Source: Macrocystis pyrifera (taxonomy: Eukaryota > Sar > Phaeophyceae > Laminariales > Laminariaceae). Taken from it: a DNA stretch of 64,000 nucleotides. The notes under the pieces were generated by a model that made no database searches, was not told the DNA's origin, and was given only the letters and a program-made list of their open reading frames with translations. Location: contig JASSKH010000003.1 in assembly GCA_031763025.1 (NCBI GenBank), forward strand, positions 9,003,078 to 9,067,077, in the 5' to 3' direction. Positions 1 through 64,000 of the stretch are shown in pieces. How positions within the stretch are numbered: the stretch's first letter is position 1; each line of letters begins with the position of its first letter. Both the position numbers and the translations under genes were made by a program.

Positions 1-400
1 CGACAGGGTACCAAGGTACCAGGCGGGCCAGCAGGGAGACCCTGGCTGTGCTACTTGTACCATAAACTGCTGCCGCTACCTGGAGGATGCTTCGTGCTTT
101 GTTTGGTTTGCCTGTTTTTTTTCCCTTGGTTCTTAGTCTTACTCTGTTGACGACTATTAATAGTGGTGTTTTCTTTTTTTTCCTTTTTTTTTTCTAGCTC
201 CTTCATTTCAAGTGTCTGCCAGATCCCCTGCGGGGAGGGCACGATGGTTTGTTGTTATATATATACCAGGTATATATCCGTTTCTTTTCTCTTGTTTCTT
301 TTTCTCTTTCGAATTGTCCTTGTTTTTTTTGTTATTTTCTCCTTGTTTCGTTTCGTTGCTCTAGGTCATGGAATGTGTATGTCGTGCCTGTCGTACGCAA
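1..400 (+). mobile_element. LINE family L, 3' UTR fragment (copy L1)
   Basis: Non-coding. The sequence runs in the same order as the 3' UTR of the best copy (about 11230-11630), starting with the GGTACCAGGCGGGCC block and ending in the block around GTCATGGAATGTGTATG. It enters from the left edge. At about 400 it is cut, before its own 3' tail, by an inverted tail of the same family. Confidence 0.7.
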
Positions 401-690
401 TTGTTGTTGTTGTTTTCTTCACATTAAACGTTCTTTCTACGCGTCGACATCCAGCACAACCAGTGTCCGTGCCGATTCTTCAAACCTAGAGAGATACAAG
501 TTCTGTGGTCACAAAGCTACGCCATAGAGATACTACGTTGCCACGTATGTAATGCAATGCCATGTCATCATACTGCGTACGACAGGCACGACATACACAT
601 TCCATGACTTAGAAAAACAAAAACGAAACAAAGAGAAAAAACAAAAACAAAAACAAAGACAATTCGAAAGAGAAAATAAACAAAAAAAAG
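401..690 (-). mobile_element. LINE family L, 3' tail fragment (copy L2)
   Basis: Begins with a (GTT)n run, the complement of the (CAA)n that ends family L copies, and continues through the family tail in reverse (GTCGACATCCAGCACAACC). It is inserted in the sister tail L1 and forms a near-perfect inverted repeat with L3 (755-976), separated by roughly 150 bp. Confidence 0.7.
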
Positions 691-754
691 AAACTAAAAT
701 ACCTGGTATGATGACATAGCATTGTGTTGCATACGTGGCAACGTAGTATCGTTC

Positions 755-976
755 TGTTTCTCTAGGTCATGGAATGTGTATGTCGTGCCTGTCGTACGCA
801 GTATGATGACATGGCATTGCAATGCATACGTGGCAACGTAGTATTTCTGTGGCGTAGCTTTGTGACCACAGAACTTGTATCTCCAGTCTCTCTAGGATTG
901 AAGAATCGGCACGGACACTGGTTTTATGCTGGATGTCGACGGGTAGAAAGAACGGTTTAATGTAATGGGAAGAAAC
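755..976 (+). mobile_element. LINE family L, 3' tail fragment (copy L3)
   Basis: Tail of the family in forward orientation, from CTCTAGGTCATGGAATG to a short CAA-like end near 975. It is the partner of the inverted copy at 401-615. Confidence 0.65.
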
Positions 977-1204
977 CAACAACAGGGGGATAAAATGCGC
1001 GCGTACGTCAGCGAGGGATATCAAGAGGCCGTGCTCGCTGGGCACTGGCAAAAGCGCGAAAGGCGAAAAACGAGGATCTACAGAATCGTACGTAACTACC
1101 TCGAATCGAACGTTCTCCCTGTTCGCTGCTATCGGCACGTAAGGCCCGGACCCGGCGCTAGGCACAAACAAGGGGCCCGGCCGGTTCATACGCTCCCTTC
1201 GACC

Positions 1205-1890
1205 GCCGGTAGTAACAAAAAAAGCGGCAACAAAAAAATCGGTACTCTGTGCAACATGAAAATGACTGCACGGCGGGTCAGTGTTAAAAGATGAGAGTCC
1301 CGCTGCCGTACCAAAAATGTCGCTGTCTGCTGTGGTATGAACATAATCACTGCTGCTGTATGGCGGCACGTCTGCGATTTGATTGATGTGTAATGCAGGG
1401 GGAACTGCACTAAAAAAATCGATATCCGGTGCAACACGAAGAAAGTGGCTGAACGGTGGGTCAGGAGGGAAAAAAAGCTGAGAGTCCTGCTGCCGTATCA
1501 AACTTATCGCGGTTCGCTGTGGCACGAAAAAAATCACTGCTGTACGACGGCACGTCTGCGGTTTGGTGCACGTGTAATGCAGGGAAAACTGCACTAAAAC
1601 AATCGATATCCGGTGCAACACGAAAATGGCTGGACGGTGGGTCAGGAGTAAAAGCTGAGAGTCCTGCTGCCGTATCAAAAGCATCGCTGTCCTCTGTGGC
1701 ATGAAAAAACTCACTGCTGTACGACGGCACGTCTGCGGTTTGATGGACGTGTCGCGAGGGGAAACGGTACCAAACAAATCGATACTTGGTACAACATGAA
1801 AATGACTACACGGAGGGTCAGGAATAAAAGTTGAAAGTCCTGCTGCTGTACCAAAAATGTCGCTGTCTGCTGTGGCATGCAGACAATCAC
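1205..1890. repeat. Tandem satellite, unit about 180 bp, roughly 3.5 units
   Basis: The block GGGTCAG...GAGAGTCCTGCTGCCGTA...ACGGCACGTCTGCGG...CGATATCCGGTGCAACACG recurs with spacings of about 180, 184 and 177 bp. Units differ by scattered substitutions and small indels. The array ends abruptly at the truncated LINE copy L4, so L4 inserted into the array or marks its edge. The minus strand is open through the whole array (see findings), but the unit lengths are not all multiples of three. Confidence 0.75.
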
Positions 1891-3327
1891 TGCTATACGC
1901 TGACCTCTCCTTCGAAATCGAGCGACGAATCCGTCTGATGCGGGCATGCCTCCAACGGTATGGTCCGGAACTGTACGATAGGACGAACGCACCGCTTAGT
2001 CTGAAAGTCCGGATGCTGAAGGCCGAGGTGATTGAGACCTTGCTGTAGGGTTGCGTGACGTGGACCCTCAATGCGGACCACTTCGCCAAGCTTCGATCAG
2101 CCCACCACGAAGTCCTTCTGCGAGTCATTGGTTTCCAGCGCCGACTACGCACCGACCACACCACCCTCTCGTATGCGAAGGCGCTCAGGATAACACGATG
2201 CGAAAGTATCGAAACGACCACCCGTAAACGGCGACTCTTCTTTGCGGGGGCTCTGGTGCGGCAACACGAGGGGCGATTGCCCAGTCGGTTGATGTTGGGG
2301 ACGATCGCTGGTGGGGGGAGCCCGAAACCAGGCGGGCAGCCCAAGACTTGGCCGAGGGCCATTGCTGAGGACCTTAGAGTGTTCAAAGCCACCGAGGGAT
2401 CAACGGAAGACTCCCCCTTATTCTTTGGAGTTGGGACCGCACTGTGGCCCACTGCAGCAAAACAAACGGGAAAGTGGTACCGGGGAATCCTCGAAGCAGC
2501 TGAACAGTTCATGGGCAGGTGGCACGAGGCTGAGGCAAAGCTGAGTAGACAGCGCCGTGCATCCGCTGCAGGTAGTGTTAGAGGGAATGGGGGGAGGGGT
2601 AACAGCAGGAGGGGTAGAAGGAACACCGTACAAGTGTATGGGGGCACGGGGGGGAACAGGAGGAGTAGAAGGGAAACCGCGGTAGAAGAGAGTAGCAGAG
2701 AGACCGCAGATAGGGTAGCAAGGTACCAGGCCGACTAATAGGTTGGACTTTTCTTTGCTACTCGTACCGCCAACTGCTGCGGCCGTTCGGTATGCATTTT
2801 GATTTTTTTCCTTCTTATCCTTATGAAAGAAGTACTACATAGTGGGTGGGTGACGAGCGTATTTTGGCCCACTCACAACTGCTCTTTTTACTTAGTTAAG
2901 TGTTAACCGGGATGCATAGTCCCCTTTTTCCTTCTCGTATCTGTCCCCTTGCACGTCCCTTTTGGCTCATGCTCGGGGTAAGTATGTATGTGTCTGAGCT
3001 TTGGCTTCCCATTTTATTTATTTATTTGGGATTCTTCTCCTTTTCTTTTTCTTTTTCTTGTTCTTTTTCGGTTTGGTTTCTTCGTTGCTTCTCTTTCTTT
3101 ATGGTGTACTTTTGGTTGCTGGTGTATGTATGTTGTGTCGGCCGCACCTAGTGTGAAGGCATGGTATTGCGTAGGCTATTAATGCATTACGGTGTGTTAT
3201 CTCTGTGTCGTAGTCTGTGACCACAGAGCTCGTATCTTTCTAGGGTGAAGAATCAGAACGGACACTGGGCTTGCTGGATGTCGACGAGTAGAAGAACGGT
3301 TTAATGTGAAGAACACACACACATACG
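1890..3327 (+). mobile_element. LINE family L, 5'-truncated copy L4 (diverged subfamily)
   Basis: Contains the C-terminal third of the family L pol ORF and a 3' UTR parallel to that of copy L8 (the GTGGGTGGGTGACGAGCG block, then the GACCACAGAG...GTCGACGAG tail), ending in an (AC)n run rather than (CAA)n. It is clearly more diverged than L6 and L8 are from each other, so it looks like an older insertion or a separate subfamily. Confidence 0.75.
1893..2738 (+). pseudogene. LINE pol C-terminal fragment
   Basis: Corresponds to the region downstream of the RT catalytic core in copy L8 (EIDRRIRLMRACLKR..., then the conserved block around GCVTWTL). A TAG at 2046-2048 replaces the Tyr codon of LLYGCVTW, so the frame is interrupted. 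After that it is open for about 227 codons and ends ...DRVARYQAD, like the other copies. No RT catalytic motif remains because the 5' part is absent. This C-terminal region is typical of RTE-like and related LINEs; its role (RNA binding or target-primed reverse transcription) is not certain. Not functional. Confidence 0.75.
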
Positions 3328-3840
3328 GCGGCACAACGGTGGCTGGCTGAACGTCTAAAGCAGGATCAACAACTCCACTATTATTACTGCTAATAGGCGC
3401 GACCGAAAAATCGACATACGAGGGCATAGTGAAATCAAGTTTTTCTTCAGGCACAACAAAAAAAAAAACTGTTATTAATAGTAGGCGGAGCTGGTGCTGA
3501 CGCACGAGCTGCGCGTCGGGCACGTCGTACATCTCGCGCGGACGAAGGTTTAGGGAGTCTCGCATCAGCCTCACAACGAACGGAACGGCCGATGTGAGCC
3601 GAGTCAGGCGACAAGCAGTTGCCCGAGGGATGCATGTTGTGTGACTGCAAAAGCGCGGCAGCGCGTCTTGTCTGTGAGCGCGTACGAGGGCCAAGCGTGG
3701 TTACAGGGGGAACAACTGTGCCGGGCTCGGGTGCCATGAGCAGAGGGAGAGGTAAGCACGAGGACCGAATGTCCTCGGGTCCCACCTCACTAATAACCAT
3801 ATAAACGCGCATCGAAACTATCCGTGTTCATACTAAAAAT
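3328..3840. other. Intergenic, no gene seen
   Basis: Mixed-composition sequence with an A-run near 3458 and only short, unsupported ORFs on both strands. I recognise no gene, RNA or repeat shared with the rest of the window. Confidence 0.5.
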
Positions 3841-4016
3841 AAAAGGCGCTGTATGCAGGGCATGGCTATATTGAAGTATATACATATACCAGGTATATTT
3901 TTGTTTCTTTTTTTTGTTTCATTTCTCTTTCGAATTGTCCTTGTTTTTTTTCGTTTTTTTCTTTGTTTCGTTTGTGTTCTCTCTATGTCATGGAATGGGT
4001 ATGTCGGGCCTGTCGT
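3841..4016 (+). mobile_element. LINE family L, 3' UTR fragment (copy L5)
   Basis: Matches the T-rich 3' UTR stretch of copy L8 (GAAGTATATACATATACCAGG, then GTCATGGAATG). It is cut at CCTGTCGT by the (GTT)n end of copy L6, much as L1 is cut by L2, so the same short target was hit twice. Confidence 0.6.
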
Positions 4017-6640
4017 TGTTGTTGTTATTGTTGTTGTTTTCTTCACATTAAACCGTTCTTTCTACGCGTCGACATCCAGCACAACCAGTGTCCATGCCGA
4101 TTCTTCAAACCTAGAGAGATACAAGTTCTGTGGTCACAAAGCTACGCCACAGAGATACTACGTTGCCACGTATGTAATGCAATGCCATGTCATCATACTG
4201 CGTACGACAGGCACGACATACCCATTCCATGACCTAGAGAAACAAAAACGAAACAAAGAGAAAAAACAAAAACAAAAACAAAGACAATTCGAAAGAGAAA
4301 AGAAACAAAAAAAAGAAACTAAAATATACCTGGTATATGAATATACTTCAGTATAGCAACAAACCATCGTACCCCCACGTAGGGGACGTGGCAGACACTT
4401 GAAAACAACGAGCTGGAAAAAAAAGAAAAAAGAAGAAAACACCACTATTAATAGTCGTCAACAGAGTAAGACTAAGAACCAAGGTAAAAATAACAGTCAA
4501 ACCAAACAAAGCACAAGGCATGCTCCAGGTAGCGGCAGCAGTTTATGGTACGAGTAGCACAGCCAGGGTCTCCCTGCTGGCCCGCCTGGTACCTTGGTAC
4601 CCTGTCTGCCACCATCGTCCACCGTTCGTCACCTATGCCCGGCCCCTCGGCGTCAGACAGTACGAAACAAGCAGAGCAGGCTCGTCATCCACCCACGCCA
4701 CACGACTCCTTCAATAAGGCTTATCAATCGGAGGAAGGAAGAGAAATGAAAATCACATAGGGTCACCGCAAAGAAGACAATAAAATGAAACAAAAATAAA
4801 CAAAAACAACAGGAAGACAAAGGAAGACCACGTTCGAACCAGCTGCACCAGTTGGTGGTACGAGTAGTATAGGCGTGTTCTACTTCTTAGTCTGCCCGGT
4901 ACCTGGCTACCCTATCTGCCATCTCCTTCCTACTTTCGTCCACTGCAGTTTCCCTGCTACTCCTCTTCCCCCCCCTCTCCGCATTCCCTTGGTCGGGTTT
5001 TCTGCTACTCCTCTTGTTGCCCCTCCTCCCCCCATTCCCTTGGACACCACCCACGGCGGATGCGCGGCGCTGCCTGCTCAGCTCAGCCTCAGCCTCGTGC
5101 CACCTCACCATGAACCGTTCGGCTGCTTCCAGGATCCCCCGGTACCACTTTCCCACCTTTTTTGCAGCAGTGGGCCACAGTGCGGTCTCAACTCCAAACA
5201 CCAAGGGAGCAAGTTCCGTTGACCCTTCGGTGGCGCGGAACTCCCTAAGGTCTTCGACTATGCATCTATGCCAAGTCTTAACCTGTCCGCCAGGTCTCGG
5301 GTTCTCCCCACCAGCAATCGTCCCGAACATCACCCGGCTGGGTAATCGATCCTTGCTTTGCCGTGCCACCCCCCCCGCGAAAAAGAGACGCCGTTTGCGG
5401 ATGGTCGTTTCGATGCTCTCGCAACGTGTCATCTTGAGGGCCTTCGCGTACGTGAGGCTGGCATGGTCAGTACGAAGTCGGCGTTGGAAGCCAATGACTC
5501 GCAACAGGACTTGGTGGTCAGCCGTTCGAAGCTTGGCAAAGTGTTCCGCTCTGAGGGTCCACGTCACACACCCGTAGAGCAGGGTCTCAATCACCTCGGC
5601 CTTCAGCATTCGGACTTTCAGGCTAAGGAGGGCGGTCGTCCTATCATACAGCTCCGGGCCGAAGCGTTTGAGGCATGCTCGCAGGAGACGGATCCGTCGG
5701 TCGATTTCGAGCGAGAGGTCAGCGTTTTCGTGGATAACGCCGCCCAGGTACAAGAACTGGGCCGTCTGCTTATACCTCTGGCCTGCTGCTTCGATAACGA
5801 GCGGTGGTGCGAGGGTTTCTGGTCTGGCGTTTGTAGAAGCATAGTATCTGTCTTCTTTTCCGACACTGTAAGGCCTGCTGCTTCGAAGACAGTCACGATG
5901 ACTTGTCATCATTTTCGCGAGCCCTTCAGCCGACTTCGAGACAATCCCTGCGTCATCGGCGTACAACATGCCCCATACAGCCCTTCGCACGCACGCCAAC
6001 GGCTCCTGCTCCTCCGTCCCGACTACTCCAGCATCACTAAGTTGGACCAAATCCCTTACGATTGCTTCGTCATGGCTAAAGCGTACTACATGACTAGTAC
6101 GACGTGCAACGCAGCAGCGAAAAATACGTTGAACAGTAACGGTGACAGCACACGGCCTTGCCGCAGCCCCTGCGTGACATCAAACCATTCCGAGTGCTCG
6201 CCGTCATCCGTACGCACGCGAGCCCGCATGCCACCGTGGAAATTACGGATAATTCTCAGCATCTTGGTTGGTACGCCAAAACGTGTGAGTACTTCCCATA
6301 ACAGCTCTCGGTCGACAGAGTCGTACGCTTTCTGCAGATCGATGAAGCACAAGTACAGGGGGATTTTCCTCTGTCTTCCAAGAGCGCACGACGAACAACA
6401 TATCAATCCTTGATCGTGCGGGGCGGAAGCCGCACTATTCCTCCGGGAGTAATTCCTCGGTCTCGCAGTAGTTGCTGAGGCGCGACGCGACGATTGCCTG
6501 CGTGGGCAACCAGCGAAATCCCTCTGTAGTTGTTGCAATCAGTTCGGTCCTTCTTTTTGTGAAGGACCTTGGTGATCGCGTCTTTCCATTGCTGGGGGAC
6601 TTCTCCTGTTACCCAAACATTGACAAGGATGTTGTGAAAG
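4017..6640 (-). mobile_element. LINE family L, 5'-truncated copy L6
   Basis: On the minus strand it runs from a truncated RT domain (about 6640) through the pol C-terminus (stop near 4887) and an approximately 870-bp 3' UTR to a terminal (CAA)n, seen here as (GTT)n at 4017. Collinear with copy L8. At its 5' end it abuts another family L 3' UTR piece. Confidence 0.85.
4887..6640 (-). pseudogene. LINE reverse transcriptase, broken (copy L6)
   Basis: Would reverse-transcribe the element RNA at a nicked target. Visible are [11 protein letters not shown] at the 5' end, the palm motif [10 protein letters not shown], the TQGLRQG block (QGC changed to QGR), the catalytic YADD in MLYADDAGI (plus strand near 5965), and the C-terminal block GCVTWTLRAEHF. 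Compared with L8 it has a short deletion and frameshifts near 6400-6500, an 8-bp insertion near 6090 with a stop, and a compensating +1/-1 pair around 5825-5895 that scrambles about 30 residues. The endonuclease domain expected upstream is absent through 5' truncation. Clade: RTE-like by motif style, not proven. Confidence 0.85.
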
Positions 6641-6925
6641 CTCCAGCTAGCGGCAGCAGTTTATGGTACGAGTAGCACAGCCAGGGTCTCCCTGCTGGCC
6701 CGCCTGGTACCTTGCTACCCTGTCTGCCACCATCGTCCAGCGTTCGTCGTACGCAGTATTAGACATGGCATTGCATTGCATATGTGGCAACGTAGTATCT
6801 CTGTGGCGTAGCTTTGTGACCACAGAACTTGTATCTCTCTAGGATTGAAGAATCGGCACGGACACTGGTTGTGCTGGACGTCGACGGGTAGAAAGAACGG
6901 TTTCATGTGAAGAAAACAACAACAT
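6641..6925. mobile_element. LINE family L, chimeric tail pieces (copy L7)
   Basis: 6641-6748 is family 3' UTR in minus orientation (GCGGCAGCAGTTTATGG). 6750-6925 is the 3' tail in plus orientation, ending GTGAAGAAAACAACAACA. The head-to-head join is probably a 5' inversion or two successive insertions. Confidence 0.6.
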
Positions 6926-7396
6926 GGAAAGAAGGAGGGGGGCCGAGCCGATCACGAAAAAAATTACTCGGATTTTTGGCGTGACGGACATCGTACACCC
7001 GAGAGAGGCTCGGCCGACTATCCTGCTGCGCCCAGAACGGAACCGGCTGCCCGGAGTGCCGTTCTGGGTCCAGCGCGCTTGTCGCTGTGTCCGGTCTGGC
7101 AGCGGGCTGCAGAGGCGAATCAGCGACAAGCATAGGCGAAAGGAACGAGGGTCTACCTGCTGCAAGCAGTGACAGAGGGGCTGTGGCACAGCAAAAACTA
7201 GCAGCAGTAATACAGGTGCTCGAGTTGTCAACAAGCAAGAAAACAGGCAGACCGGGAGAATACGAAAAATCCCCTGCGTCGCGCGGACCAACAGCGCGTG
7301 AACCTATAGCGGCTGTTGCATCAGTCTCGCCGCGCGACGCGTTGGGGAAGCGGCGGATATCATACTCTCGAACGCAATCGCCAAAAAAAGGGGGCC
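6926..7396. other. Intergenic, no gene seen
   Basis: GC-rich stretch with short ORFs in several frames and none convincing. No match to other parts of the window was recognised. Confidence 0.45.
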
Positions 7397-7660
7397 ATGT
7401 ACATTATTGTCATTTTTCGCGACATGCCGTGGCATGCCGTGGCACGACCTGCGGCAAAACTTCCACGGCATACCACGGAATCTTCCACGGCATACCACGG
7501 AATCTTCCACGGACCCCCACGGCATACCATGGGACCCTAACCCTAACCCTAACCCTAACCCTAACCCTAACCCCAACCCTAATGTTTTGCCGCAGGTCGT
7601 GCCACGGCATGCCACGGCATGCCACGGCACGCCACGGCAAAAAATGACAATAATGTACAT
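7397..7660. mobile_element. 264-bp inverted-repeat element enclosing telomere-type repeats
   Basis: The left arm (7397-7460) and right arm (7584-7660) are near-perfect inverted copies, starting ATGTACATTATTGTCATTTT and ending at GCGGCAAAAC. The right arm has one extra 10-bp TGCCGTGGCA unit. The interior holds two copies of a TTCCACGGCATACCACGGAATC-type repeat and then eight telomere-type hexamers. It has no coding capacity, and I see no clear target-site duplication. It could be a MITE-like transposon or a fold-back formed at a healed chromosome break. Confidence 0.7.
7535..7582 (-). repeat. Interstitial telomere-type repeat, eight hexamers
   Basis: Seven CCCTAA units and one CCCCAA variant (7571-7576), the complement of TTAGGG. 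It is short and internal, not a chromosome end. It lies exactly between the arms of the inverted-repeat element. Confidence 0.9.
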
Positions 7661-7734
7661 CCCTGAAAAAAGGAGAAGACATTAAATAAACAGCAAGAAG
7701 CCGAAAAAAAAACAGACTAACTTCAAGAGCGAAC

Positions 7735-8310
7735 TCGCAGTAGTTTTGCCGCCAGTACTCCAATATTCTCAGTACTCGGACTACGATTTGTTCTTGAGCA
7801 TTTACCTGTGAAACCTTGATATTATACCCTCAAGAAACATTTATTTTGGGGGAACATATATATTGTAGTACCAGTATGTATGTATGTATGTATGTATGTA
7901 TATATGTGCTGCACCTTATTACTCAGCCGGTCACAAAGTATTATGGCGCAACCTCGACCTCGCGCAACTTTTTTGTACTTACGAATTAATCGCCGCGAGT
8001 CAGCTGGATCAATATATATATCTCCACTACTTACCGATATACCCTATTACATATTATTGTAGTAATATCCCACACTAATTCCGCGAACAGTAGTATAATA
8101 TAGTCTGTCCTCAAAAATATGTTGTGTGTGTTCTTCACGTTAAAATGATGGGAGGGTGCAGGTGCTACTTCTAAACAAGTGTGCAGGGTTTCATACGAGT
8201 ATTATTATTTCGCTCTTGCGCCACTCCCCTATTAATACGGCACCTCCCGGAGAGGAACCTTGTAACAAGTATGTACACGTTCAAGGTTATAAATGCAGGG
8301 CGGGACACAG
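7735..8310 (+). repeat. Dispersed repeat U, 3' part (copy U4)
   Basis: Matches 14215-14735, 15885-16320 and 43900-44313 plus 49462-49530. Diagnostic blocks are CAAGAAACATTTATTTTGGG, GGTCACAAAGTATTATGGCG and AATTAATCGCCGCGAGTC; the copy ends near CACCTCCCGGAG...CTTGTA. It contains a (TATG)n microsatellite near 7875-7900. No coding sequence was recognised. Confidence 0.8.
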
Positions 8311-8850
8311 CAGTATATCCCTTGCCACACAGGTTTGCCTATATTGAGCGGGTTCTCGTTGTAATACTCACTCACGTGTGTGTTGATTGCTGAGACACGG
8401 AAGAAGGGCAGCTGTATTCCAATTCTTCTTCAGTCCGCGGAGCTATTGAAAAGCAAAGGCGCTCGCTTGTTTGTCTCGCCTGGTTTTCCACCTAATTCTC
8501 TCCAACAAGATAATGAACAAATACGACCCAATCATTGTCTGTTGTTGTGCATCATTCCGGTATGATCCGTCGGTACCTGGTACGTCATATCAGATAAATA
8601 CAAAGCAGCTGTAGGGGTGAGTTGAAAGTTTAGTTTTATACCTGGTACTTGTATACTCGTACTCGTACGAGTATAATATTGTTGAACTCGAATATATACA
8701 GAGGAGGACGAAGAACGTAATTTCGTACCAGGTAAACTTGTAATTCGCAAAATGTCGAAAAATTACTGATTTCTCGAAAACAATACCTGGTAGTTCAGTT
8801 TTTACATTGATTTAATCTTGTTGTGTACTTTTAGTCAGCCGAATTTCGAT
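8311..8850. other. Intergenic, no gene seen
   Basis: AT-rich. A short palindrome (ATACTCGTACTCGTACGAGTAT-like, about 8652-8674) and repeated TACCTGGTA words are visible. No supported ORF. Confidence 0.45.
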
Positions 8851-10957
8851 TTTTTCGATGGGTTTTCGGATCTTCCTGAAGGGACTAAAGCGAGAAGCGA
8901 ACAGTTCATTAGGGACGAGGATGGCACGCTGTTGCGGGATAAGGTGCGAATTCGTGAACGGTGGGGGAGGTTTTACCACAAACTTTTGAACACGAAATCG
9001 CTTAAACTCGATTCCACGATCATCGACCTCTTGCCACCACGACCGCTTAAACTGTCGCTCGGAGATGAACCATCCATGGACGAGATGACGGAAGCACTTA
9101 AGGGGATGTCAAACTGGAAAGCTGTCGGGCCAGATGGTCTCCCGGCCGAACTCCTGAAAATCGACCACCCCGCATTCGCCCAGTGCTTTCACAACATCCT
9201 TGTCAATGTTTGGGTAACAGGAGAAGTCCCCCAGCAGTGGAAAGACGCGATCATCAAGGTCCTTCACAAAAAGAAGGACCGAACTGATTGCAACAACTAC
9301 AGAGGGATTTCGCTGGTTGCCCACGCAGGCAAAGTCTTGTTGAAAATCGTCGCGTCGCGCCTCAGCAACTACTGCGAGACCGAGGAATTACTCCCTGAGG
9401 AACAGTGCGGCTTCCGCCCCGCACGATCAACGATTGATATGTTGTTCGTCGTGCGCCGGTTGCAAGAGCTTGGAAGACAGAGGAAAATCCCCCTGTACTT
9501 GTGCTTCATCGATCTGCAGAAAGCGTACGACTCTGTCGACCGAGAGCTGTTATGGGAAGTACTCACACGTTTTGGCGTACCAACCAAGATGCTGAGAATT
9601 ATCCGTAATTTCCACGATGGCATGCGGGCTCGCGTGCGTACGGATGACGGCGAGCACTCGGAATGGTTTGATGTCACGCAGGGGCTGCGGCAAGGCTGTG
9701 TGCTGTCACCGTTACTGTTCAACGTATTTTTCGCTGCTGCGTTGCACGTCGTACTAGTACGCTTTAGCCATGACGAAGCAATCGTAAGGGATTTGGTCCA
9801 ACTTAGTGATGCTGGAGTAGTCGGGACGAAGGAGCAGGAGCCGTTGGCGTACGTGCGAAGGGCTGTATGGGGCATGTTGTACGCCGATGACGCAGGGATT
9901 GTCTCGAAGTCGGCTGAAGGGCTCAAGAAAATGATGACAGTCATCGTGACTGTCTTCGAAGCAGCAGGCCTTACGGTGTCGGAAAAGAAGACAGATCACT
10001 ATGCTTCTACAAACGCCAGACCAGAAAACCCTCGCACCACCGCTCGTTATTGAAGCAGCAGGCCAGAGGTATAAGCAGACGGCCCAGTTCTTGTACCTAG
10101 GCGGCGTTATCCACGAAAATGCTGACCTCTCGCTCGAAATCGACCGACGGATCCGTCTCATGCGAGCATGCCTCAAACGGTTCGGCCCGGAGCTGTATGA
10201 TAGGACGACCGCCCCCCTTAGCCTGAAAGTCCGAATGCTGAAGGCCGAGGTGATTGAGACCCTGCTCTACGGGTGTGTGACGTGGACCCTCAGAGCGGAA
10301 CACTTTGCCAAGCTTCGAACGGCTGACCACCAAGTCCTGTTGCGAGCCATTGGCTTCCAACGCCGACTTCGTACTGACCATGCCACCCTCTCGTACGCGA
10401 AGGCCCTCAAGATGACACGTTGCGAGAGCATCGAAACGACCATCCGCAAACGGCGTCTCTTCTTCGCGGGGGGGGTGGCACGGCAAAGCAAGGATCGATT
10501 ACCCAGCCGGGTGATGTTCGGGACGATTGCTGGTGGGGAGAACCCGAGACCTGGCGGACAGGTTAAGACTTGGCATAGATGCGTAGTCGAAGACCTTAGG
10601 GAGTTCCGCGCCACCGAAGGGTCAACGGAACTAGCTCCCTTGGTGTTTGGAGTTGAGACCGCACTGTGGCCCACTGCTGCAAAAAAGGCGGGGAAGTGGT
10701 ACCGGGGGATCCTGGAAGCAGCCGAACGTTCATGGTGAGGTGGCACGAGGCTGAGGCTGAGCTGAGCAGGCAGCGCCGCGCATCCGCCGTGGGTGGTGTC
10801 CAAGGGAATGGGGGGAGGAGGGGCAACAAGAGGAGTAGCAGAAAACCCGACCAAGGGAATGCGGCGGAGGGGGGGGAAGAGGAGTAGCAGGGAAACTGCA
10901 GTGGACGAAAGTAGGAAGGAGATGGCAGATAGGGTAGCCAGGTACCGGGCAGACTAA
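8850..10957 (+). pseudogene. LINE reverse transcriptase with frameshifts (copy L8)
   Basis: Best-preserved family L pol. In order: a pre-RT region ([12 protein letters not shown]); the RT fingers motif [14 protein letters not shown] (about 9118); [12 protein letters not shown] (9298); palm Asp in [10 protein letters not shown] (Asp codon 9511); [13 protein letters not shown] (about 9680); catalytic YADD at 9880-9891; and a C-terminal domain with GCVTWTLRAEHF (about 10270). Frame breaks are an inserted C at about 9997, a lost G near 10728 (compare copy L6) and a further shift near 10860 beside a G-run. The endonuclease domain is missing upstream. All catalytic RT residues are present, so this would be intact but for three small indels. 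RTE-like clade is my inference from motif style. Confidence 0.88.
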
Positions 10958-11828
10958 GAAGTAGAACATGCCTATACTACTCGTACCACCAACTGGTGCA
11001 GCTGGTTCGAACGTGGTCTTCCTTTGTCTTCCTGTTGTTTTTGTTTATTTTTATTTCATTTTATTGTCTTCTTTGCGGTGACCCTATGTGATTTTCATTT
11101 CTCTTCCTTTCTTCGATTGATAAGCCTTATTGAAGGAGTCGTGTGGCGTGGGTGGATGACGAGCCTGCTCTGCTTGTTTCGTACTGTCTGACGCCGAGGG
11201 GCCGGGCATAGTTGACGAACGCTGGACGATGGTGGCCGACAGGGTAGCAAGGTACCAGGCGGGCCAGCAGGGAGACCCTGGCTGTGCTACTTGTACCATA
11301 AACTGCTGCCGCTACCTGGAGCATGCCTTGTGCTTTGTTTGGTTTGACTGTTATTTTTACCTTGGTTCTTAGTCTTACTCTGTTGACGACTAGTGGTGTT
11401 TTCTTCTTTTTCTTTTTTTTTTCCAGCTCGTTGTTTTCAAGTGTCTGCCACGTCCCCTACGTGGGGGTACGATGGTTTGCTGCTATACTGAAGTATATAC
11501 ATATACCAGGTATATTTTAGTTTCTTTTTTGTTTATTTTCTCTTTCGAATTGTCTTAGTTTTTGTTTTTGTTTTTTCTCTTTGTTTCGTTTTTGTTTCTC
11601 TAGGTCATGGAATGTGTATGTCGTGCCTGTCGTACGCAGTATGATGACATGGCATTGCATTACATACGTGGCAACGTAGTATCTCTGTGGCGTAGCTTTG
11701 TGACCACAGAACTTGTATCTCTCTAGGTTTGAAGAATCGGCATGGACACTGGTTGTGCTGGATGTCGACGCGTAGAAAGAACGGTTTAATGTGAAGAAAA
11801 CAACAACAACAACAACAACAACAATTAA
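8850..11828 (+). mobile_element. LINE family L, longest copy (L8)
   Basis: 5'-truncated non-LTR element: pol from just upstream of the RT domain to about 10957, an 870-bp 3' UTR, and a terminal (CAA)n run at 11797-11823. The CAA tail and 5' truncation are hallmarks of target-primed insertion. This copy is the reference for the other family pieces in the window. The left boundary is approximate, because coding resemblance fades at about 8850-8890. Confidence 0.85.
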
Positions 11829-14735
11829 TAGGGCTCCAGCAACACCTTGCGCGTATGGATGATCGTACTGCGGCTATCACAGTTGGTTTCTTCGATCGAT
11901 CACTTGACCACGCCACGAATGATCGGACGAACACACCAACCAGCATCACACACCTCTCTCCCTGCTTCAGAATCCTCGTCTTCTGCTTATTGCTGTGTGC
12001 AATCCAACATTGCCACTGCTCCAGCTGTGCTCAGCACAGTGCGCCAACAGCAGCAGCAGGCAAGGTACTATGCGCATGTGGAAGATCCGCGCTGTATAAG
12101 GTCAGTACTAATGCTGTGGTTCGTTGTTGCTGTCATCGGCATTGGCCGATGCACGTGCCTTCCGCAGTGTGTGACCCATTATCCCCGGATCGATATATTC
12201 GTCGTCTCGAGTACAGCAAAAACAAATATCGTCCCTACTCCTCCTGTGCAACAAATCATTCGTGCAGCAGCGTTCGTACAAAACATACACCAGTAGTTCT
12301 CATTGCTGTGTGTCCTACATTGCTGACCGATAGATAGATCCTAGGGCCAACTGAAAGGAGGTCAGTACACGTACGTTCCTCGCGTGGCATTCTACAGCAG
12401 TAGTGCTGTATATGTATCTATCTATACGTATATTTGTCAAATTTTCGTACTTTTGCCAACTTTTCTCTTCGCACGAGCACTTTTAGGCAAAACAGTAAGT
12501 ACACGGACACGGGAAGCCCTGCCGGGCACATTGGTCTAGGTCTCGGCGCGATCCGTGCACTCTGAAGCGCGTGGCAGGCGCTTAAATATATTTTTTCGGC
12601 GGGAGTGGATAAGACGATTTCCCTGGTTTCGGTAAAGAGGCCTTATTTTGTACGTACGTATATCGGTACATTGCCATGCTCTGTGTTTTCTCCCCCCGGC
12701 TCATCATACATTTTTTTTGGGTTGTCGACGGAGCACGGACCACCGCCTAGAGAACAATACCCACAGCAGTGCACAGAGCGTGCTTACCTCCAGCTTCCTA
12801 CAGCACCACAACCAACCCTGCTGCCCAGCAGCAGCAGTGAGCACACGTTGCGCGTATGGATGATCGTACTGCGGCTCATTCGTACAGCAGCGTTCGTAAT
12901 ATACTTACAGCGGTACATACACATACAGTAGTTCTGATTGCAGTGTGTCCTACATTGCTGATCGATAGATCCTAGAGCCAGCTGAAAGGGGATCAGTACA
13001 CGTAAGTTCCTCGCGTTGCATTTTACAGCAGTACTGCTGAATATGCTGTCGTACCTGTACAAGCTACTCTACTGCTGTAGAAGATCGTGCAAAGTGTTTT
13101 AGATTGCGTAAAAAACACGACATGCCAGTTGTACGAGCGCTGTTCTAGCGTATAGGTTTAAACTGCACTTGCTGGATAACATTTTCGTGTTCCGAGGTTC
13201 GACTCGCACCATCCCCGTTCTTCTTTCTTAATCTCACTTTTGACTATTTTTGTACCACAGAACTACAACAGAGTACTACAGCAGTAGTAATAATAATACA
13301 TTCGTCCACACCTTGCTTTTCTGAACGTATAATGTGACAGAGTACATGCTACTTGTGTGTTTTAGCCCAAATTGAAGAGTTTGGGCGGCGCGCTTGCGTG
13401 TGGCGTGCGTTCATACCTCAACATTTCACAGCTACCCCGAATACTTGGGAGTTTATAAAGCAGAGTATGTTCGAGAAAATACTGCTGCTATTACCGTAGG
13501 TACTTCGGACACTCGCAGTATTTCGGGGTTTTTGTACTCGAGATACTGAGTACTCGCAGTATTTTGAGGTTCTGTAGATACTACTGCGTATAATTTTTCT
13601 TCGGGCTCGCATTAATGCGGGGTTCGCTTCGCGCTCGCACTAATGCGGGGTTCGCTACTGCTGCTGGCATGGATACCCCCTGTTGTGCTTCAAGTATCTC
13701 GGGGTTCTGTACCGCGGGTACTACAAGTATACCAGTAAGTACTAGTCTATAGCAGTATTTCCTCGATTGGTAGTGTTCGTACTGCTGCTGCTTCTTCTGC
13801 GAGACTCAGTACTCGCAGTAATGAAATACCCTCAATATGCCCAGTATACTTCGAGTATGTGATGTATACTTCAACCGTTTGTGCGCCGTGTCGACAAGTC
13901 TCAGGCCCAGCGTTCGGCACAAAACACACCCAGATAGTCCCACACGAGTGGGAGTTGGAGCAAACTACTTTCGCTGGAGACAACTTGAGCACTCAAAGCA
14001 GTCTGCCAGTATTTCGATATAGTATTATGCATGACTGCTGTGAATGCTCCCAGTATCTCGAGGTTCTGTACTGTGCGCATATATTGCCTTTACCCCAAGT
14101 ATTTATGTCGTGTTTCGATACTACTGCGGGTACATACTTCAAGCAACCTGTATTCTCGGGGTTCGGTACTGCTCACACTCTCATTACTCTCAGTATTTGG
14201 GCCTTCTCAGTACTCGCAGTAGTTTTGCCGCCTGTATTCCAATACTCAGTACTCGGACTACGATTTGTTCTCGAACATTTACCTGTGTGAAACTTTGATA
14301 TTATACCCTGAGCACCAAGAAACATTTATTTTGGGGGAACATATATATTGTAGTACCTGTAGTATGTATGTATGTGCTGCACCTTATTACTCAGCCGGTC
14401 ACAAAGTATTATGGCGCAACCTCGACCTCGCGCAACTTTTATGTACTTACGAATTAATCGCCGCGAGTCAGCTGGATCAATATATCTCAACTTACCGATA
14501 CCCTATAATATGTTATTGTAGTAATTAATGATCCCACACCAATTCCGCGAACAGCAGTATGATATAGTCTGTCATCAAAAATATGATGTGTGTGTTCTTC
14601 ACGTTAAAATGATGGGTGGGCGCAGGTGCTACTTCTAAAAAAGTGTGCAGGGTTTCATACGAGTATTATTCTTTCGCTCTTGCGCCACTCCCCTATTAAT
14701 ACGGCACCTCCCGGAGGGGAACCTTGTATATATGT
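11829..14735 (+). repeat. Dispersed repeat U, long copy (U1)
   Basis: Shares with 32105-34833 and 43248-44313 a series of blocks in the same overall order: ATTTTCGTACTTTTGCC (12440), CACGGACACGGGAAGCCC (12508), CCGCCTAGAGAACAATA (12742), GCGTATGGATGATCGTACTG (11850 and 12853), a B-box-like GGTTCGACTCGCACC (13197), the CTCGCAGTATTT...GAGGTTCTG block (about 13515) and the block ending CTTGTATATATG (14735). U1 looks internally rearranged: 11829-12415 repeats the middle part ahead of a second, shortened unit. No ORF of note. Possibly a non-autonomous retroelement or a subtelomere-type segmental repeat. Confidence 0.7.
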
Positions 14736-14988
14736 ATATGCAGTCGTACCTGTACGAGCTACTCTACTGTTGTAGGAGGTCGTGCAAAGTGTTTTAGATT
14801 TCGTAAAAAACACGACGTGCCAGTTGTACAAGCATGCACTACAGTCTGTTCTAGCGTAGACGTTTACACTGCGCGCGATAAAATTTTCGTTTCCGAGGTT
14901 CGACTCGCACCATCCACGCTTTTTTTTTTATTCACCTTTGACTTTTTTTGTACCAGGACTACAAAAGCACTATTATTAATAGGGCAAA
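14736..14988 (+). repeat. Dispersed repeat U, B-box segment (copy U3)
   Basis: Repeats the segment found at 13040-13230 and 34120-34310: GTACCTGTACGAGCTACTC, then GCAAAGTGTTTTAGATT, and the B-box-like GAGGTTCGACTCGCACC followed by a T-run near 14930. The T-run after a B-box is what an RNA polymerase III transcript would show, but I cannot place a convincing A-box. Confidence 0.6.
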
Positions 14989-15856
14989 TGCCAAAATCAG
15001 TTATACCTGATCCGTTTGAGCCAAAATCAGGTACATACTAAAACCAAGTAAAAAACGCGCGCCGCGAGCGGTGTGATGTCGATGACAATCCGGAAAAAAA
15101 AGAATGCGCCTAAAGCATCAAGCGTGCCACATGGCCTCCAAAATCTGTTTTTTTTTTGTTTTCTTCAGGGTGTAGGTACCACGGGCTCCACTTGGACCTG
15201 CAAAGAGTCACTATTAATATGCTTCGTTTGTTTCGCAACGGCGGGAGCGCCTAGAGTATTTACTCTGGCGCTCCCCCCCCGTTGACAGCTTCAAAGCTTC
15301 CAGACCGTCCTCGCGGAACCGCCTGCTCGGCACGAAATTATCTTGCCGTACCAAACCTGAGACCACCTCCACGCGGGGTGGTGCAGACGAAACGCCGGGT
15401 GTCCATGGTGCTGTAAAGACTGCTGTGAACATAGAAAACAACAGAGTACACACAACTTTTAATATTAATAACTGAAGCACATCGCACATCCCAAAGGAGA
15501 AAAAGTGAAACCAGCGTACGCATGTATGCATGTATATACATACTGTTACGTACGACGTACGAGGATCGAGTTTATACGTCAATACAGAAGAATTTCAACC
15601 GAGGAAGGGCAGACGCATACGGAGAGAAAACACAGGTTAGTGTACGTATGGCCTCTCTGATTGGTTCAAAGTTGGCCAAGATCAGTTGAAAGCTAGACAG
15701 AGTAGAAAAAATCAGGTGTACATTGGCCTTTTCGTGCCAAAATCAGTTACAATGTCAGCTTGGCCAATAGCAGGGCTCCTGGTGTGTGTTTTGTACTTGA
15801 ATTCAGTATGTAACTGTTTTTGGCATGAAAGTGGCCAGGTATACCTGATTTTGGCA
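14989..15856. mobile_element. Possible inverted-repeat element, about 870 bp
   Basis: The left end TGCCAAAATCAGTTATACCT (14989-15008) is inverted at the right end AGGTATACCTGATTTTGGCA (15837-15856) with one mismatch. Further GCCAAAATCAG words lie at about 15020 and 15736. No transposase ORF inside and no clear target-site duplication, so it could be chance clustering of a short motif. It includes a strong hairpin (15236-15284). Confidence 0.35.
15236..15284. other. GC-rich perfect-arm hairpin
   Basis: CAACGGCGGGAGCGCC...AGAG is followed, after a TATT-type loop, by CTCT...GGCGCTCCC...GTTG, making a stem of about 20 bp with a C-run bulge. Unlike a terminator it has no T-run. Function unknown. 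Confidence 0.6.
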
Positions 15857-15884
15857 AAAACCCAAAAAAAAACATTTTATCTGT

Positions 15885-16320
15885 GAAACCTTCATGTTAC
15901 TCTGAGCACCAAGAAACATTTATTTTGGGGGAACATGCATGTGTAATTGTTGTACGAGTATGTATGTGCTGTACCTTAACCAACCGGTCACAAAGTATTA
16001 TGGCGCAACCTCGACCTCGCGCAACTTTTTTGTACTTACGAATTAATCGCCGCGAGTCGGCTGGATCAATATATCCACTTACCGCTACCCTATTTTGTAT
16101 TGTTGTAGTATTGATCCCACACTAATTCCGTGAGCAGTTCAGTATAATAGTCTGTCCTCAAAAATATGTTGTGTATTCTTCACGTTAACATAATGGGTGG
16201 ATGCAGGTACTACTTGTACACAAGAGTGCAGGGTTGCATACGAATATTATTTCGCTCTTGCGCCACTCCCCTATTCATACGGCACCTCCCGGAGGGGGGA
16301 ACCTTGTATATATGTACGTA
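15885..16320 (+). repeat. Dispersed repeat U, 3' part (copy U5)
   Basis: Same blocks as copy U4 (CCAAGAAACATTTATTTTGG; GTATTATGGCGCAACC; GAATTAATCGCCGCGAG), ending CACCTCCCGGAGGGGGGAAC. It is directly followed by LINE copy L9. Confidence 0.8.
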
Positions 16321-16329
16321 TAAAAACAA

Positions 16330-17345
16330 AATATCGTGCCCCCCCCGCAGGGGATCTGGCAGACACTTGAAAAAAACGAACTGGACGAAAAAACACAGAA
16401 AAGGAAAAAGAGAAAAACACCAATATTAATAGTCGTCGTCAACAGAGTAAGACTAAAAACCAAGCGAAAATAACAGGCAAACCAATAAACAAAGCACAAC
16501 GCATCCTCCAGGTAGCAGCCGGAGTTTATGGTACAAATAGCACAGCCAGGGTCTCCCTGCTGGTCCGCCTGGTACCTTGCTACCCTGTCTGCCACCTTCG
16601 TCCAGCGTTCGTCAACTATGCCCGGCCCCTCGGCTTCAGATAATACGAAACAAGCAAAGCAGGCTCGTCATCCACCCACGCCACACGACTCCTTCAAGAA
16701 GGCTTATGTATCAATCGGAGAAAGGAAGAGAAAAACAATAAAGTAAAAATCACATAGAATCGGAGAAAGGAAGAGAAAAAAAATAAAGTGGAAATCACAT
16801 AGGGTCAGAGCAAAAAGAAGAACATAAAATGAAACAGAAATAACAATAAAATGATAAACGACAACAAAAGGACAAAGGAAGACCACGTTCGAACCAGCTG
16901 CACCAGTTGGTGGTACGAGTAGTATAGGCGTGTTCTACTTCTTAGTCTGCCCGGTACCTTGCTACCACCCTGTCTGTCATCTCCTTCCTACTTTCGTCCA
17001 CTGCAGTTTCCCTTCTACTCCCTGTTCCCCCCCCTGTCCGCATTCCCTTGGTCGGGTTTTCTGCTACTCCTCTTGTTGCCCCTCCTCCCCCCATTCCCTT
17101 GGACACCACCCACGGCGGATGCGCGGCGCTGCCTACTCAGCTCAGCCTCAGCCTCATGCCACCCCACCATGAGCAACCGTTCGGCTGCTTTGAGGATCCC
17201 CCGGTACCACTTCTCCGCCTTTTTTGCAGCAGTGGGCCACAGCGCGGTCTCAACTCCAAACACCAAGGGAGCAAGTTCCGTTTACTTTTCGGTGGCGCGG
17301 AACTCCCGAAGGTCTTCGCCTATGCATCTATGTGCCAAGTCTTGA
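16330..17345 (-). mobile_element. LINE family L, 3' portion (copy L9)
   Basis: The minus strand carries the last part of pol (about 17345 to 16960) and much of the 3' UTR, ending at about 16330 without the terminal CAA tail. The pol piece reads ...FGVETALWPTAAKKA..., as in L6 and L8, but a frame change breaks it near 17165. A 43-bp segment of the UTR (GGAGAAAGGAAGAGAAAA) is duplicated in tandem at 16716-16800. Confidence 0.75.
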
Positions 17346-17424
17346 CGTGAGAGCAAAACAACAACAAGGACCGGACGGCCGGACCTGTGATCGGGTCGAT
17401 TCTGGAGATCTCGTATGACGGGAG

Positions 17425-17675
17425 ACCATATTGTTGTTGTTGTTTTCTTCACATTAAACCGTTCTTTCTACCCGTCGACATCCAGCACAACCAGTGTCCG
17501 TGCCGATTCTTCAATCCTAGAGAGATACAAGTTCTGTGGTCACAAAGCTACGCCACAGGGATACTACGTTGCCACGTATGCAATGCAATGCCATGTCATC
17601 ATACTGCGTACGACGGGCACGACATACCCATTCCATGACCTAGAGAAACAAAAACGAAACAAAGAAAAAAAAATA
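17425..17675 (-). mobile_element. LINE family L, 3' tail fragment (copy L10)
   Basis: (GTT)n start at about 17429, then the inverted family tail (ACATCCAGCACAACCAGTG) through CATTCCATGACC to an A-rich end. No coding part. Confidence 0.75.
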
Positions 17676-17705
17676 AAAAAATGTGGTAACAACTGGTGCT
17701 GGTAC

Positions 17706-17802
17706 TTACGACAACGACAAAAATCTATATTTTTTACCGGTACTATTTTTACTATTATAACAATATTCGGTCCCTGGTCCTATTTACTATGGTCTCCCGT
17801 AA
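17706..17802. mobile_element. MITE family M, diverged copy
   Basis: The right half (TTTTTACTATTATAACAATATTCGGTCC-like, ending CTATGGTCTCCCGTAA) matches the family members at 29760-29864 and 61519-61622. The left terminus TTACGACAACGAC is poorly conserved. The expected flanking TA is mutated on the right (GA). The insertion abuts a minus-strand ORF (17803-17972). Confidence 0.6.
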
Positions 17803-17972
17803 GAGTCACCTTGATGGGAGAGGTCAACCTGGTCCACGCTGAGGACTTCCAACAACCCGATATCTAGTCCGGTGGGGTATTTAGTGCTTGATTTTGAGAG
17901 GTATCCTTCCTTGAATGCTAGAATGGGTGTTATGAGGTAATCGACCGATACGTCTTGCCCTGTTCGTGACAT
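17803..17972 (-). pseudogene. Exon-like ORF of unknown function, cut by a MITE
   Basis: Reads MSRTGQDVSVDYLITPILAF and continues about 35 residues to ...VDLSHQGDS, where MITE family M begins. Composition looks like ordinary protein, and the ATG is preceded by AGTATGC. No family recognised. It could be a first exon whose end is hidden by the MITE, or chance. Upstream on this strand lies a 26-base A-run. Confidence 0.3.
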
Positions 17973-18004
17973 GCATACTCGTATCTACTTTTCGTGTTTC
18001 GATG

Positions 18005-18030
18005 TTTTTTTTTTTTTTTTTTTTTTTTTT
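18005..18030. repeat. Poly-T run, 26 bases
   Basis: Uninterrupted T26 on the plus strand (A26 on the minus), just upstream of the minus-strand ORF ending at 17972. Could be an old poly(A) tail or slippage. Confidence 0.9.
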
Positions 18031-18255
18031 CATCATCACTTTTACTTTCCAGCCCACTCGTAGGAGGTTTTACCCTCGACGATCTTCCGGACAAGCCGTG
18101 GTCACAGGTGTCGTCCCTTCTCCCCCCCGGTACGTGCCTTTGTTTTTTATCGCGCATAGGGTTCAGCATTCCCACTGCTCGTCGATTTTCATCGAATGTA
18201 ACTCACGCTCTCGCGCTTTCCGCTAATCAATTTTATGCAAGAAAAAGTCCCTATG

Positions 18256-18336
18256 AGCATGCACTCGGTGAGACTCGAACTCACTAAATTGATTTTGATA
18301 GGCTCGCGGACCACCTACCAAGCCACCGGGGACGCC
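18256..18336 (-). pseudogene. tRNA-like sequence (pseudogene or SINE head)
   Basis: On the minus strand the A-box-like TGGCTTGGTAGGTGG (plus 18311-18325) precedes a perfect T-arm, stem GTGAG/CTCAC around loop TTCGAGT (plus 18268-18284). The acceptor strands do not pair over seven bases and no clean anticodon arm forms, so this is not a functional tRNA as read. About 52 bp of it recur at 18897-18951 without the T-arm, which favours a tRNA-derived repeat. Confidence 0.45.
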
Positions 18337-18896
18337 GATGTGGGCACTTTGGTCTACTCTTCTCCTATCACCTACATTGTGCTTGTACTGCAAGGAAACT
18401 TCAGAGCCCCGGGAATACTCTTCGGGTGTTACAGGGCTTTGATAATATACGACTATTAGTATTGGATATCGAAACCATGATGAACGTTTCGGTACGATAA
18501 GGCCAAAATAACTTCGATAACGATAACGATAACGAGCGAAAACCGGCGCACAAGGTCCTTTTTCAATATTTTTGGGGTCGCGTATCACCACGAGGACCCG
18601 TAATATAGGGTTTCCCCGTGAAAAAATAACGTCGCGAAGATCGTCGTCTGGGAAAAAAATGACATCTCGAGGTTACGCCGCTTTATTATCCGTAAAAAAA
18701 TTTGCAAAAAAAGTTGAGTATCAACTATTTAATCAGTCGAACTCACAGCTGACGTATTTCAAAATTTATAAAAAAAAAAAAAAACGAAAATCTGGGAATT
18801 TTGCCACGACGAAAAAATCTCACGAGACGTACTTTTATTACGGCCTGTTTTTTTTCGTCGTGAGGATGAACAGCTGCGAACAGACCGCACCCAGCC

Positions 18897-18951
18897 TCAC
18901 GAAATTGATCTTTGATAGGCTCGCGGACCACCTACCAAGCCACCGGGGACG
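18897..18951 (-). repeat. Second copy of the tRNA-like segment (A-box half)
   Basis: Repeats TTGATAGGCTCGCGGACCAC and CTACCAAGCCACCGGGGACG from 18290-18340. The T-arm half is replaced by unrelated sequence. Confidence 0.7.
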
Positions 18952-19924
18952 TATACCCGATCGAGGTCGTGCCCTGAAAGAGTTTCGTTGGTTTTGATAT
19001 GGTTGGCCTATTCTTTTCATCTAAAGACCCGCGTGGTCCAGTGTATCGCTTCTGTTTTTAGCGTCGAACCATGGAGCTCGAATCTCAAGATGGATGAGGC
19101 AGGGATTCACGCAATATATACAACAAAAAAGTGTGGAATCAACTGCTGAGATCGCCTAACGAGTGTAGGCGCAACGAAGAACTGAAGTATTTCCGCAATA
19201 AAAAATGAAAACCCAAGGCACAGACCACATCGGGGAGAAGAATAAAGAGCTTGCTGTATGACACCGGATGTCTATACGTAGGAGGATAGAGAAAAAAGGG
19301 CGAAGATAACAAATGGGATGAAAATCAATGATATATCTGTATCGTACATACATAACTACGTACGAAAAAAAATATAAGGTACCTGGTGTGAAAAATCAGC
19401 AAACGCGTACGAAGAAACACTGCATGGTCGGTGGGCGTAGAGGGGTTTCAGGATCGGTTTGGTTTGAAGAATACACTGCCTGTTGTTAGGTCCACACCTT
19501 GCGTAAGTATCATCTGAAGATTGGGTTGTCCGAGAACGAATCTGGCCAGCAGGTAAACGCTTTAAACTCCGAGAGTGTGGGGTGGTCAAATACATACTAC
19601 CAGGTATTGTAGTACGCATGTTCTGACACTATAACAATAGCTCAAAGTCCTGAAATACCGCGACGAGCTTTAGTATGATCTGCGCAACCTAACAGGATAC
19701 TATTTGTCGCTCCAAGCATAGTGGTCGAGGGTTGAAGGAACGATGCCAGTAGGTGGTAGGCAGTTTCTGTTCTGGGGGGTTGTTTGTCTCCACCTTGCTG
19801 CAACTACTTCCACAAAAAGCATACGAGGCGTACGATTTGGAAGTAGGTCTGCACGAATGCCGTTTTAAGACGCGTGGTTGATTTTAGCACGAACAAGTTT
19901 CACGAGTGGACAGTGTCCGTGCTG
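18952..19924. other. Intergenic, no gene seen
   Basis: Short ORFs only (the longest is minus-strand, 19356-19619, no recognisable motif). A second weak tRNA-like motif near 19035-19100 was considered and rejected. Confidence 0.4.
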
Positions 19925-20175
19925 GAGGGGTGGCGTAAACGCCAGTACCCTCAAACACTTTTTAACTCGGAATCAAATATTTACCTTGGCTAGCGCCAGT
20001 AAGTCGATGTGGAGTACCTTGAAACGGCCTAGGTCACTCGAATAGAGGTGGCGCAAACGCCAGTAGCTTCAAACACTTGCTTATCTCGGAATCAAATATT
20101 TACCTTGGCTAGTGCCAGCAAGTCGATGTGGCGTGAACGTCAGTACCTTGAAACGACCTAAGTCACTCGAATAAT
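19925..20175. repeat. Two tandem copies of a unit of about 121 bp
   Basis: GGTGGCG(T/C)AAACGCCAGTA, then TCGGAATCAAATATTTACC, CGATGTGG and GTCACTCGAATA, occur twice in tandem. The second unit is somewhat longer. No coding signal. Confidence 0.8.
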
Positions 20176-20259
20176 AATTTTGGCCCGGAGTAGAAAGAAC
20201 TCATGAACTTCCTACAGCCCGTGATGGTAGCTTTCAGTGGAATCTGTCTGGCCAAAAGC

Positions 20260-20820
20260 TTAAACGTGTAGGCTATTGTCAAAGTGCAGACGTAGGCCTT
20301 CGAGAGGAACCCCCACCTCAGATGCAGGTAAGCCAGGAAGAAAACATGTTTTTTCGCCGATGAGTACATGCTCCGAGCGTGTTAGACAGATGTGGCGCTG
20401 GCAGTTGCAAGTGAAGACTGTACGAGGGTCAGGTCCGCCGCTCTTCTCAACACCGTCCAAGGTCAGCACCGCGGGAACAAGAGGAGCTGCAACATTGGGC
20501 CGACGGTTATAGACGGGGGAGGAAGGCTGAAGAACATCTGGACGAAGGTCAGGACCGCCGTTCTTCTTACCACCGTCCAAGGGCAACACCGCGGAAATGA
20601 AGGGCGCTGCAACATCGGGCCGACGGCGATGGATGGAAGAGGAATGCTGAAGAACGTCTGGACGAAGGTCAGGACCGCCGCTCTTCTTACCACCGTCTGA
20701 GGGCAGCACTAAGGGAAGGAGAGGAGCTGCAATATCGAGACGACGGCGAGGTGCGGAGGTGGAAGGCGCAGGCGCTGCAGCGGTCCATGATCGTAATACC
20801 CGCTGAGCACCGTCGCTCAT
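20260..20820 (-). CDS. Hypothetical ORF with three 40-residue repeats
   Basis: ATG at 20820 gives about 186 codons (MSDGAQRVLRSWT...). Three units of exactly 40 residues contain DGGKKSGGPDLRPDVLQ and a following (R)RRPDVAAP-type block; the unit at the DNA level is about 120 bp. The proline and charge pattern is conserved between units on this strand. Because 120 is a multiple of three, other frames, including plus-strand 20392-20700, are open too, so strand and coding status are uncertain. No known domain. Confidence 0.25.
   Translation of the reverse strand: MSDGAQRVLRSWTAAAPAPSTSAPRRRLDIAAPLLPLVLPSDGGKKSGGPDLRPDVLQHSSSIHRRRPDVAAPFISAVLPLDGGKKNGGPDLRPDVLQPSSPVYNRRPNVAAPLVPAVLTLDGVEKSGGPDPRTVFTCNCQRHICLTRSEHVLIGEKTCFLPGLPASEVGVPLEGLRLHFDNSLHV
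20400..20770. repeat. Three tandem units of about 120 bp
   Basis: GGACGAAGGTCAGGACCGCC, CTTCTTACCACCGTC and GCTGCAACATCGGGCCGACG recur three times at even spacing with point differences. Confidence 0.85.
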
Positions 20821-21035
20821 ATGCCCCGGTCTGGGGGGGTGTCCGTGGAGGAAAGCGCACACTCTGTCGCCGGGCTAGCACCGGGGCGCCGGCTTTGTGC
20901 CGACAATGTTTATGTGTCGGGCAGGGGGGGTGTTACAGCGGGTGGCGCCAGGGAGGGAGGTTCATAGCGCTGTGACTGTCGTGACCAGCGCCATGGGGAG
21001 GATAATACGGCGCGAGACCACTGTCCTGATCAGGG

Positions 21036-21291
21036 TGTTCGTTTGGATCGTTCCAGCAGCGACGGTTACAAGTTGTAGAGGGTTGCGTATATCTTCGCAG
21101 GCGTTATTATGAATTATGCCGCGTGTTCACGAGGAGAGTTTGAGCACTCCGTTCTCTGCTCCGTTCTCTGCTCTGAGCTACGAGATAGGCTCCGCTCTCT
21201 CTCCCCTCCTCTGTCCTCTAATACAACGATTATAAAGAAACTCATCAGACCACGTGGTGGTCAGGGCATCCAGGCTTGGACTCTACAATCA
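21036..21291 (+). repeat. Copia A 5' LTR
   Basis: 256 bp from TGTTCGTTTGGATCG to CTCTACAATCA. Contains ACGATTATAAAGAAAC, a plausible TATA region, about 60 bp from its end. Confidence 0.9.
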
Positions 21292-21336
21292 CACTAGTGA
21301 ACTTGAACGTTTGAGGTCTAGTACCAGAAGCCCACG

Positions 21337-22914
21337 ATGCCCTCGAAGGGATCGGCTCAAGAAGAGCACGACTCTCCAAGTGACGTTGAAACGCTGCGAC
21401 GCGAGATCAAGCTGGCGATGGAGAACAGAGAGGCGTCGGTGCTGAACGCCATGAGGGACATGATGGCCGGTTCATGAGGAACAACGGCCGATCGGAGTCC
21501 GGCAGCGCTGTGAGTAGCGCTGCTGTAGGGGAGAGCCCACAAGGGGCAGTACCCACTGCTGTAAGAGATTGCAGCAGAAGAAGAGACAAATTTGCGTGAG
21601 GGCGCCTCGCCAGATTTGGGAGCAACTGGACGCGGAGGAACTGCGTTGCCTGTCGAGGTTGGCCCACCGAGGGGTGAGCCAGACCAGCACGGGAGGACAA
21701 GATGATGGGGTGCATACCCCGGCGGTGAGTTGGGTGGTGGATTTGATCTGCCTCTATCGCACCATTTGGCCTTCAAACACACTCCTGTGCCATCGTTTAG
21801 TGGGCTAAAATCTGAGTTCAACCCCTGGACAAGAGACGCTCGGTATTACGCCAAAGGAGTTGGTTTCTTGTCTGCTTTCGTGTCGGATCCACCACAGTAC
21901 ATTCCCGTAGGGGAAGTAGACACCGAAAACTCGATGCTTGTCGCTAGGGGGTTTAGCCGCGAAAGTGTGCACAGGCATACACTGGCATGGAATTTCCTGT
22001 CGACGGCCCTCAAGAGCAAGAGCGATAAAAGCATGTTGCACCGGTGTACCTCGCCGAGGCAAGCGTGGGACGCTCTCCTTGCGTGGTACGGCCCTCAGAC
22101 GACGGGGGCCAAATCAGACCTCTCCCGACGCCTTAACAGTTTTAAGATGGCGCCGGGGAGCAACCCGCTCGAGGAGATGGGCAGGATCGAGGATCTTGCC
22201 GCGGAAATGCGAACAGCAGGAATGTCAGTAGACGACCACATGCTGTACACCATATTTATTGACTCTCTGCCTGCCGAATACGAAGTGGAGACTCGGAACC
22301 TGGCATCACGTGACAGCATCGGCCGTGATGACATCATCAAGGCTGTTCGAGAACGGCATCACCGACTTTCTGGAAACAGGAAGAAGGGGTCCAACGCTGG
22401 CCACGCAGGCCATGCTATGTACGCCGGCGGCGGCGGCGGTGGCGGTGGTCGCCGGAAAGGTGGAGGAAATGGCAAAGAAAAAGGTGGACGACGGGGTCAC
22501 GGACGAGGCGGTAGAGGCTCCAACGAGGACGGTGGTGGCTCGGCCGCGGCTGCTGGTGGCAATGGTAACGACGCCAAAGCCGCCAGCGGAAGTACTCCAG
22601 TGGGCAAGTGCCATAGGTGTGGCAAGAAGGGCCATTGGAGGAGCGAGTGTACGGCGAAGCTATGCAGTCGATGCCAGGGACGCGGGTACTCTGCCGATGC
22701 CTGTCCCATGTCCACGGATCTATGCAGTCGATGCAACGGGCTGGGGCACGCTGCTGATGTCTGCCCCTCATCGAAAGAAGAAGCTGTCATGGCGGTGACG
22801 AGTAAGGATGGGGCAAGGGACGACGACCCGGAAAAAGGTACGGTCCAGGCCTCACCTTTCAAGGCCGAAGAGACAGGCAAGTGGAGCGATGGTTCAGGGG
22901 AAGGGGAGTCTGCT
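21337..22914 (+). pseudogene. Copia A gag, broken
   Basis: Capsid/nucleocapsid precursor. The ATG at 21337 (MPSKGSAQEEHDS..., a charged, helix-prone N-terminus) runs to a TGA at 21475-21477. After a garbled stretch with shifts the same frame is open from about 21706. Gag core follows (HTLAWNFLSTALKS, TSPRQAWDALLAWYG, MGRIEDLAAEMR), then a Gly-rich linker and three zinc knuckles: CHRCGKKGHWRSEC (22609), CSRCQGRGYSADAC (22663; Tyr where His is usual) and CSRCNGLGHAADVC (22723). Three knuckles are more than most copia gags carry. Non-functional because of the N-terminal breaks. Confidence 0.88.
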
Positions 22915-24187
22915 TGGCAGGTAGGAGACGAGGCTTGGATATGTGATAGTGGTGCGTCTACTCACATGACACCCTCCGCTGACTGCATGATCAATTATAG
23001 AGAATGCAACTTGACTCTCCGAATCGCTGACGGGTCCACCCGAGCGATCGAAGGTTACGGTGACGTGAGTGTTGTCTTTCGGTCCGGAAACGGTCCCGTG
23101 CAAGTGCTGCTTACGAACGTTGCGCACGTGCCGGATCTCGGCCACCACTTATTTTCCCTGCCCACTCTGGTCAAAAACGGCCATACTTTCGAAGGGCGCC
23201 CCACGGGGGTTGTAATCAGGCTCAAGTCGGAGCGTTCGATCGTGTTCCCGTTGAGTGGGACTCTCTACAGCCTATACGGCTACCGGGTCGACCGCAGTTG
23301 TGGGGAAAATGCCTGTGCTGTACTCGCCCCGGGACAACTGCCCAACGAGTCTGCAATCAACATCAACGATTTCCACTGCGCTGCTGGACACTCCCACGAG
23401 GTACTACTTCGCAAGACCGTGGAGCAGCAGGGGATTGTCCTCGGGGGAAAGCTGCTGGAGTGCAAGGGTGCTCCATGGCAAAGGGTCTCCGCAAAGGTAT
23501 CAAGCAGTCCACACACACACGAGCAGATAAGAAGATCGGGAGGGTTTTTGTGGATTTGAGTGGACCAAAGGTGGTAGAGTCTCTCGGGCGGAAGCGGTAT
23601 ACTCTCATCGTGCGCGACGATCTTTCACGGTATATGTGGGTGTACTTTATGCGCCACAAGTCGGACGCCGCGGAAATGTTCGAGCTGTTCCTTGCGGATT
23701 CTCGTGCAGACGGTGTCCCTTCTACGGTGGTAATCGTCCGATCTGATGGGGGTGGTGAATTCCGCGGGGGAAAGTTTTGCGACCTGTGTAGATCACGAGG
23801 GATCAAGCAGGAATTCACGACGGCCGACAGTCCCCAATACAATGGAGTAGCAGAGCGCGCGCTAGGTTTGATAGAGACGGCCGCAATGGCGGGCCGAATC
23901 CAGGCTCAAGAGCTTTTTCCTGGCGCGAAACTCCCGGCCACGCCGTCGTTGTGGGTGGAAGCGTCCCACTGGGCGTGTGACGCCTTGAACCGCACAGCAA
24001 CAACAGCTAACCCGCAGAGCAAGTCGCCACATGAGATGTGACATGGTAGCCCCCCCCCGGTAGTACTACTGCCCTTTCCTCAAGTCTGGCTATTGCAAGG
24101 TGAAGAGGGAAAACAAGTCACAGGCGAAAGCGCAAAGAGTGCTTATACCTCGGCCCTGCAACAAACTACCCCGGTGATTCAGTACGA
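22915..24187 (+). pseudogene. Copia A protease-integrase, broken
   Basis: Protease: catalytic DSGAS at about 22945 within AWICDSGASTHMT. Integrase: zinc site H-x4-H (FHCAAGH, about 23371) with C-x2-C (ECKGC), then the catalytic triad in FVDLSGP, VRSDGGGEF and GVAERALGL, all present. Breaks: a -1 shift at the GGG around 23468, splitting the C-x2-C; a TGA at 24039-24041 replacing the expected Trp of HEMW; and a -1 shift near 24150 (YLGPATNYPGDS resumes in the third frame). Each is one base from an open frame. The integrase would insert the cDNA. Confidence 0.88.
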
Positions 24188-26550
24188 GTGCTGACAAAGA
24201 ACCGCATTGTGCTAATAACGCGCAATGTCACCTGGCAACGCGTGTCGTCTGCACCACCTGTACCTGCCCAGGCGAATGACTCCCTGTCTACGGAAAAGGG
24301 GGGGTCAGAGGTAGACGACGTGAGCACGTCGGATCGAGGTGGTGGGGGGGGGGGGGTGGTGGGTGAGCTGGACAACGGTCTGGCTCACTTGAACGACCTC
24401 GACGTGACGTGGGGTTTTGACCTGGACGCGTTTATACAGGAGCGCGCACAGCCGGCACCTGCCGCCGGCGAGGCCGGCGGCGAAACACCCGAGACGATGG
24501 GTTCGTCTCAAGGGGGCGCCGTGGACGCCTCCTCGGTCCCGACAGGGAGGGCCGAAACAGCCGAGACGATGGATTCGTCTCAAGGGGGCGCCGTGGACGC
24601 CTCCTCGGTCCCAACAGGGAGGGCCGGAAACGACCCGGGCGCAGCATCAGCCTCCGACACCGGGCAAGGGGACGGTGAGGATCCCCCCGCGGTCCTGTCG
24701 GGGAGGCCAGCACACGAGCTCAGCAGCTTGGGCCGGCTCCCCCCGACTGTACGGGGCCGGACCCGGGGTCAAAGCCAACGCCTGGAGAGTGAACCTGCTG
24801 TGCACCAGATAAGGATGGATGAAAGGACCGCAGACGCGCTGCTTGCGGCAGCGTACGAGTCGTGGACGAAGCCTGGGAGTATGCTGGATTGTACGCCCTG
24901 GACGACGGAGGACGCAGTGGCTTTGATGGCCGGAGGACCTGCTGTGGAGAACAAAGGGGAGTTGAGCGTTTGCATGCCGAGTGGTTTCCCGGAAGACGTA
25001 GAACCGCCCCCACAGTCCGTAGCAGATATAGAGCGTTCTCAATACAAAGCGGCGTGGCACGAGGCCATGAAAATTGAGTTGGACGGTCACAAAACGACCG
25101 GTACTTACGAAGCCGCGACACCGCCAAAGGGCGGAAACCTGTAGGTGCGAAGTGGGTTTTTACCTACAAGACGGATAAGGATGGCTTGATAGTAAAGACA
25201 AAGGCCAGACTTGTGGCTAAGGGTTTTAGCCAGGTGCAGGATGTAGATTATTTTCAAACGTTTGCACCGACTCCCTCGTCAGCGTCAGTTAAAATTCTGG
25301 CGGCTGTTGCAAATGAACATGGTTTAAAGATTTTTCATCTAGGCGTCGCACAAGCTTTTGTTCGCGCGAAACTCGACGCCGAGATATACATGAAACTGCC
25401 CGGTGGGTGTGGTGACATGTCAGGAAAGATCGTCCGCCTAAACAGATCACTGTATGGTCTAAAGCAGAGCGGACGGCAGTGGGCCGGATTTTTGGTAGAG
25501 ACCGTGGTAGAGTACGGAATGGAGCAGTGTAAGTCTGACCCGTGTGTGTTTCGCATGGTTGTGGACGGCAAGGTAGAACTGATCATGGCCGTTCATGTAG
25601 ATGACATCGTGATCGCAGGATCGGGTGAGACATGTAGAGATTTCCATGCCGCGCTAGCTATGAAATTTCCCACGAATAACCTTGGCGAACTGACTTGGTA
25701 CACTGGTTGTGCTTTCAAACGCGACTGGGAACTGGGGACATTGGAGATTACGCAGAAGGCGTTCATTGAGAGCATGCTGAATCGTTTTGGTGTTAACTCA
25801 TCCTCTGATATCCCCGCGACCCCCTGTGTGGAACTAGGTCCAAGAGAGGAGGGCGAACTTGGAGGAGACTGGCCGTACAGGGAGGCTGTGGGCAGCTTGA
25901 TGTGGCTGTCGACCATGACGAGGCCGGACATCTCGAACGCTGTGCGTGCTGTGGCGCGCCACTCCCACAACCCAACGGAGAGGCACTGGAAGGCAGTTTT
26001 GAAGATTATGGCTTACCTCCACGGGACCAGGTTTATGGGATTGACTTTTGTACGGGGCTCGGGTTTGGATTTGACTGCGTATAGTGATGCTGATTATGCG
26101 GATAAGTCGAACGATAGGCGCTCGGTATCGGGGACGGTAATTACCCTAGGGGGTGCGGCCGTCAGTTGGGCAAGTAGTACGCAGAGGTGTGTTACGTTGT
26201 CGACAGCAGAAGCAGAGTATGTCGCCCTGGGTAAAGGGGTGAAGGAAGCTTTGTTTACGGGCGCGGTGTTGTCGTTTATCTGTCCAGAGCTAAGCGGATC
26301 ATGTGTCCGGGTTTTCGAGGATAACCAGGGGGCCGTAGCGTTGGCTGAAAACCCTCTTAGTTCTGCTCGGAGTAAGCATATCGACGTGCGTTTTCATTTT
26401 GTGAGAGAGCTACTTCGTGCTAAGAAGATCGACATTCAGTTCGTAGCTTCGGAAGAGCAGCACGCGGATATTTTGACGAAATCCCTTGCTGCGACCCCTT
26501 TTAAGTCTCATCGTAGGTTCTTGTTGAATCTGCCTTTGGAGGGTGAGTGA
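24188..26550 (+). pseudogene. Copia A reverse transcriptase-RNase H
   Basis: 24188-25144 is the integrase C-terminus and an acidic, Ser/Thr-rich linker with a tandem repeat (ETMDSSQGGAVDASSVPTGR) and a 13-G run at 24344. A -1 shift near 25130 precedes RT (RKPVGAKWVFTYKTDKDG). RT motifs: ARLVAKGFSQ, RSLYGLKQSGRQW and catalytic VHVDD. The first palm Asp, expected in H-x-D-V-x-x-AF, is Gly (FHLGVAQAF; GGC at 25342-25344), which should abolish polymerisation. RNase H follows with DADYA, STAEAEY, EDNQGA and HADILTK. TGA at 26548. Located in the virus-like particle in active relatives. Confidence 0.92.
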
Positions 26551-26863
26551 GGGGTATGAGCATTATTCGATGAGTACCATGTTTGAGTGATGCGAGGAAA
26601 ACTTTGTCAGGTCGCCAACCCTGCGCTACTTTGAGGGGCATGGGGGAGTAGGGCACCGCTTGGCATTTTATTTTCTGGCCATGGTCATCGTTTGGAATGC
26701 GGCCGTTGTTTCAATTGCAATGGTTTGGAGTATATGTGTTATACAGGGGGTTTTGACCCGGTGGCCGGGTTTCCTCCTGCGGGACTGTCGTTGGCTGTTC
26801 TTAGGTCCTACAAGTCTTGAATGTCTTTTCGGTCTCGTCACAGCTGTGAAGAGCCAGGGAGGG

Positions 26864-27119
26864 TGTTCGTTTGGATCGTTCCAGCAGCGACGGTTACAAG
26901 TTGTAGAGGGTTGCGTATACCTTCGCAGGCGTTATTATGAATTATGCCGTGTGTTCACGAGGAGAGTTTGAGCACTCCGTTCTCTGCTCCGTTCTCTGCT
27001 CTGAGCTACGAGATAGGCTCCGCTCTCTCTCCCCTCCTCTGTCCTCTAATACAACGATTATAAAGAAACTCATCAGACCACGTGGTGGTCAGGGCATCCA
27101 GGCTTGGACTCTACGAACA
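26864..27119 (+). repeat. Copia A 3' LTR
   Basis: 256 bp, TGTTCGTTTGG to CTCTACGAACA, about 98% identical to the 5' LTR by eye. Followed by the CAGGG duplication. Confidence 0.9.
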
Positions 27120-27124
27120 CAGGG

Positions 27125-27761
27125 TCACGCGTCGGGTCTATTCGATAGGCAGAGGGCAAGCTTTGGTTAGCATCCTCTGGGCGGATCTTATAGGGGCAGG
27201 GAGGATCCCCGGTGTGGGAACGCCTTCGGTCTCGGGTACAGAGCCAGTAACGAGGTTCCGGGACCACCCGGTGTTTACAAAACACCACCAAGAGTGAAGA
27301 AAGAAAGTCAAAGCCAAGTGATCTGTGATACCTGTCCTATCGACCCCCAGCCCCTTGGGCCCTTCCTTGCCCGTCGTGCCCGTCATCGTGTCTGTGGTGC
27401 TTCGTTGAGTGTTCACGCTGACTGCTTGCATCTACCGCATTGCATCGATCCACGTTCTGTGTGACCCGATCATTACTGCTTGAAGGCACTTCCTCGAACT
27501 CCCAAACAACAGGTGAGCCGGCCTCAGAGATCTAACGAGCGCAGGTCCTTTTTACGGTCTGAGAGCTGTACCCTGCTGTAACAGTACATATGATATCTGA
27601 GTCACATGTACACCTAATAAGTAAATCATGAATGGTGCTGCTGTCGGCCCAGTTGACGGGGCTCTCAGAATAAAGGCAGGCGGCCAAGACCGGCCGGTTC
27701 GCTCGTGTATGTATATATGTACAAGGCTTTCCTTCGGAATGGGTATTCCGTCGTTTCTTGT
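27125..27761. other. Intergenic, no gene seen
   Basis: Ordinary-composition sequence with only short ORFs. Nothing recognisable. Confidence 0.4.
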
Positions 27762-27958
27762 ACAAATACAGTTAGTTTGGTTGGCTTTGGGCTATGACGC
27801 CAATTGCAGTTTTGGTTGGCTTTGGGCTTTGACGCCAATTGCTGCAGTTATATTGCAATTGGGGTAATAGCCCAAAGCCAACCAAACTAATATGATGCCA
27901 ATTGCAGTTATATTGCAATTGGGGCAATACCCAAAGCCAACCAAACTATTGTATTTGT
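27762..27958. repeat. Palindromic repeat cluster (MITE-like)
   Basis: AGTTTGGTTGGCTTTGGGCT occurs forward at 27774 and again (shortened) at 27812, then inverted at about 27880 and 27930. ATTGCAGTTATATTGCAATTGGGG also repeats. The outer arms extend to ACAAATACA/TATTTGT, so the whole can fold into nested hairpins. No ORF. Confidence 0.7.
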
Positions 27959-28399
27959 GTAAGAAACGGTGAAGGATGTAATACTCGCGTTTATTTGTGA
28001 ATGTAATGTGAAACGTAAGATCGGGTGACCCAAGAGTAAGAATGACATTCGTCTAATAATAAGGGTAACATATTTCATCAGTGCGGGGAGAGAGTGGAGT
28101 AGTGCATGGCATGTGGATGATATACAACATACAGGCTGTTGTTTCAAGGAAGGTTTGGGACAGAGGGGAAAGCAGCAGTGCCGGCAACGACAACGGTTGT
28201 GGAAATGTTGTGTAGTTGCTGGGCGGCCGCGATTTCGATTTAGCCAGCATAGGAGTTTGGATGAGACATGATATGTAAATAGTCTTGCAGGCTGCTGTAG
28301 TAACGGGGCGGGAGGCCCAGAATGTGGATCTGTCCGCCGTTGAACCCGTTGGGTATGTGTAGGGAGAAATAATCGTGATTTTGGGAAATGTGGGAACAA
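27959..28399. other. Intergenic, no gene seen
   Basis: The minus strand is open in two frames, perhaps as a continuation of the exon-like ORF to its right, but the composition (His/Cys/Pro-rich) is not convincing. Confidence 0.35.
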
Positions 28400-28620
28400 T
28401 TTGTTGCCTCTCATTCGTCCTGGATGGAGACAATCTGCTTGGCGTACTGCTTCGGAATTCCGCGAAGCCCTGGAGCAGGCGAAATGGAAGGGATTCTTCT
28501 TGCGCTTGATGATGATGTCTCCGTCTTTGACGGTGGAGTCCGTCAGGCGGCAGTTGTAGCACTTGCCACCGACCTGGTCGAAGTCAGGGTGCGCGGGGCG
28601 GGAGTGGCGTGCAGGGAATA
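28400..28620 (-). CDS. Exon-like ORF with a C-x2-C...H-x2-C zinc site (PARP-finger-like)
   Basis: The minus strand, read in the frame ...PDFDQVGGKCYNCRLTD..., encodes a Cys-x2-Cys pair, a spacer of about 22 residues rich in Lys and Ile (KDGDIIIKRKK), and His-Phe-Ala-Cys. That spacing resembles PARP-type zinc fingers, which bind DNA ends, but the match is by pattern only. A C/T-rich tract (the complement of the poly-G run) and CAG precede it, fitting a splice acceptor near 28585. The 3' end of the exon is not clear. A related cysteine motif lies at 31255-31440 on the same strand, so both may belong to one host gene with the CAG array in an intron. Confidence 0.35.
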
Positions 28621-28635
28621 GCGTGGGAGGGGGAA

Positions 28636-28655
28636 GGGGGGGGGGGGGGGGGGGG
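28636..28655. repeat. Poly-G run, 20 bases
   Basis: G20 on the plus strand, at the left border of the CAG-rich array. Confidence 0.85.
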
Positions 28656-28679
28656 CAGAGTTCATTATTTGTACTGCTC

Positions 28680-30870
28680 TACAGCGGCACAACAGCAGTA
28701 CGTAATCGCTTGCTATACGACGGCAGCAGCAGCAGCAGCAGAAGCAGCAAGTACATGCGTAAAACGCAGCAGGAAAACGGCCAAAATATTTTTTCAACGT
28801 ACCAAAACGACCATTTGGGTGCGAAAACGACCAAGAAAAACAGTAATCCGAATATATAAGAACAATCAGTGGATATTGAGCCTGCATTAGCAGTATCAGC
28901 AGCAGCAGCAGCAGCAGCAGCCACAACGGCTTCGAGCAGTGGTTGCGGCAGCATTAGCAACATTAGCAGCAGCAGAAACAACAATGGATCGCCGCGGCGT
29001 TGGCTGCGGTAGCGGCATAGCAAAGATATGATAAAAAAGAAGAAACAAAGTATGTACCCTGGTATGCCGCGACCGCAAAAACTACGGAATTTCATTGGCG
29101 AAACAAAAATATGTACACACAAATGACCAGCATGATGTACAACGCAGCAGCAGCACCACAGCAGCGTAGCAGCGATATGGAAAGAACGAAGCCCAAAACG
29201 AGAAAAAAGCAGTACGTACGCAAAAGGCAGCAACAAAATGACCAAAATATTTTTTCCAGGTACCCAAACGACCATTTAGACCATTTAGGGACAAAAGCGA
29301 TCAAGAAAAACAATAATCCGAGTGCATTATTAGCATTAGCAGCAGCAGCAGCAGCAGCTGCTGCTGAAGCAGCAACGGATCGCCGCAACGTTGGCTGCAG
29401 CAGCAGCAGCATAGCAACGATATGAAAAGAAGGAAGAAAAAAAACTATGTACCCTGGTCTGCCGCAATCGCAAAACGTACGGTAATTATTGATGATACAG
29501 AAATATGTACACACACACGAGTGTAATACACACACAAATCACGTCCAGCATGATGTACGGCAACAACGCAGCAACACCACAAAAAAAAACGTTGACGATA
29601 CAGAAATATGTACACACGCACAAGTGTAATAGGCACACAAATCATGTCCAGCATGATGTGTACGGAAACAACGCAGCAGCGCCACAAAACGACAAAACGA
29701 CCAAGAAACACAATTATCCGAGTACATACGAACATTCAGTGAATATTGCGGCACCACTATTACGGGGGTCCATAGTTAACAGGACCTATGGTATACATAA
29801 AAACCTATATACTTACCTATTTTTACTGACAAAATTTGGTCCAGTTAACTATGGACCCCCGTAATAGCAGCAGCAGCAGCAGAAGCAGCAACGGATCGCC
29901 ACAGCGTTGGCAGCAGCAGCAGCAGCAGCAGCAGCATAGCAACGATACGAATAGAAGGAAGAAAAAAAGTATGTACCCCGAGTCCGTCCGAAAAGTATTT
30001 TTGGTATCTCACTACAGATAGACCCACCCCCGCATGCTGTACGGCAACAACGCAGCAGCAGCATAGCAACAATACGAAAAGCACCATGAAAAAATACGAG
30101 AAAAAGTAGTTCGTACGCAAAATGCAGGAGCAAAAACCACAAAAAAAAAATAATACGTATAAAAAAAAACATTTGGGTACAAAAACGGCCAACAAAAACA
30201 ATAATCCGCGTTGGCAGCAGCAACATAGCAACGATATGAAAATAAGGAAGAAAAAAAACTATGTACCCTGGTATGCCACGATCGCAAAACCTACGGAAAT
30301 TCAGTGACGATACAGAAATATGTACACACACAAGTGCAGCATGATGTACGGCAACAACGCAGCAGCACCACAGCAGCAGCAAGCAGCAGCATAGCAACGA
30401 TAGGAAAAAAAATCAAGCCAAAAACGAGAAAAGCAGTACGTACGCAAAATGCAGGAGCAAAACGACAAAAATTTTTCACGTATCAAAAGAACCATTTGGG
30501 TACAAAAACGACCAATAAAAACAATAATCCGAGTACATACGAACATTCAGTGGATATTGCGGCAGCATTAGCAGCAGAAGCAGCTACAGCATTAGCAGCA
30601 GCAGAAGCTGCAACGAATCGCCGCAGCGTTGGCAGCAGCAGCGTTGGCAGCAGCAGCAGCAGCATAGCAACGATATGAAAATTAAAAAAAAAAAAAAAAC
30701 ATGTACCCTGGTATGCCGCCATCGCGAAACCTACGGAATTTTATTGACGATCCGAAAATATGTACACTTCCAGCATGATGCACGGCAACAACGCAGCAGC
30801 ACTACAACAGCAGCAAGTGCACAGCAGCAGCAAGTGCACAGCAGGAGCACTCATGGCGTGGCGCTGACAG
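28680..30870 (+). repeat. CAG-rich tandem array, units of about 300-450 bp
   Basis: About six units. Each carries a (CAG)n or (CAGCAA)n block, TAGCAACGATATGAAAA, GTACCCTGGTATGCCGC, AATATGTACACACA, GCATGATGTACGGCAACAAC and ACGACCATTTGGGTACAAAA. Unit starts are uneven because the CAG blocks vary and one MITE is inserted (29760-29864). Long ORFs on both strands here are Ala/Gln/Leu/Ser low-complexity readings of the CAG blocks and I do not call them genes. Confidence 0.85.
29760..29864. mobile_element. MITE family M, intact copy (105 bp)
   Basis: Terminal inverted repeats TTACGGGGGTCCATAGTTAAC / GTTAACTATGGACCCCCGTAA, flanked by TA (29758-29759 and 29865-29866), as expected for Tc1/mariner-type insertion. 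The interior is AT-rich, with CCTATATACTTACC. It sits inside the CAG array, so it is younger than at least part of the array. Confidence 0.8.
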
Positions 30871-31254
30871 CAGTAGTAGCAGCAGCAGCAGCAGCTGAAA
30901 ACGAGCAAAGGGGTTACGTAGGGTCACCAAAACATGTACACACAGAAATCGTGTGCACCGAAAATGCACCACAGTAGCAGCAGCACTCACATCGTTCGGT
31001 GCAGCGGTGACGGCGACAGCTGAATCCTCCGTTCCTTCGTTCACGTCCCGCAAACAGTTGTGCATGTGCGCGTTCGCGTGCACTGTGTAAGAGGAGCCGA
31101 CGCAACGCACGAAGGGGAAAGAACGAGCATGGATGAGTCCAAAACATAATGAACGCTTTGAGGTTTGTATGCAAAAAGGCAATTGAAACCCCCCAAAAAA
31201 CGTACTGGCAACAGACAGCATTCAACAATAGACCCAAGACACTCACCATTGTCA

Positions 31255-31440
31255 GCAATCTCGAGGGAGTACGAGACAGTCCCTTCCTTCATCGGGCGAG
31301 CACAGAACTCGCAGTTGGTTGCCCAATACAGTACAGGATGATCCCGCCACCATCGCACATGAGATCCTCGCAGGTGGCGAAGGCCACGTTTTTGCCACCA
31401 GGCGCGGAGTTCTTGAGCAAGTAAGTGCTAGTCCGTGCAC
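31255..31440 (-). CDS. Exon-like ORF with a C-x2-C motif
   Basis: Minus strand reads ...AQELRAWWQKRGLRHLRG, then WWRDHPVLYWATNCEFC, then ARPMKEGTVSYSLEIADN, followed at once by GGTGAGTG, a good splice donor (near 31255). A TAG/CAC acceptor-like site lies near 31435. The CEFC...KEG arrangement is like the CYNC...KDG of the ORF at 28400-28620. No start or stop is required if this is an internal exon. Family not identified; PARP-like zinc finger is a guess. Confidence 0.35.
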
Positions 31441-32104
31441 CGGTCGCAAACAACAGCCGGCACCAGGTCGGTCTTTGTCGTTGCCGCTCTCTTGCCAGAG
31501 GGCGAGGACCACGCGCCTCTCGACGAGGGGGGGGTGAGCTTAGGGGGCGTGGAGAAGGGAGAGGCGGGGGTTGCAGCACCAGCAGGTTCGCCACCGACAG
31601 CAGCAGCTTGGCCGCCTACAGCTGCATCTAGATGCCGTTCGTCGAAGGCGAGACGCCTCTTCTAGGCGCCGTGCGAAGAGCTGCCTATTGGTTGCAGTTT
31701 TTTATAAGAAACTAAGAAAGCACGTCAGCTGTGAGTTCAACCGATCGGCAGATCGGTCGATACTCAACTTTGCAAGCTGCGTGAACCGCGCGCGTTTTCT
31801 ATTATTTCCCTCGCGATTGACTACTGGCCAGAGACTCCCCTGGATGCCACCAGGGTCGACGAGACGATAATACTTACAGCTGGTTCGATTTCCAATTGAT
31901 TTCGGCCAGTACCATTTCGCGCACTGAAACAGCAGATCGACACGTGAGGGCCGGGGTACACAAGAAGAAATAAGAAAGGTTGTTTGGCTGTTTGGCTGTT
32001 CGGCTGTTTCAAAGAAAAAGGGCTGTTTGCGAAGAGCTGCCTATCAGTCGGTCTGTCTGCCAAGAGCTAGCAAGTGACAACGACCTCAAAAATCGTGTAA
32101 TTAT
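31441..32104. other. Intergenic, no gene seen
   Basis: GC-rich left part with several overlapping short ORFs; the right part resembles no repeat in the window until U2 begins. No supported gene. Confidence 0.4.
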
Positions 32105-33042
32105 AGTTGTATTTTTTATACGTATATTTGTCAAATTTTCGTACTTTTGCCAACTTTTCTCTTCGCACGAGCACTTTTAGGCAAAACACTAAGTACACGG
32201 ACACGGGAAGCCCTGCCGAACACATTGGTCTAGGTCTCGGCGCGATCCGTGTACTCTGAAGCGCGTGGCGGGCGCTCAAAGTTTTTTTTTTTTTCCGGCG
32301 GGAGTGGATAAGACGATTTCCCTGGTTTCAGTAAAAGAGGCCTTACTTTGTACATACGTATCGGTACATACATGTCATATTACATGCTGCCCTTTTTCTC
32401 CCCTATGTAGGCTCTCACGAGCTATGAGCACACAGCTCAGACATATGCCATGTACACAACAGACAACATGCACAGATCCCACCGTTCCAACGCTGCCGCC
32501 CCCCCCCCGCCCACCCGCCGTGCGTGCACGACACATCCTTATGCGCAGTGTTGCTGTGGTTGGTTGCGTTTGTCGGAGCCTGCAATCCGCATTTTTGATC
32601 CGTATATACCCAGGATGACGTATACCAGGCATATCCCTGTACATATTTTTTTGTGTTGCTCGGAGCACGTACCACCGCCTAGAGAACAATATAGCCACAG
32701 CAGTGAACAGAGCGTGCTTATACCTCCAGCTTCCTACAGCACCACAACCCTGCTGCCCTGCTGCCCAGCAGCAGCAGCAGTGGGCACACCTTGCGCGTAT
32801 GGATGATCGTACTGCGGCTGTCACAGTTGGTTTATTCGATCGATCACTTGACCACGCCACGAACACACCAACAAGCATCACACACCTCTCGCCCTGCTTC
32901 AGAATCCTCTTCTTCTGCTTATTGCTGTGTGTGATCCAAACTTTGCCACTGCTCCAGCTGTGCTCAGCACAGTGCGCCAGCAGCAGCAGCAGGCAGGGTA
33001 CTATGCGCATGTAGAAGATCCGCGCTGTAAGCTCAGTACTAC
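32105..33042 (+). repeat. Dispersed repeat U, first part of copy U2
   Basis: Matches 12420-12880 and 11850-12110 (CAAATTTTCGTACTTTTGCC; GGAGTGGATAAGACGATTTC; GCGTATGGATGATCGTACTG; CAGCTGTGCTCAGCACAGTG). Interrupted at CAGTACTA (33042) by a foreign coding fragment. Confidence 0.8.
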
Positions 33043-33838
33043 TACAGAATAGACGCCAACGCAAAAAGATCGAGGCCTCGGCAGCAGCTGCAGCAGCTAA
33101 GGCCGGTGGGACCGGCAGCAGGCGCACGCCTGTCCTTGTCCAGACAAGGCCGCCCCAGCAGCAAGACATGGGACAGATTTTCGAGAATAGGATTTTGGAC
33201 AATCTGCGCCCGTATGGCCAGACTGCGGGGGAGGACGACGACCAGGGGGGCGGGGGAAAAGGCAAGAGACGCGCGTACGGTATGACGTCGGCGCGTCTAT
33301 GTCAGGACATCATTGAGATCGGGACCCCGCTCAAGCACGTCGGCCCCATTATCATGAAGTTCTGTACGCGGGCACCGGCGTGCAGCTCGACGAGGTGTTG
33401 CTTCGACCTTTCATGCCAAGAACCCGAACCCAAGGGACCCATAAAGAATACGTTCTCCATCCCCACGTTGACGCAAGGTGGAAGACATGCAAGAAGCACC
33501 CAATGCGGAACGCAAATATGATTTCTTCCGCGAGAACGGCAACGGATCGCGCTGCATCGCCACCTTCCATCCCCTCTTTCTCCCGCTGCTGCGCTGCCTG
33601 TTGCTGCTGCTGCTGACCCTGGCTTACACATGACTGCTATTTTTTAATAATTCTTGATCTCCAGAAATGCTCCATGCTTTTGGGGTTTGGTCTCTAATGA
33701 AAAAAAATGATGACGGCTGCTGTCAATTTTCTTCGTTGTGATTGGTAAAAAAAAACGAAATTCATCTCTGCGCACAACGGTCAATGGACACTGATATTGC
33801 TGGTACCGACTATTAAAAGGACCTCAGGCGCACCCCTA
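33043..33838 (+). pseudogene. Captured coding fragment inserted in repeat U
   Basis: Absent from the same position in copy U1 (about 12110-12118). The first frame is open from the junction: LQNRRQRKKIEASAAAAAAK, then a MGQIFENRILDNLRPYG region with an acidic/Gly linker, then SARLCQDIIEIGTPLKHVGP. A shift near 33360 continues it as YAGTGVQLDEVLLRPFMP and EYVLHPHVDARWK; a further frame reads DFFRENGNGSRC to a TGA near 33630. The rest is non-coding, with an A9 run near 33750. No family recognised. It looks like part of a host or element gene carried in by transposition or retroposition; insertion ends are approximate. Confidence 0.5.
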
Positions 33839-34833
33839 ACTGTAGTTCGTTGTTGTTGTCATCGGCATTGGCCGATGCACGTACCTTCGGCAGTGTGTGA
33901 CCCATTATCCCCGGATCGATATATTCGTCGTCTCGAGTACAAGAACAAATCGTTCGTGATTATTCGTACAGCAGCGTTCGTCCAAACATACTTACAGTAG
34001 TAGTAGTTCTCATTGCTGCGTGTCCTACATTGCTGACCGATAGATCCTAGAGCCAGCTGAAAGGGGGTCAATACACGTACGTTTTTCTCGCGTGGCATTC
34101 TACAGCAGTATTGCTGTATATGCAGTCGTACCTGTACAAGCTACTCTACTGCTGTAGGAGATCGTGCAAAGTGTTTTAGATTGCGTAAAAATCGCGCTAC
34201 GTACCAGTTGTTCGAGCACTGTAATAATAGCATAGACGTCTATACTGCGCGCGATAAAATTTTCGTTTCCGAGGTTCGACTCGCACCATCCACCCTTTTT
34301 TTTTAAAGTCACTTTTTGTTGCTTTTTTTGTACCAATAATAAGACCACAACAGTACTATTATTATTAATAATAATACATTCGTCCACACCTTGCTTTTGT
34401 GAACGTGTACGTAGTATGATATATATATTTTTTATTTTGTTATAAATTTTGAAATACGTCAGCTGTGAGTTCGACTGATTAAATATTAATATAATAAGTT
34501 GTGTGTGTTTATTTTCCAACTTTGGCTTTTTTTGTACCGACCAGTACATTCATCCACCTTGCTTTTCTGAACGTATAATATGATGTTGTAGATACTTGTG
34601 TGTTTTTTTCCAAGGATAAGAGTTTGGGCGCGCTCACGTGTGGCGTGCGTTCACACCTCAACATTTCACAGCTACTCCTAATAGTTGGGAGTAAAGCAAA
34701 GTATGTTCGATAGAATACTGCTCTTATTATCGTAGGTATAATACTTCGTACACTCGCGGTATTTCGGGGTTTTCGTACTCGAGATACTGCGAGTTCTCGC
34801 AGTATTTTGAGGTTCTCTGTCAATATGCTACTT
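33839..34833 (+). repeat. Dispersed repeat U, second part of copy U2
   Basis: Continues the repeat from GTTCGTTGTTG through GATAGATCCTAGAGCCAGC, the B-box-like GGTTCGACTCGCACC (34276) and the GAGGTTCTCTG block. Its last 11 bp (34823-34833) are the target-site duplication of the R2-like element. Confidence 0.8.
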
Positions 34834-34926
34834 GGACCCACGTTTGCGAGTAGTCAGCGGGGGTGCCGGGCAGCGCTCGGCGGTGGCAGAGCTCATAGTA
34901 GAGTAGGGCCTGGACCTCCCCCATCG

Positions 34927-36809
34927 ATGCCACCGGGCGCGACAGCGGGTTCACGGGACTCAAGAACGCCCCCCCTAACCCTCCCCCAGAGAGAAACATG
35001 TGAGAGACGCCGTCAGGAAAGCAGCGATCCCATGGAAGTTGACTCTGTTCAGAGGAATATACCTCGAGAGGATAATCCACCATGTAGGGATATGGCTAGC
35101 ATGGGGACAAGAGGGGGTCACCGCCAATCCAACAGCGGTACCACATCGGTCAGAGGTTCCAACGGGGGGCGGCGACACCACTAAGATCGTCCACAGGTGC
35201 GGGAACGGCCATAGGTGAAGGACGACGGGACACGACGAGTGCACCTGGAGAGGGGCTTATCTCCTCCAGAACGAGGGCGCGCACCCGAATAGCTGCTGCC
35301 ATCAGCGCACAATCATCGGATGGGGGGGGGGGAAGGCAGCTCTCCACTGAGCCAGTCCATAGAGCGTCCCCTCAACAGCCAACGATGACGCGGATGGCGC
35401 CGTTGGCAACGTCTTTGCAGCCAGCGCTTCCGTCGTTGCCGGAAGAATCCCCAAATACGCCTGGTTCAGTACAGTTGCCGACAACGGAATCGGGGCCACC
35501 CCTGACGACCCCACTTTCCCTTGGGGGGTCAAGAACACTCGTCATAGAAGGTTTGCCGGTATCGGGAGAGGTACCATCCCAGACACCAGGGCCTGCACAG
35601 CTACCGCCACCGCAGCACCAACAATGGCCGTGGCCTACCAGGCCGCCGGCAGCGCAACCGACGGTGCTCGTGTCGCGTCCACTACATCCTCCATCAAGGG
35701 GGCAATCTCAACTGACGATACAGCTTCCTCCAACCATATCGGTGCCCATATCGACCCCCTCGACGGCACTGCTACCGTCGCCAGATACCTCTCCGTCCAC
35801 CAGATCACCCCGAGCGTCATCGCCAAGCCCGTCACCGTCGCCGTCGCAGCCATTGTCACCAGTGCTACCGACAGCTGGCCTCCCTTCGACAGCGGGATCA
35901 CTTTTAACACTGGGTTTGGCCCTTGCGGTCGAAACACCATCACAGGTAGCGGTCAGGACGACACAATCGGCGCTACCAAGGCCGTCACGGCCGACTTCCA
36001 CACGGATGTTGGAAGGGAGTAGTTCGACTCTCGCGCCGACGTTCGAATTGCCCCCGTCGCCGCCACGGACACCTTCGCCGTCGCCCGTAGAAGATCAGCT
36101 TCGGGAGGAAGTCACGGAGGACTGTAGTGTCTGCTACGAGACCTTGGCCGCCCCGATGGTTCTTTTAGGGAGATGCCCCCATCGACTGCATCTTCCATGC
36201 TACGCCGCACTCAGAGTTAGGGCGGGGGGCAACCTAAGGTGTCCGGCGTGCAGAGCGACCGTAACGATCAACGAGGCCGATGCGATGGCGCTACGTCAAC
36301 ACAGCAATGAAGTTATGGTAGAGGCGCTAACGATCGCACAGCAAGAGATTCCGGCTAACGGAGGAGCGAAAGCACCAACAGGGGCCGCAGGAGGTGAGAG
36401 GAGGCGGCGAGTGATATGCAGCATTTGTCACTGTCTGGTTGAGGCGACGGCAAGCGTACAAGTGTCTTGTTTGTGCGAGGTACACCGCCGTTGTGCTCTA
36501 GGATTCTGCGAAGACGCAATGCCCCGAGCCAGGATTCTCGATGGGGCACACCAAGTCACGTGCCCAAATCCAGCCCTGCACGAGGAGCATCAAGAGGTGG
36601 ATCTACACCTCCTCCTGCAACAGATTCGAGCTCTCGGCAGATCGGTGGACACGGCAGAAGAAAGCGCCATAAGAGACAGGATCACCGCTGCCGAGCTCCG
36701 CCTCATGGGAAGGGCCCAAACTATTCCAGAAACGATGGATTTATCAAGGAGCGCCACAGAGCGAGGTGAGGAGGACATACAAGGAGAATGGCGTGGCACG
36801 ACCCCATAG
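34927..36809 (+). pseudogene. R2-like element, N-terminal region with two RING modules
   Basis: The first in-frame ATG after the element start is 34927 (MPPGATAGSRDS). This frame ends at 35184; a -1 step at about 35180 beside a G-run continues open (RSSTGAGTAIGEG...) into a long Pro/Ser/Thr linker. A canonical RING-H2 follows at 36123-36251: C-x2-C-x13-C-x-H-x2-H-x2-C-x13-C-x2-C, starting CSVC. A second, variant RING lies at 36417-36590 (CSIC ... CLCEVHRRC ... C-x5-H). RING-H2 domains usually bind E2 enzymes in ubiquitin ligases; such a role here is inference. The segment ends at a TAG (36807-36809) that could be a mutated CAG. Confidence 0.75.
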
Positions 36810-37403
36810 CCGCAGGCGCAAGCGCCGTGTGGGGCCTGTAACGGGCACATGGAGGATGACCAGCGGTTTGCTTTTGGTGGCTGGATCGTTCACAGGAGAT
36901 GTGCCACAGAAAGCGTGGAGGGGGCAGACGGCAGGGGAGACGATCGGTTTGGGGTGGCTATCCCAGGAGGGACAGGAGTTCCACTTCGTAGAACGTTCCG
37001 GCTCACGGTAATAGTGCCCAGGCTCCACCTGAGGTACGACCGCACTACCGCAGAGGGTGAGCATCAACAGAGACAGTTGGAAACACTGTGGAGATCACTG
37101 GAGTCGGGTATCGAGGAGGCCGCGAGCCAGGTTGAAGAGAATCAGGGCGTGGAAGGGGGGTTAGAGGAGTCCGACGATTTATGGTGCACATATTGCGGTT
37201 GGCCTTTCGATAGTTCTGGTGGGGAGTCAGAAGACAACTATGTTCGCGTACCCGTTCCGTGCACCCACGGAGACTTTGTGCACGCCCGCTGGATGCTGGA
37301 CCGCGCGGAACACCTCGCGAGAGGGCATACAGACCCTAGGCCCTGCGTTGCGTGTCGCTCGGCGTGGCCGGGAGGAAGCCGACCTCCCCACCCGCAGAGC
37401 TAG
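36810..37403 (+). pseudogene. R2-like element, middle region: two further zinc modules
   Basis: Same frame as the preceding segment, right after the TAG. Begins with a half-RING-like site, C-x2-C-x17-H-x2-C (CGAC...HRRC, 36828-36906), then a charged helix-prone stretch. RING copy 4a at 37185-37355 reads CTYC ... CTHGDFVHARW ... C-x2-C; its sixth ligand is Trp instead of Cys, unlike copy 4b. After RPPHP the frame must step -1 (near 37390) to reach AELARGLP, which aligns with copy 4b; otherwise it stops at 37401. Confidence 0.72.
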
Positions 37404-40400
37404 CTAGAGGATTGCCCATGAATGAGCACGGTGGAAGGTGGGTGGCGGTGAGGGGCGCCCTGCAGTTCGCCGCCCACGTTCATCGGGGCAACTCCGAACC
37501 GGAGCCAGCCAGCTACGTTACAACTGGCGCTTTCGGCACGTTTGAGCTCATGTTACGTGCCCATGGTGGGAGCCCGACCTCCTCGTTCTTGCTGTGCTCC
37601 CCGTTTTGCGATGCGTTGGACATGCCTCAAGGTGCATACCTCGATTTCCCCCGACCGAGGGGATGGGAAGCGGCGGTCGGCCATTACCGTACGCTGTTCG
37701 CGGCATATGCCATTCAACCGCAGGACGTCTTGCGCCGACTTCCAAATCAAAAACTCTACATCGGACCACATGTCCAAGAGTATCTGGTAAGTCTGGACGC
37801 CGAATGCGAAGAACGCTTAGCGAGGTGGACCCTCGGGGTCCAACGTGCGTTGGAAACGGGTGAAGCGCTTCCTCCCTTTTTGGCGGCGGTGGCAACCACG
37901 TCGGAGAGAACGGACAGGGCGCCGGAGAGTGACCAGTTACAAATGGGACCGATTGGACAGGGAGGTGACACTAGTAGTGAAGTAGAAAGGCGTCAGAATG
38001 TGGGGAACAGGGGCGCCTCTCCCTGCACGTACTGCGGGCGGGCTCTAGCGGAATCTACCGGAGAATTGGCGGTAGACACTTTATGGGCATCTTTTCCGTG
38101 CCCCCACGGAGAGCAAGTGCATGCTCGCTGCATGCTGGATCGTGCGGAATGCCTCGCGAGAGGGCAAGCAGATCCACAGCCATGCGCTGCATGTCGCTCT
38201 GAATGGCCGGCAAGAAACCGGCCGCTCCATCCAGCGGAGCTGGCAGAGGACCTTCCAAGGCCACGGTTAGGGGGAAGGTGGTCTGCGGTAGGAGGAGCCT
38301 TGCAGTTCGCAGAACTCTTGGAGGAGGACGGCCCCCGGCTGGATCCGGCCAGTTACGTCACGACTGGTTCCCACAATACCTGGGAAGAGATGGTGAGGAC
38401 CCATGGAGGAAGTCCAACCTCTTCGTTTCTGTTGTGCACCCTGTTCAGCGATGCTCTCAGCCTGCCCCAGCGAGCCTACCTCGACTTCCCCCGACCGAGG
38501 GAATGGCGAGCGGCAGCCGGCCACTACCGTAAGGTTTTCGCCGCGTACGGTATCCGACCGCAGGACATCATGCTCCGGCTCCAGAATCGGAGGATCTACA
38601 TCCTACCCCGTGTCCAAGAGTTTCTGGCGGGCCTCGACTCCGCATGGGAAGACCGGTTGACGAGGTGGACCCTAGGGGTTCGAAACGCGCTGGAAGCAGG
38701 GGAGACGCTGCCTCCTTTTCCGACGGAGGCGGGGACCCTAGGGTCCATAAACGTGTTGGAGCCAAGGAACGCGCTGCCTCCTTCTCCGACGGCGGTAGGG
38801 GCAACAGCGGAAGGAACGAACTCGGCACTGGAGAGCGGCCCGTTAGCAGCGAGGGTGACGCTGTCAGTAGGTGAGGCTTCGGTGTCTGAAGGCGACCCGC
38901 GAGTGAGGCGGCAGGCAGAGCCAGGAGATGCTGGTTATGTTGCCGCGGGGATCTTTCTCACTGCCGGAGATGGAGATACCACGGCACCGGGACATTTGTC
39001 CCCCCTCCCGAGACAGCCCACTGCCACTCCAACGACGGCGGGAGCCACAACGGAAGGGACGGAACCGGTGCGGGCGAGCAACCCTTTGGCAGCGGGAGTG
39101 ACACCACCGGAAGGTGAAGCCCCATCGCCAGAAGGCGAACCGGGGGTAAGAGGGCAGGCGGAGCCAGGACATGTTGCTTCGGTAGCCCCGGAGAACCCCC
39201 ACACCGCAAGGGACAGGGAGGCCACGACGCCGGGACGCTCGCCCCCCCCTCTGACACAGCCCCGTATCACCCCGTCAACAACTGAAGCAACTGCGTCCAC
39301 GCCCACCGGCGCAGTAGAGGGTGGGGAGAGCGCAAGAGGTAGGCGAGGTCGACCGCGCGGATCTGGAAGGGGATCACGAGCGGCGATAAGTGGAAGAGGG
39401 GTCGCCACGAGCCGGGGGAGAATCTCTCGACCCGGGAGCGGCGAGCCGCCCATGTCCCCTGGCGAAGAAGGGAGTGGCGAAGGAGAAAGTGAATTTCGCG
39501 GGGAAGGAGGGGACGGAGAAGGAGGAGGTCCAGCACCAGAGAGCGTATCGCAACTTCACGCTTTCATTGCAGACGACCAAAGCGGTACGACCTGCGGGGG
39601 TTGTAGAGCAACGATTGCTTGGGGACACCGAGTGGTGGGGTTACCTTGTGGACGTCAACATGCAATGCATGCGAGGTGCGTGGTGAATGCAGTCAGGCGA
39701 GGCGGGGCGCAGGTGCCGCTGCTCTGCGGCGCTAGGGGATGTACAGCTCGTCATGGAAGCCGGGAAGCACTAGAAGCGGCAGTTCAGGCAGACCCCGGAC
39801 TGAGCGTTACGGCAGCGGGACTCGGAAGGAGACCTGACGACCTTGACGATGGGCGCCGGGATGGGCTCCTCTATCCCTGGGACCAAAGTACGTTGGGGAT
39901 CGCAGGACCACTCGACGATGTTCCCCTTGAGGACCTCCAACAACGCTTCGTCACTGTTATTAAAGTACAATCAAGATTGGCTACTGCTCACGCCAAGCTT
40001 ATCACCCACGTGCTTGGCCTCCTTAACCACGCCCTGGGAGAGCATCGCCCACACAGACAGTCGGAGACGCCGACCTCACTCTTAAGGTCAATCAAGCTTT
40101 GGTACATCCTCCCGGTTCTACTGCACTCGCCAGATGGACGAGTGAAGCGGCGCGAAAGGTTTGCGTCTGTCGAACGCGGTGATCTCACCTTTCTACTCCC
40201 GTGGTTAATGGAGTATACCCGTCGAACATCGAGAAGACAGAGGGGTCAAGCTCGCGAAGTGACGGACGCTGATCTGTTCAAGAGGGCGTCTTCAGCATGC
40301 CGCCATCCAGGGGGGGTGACAGTCGCAGCACGCAGCCTCCTCGCGGAACCACGCGCGCCGGGAAACGAGGAAACGTGGGAGCGAGTGAAAGCAAAGTTCC

Positions 40401-41218
40401 CGGAGGAGGATCAGACCGCCGTCTCCGAAGCAGCAGCGGCAGCGGTGGCTACAAGTTCCTCCGACCCGGAGGAAGGGAGGGGGCCCAAGTGGCGCGCGGA
40501 GGAAGAATTCGACCCACAGGTGGCCCTCGAGGTCATCAACTCTCGCAACGCGCTATCAGGCGCAGGAAGCGATGGCTTGCGCTTTTCGCACCTGCAGTCA
40601 ATTATCAGGACTGGCATTGGGCGCGAACAATTTGGGGCTGGCATTGAAGCCTTCTTGAGGAGAATTATCGACGATCCAAACGCCTTTCCGCCGGAATTCT
40701 GGCAGCTTTTCCTGCAGTCCAACCTCACTGCCTTGGGTGAAAAATGCCGCCCCGTCTACGTAGGGATGACATGGAGACGCCCTCTCACAGCCGGGACCAT
40801 GCGGCAGTGGCGACCACGACTGGAGGAGACCAACCGCGAGGCGAGACAGTTTGGAGTCGGAGTACGAGGGGGGGTGGAGCAGGTAGCGCTACACGCGCGG
40901 GTACACCACGAGGCAAAAAACTGGTTGATTCTCACAGACTGCTCCAACGCCTTCAACACGGTAAAACGGACGGCTGTGCTTGCAGAGGTAGCCACCTGCG
41001 CGCCTGCGCTTACACCGTTCGTGACAAAGTGTTACGGGGAAAGAACTGCTCCCGTGTTCTTCCAGATGGAATCGGGAGAAAGGCGCAAGATCGAATGCTC
41101 CAGTGGGGTACAGCAAGGGGATGCCATGGGGCCGGCGTTGTTCTGCATGCATCTCTTACCGGTGCTGAAGCGGACCCGAGCGGAGTTCGAGCCAAAAGGA
41201 GTGGAGGCATTCGCTACT
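37388..41218 (+). pseudogene. R2-like element, duplicated RING block, linker and RT fingers/palm
   Basis: A novel domain of about 150 residues (GGRW.AV.GALQFA ... SYVTTG ... GGSPTSSFLLC ... YLDFPRPR) occurs twice, at 37430-37885 and 38270-38735, each behind a RING copy. RING 4b at 38024-38194 has all eight ligands (CTYC ... CPHGEQVHARC ... CAAC). Another RING-like module lies at 39593-39742 (CGGC ... CGRQHAMHARC ... C-x4-C). A basic GRRGRPRGSGRG segment at about 39330 looks like an AT-hook. RT begins near 40500: GAGSDGLRFSHL, KCRPVYVGMTWRRPLT, palm motif ILTDCSNAFNTVKR (Asp codon 40937) and SSGVQQGDAMGPALF. The frame ends TAG at 41219, inside the catalytic motif. Confidence 0.85.
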
Positions 41219-43083
41219 TAGACGACATTAGCATCGGAATGATGGAAATCACACCCGATACTGTGGAAGTTGTACCTTTCCTACAGCGTGAGCTGTCCAA
41301 CATTGGCATTGCAATCAACCCGAGCAAAACGGTTGCCTTGCCCCCGAAGGGGCACGTACCTACGCCGGAACAAATCGCCCTTCTTGGAGGTATTGGAGTC
41401 CGCATCGCGGAACGGGGTGGAGTAAAGGTGGTTGGGGTTCCCGTCGGCACCGACGAATACGCGATGGAGAGCGCAATGGAGATAGTTCACAACGGGGGAG
41501 CGGAACAACTCACGCGGATGCTACCGCGTATGCCAGACAAGCAAGCAGCCAACTTGATCGCCACCGGCTCTATGGTGCAACGGACCACCTATATAGAAAG
41601 AGTGATAGACCCGGAAATGTCCCTGCCCGCATGCCTAAAAGCAGATGGAAACGCGATGTGGATGCTGGAGAAATTGCTTGATCTCCCGGGGACAGCAGAA
41701 GAAACGTCGTTCTTCGAGAATGGATGCCCAACAAATCAGCTGGTCTTGCAGCCCTACCAACAGGCGCAGGCAAGACTGACCACGGGGGCCGGAGGGTTTG
41801 GACTGGCGTCGGCTGAAGCCCAGAGGATGTCAGCGTCCGTCGGAAGCTTGGTAGCGACGGTGCCGGAGGTGCTTGCTGACCTGTCCGGCGCTATCGGGGA
41901 CAAAGTCCGGTGGGAGCTCCCCGATTCAGACCTCGTCCGGCGCATCTGGAACAGCATCAGGGACCTCCGCGATATACATGGGGTTTCAGAAGAAGCCATG
42001 GCGAACATCGTGCCGGAAAGCTGGCGGGATAGAGCATTTCGAGGAGAACAAGAGGACTCAGGGTTGTCAGTTGCGGAAGTATTGCCGGCACATGATGTCG
42101 AATCCATCAGCTCCAGCAAAGCGCAGCATAGACTGGGGAAGCTGGTAAACCGAGTCCGTTATGAGAGATACGTTGCTTCACTGGACCAGCTCCCCGTCGG
42201 CAACCCACGAGAAGAGAAAGAGTCGAGGGGTCTGGCCAAGGCCCGGCAACGGAGCCAATCGGGACCAGGGGCTACCGCATTCCTAAGGGCGAGACCTGTC
42301 GACGCGGCCAGAGTTATCCCACCGTCAGAGTTTGTGGCTGCGGGAAGGCGGTTTCTGGAGATTGAGGAGTTCCTAGCGGCAAGGTGCCCCTGCTGCGGTG
42401 CAGCGGAGGCTACTACACGACATGCACGATTATGTCATCGATCGGGCGCGCAAGTAAACCAGCACCAGCCTCTGGTGCACGCGCTCTCCCGCACCTTCAA
42501 GAGGATGTCCATCCGCCACCAAATAGAAAGCGGGGCCCCTTTCCACGCAAACAGGGATCTCCGCATGGACATCGTCATCGAGGCAGGAGGACTCCGAGAT
42601 GTTACGGCATCAGAGTATCGCAATCAAGCGATACTCCTCGACGTCACGTATGCGGATCCACAGGCGGGGATCCACATGCGGGCAGGCAGCGCTGACCGAG
42701 ACGGATCAGCTGCTTCCACTTCTGAGGCGCGCAAGCGCAGTCACTACGCTCGTCCGGGACAGATGTCTTTCGACGAGCGCAGCTACAAACTCGCCACCCT
42801 CGCGGTGGAAAGCTTTGGACGCCTCGGAAAGGAAGGCAGCGATCTAATTGATCAGTTGGCGACAAGCATAGTTGGAGGGACGGACGGATCGTCCCGAGCG
42901 CGGAAGGGCGTCTGCAAAGAACGCCTCTTCCAGATCATCTCCGTGACTACACAGGTCGCAATTTCACGTAGAGTACATAGATATAAACTTGCCCTGAGGG
43001 ACCGCCAGGCTGCTAGGGGAAGGGAGGAAGAAGCCGGAGGAATGCGGCCAATGACATGGGGATGGAACGTCGATGAGGAATAG
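41215..43083 (+). pseudogene. R2-like element, RT catalytic motif to restriction-like endonuclease
   Basis: In the next frame the catalytic YLDDI is at 41215-41229, overlapping the previous frame by one base, so a single -1 step (or restoring one base) joins motif B to motif C. The thumb follows (NPSKTVALPPKGH, VVGVPVGTDEYA), then a long helical region (QARLTTGAGGFGLAS). A C-x2-C-x8-H-x3-C finger lies at 42385-42438 (CPCC ... HARLC). The endonuclease core is at about 42561-42660 (LRMDIVIEAGG ... ILLDVTYADP), matching the PD-(D/E)xK pattern used by R2-type elements to nick their target. TAG at 43081. Confidence 0.87.
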
Positions 43084-43247
43084 AATATATTGTACTGGTA
43101 GCTAAAATGAAATGTTGTGGGGCATGGGAATTTGGAAACGACAGGAAGAGAAGTGTATGAGGGATACTACTGATTTAAGGAAGGATATTTGGTTAATATA
43201 GGTACGGCATCTACGCTATTTTGTCAGAAGGCAAGAAATATATATAT

Positions 43248-44313
43248 ATATGCTACTTCGTATACTTTCGGGCTCGCACTATTAAAAATATAAAATAATA
43301 ATGCGGGGTTCGCTACTGCTGCTAGCGTGGATACCCCATGTTGTGCTTCAAGTGTCTCGGGGTTCTGTACCGCGGGTACTACTACAAGTATTCTAGTCTA
43401 CACAGTAGTAGCAGTATTTCGTCCGTTGGTAGTGTTCGTACTGCTGCTTCTGCAAAAGACTCAGTACTCGCAGTTATGAAATACCCTCAATATGTCCAGT
43501 ATACTTCGAGTGAGTATCATGTATACTTGAACCGTATGTGCACCGCGTCGACAATTAATTCTCAGGCCCAGCGTTCGGCACCAAACACACAAAGGTAATC
43601 CCACACGAGTGGGAGTTGGAGCAAACCACTTTCGCCGGAGACAACTTGAGTACGTAAAGCAGTCTGGCAGTATTTCGAGATACGCTTTAGCAAGGAATAT
43701 ATATGTATATACTGCGAATACTCTAAGTATCTCGAGGTTCTGTACTGCGCATATTGCCCTTTTACTCCAAGTATTTCGTGTTTCGATACTACTGCGGGTA
43801 CATATTTTCTTCCTGTATTCTCGGGTTCGGTACTGCTCACACTCTCATTACTCTCAGTATTTGGGCCTTCTCAGTGCTGGCAATATTTTTGCCGCCAGTA
43901 CTCCAATACTCTCACAATGCTCGGACTACGATTTGTTCTCGCCGAGCATTTATCTGTGAAACTTTGATGTTACCCTGAGCACCAAGAAACATTTATTTTG
44001 GGGAACATATATATACATTGTACCAGTATGTATGTGCTGTACCTTACTCAACCGGTCACAAAGTATTATGGCGCAACCTCGACTTCGCGCTACTTTTTTG
44101 TATGAATTAATCGCCGCGAGTCGGCTGGATCAAATTATTATCCACTTATCGCTACCCTATTTTATATTATTGTACAAATGGTGCCACACTAATTCCGCGA
44201 ACAGCAGTATATAATAGTCTGTCCTCAAAAATATGTAGTGTGTGTCTTCACGTTAAAATGATGAGTGGATGCAGGTACTACTTCTACACAACAAGTATGC
44301 AGGGTTGCATACG
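43248..44313 (+). repeat. Dispersed repeat U, third part of copy U2
   Basis: Starts with the second ATATGCTACTT, continues as TACTTTCGGGCTCGCAC... and follows U1 from about 13590 to 14640 (GGATACCCC...GTTGTGCTTC; CACACGAGTGGGAGTTGGAG). It breaks at GCATACG, where copia B is inserted; the last five bases (ATACG) are the left target site. Confidence 0.85.
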
Positions 44314-44794
44314 TGTTATGGAATGTTAGCACATGGCCATGTATGAGTCAATGTTCAAGTAGCACCGCTCTTGTGTCGTAGATCATAGTCTATGTACCGT
44401 TTCGGCTTGTAACGTATATTATGCGGAGGAACAGCAGCCGTATCGTCCCTGCTCGTAGGACTGAGTATCGCAGCCGTATCGTCTCTGCTCGTAGGACCGA
44501 GTATCTCACTCTCTGATGTGACCTTTATCCGGATCGTGATGGTATCCTAGCTGCCTATCCATCTCTGGAAGCTGCCGTCGTCTGGACTCTTGCATTCTGC
44601 ATTCTCTGTGGAGTACATCTGTGTGTGTTGGCCATCTAAGCGCCAGTGTTTACGTGTTATCACGTCTTCTTCTCTCTACAGCACGGGAGTATCTTACTCC
44701 CCGGGCCATCGCTAGCCCGGTGTCATACCTCGGGTAACACCGAGGACACAGCCTCTGTCTACATTGCCAGGGTACAACGCAATTATCCATAATA
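44314..44794 (+). repeat. Copia B 5' LTR (481 bp)
   Basis: Starts TGTTATGG and ends CCATAATA, a short inverted pair. Contains an internal tandem duplication of about 35 bp (GCCGTATCGTC.CTGCTCGTAGGAC.GAGTATC). It is followed by GGTTAATGAGC, a weak resemblance to the usual initiator-Met primer site. Confidence 0.85.
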
Positions 44795-45677
44795 GGTTAA
44801 TGAGCCTCGAGTTGTGCGTGTAGTGAACACACACATCTTCTCTGCGGAGGTTTCTTCTGCTGGAGGGAGCTTTCTGCTGGAGGTCTACATTGAGTCAACC
44901 CGTCTGCTGTTGGATCCGGACTGATCACCTGGATTCTCGGCTGCACATTCGGTACGCTACTGCTGTGTGTAAAGCATTCGGGGGTACAACTTCTAGGCGT
45001 TGATTCAGGTCGGCGAATAGAGTTGTGCAGGGTTGTTGGCTCGCATGTGCAGAGTACCGTTCAGGTATTCTGGGTCTGTGTAATTGACTTCTCGAAATCA
45101 CCTGCGCGTGTCGTATCGCGAGGTGTAGTCTGTCCAAGATACCTTCTAGCTGCTGGGTGCCGACTCACTAGCGTGTGTAAGGGTGAGGATCTGGCTTGGC
45201 TGGGTGCATCCGTTGTGGCAGCCTCATCAAATAAATATAACGTGCTCCACGTTTCCTGCGCGTGCGTCGTCACGCGAGGTAGGGTTTACATCCAAGACTA
45301 CCTTCTCGTACCGGTTTGTGGTGCGTGCGTAAGGTTGCGGATTCGACCCGTCTGAGCAGTGCATCTGACCCGTGTGACTGCAGGACGTGGCCGGAGTTGA
45401 CACCTCCGACGCCATACACCGCAGCCTACTCATCTGTGGTAGGTTATTCCTGTGTCTCCCGGAGCATAGGAGTCTGGGCGGATACTGGTGAGTGTCCGGC
45501 GGACAAGGGTTGTGAGCTCCAGGGCTGCAATCCTGAGAAGCCTACATCCGTGTAGCAACAAGATCTTGCACCGTCCCTTGCGCGTCGAGATACTCAGGTA
45601 CTCGGGGCGTTACGCGTGTGAGGAAAGCCTACGCGCCTTGAGCGTAGCCCCGTTCCCTGGAAAAGGATCGGGAGGCG
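44795..45677 (+). promoter_or_regulatory. Copia B untranslated leader
   Basis: 883 bp between LTR and gag with only short ORFs. Likely carries primer-binding and packaging signals. The words GTGCGTCGTCACGCGAG / GCGTGTCGTATCGCGAG show partly repeated structure around 45105 and 45265. Confidence 0.5.
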
Positions 45678-46844
45678 ATGACAGAATCGCCTTACACTGC
45701 GTTGAAAAAGACGCTCGAAACCGTTGGTCAATGCAAAGATCAACGGAACGACCGCGAATGGGCGGAAAAGTTTCGAATGGCGGTGGGTCTTCATTCGCAG
45801 GACCTGCTGAAGATTCTTGACGGAGAATCGTGCCCCAGTGGCACTGGGATGGACGCTGCTACAGCAGCTTCAAACTGGAAAAGTCGGAACAACCAGTTGT
45901 TCTCCCTCATTTACTTCTCCACAGTTGAATCCGCTAACATTACCACGAAGCCTTTTCAAGGGAAGACTGGGGGTGAAATGGGAAATGGAGCTGCGGCTTG
46001 CGCGGCCCTGAAGGAACGCTTCGCCGGAAACACAAAAGAATCCCGGCGAGCCCTCAGGGAGCAACTCCACTCTGCCAAGCTCCGACACGGTCAGAACGTC
46101 ATCGACTTCCTGGCAACCATGGACGACTTAAAACTTCGGCTTGAAGATATGGGTGAGACCACGCCGGAGGAGACGTTCGAGGACTTAGTGTTAAATGCTC
46201 TCGTTCACTCGTCGGACTACAGCTTCATGCGGGACATGCATTACCGGCAACCGTTTCCAAATGTCAAGGAAATAAAGCGAACCGCTGTGAATTACTTTAT
46301 CGATGCACAATCGAGGAAGTCGTCGGGGCCCGCAGTCTCCGGCCGTGGTGCGGCAATGGCCGCGACCAGCAAAGACCGGTGCCACAACTGCAACGAGTAC
46401 GGACACTTCCAGCGAGATTGCCCTAAGCCAGCCAAGAAGAGCCGGTCGAAGTCGGGAAAGTCGCGGCGGAAGGACAAGGGCAAGAAGGCCGGCGACCCCT
46501 CTCCAAAGTGGTGCAGCTATCACAAGACTACCAGCCACAGCGACAACGAGTGCAAGGCTCAGCGAGAGATCCAGTCGCTGACTGCACGCCTGGCGATGCT
46601 GCAGTCTCCGGGGCAAGGCAGTTTCGCTCATGTCGGGAGCGCACATCCGGCCGCTTTTCCACCACAACCGTCGGGTGCCGCTGGTTTCGCTCATGTCGGG
46701 AGCGCTCACCCCGCCGCTCTTCCTCAACCACAGTCGGGGGCTGTTGGTTTCGCTCATGTCGGGAGCGCACCCGTGGCTCCGCCTCCTCCGCAGACAAAAA
46801 CGGTTTTAGCTACTCGTTCACCGCGATGGGAGTGCCCCTGCTAG
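45678..46844 (+). CDS. gag: Copia B gag
   Basis: Intact 388-codon ORF from ATG 45678 (MTESPYTALKKTLETVG). Gag core: helical segments, including LKERFAGNTKESRRALREQL and the DFLATMDDLKLRL region. A CCHC zinc knuckle CHNCNEYGHFQRDC (about 46378) is followed by a Lys/Arg-rich stretch (KSRSKSGKSRRKDKGKK) and a second Cys/His motif CSYHKTTSHSDNEC typical of copia gags. The C-terminus has three repeats of FAHVGSAHPAA. It would assemble virus-like particles and bind element RNA. It overlaps pol, which lies in the -1 frame. This is the only retroelement gene in the window that looks fully open. Confidence 0.9.
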   Translation: MTESPYTALKKTLETVGQCKDQRNDREWAEKFRMAVGLHSQDLLKILDGESCPSGTGMDAATAASNWKSRNNQLFSLIYFSTVESANITTKPFQGKTGGEMGNGAAACAALKERFAGNTKESRRALREQLHSAKLRHGQNVIDFLATMDDLKLRLEDMGETTPEETFEDLVLNALVHSSDYSFMRDMHYRQPFPNVKEIKRTAVNYFIDAQSRKSSGPAVSGRGAAMAATSKDRCHNCNEYGHFQRDCPKPAKKSRSKSGKSRRKDKGKKAGDPSPKWCSYHKTTSHSDNECKAQREIQSLTARLAMLQSPGQGSFAHVGSAHPAAFPPQPSGAAGFAHVGSAHPAALPQPQSGAVGFAHVGSAPVAPPPPQTKTVLATRSPRWECPC

Positions 46845-49110
46845 CGGCGGCCACGCTTTCTCATGGGGCTCCCACCGCGGAATCCGGGGCTGAATCGGGG
46901 GAACTTGCGTCTGCTCAGGCGGCATCACAACCGACCTACCGTCTACCCGATGGGGTTTTTCGAGCGCTCATGGCGAGCACTCCTGACCTGTCAGGTGAAG
47001 GTGGGCTTCGTACCGACGGCACCCACATTGAGCTATTGGTGGACAGCGGGGCATCATTCAACTTCGTCGATCCGGAGCTGACCCCGGGACTGCTAGCCTC
47101 AATGCGGGACTATGAACCTCTTCGGGTTCCCCACCAGATCGTCGCAGCTGGAAAGCACATCCTGTACGGGGTAGCTGCAGGCACCGTCAACGGCACCATT
47201 ACCGATGATAGTGGGAACAACCAGGATTTCTCCTTTCGTGCAATCATCGTCCCTGGGCTGGGAACGAACCTGTTTTCCGTCTCCATGGCCATGGTGGAGG
47301 GGATGGCTGCACTGTTCTACCCGGAGAAACCGAGGTTCGAAAAGGGCGACCTCGTTGTGCCGATGAAGACTCTAGGCGTCGACGCAACGACCGGACAAAT
47401 CATGTGCTCCATCGCTGTCGCGATCGAAAACCGTGCTGGTACCTCCGTGAAGCCTAGCGGTGCTGCCTTAAAGGTGGTTTCTGCTGACCTGTGGCACCGT
47501 CGCATGGGGCATGCCAACCGCAACAGCATGGACGTTCTTCGGAAGATGCCGCACAGCGGTGTTGAGTACAACGGTGACCTGACGCCGTGCGACGTCTGCC
47601 CATTCGGCAAGAGTGAGCAGCAACCCCACCCGAAACAAGCGTCGTATGACGTCCAGCGGCCGTTTGAACATGTCTCTGTTGACACCATGGGACCGATCAA
47701 CCCTCCGGCACTGGGCGGCTACACCTACGTCACCAAGTTTGTTGATCAGCTGACGAAGTGGAAGGAGATTTACCTCATCAAGAGCAAGACACACACCATC
47801 GACTCCCTCGTGCTGTTCAACAAGGCCGTCGTGATTCTGTCCGGAGGGCGTTTAGTCCGCCTGAGAGGGGACAAAGGTACGGAGTTTACGAGTGAGGAGT
47901 TCCGCCAGTACTGTCTAAACATCGGCGTCAAGTTGGAGTTTGCTTCTACCAATACCCCTCAGCAGATCGGCGCAAACGAGCGGGCAGGTCGAACGCTTGC
48001 TGGTATCGTGCGCTGTTTGCTTGCTGATTCGGGTCTCCCGAGCTTTCTCTGGGGGGAGTTGATGCTGACTGCAGTCTACCTGAGCAACCGGGTCCCACAT
48101 GCGGCGTTGAGCAACGGTACGCCCTACAAGGCACTCTACGGCAACGATGCTTACCTCGGGAACAATCGAGTTATCGGGGCTAGGTCGTTTGTACACGTAG
48201 AGACCCACACCAAGAAATTGGAACCGCGTGCTTGGGAAGGACGCCTGGTTGGATATAACACAGACAGCAAGTCTTACCGGGTCTACAATCCAGCGACGAA
48301 ACGTGTCAGAGAGAGTCGAAATGTTGTCTTCATTGAGACGCCCTCTGCACTGCCTCGCGTGGAGGTCAGTGGTTTCGACAACAGCAAGTTCACGTACGAC
48401 GAAAGTGACGACTTGGTAAGGGATGTGCGTGAATACACGTCTAATCAAGATATCGGTTCGCCTTCTCCTAACCTGGACGCTACAGAGCCGTTAGTGACCG
48501 ACTTTTTGGAACAAATCCGTGATGTCACCGATCGCGATATTGGCGTTAGCCCTGTTGCTCCTACCCCGCCTGCTTCGCCTGGGGGAGTGAGCCCTTCCGC
48601 TTCGCCATCGGGATCTACGCCGTCTGGTGCTACGCCTGGTGGTTCTGCGCGTGGTGGTTCTTCGCGTGGAGGTTCTTCGCGTGGTGGTTCTTCGCGTGGT
48701 GGTTCTTCACGTGGTGGTTCTGCGTCGCGCGGAGGTCGCGCCATTACACCGGCCGTGGCCAGATCTGCCTCAAGCCAACCTAACGCCAGAACACTTAGCG
48801 AACTGAGACGGCTCGGCTTTGCGTACATCACGAAGGGGGAGTGCCAGGACGTAGCTCACAAGAACGGCATGTCTAGATTCGTGGAATACGCGTATGCTGT
48901 ACAGGCCATGCAGCCGGGAGTCCCCAAGTCATATGCTGAAGCCATGAAGCTTCCAGACGCTAAGTTTTGGGGAGCTGCCGCGGACAAAGAAATGGCCAGT
49001 CTGGACGAACTAGGAGTGTACAAGCTGGTACCGCGATCATCTGTTCCTCCGGGACAGAAAGTCATCAACTCCAGGTGGGTTCTGAAGCGTAAAGCTGATA
49101 ACTCATACAA
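46800..49110 (+). pseudogene. Copia B protease-integrase, RT truncated
   Basis: Open from at least 46508 in the -1 frame relative to gag; homology-like sequence starts near 46800 (TAMGVPLLAAATLSHG). Protease: LLVDSGASFNFVD (about 47037). Integrase: zinc site WHRRMGHAN ... CDVC, catalytic residues in VSVDTMGP, LRGDKGTEF and GANERAGRT, all present. A linker holds a GGSSR tandem (about 48650-48720). RT starts (SRWVLKRKADNSYKA) and is cut at 49110; the palm and RNase H are deleted, and the frame runs on into the LTR to a stop at 49459. Cannot retrotranspose alone; a relative could supply RT. Confidence 0.9.
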
Positions 49111-49461
49111 AGCCGTATCGTCCCTGCTCGTAGGACTGAGTATCGCAGCCGTATCGTCTCTGCTCGTAGGACCGAGTATCTCACTCTCTGATGTGACCTT
49201 TATCCGGATCGTGATGGTATCCTTGCTGCCTATCCATCTCTGGAAGCTGCCGTCGTCTGGACTCTTGCATTCTCTGTGGAGTACATCTGTGTGTGTTGGC
49301 CATCTAAGCGCCAGTGTTTACGTGTTATCACGTCTTCTTCTCTCTACAGCACGGGAGTATCTTACTCCCGGGCCATCGCTAGCCCGGTGTCATATCTCGG
49401 GTAACACCGAGGACACAGCCTCTGTCTACATTGCCAGGGTACAACGCAATTATCCATAATA
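49111..49461 (+). repeat. Copia B 3' LTR, 5'-truncated (351 bp)
   Basis: Matches 44436-44794 of the 5' LTR, with a few small differences (a CATTCTG duplication is present only in the left copy). The first 122 bp of LTR were lost with RT-RNase H in one deletion. Confidence 0.9.
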
Positions 49462-49530
49462 AAACGAATATTATTTCGCTCTTGCGCCACTCCCCTATTC
49501 ATACGGCACCTCCCGGAGGGGAACCTTGTA
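49462..49530 (+). repeat. Dispersed repeat U, last part of copy U2
   Basis: ACGAATATTATTTCGCTC...CACCTCCCGGAGG, the end block seen in copies U1, U4 and U5. Confidence 0.8.
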
Positions 49531-49627
49531 TATTATTATTATTGTGCACGCGTGATAGAGTATCCTGGTTTATAGTATATAAACCAACCATCAGCAGGGA
49601 CCGTTATATATTATTCTAGTAATTAGA

Positions 49628-49995
49628 TCTTATTCCTTTTACCGTCTGGAATAAGATATCTTGTATTTGACATACCGGTGCGCAGGTTAGTATTCTTCCG
49701 TACACGTATCCCTTCTACCGTCTGGAATAAGATATTTCGTAGTTGTAGTATCCGGTACGCAGGCTAGTATTCCTCGTAGACGTACGTATCCCGTTTGGAT
49801 TAAGATATTTGTATTCGCGGACATGATACGCAGACTAGCATTTGAGTAGCCGAGGAGACAGAGATGTACGTACGTGGTATGTTCGTACGTCAGGTTCTAC
49901 GACTGTTGAAGTCGAGGGTAACGCATGCACCCTTACGGGGTGTTGCACTATTGAAGTTGAGGATATAGCATGCACCCTTGCCAGTGGATCATAGC
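49628..49995. repeat. Short diverged tandem repeats
   Basis: TACCGTCTGGAATAAGATAT...GCAGGTTAGTATTC recurs three times at about 75-80 bp (49639-49840). ATTGAAGTTGAGG...AGCATGCACCCTTGCC and its relative occur twice at 49905-49985. No ORF. Confidence 0.7.
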
Positions 49996-50532
49996 CGGTT
50001 GAAGCCAGATGATACTTCTGGCTTCAAAAAGCATCTGCTTCCCCCCCGCTCCCTTCTCACTCTTCTCACTTGCCCCTTTTGAGCAAGCTTCGCACCAATA
50101 AAATAAGGGAACTCCAATAAGAACTAGGTCTGAGTTTGACCAAGCACAGACACCTGTGTCACACCTTCTTCTGTGGATCATCTTCCCTTGGAACCCTTAC
50201 TGCTCTCCCACATCACACTTGGCGGCGTCTTACGGACTACATCTCTGCTCGTGGCCACCGCTTCGACCTGTTTTTCGAGCCTTCTCCCCCCTTTAGGTGT
50301 GAGCCTTCCTCCTTTTTTTTGTTTTGGCATGAGTCGAGTCACTGTGTTTTAGAGTACCTTGTCTTTCTTCCTTTTTTTCTGTCTTTGTCTTTCTGTCTAC
50401 CAGCGTTCGTGTTCTCTATTGGGTAGCACTGCCACGTAACGCAACGTGCGCGCGTTGCGCCCGCTTGTAGAAACGACCGCCGTAGCGCTGCGCCTGTTAA
50501 ATATTTTCCGCCTTCGCGTCCGCGCGTTTCTA
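49996..50532. other. Possible promoter side of the ORF at 50533
   Basis: No repeat match. T-rich stretch 50300-50400 with short ORFs. An upstream extension of the 50533 ORF in the same frame reaches 50446 but without clear motifs. Confidence 0.3.
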
Positions 50533-51145
50533 ATGGTCGACCCGTCTGACGAGCTTTCCGTAGTGATCTCACCTCAGATCATCCTTTTTCGTGAAGCTAT
50601 TTATAGTTTGGATTTCGGCGACGAACCAGACGTCGCTGAAAATCACATCTCTGTTGCTGATGCAAATAAGCTCATGTCGACACCGACAGCGACTATCGCT
50701 GCGTTGAACGCATACTCACACCAACTATCACGGCTGAATACCAAAAATTCTCAGTCGTACACCCCCACAGAGCCGACCGACGCTTGTAGCCCATACGATT
50801 TTCTTATAACATATCCTCGCGATGAGGCCTTGCGTATTTTGTTTTGCGAACAACGGCACCTCGTTCTCCACACCACAGTCATTTTGCGCGTGTGATGGAC
50901 AGGTTGCAGTTACCTCACCCGCTTCCACCCACGGACCTAGTCGCTCCGTCCACGAATGATGAGTTGGATAACGCACAGTTTGATGATGCTACATTTTTGT
51001 CCGATTTCCCTCAGACAGAGCACGCAGTTCATTGGTCTTCGTTGAGCCCTGATGAGCTTGAAAATTATCTGGACCTCGTACGTACCGCGTCACAGAGAAA
51101 CCCTGAACGCAGTGCCCCCGCTTCCCTCACCAACTTAGTGGAACC
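50533..51145 (+). pseudogene. Host-like ORF of unknown function, 5' part, disrupted by copia C
   Basis: ATG at 50533 (MVDPSDELSVVISPQIILFR) gives an acidic, globular-looking protein (LDFGDEPDVAENHISVADAN ... SPYDFLITYPRDEALRIL). At about 50850-50890 the frame has to step by -1 to continue as ARVMDRLQLPHPLPPTDLV ... LSPDELENYLDLVRTASQRN up to SLTNLVEP, where copia C is inserted (duplication GAACC 51141-51145). Beyond the element the same frame continues for 24 codons at 58979-59051. No family recognised. Amino-acid composition and length favour a real gene; introns were not detected. Confidence 0.45.
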
Positions 51146-51445
51146 TGTTCGATGCACTCACTGATATGATAGGCCAAGCCTGAGTCAGTTCATAGAAGCC
51201 CCTCCAGGGTATATATATGTGTTATCGCTTACGATACACAAGACAAGGAAGAAAGGGGGAGAACATGAAGTACACACACAACAAGAAGAAGTAGAACAAG
51301 AAGAAGAAGTGGAAGAGGAAGCGGCGGATAAGATACGTCCCAACCCGCTGACCGTTCCAAACAGAAACACGCATATTTCCTGTGTGGAACTCCCAAATAC
51401 CGTTTCACATGAATCCATACACCAAGTACGTGAGCACTCCGAACA
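51146..51445 (-). repeat. Copia C 3' LTR (300 bp)
   Basis: TGTTCGATGCACTCAC to GAGCACTCCGAACA on the plus strand; carries GTGT absent from the other LTR. Adjacent interior, read on minus, is a purine tract AGAGAGCAGAGGGGC, the expected polypurine primer. Confidence 0.9.
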
Positions 51446-52539
51446 GCCCCTCTGCTCTCTACTTGGCTGCTTGGTGAACGGGATAACCAAACATCGCTCA
51501 TGATGAAGTACCATGCCATGATGATAGACCACGATCACCCAAAATCCAAATCCAAGGTATTGTACTCAAAGATAAGTATATGTCAAGACCACCAATGCCT
51601 CAAATCAGAATATCACAAACACAAATATCAAAGTCTCAAATCTCACAAAGAAAGAAACTTGATCTTCATATCTCAGAAAATAGTACCACAAGAACAGCTC
51701 CTCAAGATCCGAAAAATAATAAATCGGAGAAAAACAGAAATCAACTCCTACAATCTCGACTGTACAGAAAGATCAAGCCCGCCAAGCCCAGAAAAGCCCG
51801 CAAAGCAACTCCTCAAAATCTCAGAAAACAATCAATCGAATCCTTGCATCATTTATATAGTACTGCAGTCCCCCCTTTTTTTTATCTCATCTAATCAAAC
51901 ACCAATCCGATGTAGCCTCTCTACAGGGGACACACTAAATCCAGTCAAATGGCAACAAAAACCCAGAATTTCGTCTCTGAAATAACGCCCCAGTTTAGTG
52001 CGGTCGACTTAGTATACTACAGATTTAAATTCCGCGTTACGTACGTAGATACGTATTCAATATAATGTTATACAGTAACCCAAATATTTCAGCTTTCCTG
52101 CTACGTACAGCAGTCTTCCAGCCCCAACGGACCGGGATAAAAAGCACCACTCATGAATCACGATCGACTCCTCAACTCAAACCAGAATGGTACATAGTGG
52201 CATGTCGGATTCACTCCCTCGCCCCCCCCAAAAAAAATGAAATCACAAATCATAGGACCGCATGAAGTCAGAGTTTAAACCCCAAAAACAATTCAAGAAT
52301 AGTGACAAAAATAATCATCAGAGTGTCAAATCGCCCAAAAAAAAAAATAACTCTTCAGTTCTCAGCAATAAAATATCATGACCTCCAAGCTCAATAAAAT
52401 CCATAAACTATCTTCTCAAATCTCATGAAATTTGTGATAACTTCTTCGAATTCCCTCAAATCACAGAATATACAAAAATCGGCCTCGTCGGACGTAAAAA
52501 TTGACTCAAAAACAAAATAAAACAAAACAAACAAACAAA
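51446..52539 (-). other. Copia C 3' untranslated region
   Basis: About 1.1 kb, strongly A-rich on the plus strand, with repeated CTCAAATC/TCACAAA words. Plus-strand ORFs here (for example 51500-51985) are low-complexity and not supported. Confidence 0.6.
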
Positions 52540-53941
52540 TTAACTCATGTTCCTGATGAAGTTCCTGAGGAAACGGAAAGCGTCTTTGGGAAGGGGTTCC
52601 GTCAAGAAGTCCGTATGTTCGTATTCCGACCTCACATACGTGATTTCAAACTCTCCCTTTTCGACAAGTTCTCGCAGGAAGTGGTGGCGGACATCTATGA
52701 GCTTCGAGTTAGAGTTCGTCACAGGGTTGACCGCTATTTAGATCGCACCCTTGTCGTCCTCAAAAACCTGGATGCACGGATCCCCAAAATCAGGCAACAG
52801 GAAACGCCACACTGACCGTAGAAAAAAGAGCCTCCCTGAAACCCTCTGCCATCGCAACGTACTCTGCTTCACTCGTGGAGAGTGTAGAAGTCTTCTGCGT
52901 CCTATAAATCCATTGAATCGCCGCACCCCCACACATCACGGCTGCACCCGAGACAGACTTCCTCCCAGTGTCTCGGGGGGCATAGGCTGCGTCTGCATAA
53001 ACCACCAACTCTAATCCACTGCCCCTCTGGAAAGTAATACCGTAGCTACTCGTCACCTTCAGATACTCCAAAATCCCTCTCGCAGCCAACCAGTGTTTGA
53101 GTTTGGAGGCATGCATATACCTCGCGACCGCCCTTATGGCATTTGAGATATCAGGTCTCGTCTGGTTAGAAAGCCACAGCAAACTGCCTACTAGTTCACG
53201 ATACGGCCAATCACCAGTGGGCTCCTCCTCGTCAAACACCTCCAGGAAAAGATCAGGGGAAAGTGGGGTGTTCCTACCAGTGGTTACACCAAATTGCTTG
53301 ACCGTCTCCGCCGCGAAAGATTTTTACGAAATTGTCAGTAAACCCGCGACCTTGTCTCTGGAATAGTGGCAACCGGCATACCATCGCAGCTCACCAAGGT
53401 TATTGATGGGGACTACGCGGTTCAGGTCCTCGCAAAAACGGTCACATCTCTCCGTACGTCTTACCGCAAAAATGTCGTCGACGTGAACCACAGCAATGAT
53501 GGAAACGGACCCCGCCTCATTTAATCGAAAAACACACGGATCTGCGAGGCTCTGTTCAAAACTAAGACTCTTCAGGCGGGTGACCAAGTGTCTATGCCAG
53601 GATCTCGACGCCTGTTTCAAGCCGTATAGGCTACGATTCAAGCGCCTTACGTTGCCGCTCAGATCGCCACAGCCCTGTGGCATCCGCATCAAAACGAGTT
53701 CCTGTAGTTCGGCCTGGACAAACGCTTGTTGTACATCGAAATGGCATAAATCAAACTGTAACTCGCAGGCTATCGCAGCCATCATACGGATACATGACGC
53801 GGCGGGGGTGGGGGCAAAAGTCTCATAGTAATCAACTCCGGGGCGTTGGCTAAATCCTCTCGCCACTAGTCGCGCTTTCGCCTTCACTACCTTACCATGC
53901 TCATCTGCCTTCCAAGTGAACACATATTTGGCCGATACCAC
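52540..53941 (-). pseudogene. Copia C reverse transcriptase-RNase H, broken
   Basis: Reads from VSAKYVFTWKADEHGK downstream: ARLVARGFSQRPGVDYYETF, palm FDVQQAF (Asp retained, unlike copia A), RRLNRSLYGLKQASRSW and catalytic VHVDD. Breaks: a TAG just upstream at 53960-53962, a shift at the A-run near 53330, another near the T-run at about 52830, and a stop near 52738. RNase H is recognisable across these (ADAAYAPRDTGRKS, STSEAEYVAM, FEDDKGAI, HTDFLTEPLP), ending at 52540. Not functional. Confidence 0.9.
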
Positions 53942-53959
53942 GTTCCCTCCCTTTTGCTG

Positions 53960-54637
53960 CTAAGCATCCCCGAAAGTCCCAGCTCCCTCGAGTCCGGCAA
54001 TCTCCGTCTCCATTGCATGGGACCAGTTCGCATGGTATTGCGAGAGCATCGCCTCCTGGTAGGTCGTGGGTTCCGAGAGTTGTCCCGCGTCACATGTTGG
54101 CAGAGCAGGGGCGGGTTGGTTGGGCGGGCGCTGGTTGAAAAGTGCGTGGTCAGCTGGTTGCGATGTACCAGTAGACGCCTGGTGGTACGCCCTCGTCCTC
54201 GCGCGCGTCCACCCCGGTTGGAGAAGCTCGTTGTCCGGGGGACCCTCGTCGTCCTCGATCTGAGGGTTCTCGGCCCCCGGTGGGAATGACGGTGACATCA
54301 CCCCCGGCGTCGGCGGCATCTCCGGTGGCGCCGGCGTCATCACCGGCGGCATCCCCACTTGAAGCGGCGCCTTCGTCATCGCCCATGTCCGAGCGCGCGT
54401 CCGCCCCAGTTGGAAGAGCTCATTATCCCGGGGACCCTCATCGTCCTCGACGTGATGGTTCTCGGCCCCAGGTGGGGATGACGGTGACGTCACCCCCGGC
54501 GGCGGCGGCGGCACCCCCGGCGTCGGCGTCGACGGTGGCGGCACTTCCGGTGGCGCTGGCGTCATCGCCGGCGTCGGCGGTACCGCCGGTGGTGCCGGTG
54601 ACATCATCGGTGGTATCCCCGGTGACACAGTCGCCAT
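53960..54637 (-). pseudogene. Copia C Pro-rich linker between integrase and RT
   Basis: About 225 codons of Pro/Thr-rich sequence with an internal duplication: GAENHHVEDDEGPRDNELFQ and GAENPQIEDDEGPPDNELLQ, each followed by a TRAR motif. The conserved pre-RT segment TYQEAMLSQYHANWSHAMET comes before a TAG at 53960-53962 in frame with RT. Linkers of this kind vary widely in copia elements. Confidence 0.75.
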
Positions 54638-55650
54638 CTCCGGTGGTAAATACCTGATGTGCAGATCGGCCTCTCACGGCTCCGCCACCGAGTCCTTCCT
54701 CACCTGAGGCGCAGCCTCGATGATCGGCTTGCGCTCCACCTCCCAGGTGACGTCCCGCGAGTTGCTCGTACGCCCGCATGCCGTGACCACCTTGACGCAG
54801 TCGCGCGGATGGTTTCTCCCCCTGTTGAGGTAAAAAACACCGTTCGGCCTTGGGGTCAGACTTGTGGGTGCGGTGGACACGGTGGAATCCGGGCTGCATG
54901 AACGCGAGTGTGTTGGGCGGCGGCAGTGTCCCAAAAAATGCCTCGTGCGGCGACTTGAAATGGGCGTTCGCCGACGTCGCCGTGGTGTTCAGGCAGTCGT
55001 TCATGTAGATGGCTGCTTTCACCCAGTAGCGGTCCAGGTTCGGGAGCTGCCCGGGGAACAGCCGGGGGGCCTCGAGGCAAGCGGCCATACCGCCTTCCTG
55101 GATGAGGCCGAGTCCACGTTCGACCACACCGTTGTGTTTCGGTCCGTCGACCCCGGTGTCCTCGTGTCGGATTTTCTCATTGGCGCATAAGTGTGCGAAA
55201 AGTGCGTTCACGAACTCTGTACCGTTGTCCGTCCGGAAACACTCGACGTCTCGGCCGACGTCAGCCAGGAATTTTCGGGTCGCCGCGGTCACGTCGGCGG
55301 CGCTCTTGCTCTTGAGGGGGTATAGCCATCCCATGCGTGTCGCGTCATCCTTGAACAGGATCAGGTACAGAGTCCCCCCAGCAGACGCGATTTTCCTGGG
55401 GCCGGCAAGGACAACAAAAACGCGCTGCAGGGGGAGTGCCTTCCGAGACGATGTAGTCGTAGGTATAGACGCACGCCTGCCTTTCGCCTGCACACATCCA
55501 CTGCAAGTGACCAGAGTACCAGTGAGCTTGACGCCTTGCTGCTTGGCCGTCTCACGCAAAAGGCCCTCGTGGGCGTGGGCGTTGCACACGTGAAAGACGT
55601 TAATATCCACCTCCTTGAAACGTCTAATGCCGGGGACGAGCACGGCAGCA
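54438..55650 (-). pseudogene. Copia C integrase, catalytic Asp lost
   Basis: The zinc site FHVCNAHAHEGLL (H-x4-H) with C-x2-C (CSGC) is in place. The catalytic core has RTDNGTEF and GVVERGLGL, but the first Asp, normally in VDLAGP, is Val (FVVLAGP; codon at 55410-55412, GTC instead of GAC). KSPHEAFFG and ALMP-like C-terminal parts continue until a frame change near 54850. It could not catalyse strand transfer as read. Confidence 0.9.
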
Positions 55651-55779
55651 GCAATCGCCGGGCGGAACGCGGGGGGGAGCGGGGGAAGGCATTCTTCCGG
55701 GGGATTAGCTGACGATGGCGCTGGCTCACTACGTTCCGGCACTGTCGCAGGGTGTGTGTGAGGGGTTGCTACCGCTATC

Positions 55780-56037
55780 ATTGGTTCTATCGCTACCGGG
55801 GGGTCTACCACTACCATCACCCCCCGGCGACAGCGGCATAGAAGATATTCCCGGCGTCCTCACCGGTTGTAACGTCACAGGCACCGGCGAATGGGGGGGG
55901 GGGGGGGGGGGGTTGCAAAACCGTTGTACCATCCATCGCTACCGGCGGGCCTACCGCTACCACCACCCCCCGCGACAGCGGCATGTCAGATACTTCCGGC
56001 GTCCTCATCGGGTGTACCGTCATAGGCACCGGTGCAT

Positions 56038-56085
<48 letters not shown>
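55780..56085. repeat. Two tandem units each ending in a poly-G tract
   Basis: A unit of about 140-165 bp (CTACCGG.GGG.CTACC..TACCA..ACCCCCCG.CGACAGCGGCAT, then TTCC.GGCGTCCTCA) occurs twice. The first ends in G20 (55893-55912), the second in G48 (56038-56085). On the minus strand they read as Pro tracts followed by related peptides. Confidence 0.85.
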
Positions 56086-56086
<1 letters not shown>

Positions 56087-56104
56087 GTACTCGATAGGAG
56101 AGAT

Positions 56105-56175
56105 GTACTCGATCTCATGCATGGCCGTAGTCGTATGACCATAGACCCTCGCATCCCTACAATGCCGGGACGGAG
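56105..56175. repeat. Short dispersed repeat, copy 1 (inverted to 61445-61516)
   Basis: CATAGACCCTCGCATCCCTA and GGACGGAGCAT, with a TCGTATGACC stretch, are the reverse complement of 61445-61510. Both copies lie beside long C/G tracts, and the second borders a MITE. Confidence 0.75.
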
Positions 56176-56595
56176 CATGTCGGGTTTTCACCGACCAGGC
56201 AGACATTGCTTGCACCAAGCGCGAAGCGCCGTGAGGTGTCCGGCGAGTCGCATGAAAGGTGAGCTGCATTCTACTAAGAACCGCTTGTGAGGCGGACTTG
56301 CATATGGATGACAGCTTCAATGAGTTAGTTTAATTTCCGGTGTGGCCACTTCCAGAGACAGTAGTGGGAGTACTATGTAACTGCCTCTTGGGTGCCGTAC
56401 CTTGAGCACTACGTGATACGATCAATTCCCTTGTGCATAGTAAAGGTTCTTTACTTCGCACAAATGATCTAACTAGACGACCAGCTGTGGGCGACCGCCA
56501 AAAAAAAAAAAAAAAACGGTACCCTGGATGTCTAGCTCACGTAGTGAGCGGCATGTTTTACAGTGTCGTTGCCAACCGACACCAACCCAACCTGA

Positions 56596-56677
56596 GGGGG
56601 GGGGGGGGGGGGGGGGGGGCAACAAGGCCATCAAAGCTGGTGTACCCTGTACGGGGGGGGGGGGGGGGGGGGGGGGG
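56596..56677. repeat. Two poly-G tracts, G24 and G25
   Basis: 56596-56619 and 56653-56677, separated by 33 bp. They would read as Pro tracts in the minus-strand copia C frame after the protease (LNATRCPPPP...). Confidence 0.9.
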
Positions 56678-56699
56678 CAACGCGTGGCGTTCAGCCTGG

Positions 56700-57635
56700 A
56701 TCCGGCTCTGTCTTTGGGGAAAAATAAGCGGCCACCCATTAGGTGGGCACCAGCAGCATCTAGAGTGATCGCCTCTTTGGCCTGGACAGTGTGCAGCGAC
56801 AGCAAGTTTACCTTCAGGCTAGGGATAAATGAAACACTCTCTAAGGTTACGCGTACGCCTTCCGTGTTGCAAAAAATTAAATCCACGCTGCCTACGTACT
56901 CCACTGCTAATTCTGTTCCGTCACCGATAAATATTTTGGCGTTGTCAGGGGAGGGGGGGCGCTTGTTATACAAGTGGTCCGGGTTCGGGGTCATGTGCGT
57001 TGTCGCCCCGTTGTCCGCAATCCAACTCTCTATCCCCCTTCCCAAAACATCGTACTGACCGACCAAAGCAGACTGTGCTGTGAGTAGATGTGATGGCTCT
57101 TCAGGAGCCAAGTAGTGCTGCGGTGGCTGCTGTGCCTGCTGCGCCTGCTGCGCCTGCTGGGCCTGCTGGGCCTGCTGCGCCTGCTGCGCCTGTTGCGCCT
57201 GCTGGGCCTGCTGTGCCTGCTGTGCCTGCTGCGCCTGTTGCGCCTGCTGGGCCTGCTGCGCCTGTTGAGCCTGCTGCTGTGAATGTTGGTAGTACTGCTG
57301 CTGCTCACGTTGGTAGTACTGCTGTTGCTCACGTTGGTACTGCGGTGGTTGCTGAAGATGTGGCTGCTGTTGAGGCTCGTAGTACTGTGACTGCTGTTGG
57401 GGTTGCTGCTGTTGATACTGTGATTGGTACTGTGATTGCTGGTGGGACTGTTGCTGTGGCTGGTACTGTGGCTGCTGTTGGTACTGCGGCTGCTGCTGCG
57501 GAATGGGGTCTGGGATGGGGAGGAGCGGTGTTGTAGACTGGGCGGTATTCGCCGCGAAGTGGCTCTGGTAAACTTCACGAGGTGGATTCGGGTCATCTAC
57601 CAACGTCACGATAGCGCGGCAGTTCGCAAAAAAAA
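56700..57635 (-). pseudogene. Copia C gag C-terminus and protease
   Basis: Begins after the zinc knuckle (TLVDDPNPPREVYQSHF), then a Gln-rich region of about 150 residues (QQQPQYQ, then a long (QQA)n block, 57110-57290), and the protease with WIADNGATTHMTP (catalytic Asp in DNG rather than DSG, plus near 57010) and the VNLLSLHTV motif. Runs into Pro tracts encoded by the G24/G25 runs, then an unrelated insertion. Confidence 0.82.
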
Positions 57636-58650
57636 TGGCCTATCCGGCCGCACCTGTAACATCTTGGGCGGGGATCAGCGGCGTGGATTCCCGGCTCGGT
57701 GCCTTGCGGCCGATGTGGGTTAGGGGGGTACCGGACGGCGTCGTACATTCGGTCGGTACCTGGTGGGTGTCCTCCGGGCCCGATGAAACGTGCGTCGCGT
57801 ACCTGCGGCCACGACTGGTTCCCACCTCCGCCGCGGCCGGCGTATGGCGGCCATAGTTGATGTCCGCCGCCGCCACTGGCGTGCGAATCCTTCCTCTGCC
57901 GATTTTTTTTTGGCTTCCCGTTCTTGTTCCCCGAACGTGCCCCTCCCCAGTCCTGGCCTGCCCAGCCTTGACCATGCTGGTGTCGCTGTTGGTGTTGACG
58001 CGGTGGCTGATGTTGATTGTGTGGTTGCTGCTGTTGCTGCTGTTGCTGCCCTCAGTACCCAGTGGCGCCACCACTCGCCGTGCCACCTCTGCCGCCCGTG
58101 TAGTGGCCAGGGCTGGGGCCGGGGAAACTCCCCTGTCCACCTGCTCCACCTCCTCCTGTGGCTATCAAGACCTGTGCTGAGCCATCGATCATTTTCCTCT
58201 TACTTGCTTCCAACTCCCGGTACGTTATGCGAACCCGGTCCTCGATCATGTTGAGGGTCAAGTTCTGGGCGTATTGCAGGAGTTTCTTGTCCACCTCGTA
58301 TTCGGACGTCAGGCATTGCAGTAGGTGGAGGTTGGCTTCCTGATCCGTTTTTGGGATCCCTACTTCGGAGAGCTTTTCTCGGATGATGCTCATCCTCTCG
58401 AAATAAAGGGTGGGGTCCTCCCCCTCTTTCATCTGGGCATTGATGTATTCTCTCTGGTATGCCTGCTTGTCGAGGTCGTCGCTTGGGATGTAGTGCCGAC
58501 GTACCTCGGCCATCGCAAGACTAGGGCTGCCTATGTCATAGATCTTGTATAACAGAGACGAATTAGTCAGTGCGCTGGTGATACCCTCGTATGCCCTGCG
58601 AGCAGCGGCTACCCTTGCTGTTCCGAAACGGTAATCGAGGTCTTGTTAAC
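57628..58650 (-). pseudogene. Copia C gag, N-terminally truncated
   Basis: Open from about 58650 (DYRFGTARVAAARRAYEG), only some 28 bp inside the 5' LTR, so leader and gag N-terminus appear deleted. Gag core: LDKQAYQREYINAQM, MSIIREKLSEVGIP and LLQCLTSEYEVDKKLL. A TGA at 58052-58054 interrupts; the same frame then reads a Gln/Gly/Lys-rich tail to a zinc knuckle CYRCGRIGH (about 57640). The last Cys of the knuckle is in frame only if one base is removed from an A8 run at 57628-57635. Non-functional. Confidence 0.85.
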
Positions 58651-58677
58651 TCCTTATATTTGGGCTCTGCAATAGCG

Positions 58678-58973
58678 TGTTCGATGCACTCACTGATATG
58701 ATAGGCCAAGCCTGAGTCAGTTCATAGAAGCCCCTCCAGGGTATATATATTATCGCTTACAATACACAAGACAAGGAAGAAAGGGGGAGAACATGAAGTA
58801 CACACCCAACAAGAAGAAGTAGAGCAAGAAGAAGAAGTGGAAGAGGAAGCGGCGGATAAGATACGTCCCAACCCGCTGACCGTTCCACACAGAAACACGC
58901 ATATTTCCTGTGTGGAACTCCCAAATACCGTTACACATGAATCCATACACCAAGTACGTGAGCACTCCGAACA
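58678..58973 (-). repeat. Copia C 5' LTR (296 bp)
   Basis: Same sequence as 51146-51445 with a 4-bp deletion and about six substitutions, roughly 97-98% identity by eye. Confidence 0.9.
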
Positions 58974-58978
58974 GAACC

Positions 58979-59051
58979 TCACGAGCGTGGCGTTTTAGAG
59001 AGCATATTTTGCACCGATGACTCATCTGACGCCTTCGCAAAAACACAGTAA
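58979..59051 (+). pseudogene. Host-like ORF, 3' end beyond copia C
   Basis: If copia C and one GAACC copy are removed, ...LTNLVEP continues in frame as HERGVLESIFCTDDSSDAFA and ends KTQ-TAA at 59049-59051. That 24 codons are open does not prove coding, but the composition matches the upstream part. Confidence 0.4.
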
Positions 59052-61444
59052 GGCCGCACTTTCATGGTATTACCTCCTATGGTCAATTAAACTCATTTGG
59101 CGCGAAGCGCCAAAAATAATTGGGAGCGAGGCGACCAAACAAAACGCGGTGTGTACAGGCTCCCAATATTTTACGAGTGTCTGCATGAAATAGTCGTGTT
59201 TTTGCATTACCGATTGCGAAAGCTGTACGTTACCGATTTCCACAACCCCGGTATCTGCCGAAGCGGGCCATCTTGAGCTAACGCGTGGGACTTGTCTCGT
59301 TGCAAGCCATCTCGAGTTGCGCTCGCATTTGCCGTGGTACTGGTGTGTTTTGAGTGCAGCAGGATTAAGTTTTGTTTCCGTTCTTTTTTCTTACGAGCGC
59401 ACAAGGCCTACATACCGCATGTGCAGCCTTGCCTCATTTTTCTCTATATTACTGCTACAGTACTTGCCTACAATGAAGCTTTGGGGGCCATTTATACTCG
59501 CATACAGCAGAGATGCTGTTCACTCTCTCTTTCTTATTTCGCTCTGCCTGTATAGATAGGTCTTCTTCCCTTTCTTCTTGGAATTTGAAATTGGTCGATG
59601 TTTGATGTGACAACATCACGAGCACACTCACCGTGAGTGAGCAGCTTTGCCACCGAGTGGAATGAAGCATAAACGAGTACGTGCAGGTGGAAGGCTATGG
59701 AAGGTATAAACACAAAGATGCGCATATTCTCTTGTCGTGGTACATATTGACAATATCGAGTAATTTCTTTGTCCCATAATGTGGTATCATGTTTTGACAT
59801 TCTTAATGGTTTGCCCCTCGACAGTAGCAGTCGTGAATTCTATTTGGTTGAACTGCGCAGAAGCAGTCTGCGTTGATCACTGCTCCCACAGCCCCCCGAA
59901 GCATACAAACAAAAAAATGCTGTTCACATATAGCTCAAGCGCACCCCGCTCTTGGACGCTGTGCACCGACCGAAAGTGTCGGGTGTAATTACATGAGAGT
60001 ATACCTACAATTCGTGCGAAACAATCAGGACACGTGAAAACGTTGATTGGAAGAATGCGCAACACAAGAAAATACCATCAGCATCTTGTTCTCAAAGGGG
60101 TAAAATAAGGTCGGCTAAAACCTATGATATCTGCTTGAAACATAAGGAGTCAATGTACACGTTGCACGCGTCGTACATCATATAGTTTGATCTGAGTAGT
60201 ACTATCCAAATTGCCTGCACTTGACACACACTATTATTGCTTGTGCGACCGGCCAGAATTGAAGCCCGCCTGATGTATTTCGTCTCAGGCGCATCCAACT
60301 CGCACTGCCGACTGAATTTACAAATGACGTTCTTCTCCGACGACTGTCTTAAGTCGCGACAACGCTCGTTTGGTACACAGCAGTGAATGTGCCCTTCCAC
60401 CTTGTGATCCAAACAACTGATTCTGGTGTTATTTTTATGCCCCCACTGTTATATAATATCCAGTTGATACGACGTGCGGGCAAACGTGCCAAGACACCTA
60501 CGTCATTGATGACTGCACAGCAATACTCTTGTGTCCCCTGATCTCGAACAGCTTGATGTTCTGCATACTATCTGTTTAAACTGAAGGTCGTCGTCGATAC
60601 CACGCGTGGCGCCTGCAGGACCTCCACTATCCACGGCAGCGCGCAGCTTGTCCTGATGGGCTCATATTTCTCTCGAACAGGCCTTAGCGCTTCCCTGCTG
60701 ATGCCTGCGTCATCACCCGTGGGGCGCGGGATGTGGGTAGCACGTGTCATGCTAGCCCAAAAACAGTAAATACATTGCCAGAACGGTATAGGGCCTCGCT
60801 CGAGCACCCAGAACTGAAGAAAACGGGATAGGTTTCGTTCGATGTATTAACAGTACGCCTCAAGGTGGCCGGCCTTGTTGCTCATTATCGAGACGACCAC
60901 CGCAATATTTTTCGGCTTCCATATCGGCGACGATATCGTACACCTCAATGACGGATTAGGAATGTGTACAGAGCTCCGTCGGTACGACGAGCGCCATTAA
61001 AGTGGTGCTGGGCTTAGAGGGGTGGCCGGTATGTTTTACTAGGGCGGCTTGCGACTCGAACAAATCGGAAGGGAAACAGCCCTGCTCGAGGGGTATGCAT
61101 CAACCTCCAGGACTGTGGTGTAGCATTGAGTCTATCGTGACATAATTCTTCAATACCTCCCGCACGCTTGACAGCCAACACCTCCCGCGCGTTTGGCATT
61201 CTGCTACGATAACTGGATTGGGCCCCAACGTCACAGTTAAGTATTGTGGAAATCCAGTTCGGATACTTCGCGTTGCCCAACAGTACGAAGACGATTATTT
61301 CACACGGGCGAGTACAACCTATTCAGGCGATAGCAAATATTGCGTGTCAATGTCGGAACAAAAACACTGTGGCACCATATCCAGCACTCGATCAAACTAT
61401 TCCTGCATGGCCCCGTGTACCAGCTGCTCATACCCCCCCTTGAA
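59052..61444. other. Largely gene-free; weak minus-strand ORFs
   Basis: A short perfect hairpin TTGGCGCGAAGCGCCAA is at 59097-59113. Minus-strand ORFs at 60122-60412, 60568-60807 and 61014-61280 have ordinary protein composition (for example VREKYEPIRTSCALPWIVEV) but no recognisable domain and no consistent splice sites. They could be relics of a decayed gene. No repeats shared with the rest of the window. Confidence 0.35.
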
Positions 61445-61516
61445 AGTTATGCTCCGTCCCTGCATGATAGGGATGCGAGGGTCTATGGTCGTACGACTAC
61501 GACCATTCATGATATT
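61445..61516. repeat. Short dispersed repeat, copy 2
   Basis: ATGCTCCGTCCCTGCATGAT, then AGGGATGCGAGGGTCTATGG and TCGTACGACTACG; inverse of 56105-56175. Ends where the MITE begins. Confidence 0.75.
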
Positions 61517-61518
61517 TA

Positions 61519-61622
61519 TTACGAGGGACCATATTAAGTAGGACCTACCGTACACACAAAACCTATATATTACTCTGTTTTTACTCACAATATTTGGTCC
61601 TATTTACTATGGTCCCCCGTAA
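61519..61622. mobile_element. MITE family M, 104-bp copy
   Basis: Ends TTACGAGGGACC / GGTCCCCCGTAA, flanked by TA at 61517-61518 and 61623-61624. Interior (CCTATATATTACTCTGTTTT) matches the copy at 29760-29864. No ORF. Confidence 0.78.
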
Positions 61623-61624
61623 TA

Positions 61625-62141
61625 GTACACCCCCCCACTCCCTACGTCAGCAATATCAAGATCGTGGTGTGATCAAGAGTGGCCATAGAATCTCCCTGCA
61701 TGCGAGCAGATGCATATACACTCTTCTGCACCATTTCTACTGCAAGCACGCTGATACATTAGAAAGCCAGCCGCAAATTACTCCCTTGCCTGGATACTAT
61801 ATTGGCAGGCCATCGGAATCAGTCTGTCAGTCAGCCTTGACGTGCAGCCTTCCTCGTTTCGTCCCTCAGCAAAGACTGCTGGGTCTTCAACCAGATTGAC
61901 CCACCAAATGGGACGCCGATGCTATTATATCTCAGAAGAAGATCTCATCATGCTCATGATGACGGGATCATCCTGACAGAGGTGGCAACGAACAAGAATA
62001 GGACAAAACAGCAGTGACAACGTCATATGTTGTGCGGAACAGCAGTGACAACTTACTTGACGGGAAACCCAGTCAAAATCCTTGCCACGTTGCGGCCGTA
62101 CATTCACTTGGCACCACGGCACTCGACGAACTTAAATGGGA
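61625..62141. other. Intergenic, no gene seen
   Basis: Unique-looking sequence; a short C-run at the left and direct repeats of AACAGCAGTGACAAC at about 62008 and 62039. No supported ORF. Confidence 0.4.
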
Positions 62142-62330
62142 TCAAGTCTCGCACCCGACGTGAATTTCACGTATACCGTTGAAGCTAACCTTCGGTAGGT
62201 ACCCTGGTATGAAAGAAGCGATGTCACTCCCACTCGTTTTTCGGTCTACATGGTCTTGACTCCTGACCTTGTGGCGGAGGGCCTGCTCCACCGCCTCGAA
62301 TTCCTCTGCGCTTTCTTCATAAAAACGCAT
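62142..62330 (-). CDS. Small ORF of unknown function
   Basis: 62 codons from ATG 62330: MRFYEESAEEFEAVEQALRH, then KVRSQDHVDRKTSGSDIASF and PGYLPKVSFNGIREIHVGCE. An acidic amphipathic start and mixed composition make it look like an exon or short gene. No known domain, and it may continue by splicing. Neighbouring ORFs in other frames are less convincing. Confidence 0.3.
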   Translation of the reverse strand: MRFYEESAEEFEAVEQALRHKVRSQDHVDRKTSGSDIASFIPGYLPKVSFNGIREIHVGCET

Positions 62331-63358
62331 CTCCCAACCATAGAAAAACTATGCAGACCACGGCTGCTGCCTTGTGTAATAGTAGGTAAAGTGTAGAGAG
62401 AGCTCGTGGGGCACAGGCGACAGCTATCTACTGGAGGGATTGCTGCGCAGGTTGCGACCCGCACACGGCAGCCGTGCAAGTTGTGACGCACCAAACAGGT
62501 GCCTCCCTCGTAGGCAACATTCTCTTACAACAGTCAGTACCTGGTAAAGCAGCAGTACCTCTCCTGCTGGTACTAGTATATAAGTGCAGTCAGTACGGGA
62601 GGCGTGAAAAAATCAGACAACTGCTGCTGTTGTGGTAGACGGTACGATCACAGACGCCCTTGTGAAGCCCGTACGGCACAAGCAGTCTTGGAGATCTGCT
62701 GGAGGGACTCCTGTGGTGCTCGGACAGCAGGTAGGTACGAGTATACAGCAGCAGCAGTATTAATAGTACCTACGGTACAGTTTTGTTGTGGTGCAGTACT
62801 CTTTTAGGTACCAGGTATAAAATTTCTGTACCAGCAGAACTCGTAGGTGGTATATTACTCGTATCGCCAGGGAGCACACAAGCAGCATGTGACACAACAC
62901 GACAACATACACGCGCACCTGCCACATAGAAGCCCCCCCCTCTGCCGTGCAGGCCTTCTTGCACACGGAATCTGGAAGCGCTCCCAGGTGACTTTAGGTT
63001 TTCATCCCGCCACGCCGAGGTTTTGTATCCCCACAAGAACCACCAGCTGAATACCCACAATGCGAAGAAGCACCTCCACCACCAGCAGCTTGCCCAGCGC
63101 CTCGTCACGTTTGAGTTGCTGCAAGCATCTGAGTTTGCATCGTACCCGCGCCTTGTTTCAGGCTCACAGGCAGAGGATGGCGGCAGCATGCAGCATGCCA
63201 GCCTAATCGCGCCGCGCATATTGATCTCGCCGCGCGAATAGTGCTGCTGATTGGCCAAACCTTATGGGAGAGCCTTATGGGAGCACCAATCAGGATGCTT
63301 TGGTACTTGGCAAAAAAAACTACTCTAGGCGTAAGAATAAGAACCGTTTAAAGACTAA
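62331..63358. other. Intergenic, no gene seen
   Basis: Short ORFs only. Many GGTACC-like and CAGCAG words. Direct duplication CTTATGGGAG at 63261-63280. Confidence 0.4.
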
Positions 63359-64000
63359 AATGAATACCAAGTGATCATTATATTTTCGACCAGAACCTTA
63401 TGGGCGATCAGGCAAGACCATGAGAGTGCGGCCAAATACTACTCTCTCTGCTTTTCACTCCGCAAGGAGGGTATATTTTGGGACGCAGGTCCCCTGAGTG
63501 ATGATTTTTTTTACGAAACATTCGTAAATTCTAGTCGTCCTAATCGCACTTTTTTTCAGATCTGCCAAGATACGCAGGTCCCCTGAGTGATGAAATTTTT
63601 GACGAAACATACGTAAATTCTAGTCGTCCTAATCGCACTTTTTTTTCAGATCTGCCAAAATACGCAGGTCCCCCGAGTGGTGTACTTTTCGACGAAACAA
63701 ACGTAAATTCCAGCGGTCGTAATCGCATTTTTTCAGATTTGCCAAAATATGCAAGTCTCCCGAATGGCGATTTTTTCGACGAAACATACGTAAATTCCAG
63801 CCGTCGTAATCGCATTTTTTCAGATTTAACAAAACATGCAAGTGTCCCGAATGTCGATTTTTTCGACGAAACCTACGTAAATTCCATTCGTCGTAATCGC
63901 ATTTTTTTTTCAGATCTGCCAAAACACGCAGGTCCCCCGAGTGAAGTATTTTTCGACGAAACATACGTAAATTACAGCCGTCGTAATCGCATTTTTTTTT
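63359..64000 (+). CDS. Tandem-repeat protein, partial, runs off the right edge
   Basis: From 63589 to the end the plus strand is open (frame of 63601) through repeats of 29-30 residues with the core FDETYVNSSRRNRIF(F)SDLPK, then (Y/H)A(G/S)xPSxxxF. Unit spacings are 90, 87, 87 and 90 bp. The T-run encoding Phe-Phe varies as 8, 6, 6 and 9 (with compensating ACT/ATT), which always keeps the frame. The first full unit (63511-63600) has T7 and is out of step by one base; upstream of it the matching frame (WDAGPLSDDFFYETFVNSS) is open from 63359 without an ATG, so a start or splice acceptor lies further left. No known repeat family. Confidence 0.5.
63484..64000 (+). repeat. Tandem repeat, six units of 87-90 bp
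   Basis: Core GACGAAACATACGTAAATTC starts at 63511 (diverged), 63601, 63691, 63778, 63865 and 63955, with a T-run and CAGAT between. Continues beyond the window. Confidence 0.92.

Follow-up and report, generated by a model that had tools for sequence, protein, structure and literature searches.

R2 elements, the 28S rDNA-specific LINEs of the restriction-like-endonuclease (RLE) class, encode a single ORF in which, by the order given in the consulted part of PMC5678591, N-terminal zinc modules precede a reverse transcriptase (RT), a CCHC motif and an endonuclease-like C-terminus. BLAG elements of Blattella germanica are R2-like and non-site-specific, with a variable number of zinc fingers (one to three) and no RING in the excerpted description (PMC7650587). 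NeSL and Utopia also belong to the RLE class; as excerpted in PMC4640811, some nematode members add an N-terminal domain drawn from the ubiquitin-like-protein system, a Ulp1-like protease, and Utopia elements target U2 snRNA genes and bear between one and three ZF motifs at the N-terminus. That protease, present in nematode NeSL and in Utopia-1_TSP, gives an earlier instance of a ubiquitin-family domain added to an element of this class. Host ubiquitin ligases, in the abstracts available in part, have been studied as restrainers of LINEs. A full-text literature search, screened on titles and the starts of abstracts, returned no RING-bearing RLE-class LINE among the matches listed. Separately, PMC5678591 was the one paper with 'ring finger' alongside RLE terms, in occurrences outside the consulted part; these probably refer to the comparison of RT subdomains with a hand.

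The family described here, from Macrocystis pyrifera, has the R2 domain order in a single ORF and, like BLAG, is not site-specific. It differs from R2 in several respects. It carries a RING-H2 and other zinc modules, and no C2H2 or Myb match was obtained in Pfam at E <=10 for the window pieces 35100-41218 or an intact copy, a search in which HMMER filters conceal most weak matches. The uninterrupted copy encodes a protein of about 2,970 residues, whereas the R2 chains 9nl3 and 9dou have 1,169 and 1,390; insertion is dispersed; and the RT has YLDD where the aligned R2 chains have FADD. Where some nematode members of NeSL and Utopia carry a protease, the family carries a RING. Its first module, M1, resembles RING-H2 E3 ligases (AMFR, DTX1, RNF168, Arkadia) in ligand order, CPxCR end and sequence, but is embedded in a retrotransposon polyprotein.

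The window, the whole 64,000-nucleotide stretch analysed, holds at 34834-43247 a decayed copy of this large non-LTR (LINE-type) retrotransposon family. The 11-bp sequence ATATGCTACTT occurs twice in the window, once on each side of the element, and these direct repeats at 34823-34833 and 43248-43258 set the element span, the same interval delimited by the initial annotation. The 3' end is common to the window copy and independent copies up to about 43235. Direct terminal repeats of at least 60 nt are absent from the element ends, which therefore have no LTRs. One in-frame stop and frame changes disrupt the copy. The six Cys/His clusters noticed in the initial annotation (M1 to M6) fall by codon arithmetic where it had put them. 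The features are listed below, with ligands counted as kept between subfamilies A and B.

34834-43247, + strand: full extent of the decayed non-LTR copy, 8.4 kb, with direct repeats at both ends
34823-34833, no strand: 5' target-site duplication ATATGCTACTT, repeated at 43248-43258
43248-43258, no strand: 3' target-site duplication ATATGCTACTT, the same 11 bp as 34823-34833
34927-35184, + strand: coding start within the open frame piece 34714-35184, likely at ATG 34927, judging from a similar segment seen by eye in the frame of copy C209
35100-36809, + strand: open frame piece 1, with Pro/Ser-rich N-terminus, M1 and M2
36810-37403, + strand: open frame piece 2, with M3 and M4
37340-41221, + strand: open frame piece 3, with the M4 extension, M5 unit, linker, M6 and first half of the RT
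40741-43083, + strand: open frame piece 4, with the second half of the RT, thumb, CCHC and endonuclease-like C-terminus
36123-36251, + strand: M1, RING-H2 (C3H2C3) with CPxCR end; Pfam RING families under cut-off, RING-type PDB matches, 8/8 ligands kept
36417-36590, + strand: M2, C/H module whose ligand order is RING-like, the fourth ligand being Cys and the last one His; 8/8 ligands kept, weak hhalign signal
36828-36906, + strand: M3, half-site (CxxC ... HxxC); 4/4 ligands kept, dN/dS 0.13
37185-37355, + strand: M4, zinc module paralogous to M5, one Cys being Trp in the window copy; 7/8 ligands kept
37395-37913, + strand: conserved domain after M4 (ends approximate; helical in a low-confidence model only); dN/dS 0.19
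38024-38194, + strand: M5, zinc module paralogous to M4; 8/8 ligands kept
38219-38700, + strand: conserved domain after M5, a paralogue of the one behind M4, with approximate ends; dN/dS 0.17, DNA repeat
39338-39382, + strand: AT-hook-like basic segment (RGRPRGSGRG), shared by the compared copies of A and B
39593-39742, + strand: M6, probable RING-H2-like module; 8/8 ligands, Pfam zf-RING_2
40469-41520, + strand: reverse transcriptase (RVT_1), motif A about 40937 and YLDD at 41215-41226 (ends approximate; frame change inside)
42385-42435, + strand: CCHC knuckle (CPCC ... H ... C), unchanged across 4 aligned copies
42565-42650, + strand: candidate RLE core (RMDIVI ... LLD-T), motif by eye, acids invariant in 4 copies

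Another copy in the same 537-Mb genome, C209, has a single uninterrupted frame of 3002 codons that contains the six modules, the AT-hook, the RT, the CCHC knuckle and the endonuclease-like C-terminus. Because one open frame spans all of these, the zinc modules are part of the RT protein, as first proposed, and the recurrence of all six there is more than chance. Among genome copies, 56 of the 76 places with M1-M2 have a match to M6 and the pre-RT region within 8 kb downstream on the same strand; such a match lies upstream at none and on the opposite strand at two. A longer frame, of 3891 codons in copy C219, was set aside because it includes a stretch of N and a simple-repeat expansion reaching into M5. 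The family is multi-copy and dispersed in the genome, and ten loci of subfamily B hold stretches 98.6-99.8% identical to C209, near-identity that suggests recent movement. C209 is flanked by a 7-bp direct repeat, 3' flanks differ from copy to copy, and apart from AT-rich or AAT-like sequence at their 3' ends the copies show no common target.

The intact copy matches RVT_1 well (E 1.9e-15, 57.6 bits, cut-off 29.6); the broken window pieces fall below that threshold, scoring 27.8 and 15.3 bits. A PDB search with the RT gave the R2 chains (9nl3, 9dou) as the only retroelement matches, at marginal E values of 0.09-0.36, and a profile running from the RT to the end of the protein had no PDB profile match. 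For the endonuclease region, Pfam gave no match and the PDB search two unrelated ones (E 0.27 and 1.1), leaving a candidate endonuclease identified by motifs. The RVT_1 match, together with motifs invariant in 4 copies, upholds the original description of a retroelement that bears an RT, a CCHC motif and an endonuclease-like C-terminus. Searches of viral contigs gave no relative of the RT or the C-terminus, and searches of prokaryote contigs and plasmids none of the RT. The ends of the window copy show a target-site duplication and no LTRs, and the C209 frame a single ORF; on these sequence features the family most likely belongs to the RLE class. Within the class, a site-specific R2 was ruled out by flanks that vary between copies, and NeSL/Utopia by the same variation, by the lack of a peptidase match in the window pieces and intact copy, and by the lack of an Rfam match in the window, where no 28S target was found either. 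The label 'R2-like' given at first is still right in pointing to the RLE class, the R2 chains being the sole retroelement matches in the PDB, and is weakened by their marginal E values, by the lack of C2H2/Myb matches and of a 28S target. Since the R2 matches are marginal and the family is dispersed, it is properly called 'RLE-class, R2-like' and not plain 'R2'.

On its sequence, M1 is a convincing RING-H2 that carries residues characteristic of active E3 ligases, and the case draws on Pfam profile similarity, PDB matches and conservation of E3-type residues. Its ligand spacing is C-x2-C-x13-C-x-H-x2-H-x2-C-x13-C-x2-C. M1 of the intact copy matched Pfam zf-RING_2 at E 1.7e-5 (best score 25.4 bits, curated cut-off 27.3), with 12 of 13 listed families being RING types by name, and M1 of the window copy reached 19 bits against a Pfam cut-off of 27. 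Each of the 24 distinct PDB sequences matched with E <=0.1 was a RING-type protein, and most were named E3 ligases such as AMFR, DTX1, RNF168 and Arkadia. A hydrophobic residue between Cys1 and Cys2, Pro after Cys7 and Arg after Cys8 are typical of active E3 ligases. M1 retains all eight ligands in 10 of 20 aligned copies, and each of those ten has all three residues; among the 20 copies aligned through the module, the hydrophobic residue is found in 20, the Pro in 17 and the Arg in 17. Trp before Cys7 is frequent in E3 RINGs, and M1 has Leu at this position. An hhalign comparison with a single partial RNF126 stretch was uninformative (87/200 shuffles scored as high), and the surroundings of M1 were modelled by AlphaFold2 at a pLDDT of about 60, without a fold match. 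Ligand order, RING profile similarity and the retention of 8/8 ligands are all as expected of the RING-H2 first proposed.

The other modules resemble RINGs to differing degrees. As one hhalign comparison set was partly circular, with reference stretches drawn from the searches of M1 and M6 themselves, the shuffle test (ligand-kept shuffles, n=200) swapped the M1 and M6 references to avoid circularity. M6 is probably RING-like: zf-RING_2 matched at E 5.1e-4 in the intact copy (20.7 bits, cut-off 27.3) and 0.023 in the window, both under the cut-off, and 3/200 shuffles scored as high. M2 is weakly RING-like, with 5/200 and 12/200 shuffles as high and no Pfam match in the intact copy. M4 and M5 are paralogous (99.8% by hhalign) and belong to units duplicated at the DNA level, with 74-78% identity at a spacing of 839-840 (37560-37859 and 38400-38699). 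Neither had a RING match in Pfam in the intact copy, 34/200 and 64/200 shuffles scored as high, and the domain following M4 had no Pfam domain match; from their sequences they are best described as putative zinc modules, each followed by a conserved domain, with a RING fold unproven. AlphaFold2 models from single sequences (two models, mean pLDDT 41.0 and 38.9) were too poor to decide the fold, and a fold search with the first gave no match at E <=0.001.

The 'array of RING-type zinc modules' of the initial annotation therefore holds in part: firmly for M1, probably for M6 and weakly for M2, whose claim to be a variant RING has kept ligands and a RING-like order in its favour and the faint similarity and missing Pfam match against it. 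M3 is a half-site, as had been said, and the pair of 'homologous RING-H2-like modules' is a homologous pair with no demonstrated RING fold and, in M4, one ligand short. The basic segment is likewise present as described, and we take its RGRPRGSGRG to be an AT-hook motif.

Subfamilies A and B agree at 43 of the 44 presumed zinc ligands (hand count); the one that differs is a Cys of M4, which the window copy has replaced by Trp. Cys/His of the modules outside the ligand set agree at 5 of 11 positions, and the remaining residues at 193 of 299. The N-terminal modules presumably bind zinc. Values of dN/dS are 0.108 for M1, 0.09 for M2, 0.13 for M3, 0.199 for M4 and 0.194 for M5, against 0.37-0.85 for linkers. 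Pooled pN/pS is 0.268 (0.218-0.325) in modules and 0.654 (0.573-0.752) in linkers; pN itself is 0.177 versus 0.319 (0/5000 label shuffles), and since pS also differs (0.66 versus 0.49), the pN/pS gap comes partly from silent sites. Judged by these rates, the N-terminal half is a selected tool-box.

Fusion to the RT, conservation and the RING sequence similarity of M1 are observed directly. We favour, at about an even chance, the reading that M1 is an E2-recruiting RING that would give the protein ubiquitin-ligase activity in cis while the RT half copies at the nick. One giant protein would perform all steps: by analogy with the R2 mechanism, the C-terminal RT, CCHC and endonuclease would nick DNA and copy element RNA at the nick; M1 would recruit an E2 for ubiquitin ligation in cis, with host chromatin or silencing factors, or the element's own protein, as possible targets; and the other modules and the AT-hook may hold DNA, RNA or partner proteins. 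E2 binding, these targets and any benefit to the element are what the sequence leads us to infer. More tentatively, and with rather less than even confidence, the polyprotein may itself be an E3 ligase, a single chain combining RT, endonuclease and at least one working RING that would attach ubiquitin to host chromatin or repair factors right at the insertion site, the zinc-plus-domain units forming a new substrate- or partner-binding domain.

A possible alternative, to which we give appreciable weight short of an even chance, is that the modules bind nucleic acid in place of the C2H2/Myb fingers of R2. They would recognise target DNA or the RNA of the element without ever engaging an E2, and M1 would have inherited its RING-like appearance and turned it to another use. 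N-terminal fingers of R2 and R2-like elements recognise nucleic acid, according to the excerpts of PMC13188248 and PMC7650587; the AT-hook lies in the same half, and M2, M4 and M5 lack a RING profile match. M1, however, keeps its E3-type residues in every ligand-intact copy and matches E3 RINGs in the PDB, and because the copies have no common target beyond the AT-rich or AAT-like 3' end, there is no evident need for many fingers to choose a target. It is improbable that the RING acts on its own protein, auto-ubiquitination setting turnover or clearing the nick after target-primed synthesis and so limiting copy number and damage; a RING in cis with the RT, a very large protein in many copies and selection on M1 would suit this, but the conservation is explicable without self-limitation. 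That the RING-bearing N-terminal part is a host gene of its own lying next to the element, a passive transduced fragment or a chance frame is hardly credible and can be set aside, since only the broken frames of the window copy speak for it, against the one open frame of C209 (unless that is an assembly artefact), the linkage counts and the low dN/dS of the modules.

If the favoured reading of M1 as an E2-recruiting RING is true, a LINE with its own RING would reverse the picture in which host ligases restrain LINEs, and the ubiquitin-pathway enzymes acquired by RLE-class LINEs would extend past the Ulp1-like protease. Because the identity of the B loci to C209 suggests recent movement of the family, one could look for a response of the host as well as for activity of the element. 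DNA nicking, reverse transcription and ubiquitin transfer on one polypeptide would then make a compact study system.

Besides the element studied here and the duplicated region that carries it, the window contains several other mobile-element pieces:
8794–10053, reverse transcriptase (RT) open frame, probably another LINE-type element (RVT_1, E 1.3e-34)
21706–26550, LTR-element piece with Copia-type gag, integrase and RVT_2
33759–44581, duplicated region, matched in the same assembly on contig C223 at about 15976398–15987218 (loci L045 and L010; flank identity 98.7–98.8%)
46427–49459, LTR-element piece with integrase and pre-integrase
54438–55859, minus strand, LTR-element piece, further integrase frame

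Positions 34823–34833 and 43248–43258 of the window carry the same 11-bp word, and the stretch between these direct repeats, 34834–43247, is the element, whose reading frames are open in pieces only. Searching the 537,376,219-base assembly (223 contigs) identified the C223 copy, which has identical end repeats and whose flanks match those of the window copy at 98.7–98.8% identity over at least 1075 bp upstream and at least 1334 bp downstream, the limits of the loci compared; the two are a segmental duplication of one insertion, not independent insertions. Independent copies have the 3′ end in common as far as about position 43235; beyond it they diverge, mostly into CATAATAATAAT-like runs.

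Zinc modules and RT had initially been annotated as one retroelement, and an intact relative confirmed this. C209, representing a second identity group (subfamily B; the window copy belongs to subfamily A), has a single uninterrupted frame of 3002 codons that spans six zinc modules (M1–M6), AT-hook, RT and C-terminus, which makes the modules part of the RT protein. Similarity to two other B copies starts at about codon 29, and codon 31 is the first ATG after that; the element thus encodes about 2,970 residues. Because those two copies stay alike further upstream, C209 may be 5′-shortened, and its start codon is putative. Linkage across the genome agrees: at least 56 of the 76 M1–M2 places listed were followed on their own strand, no more than 8 kb downstream, by an M6/pre-RT match (at least 30/36 at ≥80% identity, 21/26 at 66–79% and 5/14 below), against 0/76 upstream and 2/76 on the opposite strand among the matches listed.

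Window pieces were compared with C209 using Nei–Gojobori counting, in which silent sites were near saturation overall and saturated in M6, making absolute dN/dS ratios rough. Values were low in the modules (M1 0.108, M2 0.09, M3 0.13, M4 0.199, M5 0.194), the RT (0.054), the CCHC and endonuclease region (0.068) and the M6-to-RT segment (0.127), and higher in linkers (0.37–0.85) and the Pro/Ser-rich N-terminus (0.595). Pooled pN was 0.177 in modules versus 0.319 in linkers, a difference reached in none of 5000 label shuffles; it is a safer contrast than pN/pS (0.268, bootstrap 0.218–0.325, versus 0.654, 0.573–0.752), because pS also differs (0.66 versus 0.49). Presumed ligands were conserved between A and B at 43/44 positions, versus 5/11 for other module Cys/His and 193/299 for other module residues. 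Selection maintains the N-terminal half, so it is in use.

Ligands were also surveyed in 25 copies picked for spread (20 plus L045, L047, L048, the window copy and C209), which are not independent, as the window copy and L045 are one insertion and M1 is identical in C209, L047 and L048. All eight ligands were kept in 10 of the 20 copies aligned through M1 and 11 of the 22 aligned at M2; ligands were lost in the remaining 10 M1 copies, several with stops or gaps there. A hydrophobic residue, Pro and Arg at particular M1 positions are typical of E3 RINGs, and all three were present in 10/10 ligand-intact copies (hydrophobic 20/20, Pro 17/20 and Arg 17/20 among all aligned).

The proposed array of RING-type modules held for part of its length. 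M1 of the intact copy matched zf-RING_2 (E 1.7e-5; 25.4 bits, curated cut-off 27.3), 12 of the 13 Pfam families listed for it were RING types, and its 24 PDB matches with E up to 0.1 were RING-type proteins, although against a lone partial RNF126 stretch it aligned no better than shuffles (87/200 scored as well by hhalign). M6 matched zf-RING_2 in the intact (E 5.1e-4) and window (E 0.023) copies, and only 3/200 shuffles keeping Cys/His columns reached its alignment score against two RINGs that had been retrieved with M1. M2 had no Pfam match, with 5/200 and 12/200 shuffles scoring as well. M4 and M5 appear to be zinc modules, but a RING fold is not supported for them, as they had no RING match in Pfam and 34/200 and 64/200 shuffles scored equally.

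M4 and M5 are clearly paralogous by sequence (hhalign probability 99.8%; DNA identity 74–78%, spacing 839–840), and each is followed by a conserved domain of 160–175 residues with no Pfam domain match. A third subfamily (L069 with L052, on C222), with RT parts 56–73% identical to B, carries M1, M2, M3, M6 and the RT, together with what looks like only one M4/M5-type unit. The copy is decayed and changes frame, and a different residue stands in place of the first Cys of both the M4-type module and M6. The lineage leading to A and B therefore probably gained its second unit by duplication, or else the third subfamily lost one. Separately, at L044 (C219) the opening part of M5 has given way, in frame, to an expanded simple repeat, and the first ligand pair there is no longer the family's own.

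The label 'R2-like' is upheld in part. RVT_1 matched C209 above cut-off, and the only retroelement chains matched by the RT in PDB were R2 proteins (E 0.28 and 0.36 in one search, 0.088 and 0.11 in another), which is a hint, not proof; a nine-row profile found nothing in PDB. The CCHC knuckle and RMD...LLD-T core of the annotated CCHC plus PD-(D/E)xK region are invariant in four aligned copies and follow the R2 order, knuckle then endonuclease-like core, described in PMC5678591, but the candidate endonuclease region had no PDB match. Unlike R2, the element showed neither 28S insertion (no Rfam match in the window; 3′ flanks differ among copies) nor C2H2/Myb fingers (no Pfam match in window pieces or the intact copy). 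Terminal repeats of 60 nt or more were absent from its ends.

An exact genome-wide search for the family 3′ end plus AAT-like tail, a pattern that also takes in variants of other subfamilies, returned 357 + 373 matches (730; reversed-pattern control 0 + 0). A search with the C-terminal 607 residues of the window copy turned up 3169 first-look candidates, 72 of which were scored and gave at least 76 rows, those listed grouping at about 81–98% and 72–78% identity. On this loose comparison of 3′ ends with listed protein matches, 5′-shortened or non-autonomous copies are likely. At L012 with L046 (C206), L032 and L038, the tail is soon followed by a family-like 3′ end in reverse complement; this tail-to-tail layout may reflect insertion into older tails or paired insertion. 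L041 (C202) and L042 (C138) have, besides the main match, a second match to the C209 5′ part at shifted positions (68–84% identity), which suggests 5′ repeats arranged in tandem that may be promoter monomers.

In Utopia, R2 and R2-like elements the N-terminal fingers mostly number one to three, and possibly four in one ctenophore R2 (PMC4640811, PMC13188248, PMC7650587). No RING-bearing restriction-like endonuclease (RLE)-class LINE appeared among the full-text literature matches listed; one may be catalogued elsewhere. The anatomy of the Macrocystis element is well supported. By analogy with R2, its protein probably cuts one DNA strand and starts reverse transcription at the cut, which the direct repeats at the element's ends fit. 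The main rival account of the array is that it binds nucleic acid only. We favour M1 as a RING that recruits an E2 and works in cis, while docking would fall to the AT-hook and the other modules. RLE-class elements do acquire ubiquitin-family enzymes: a Ulp1-like protease is part of both Utopia-1_TSP and nematode NeSL (PMC4640811). We infer that M1 may transfer ubiquitin to targets, to the benefit of the element.
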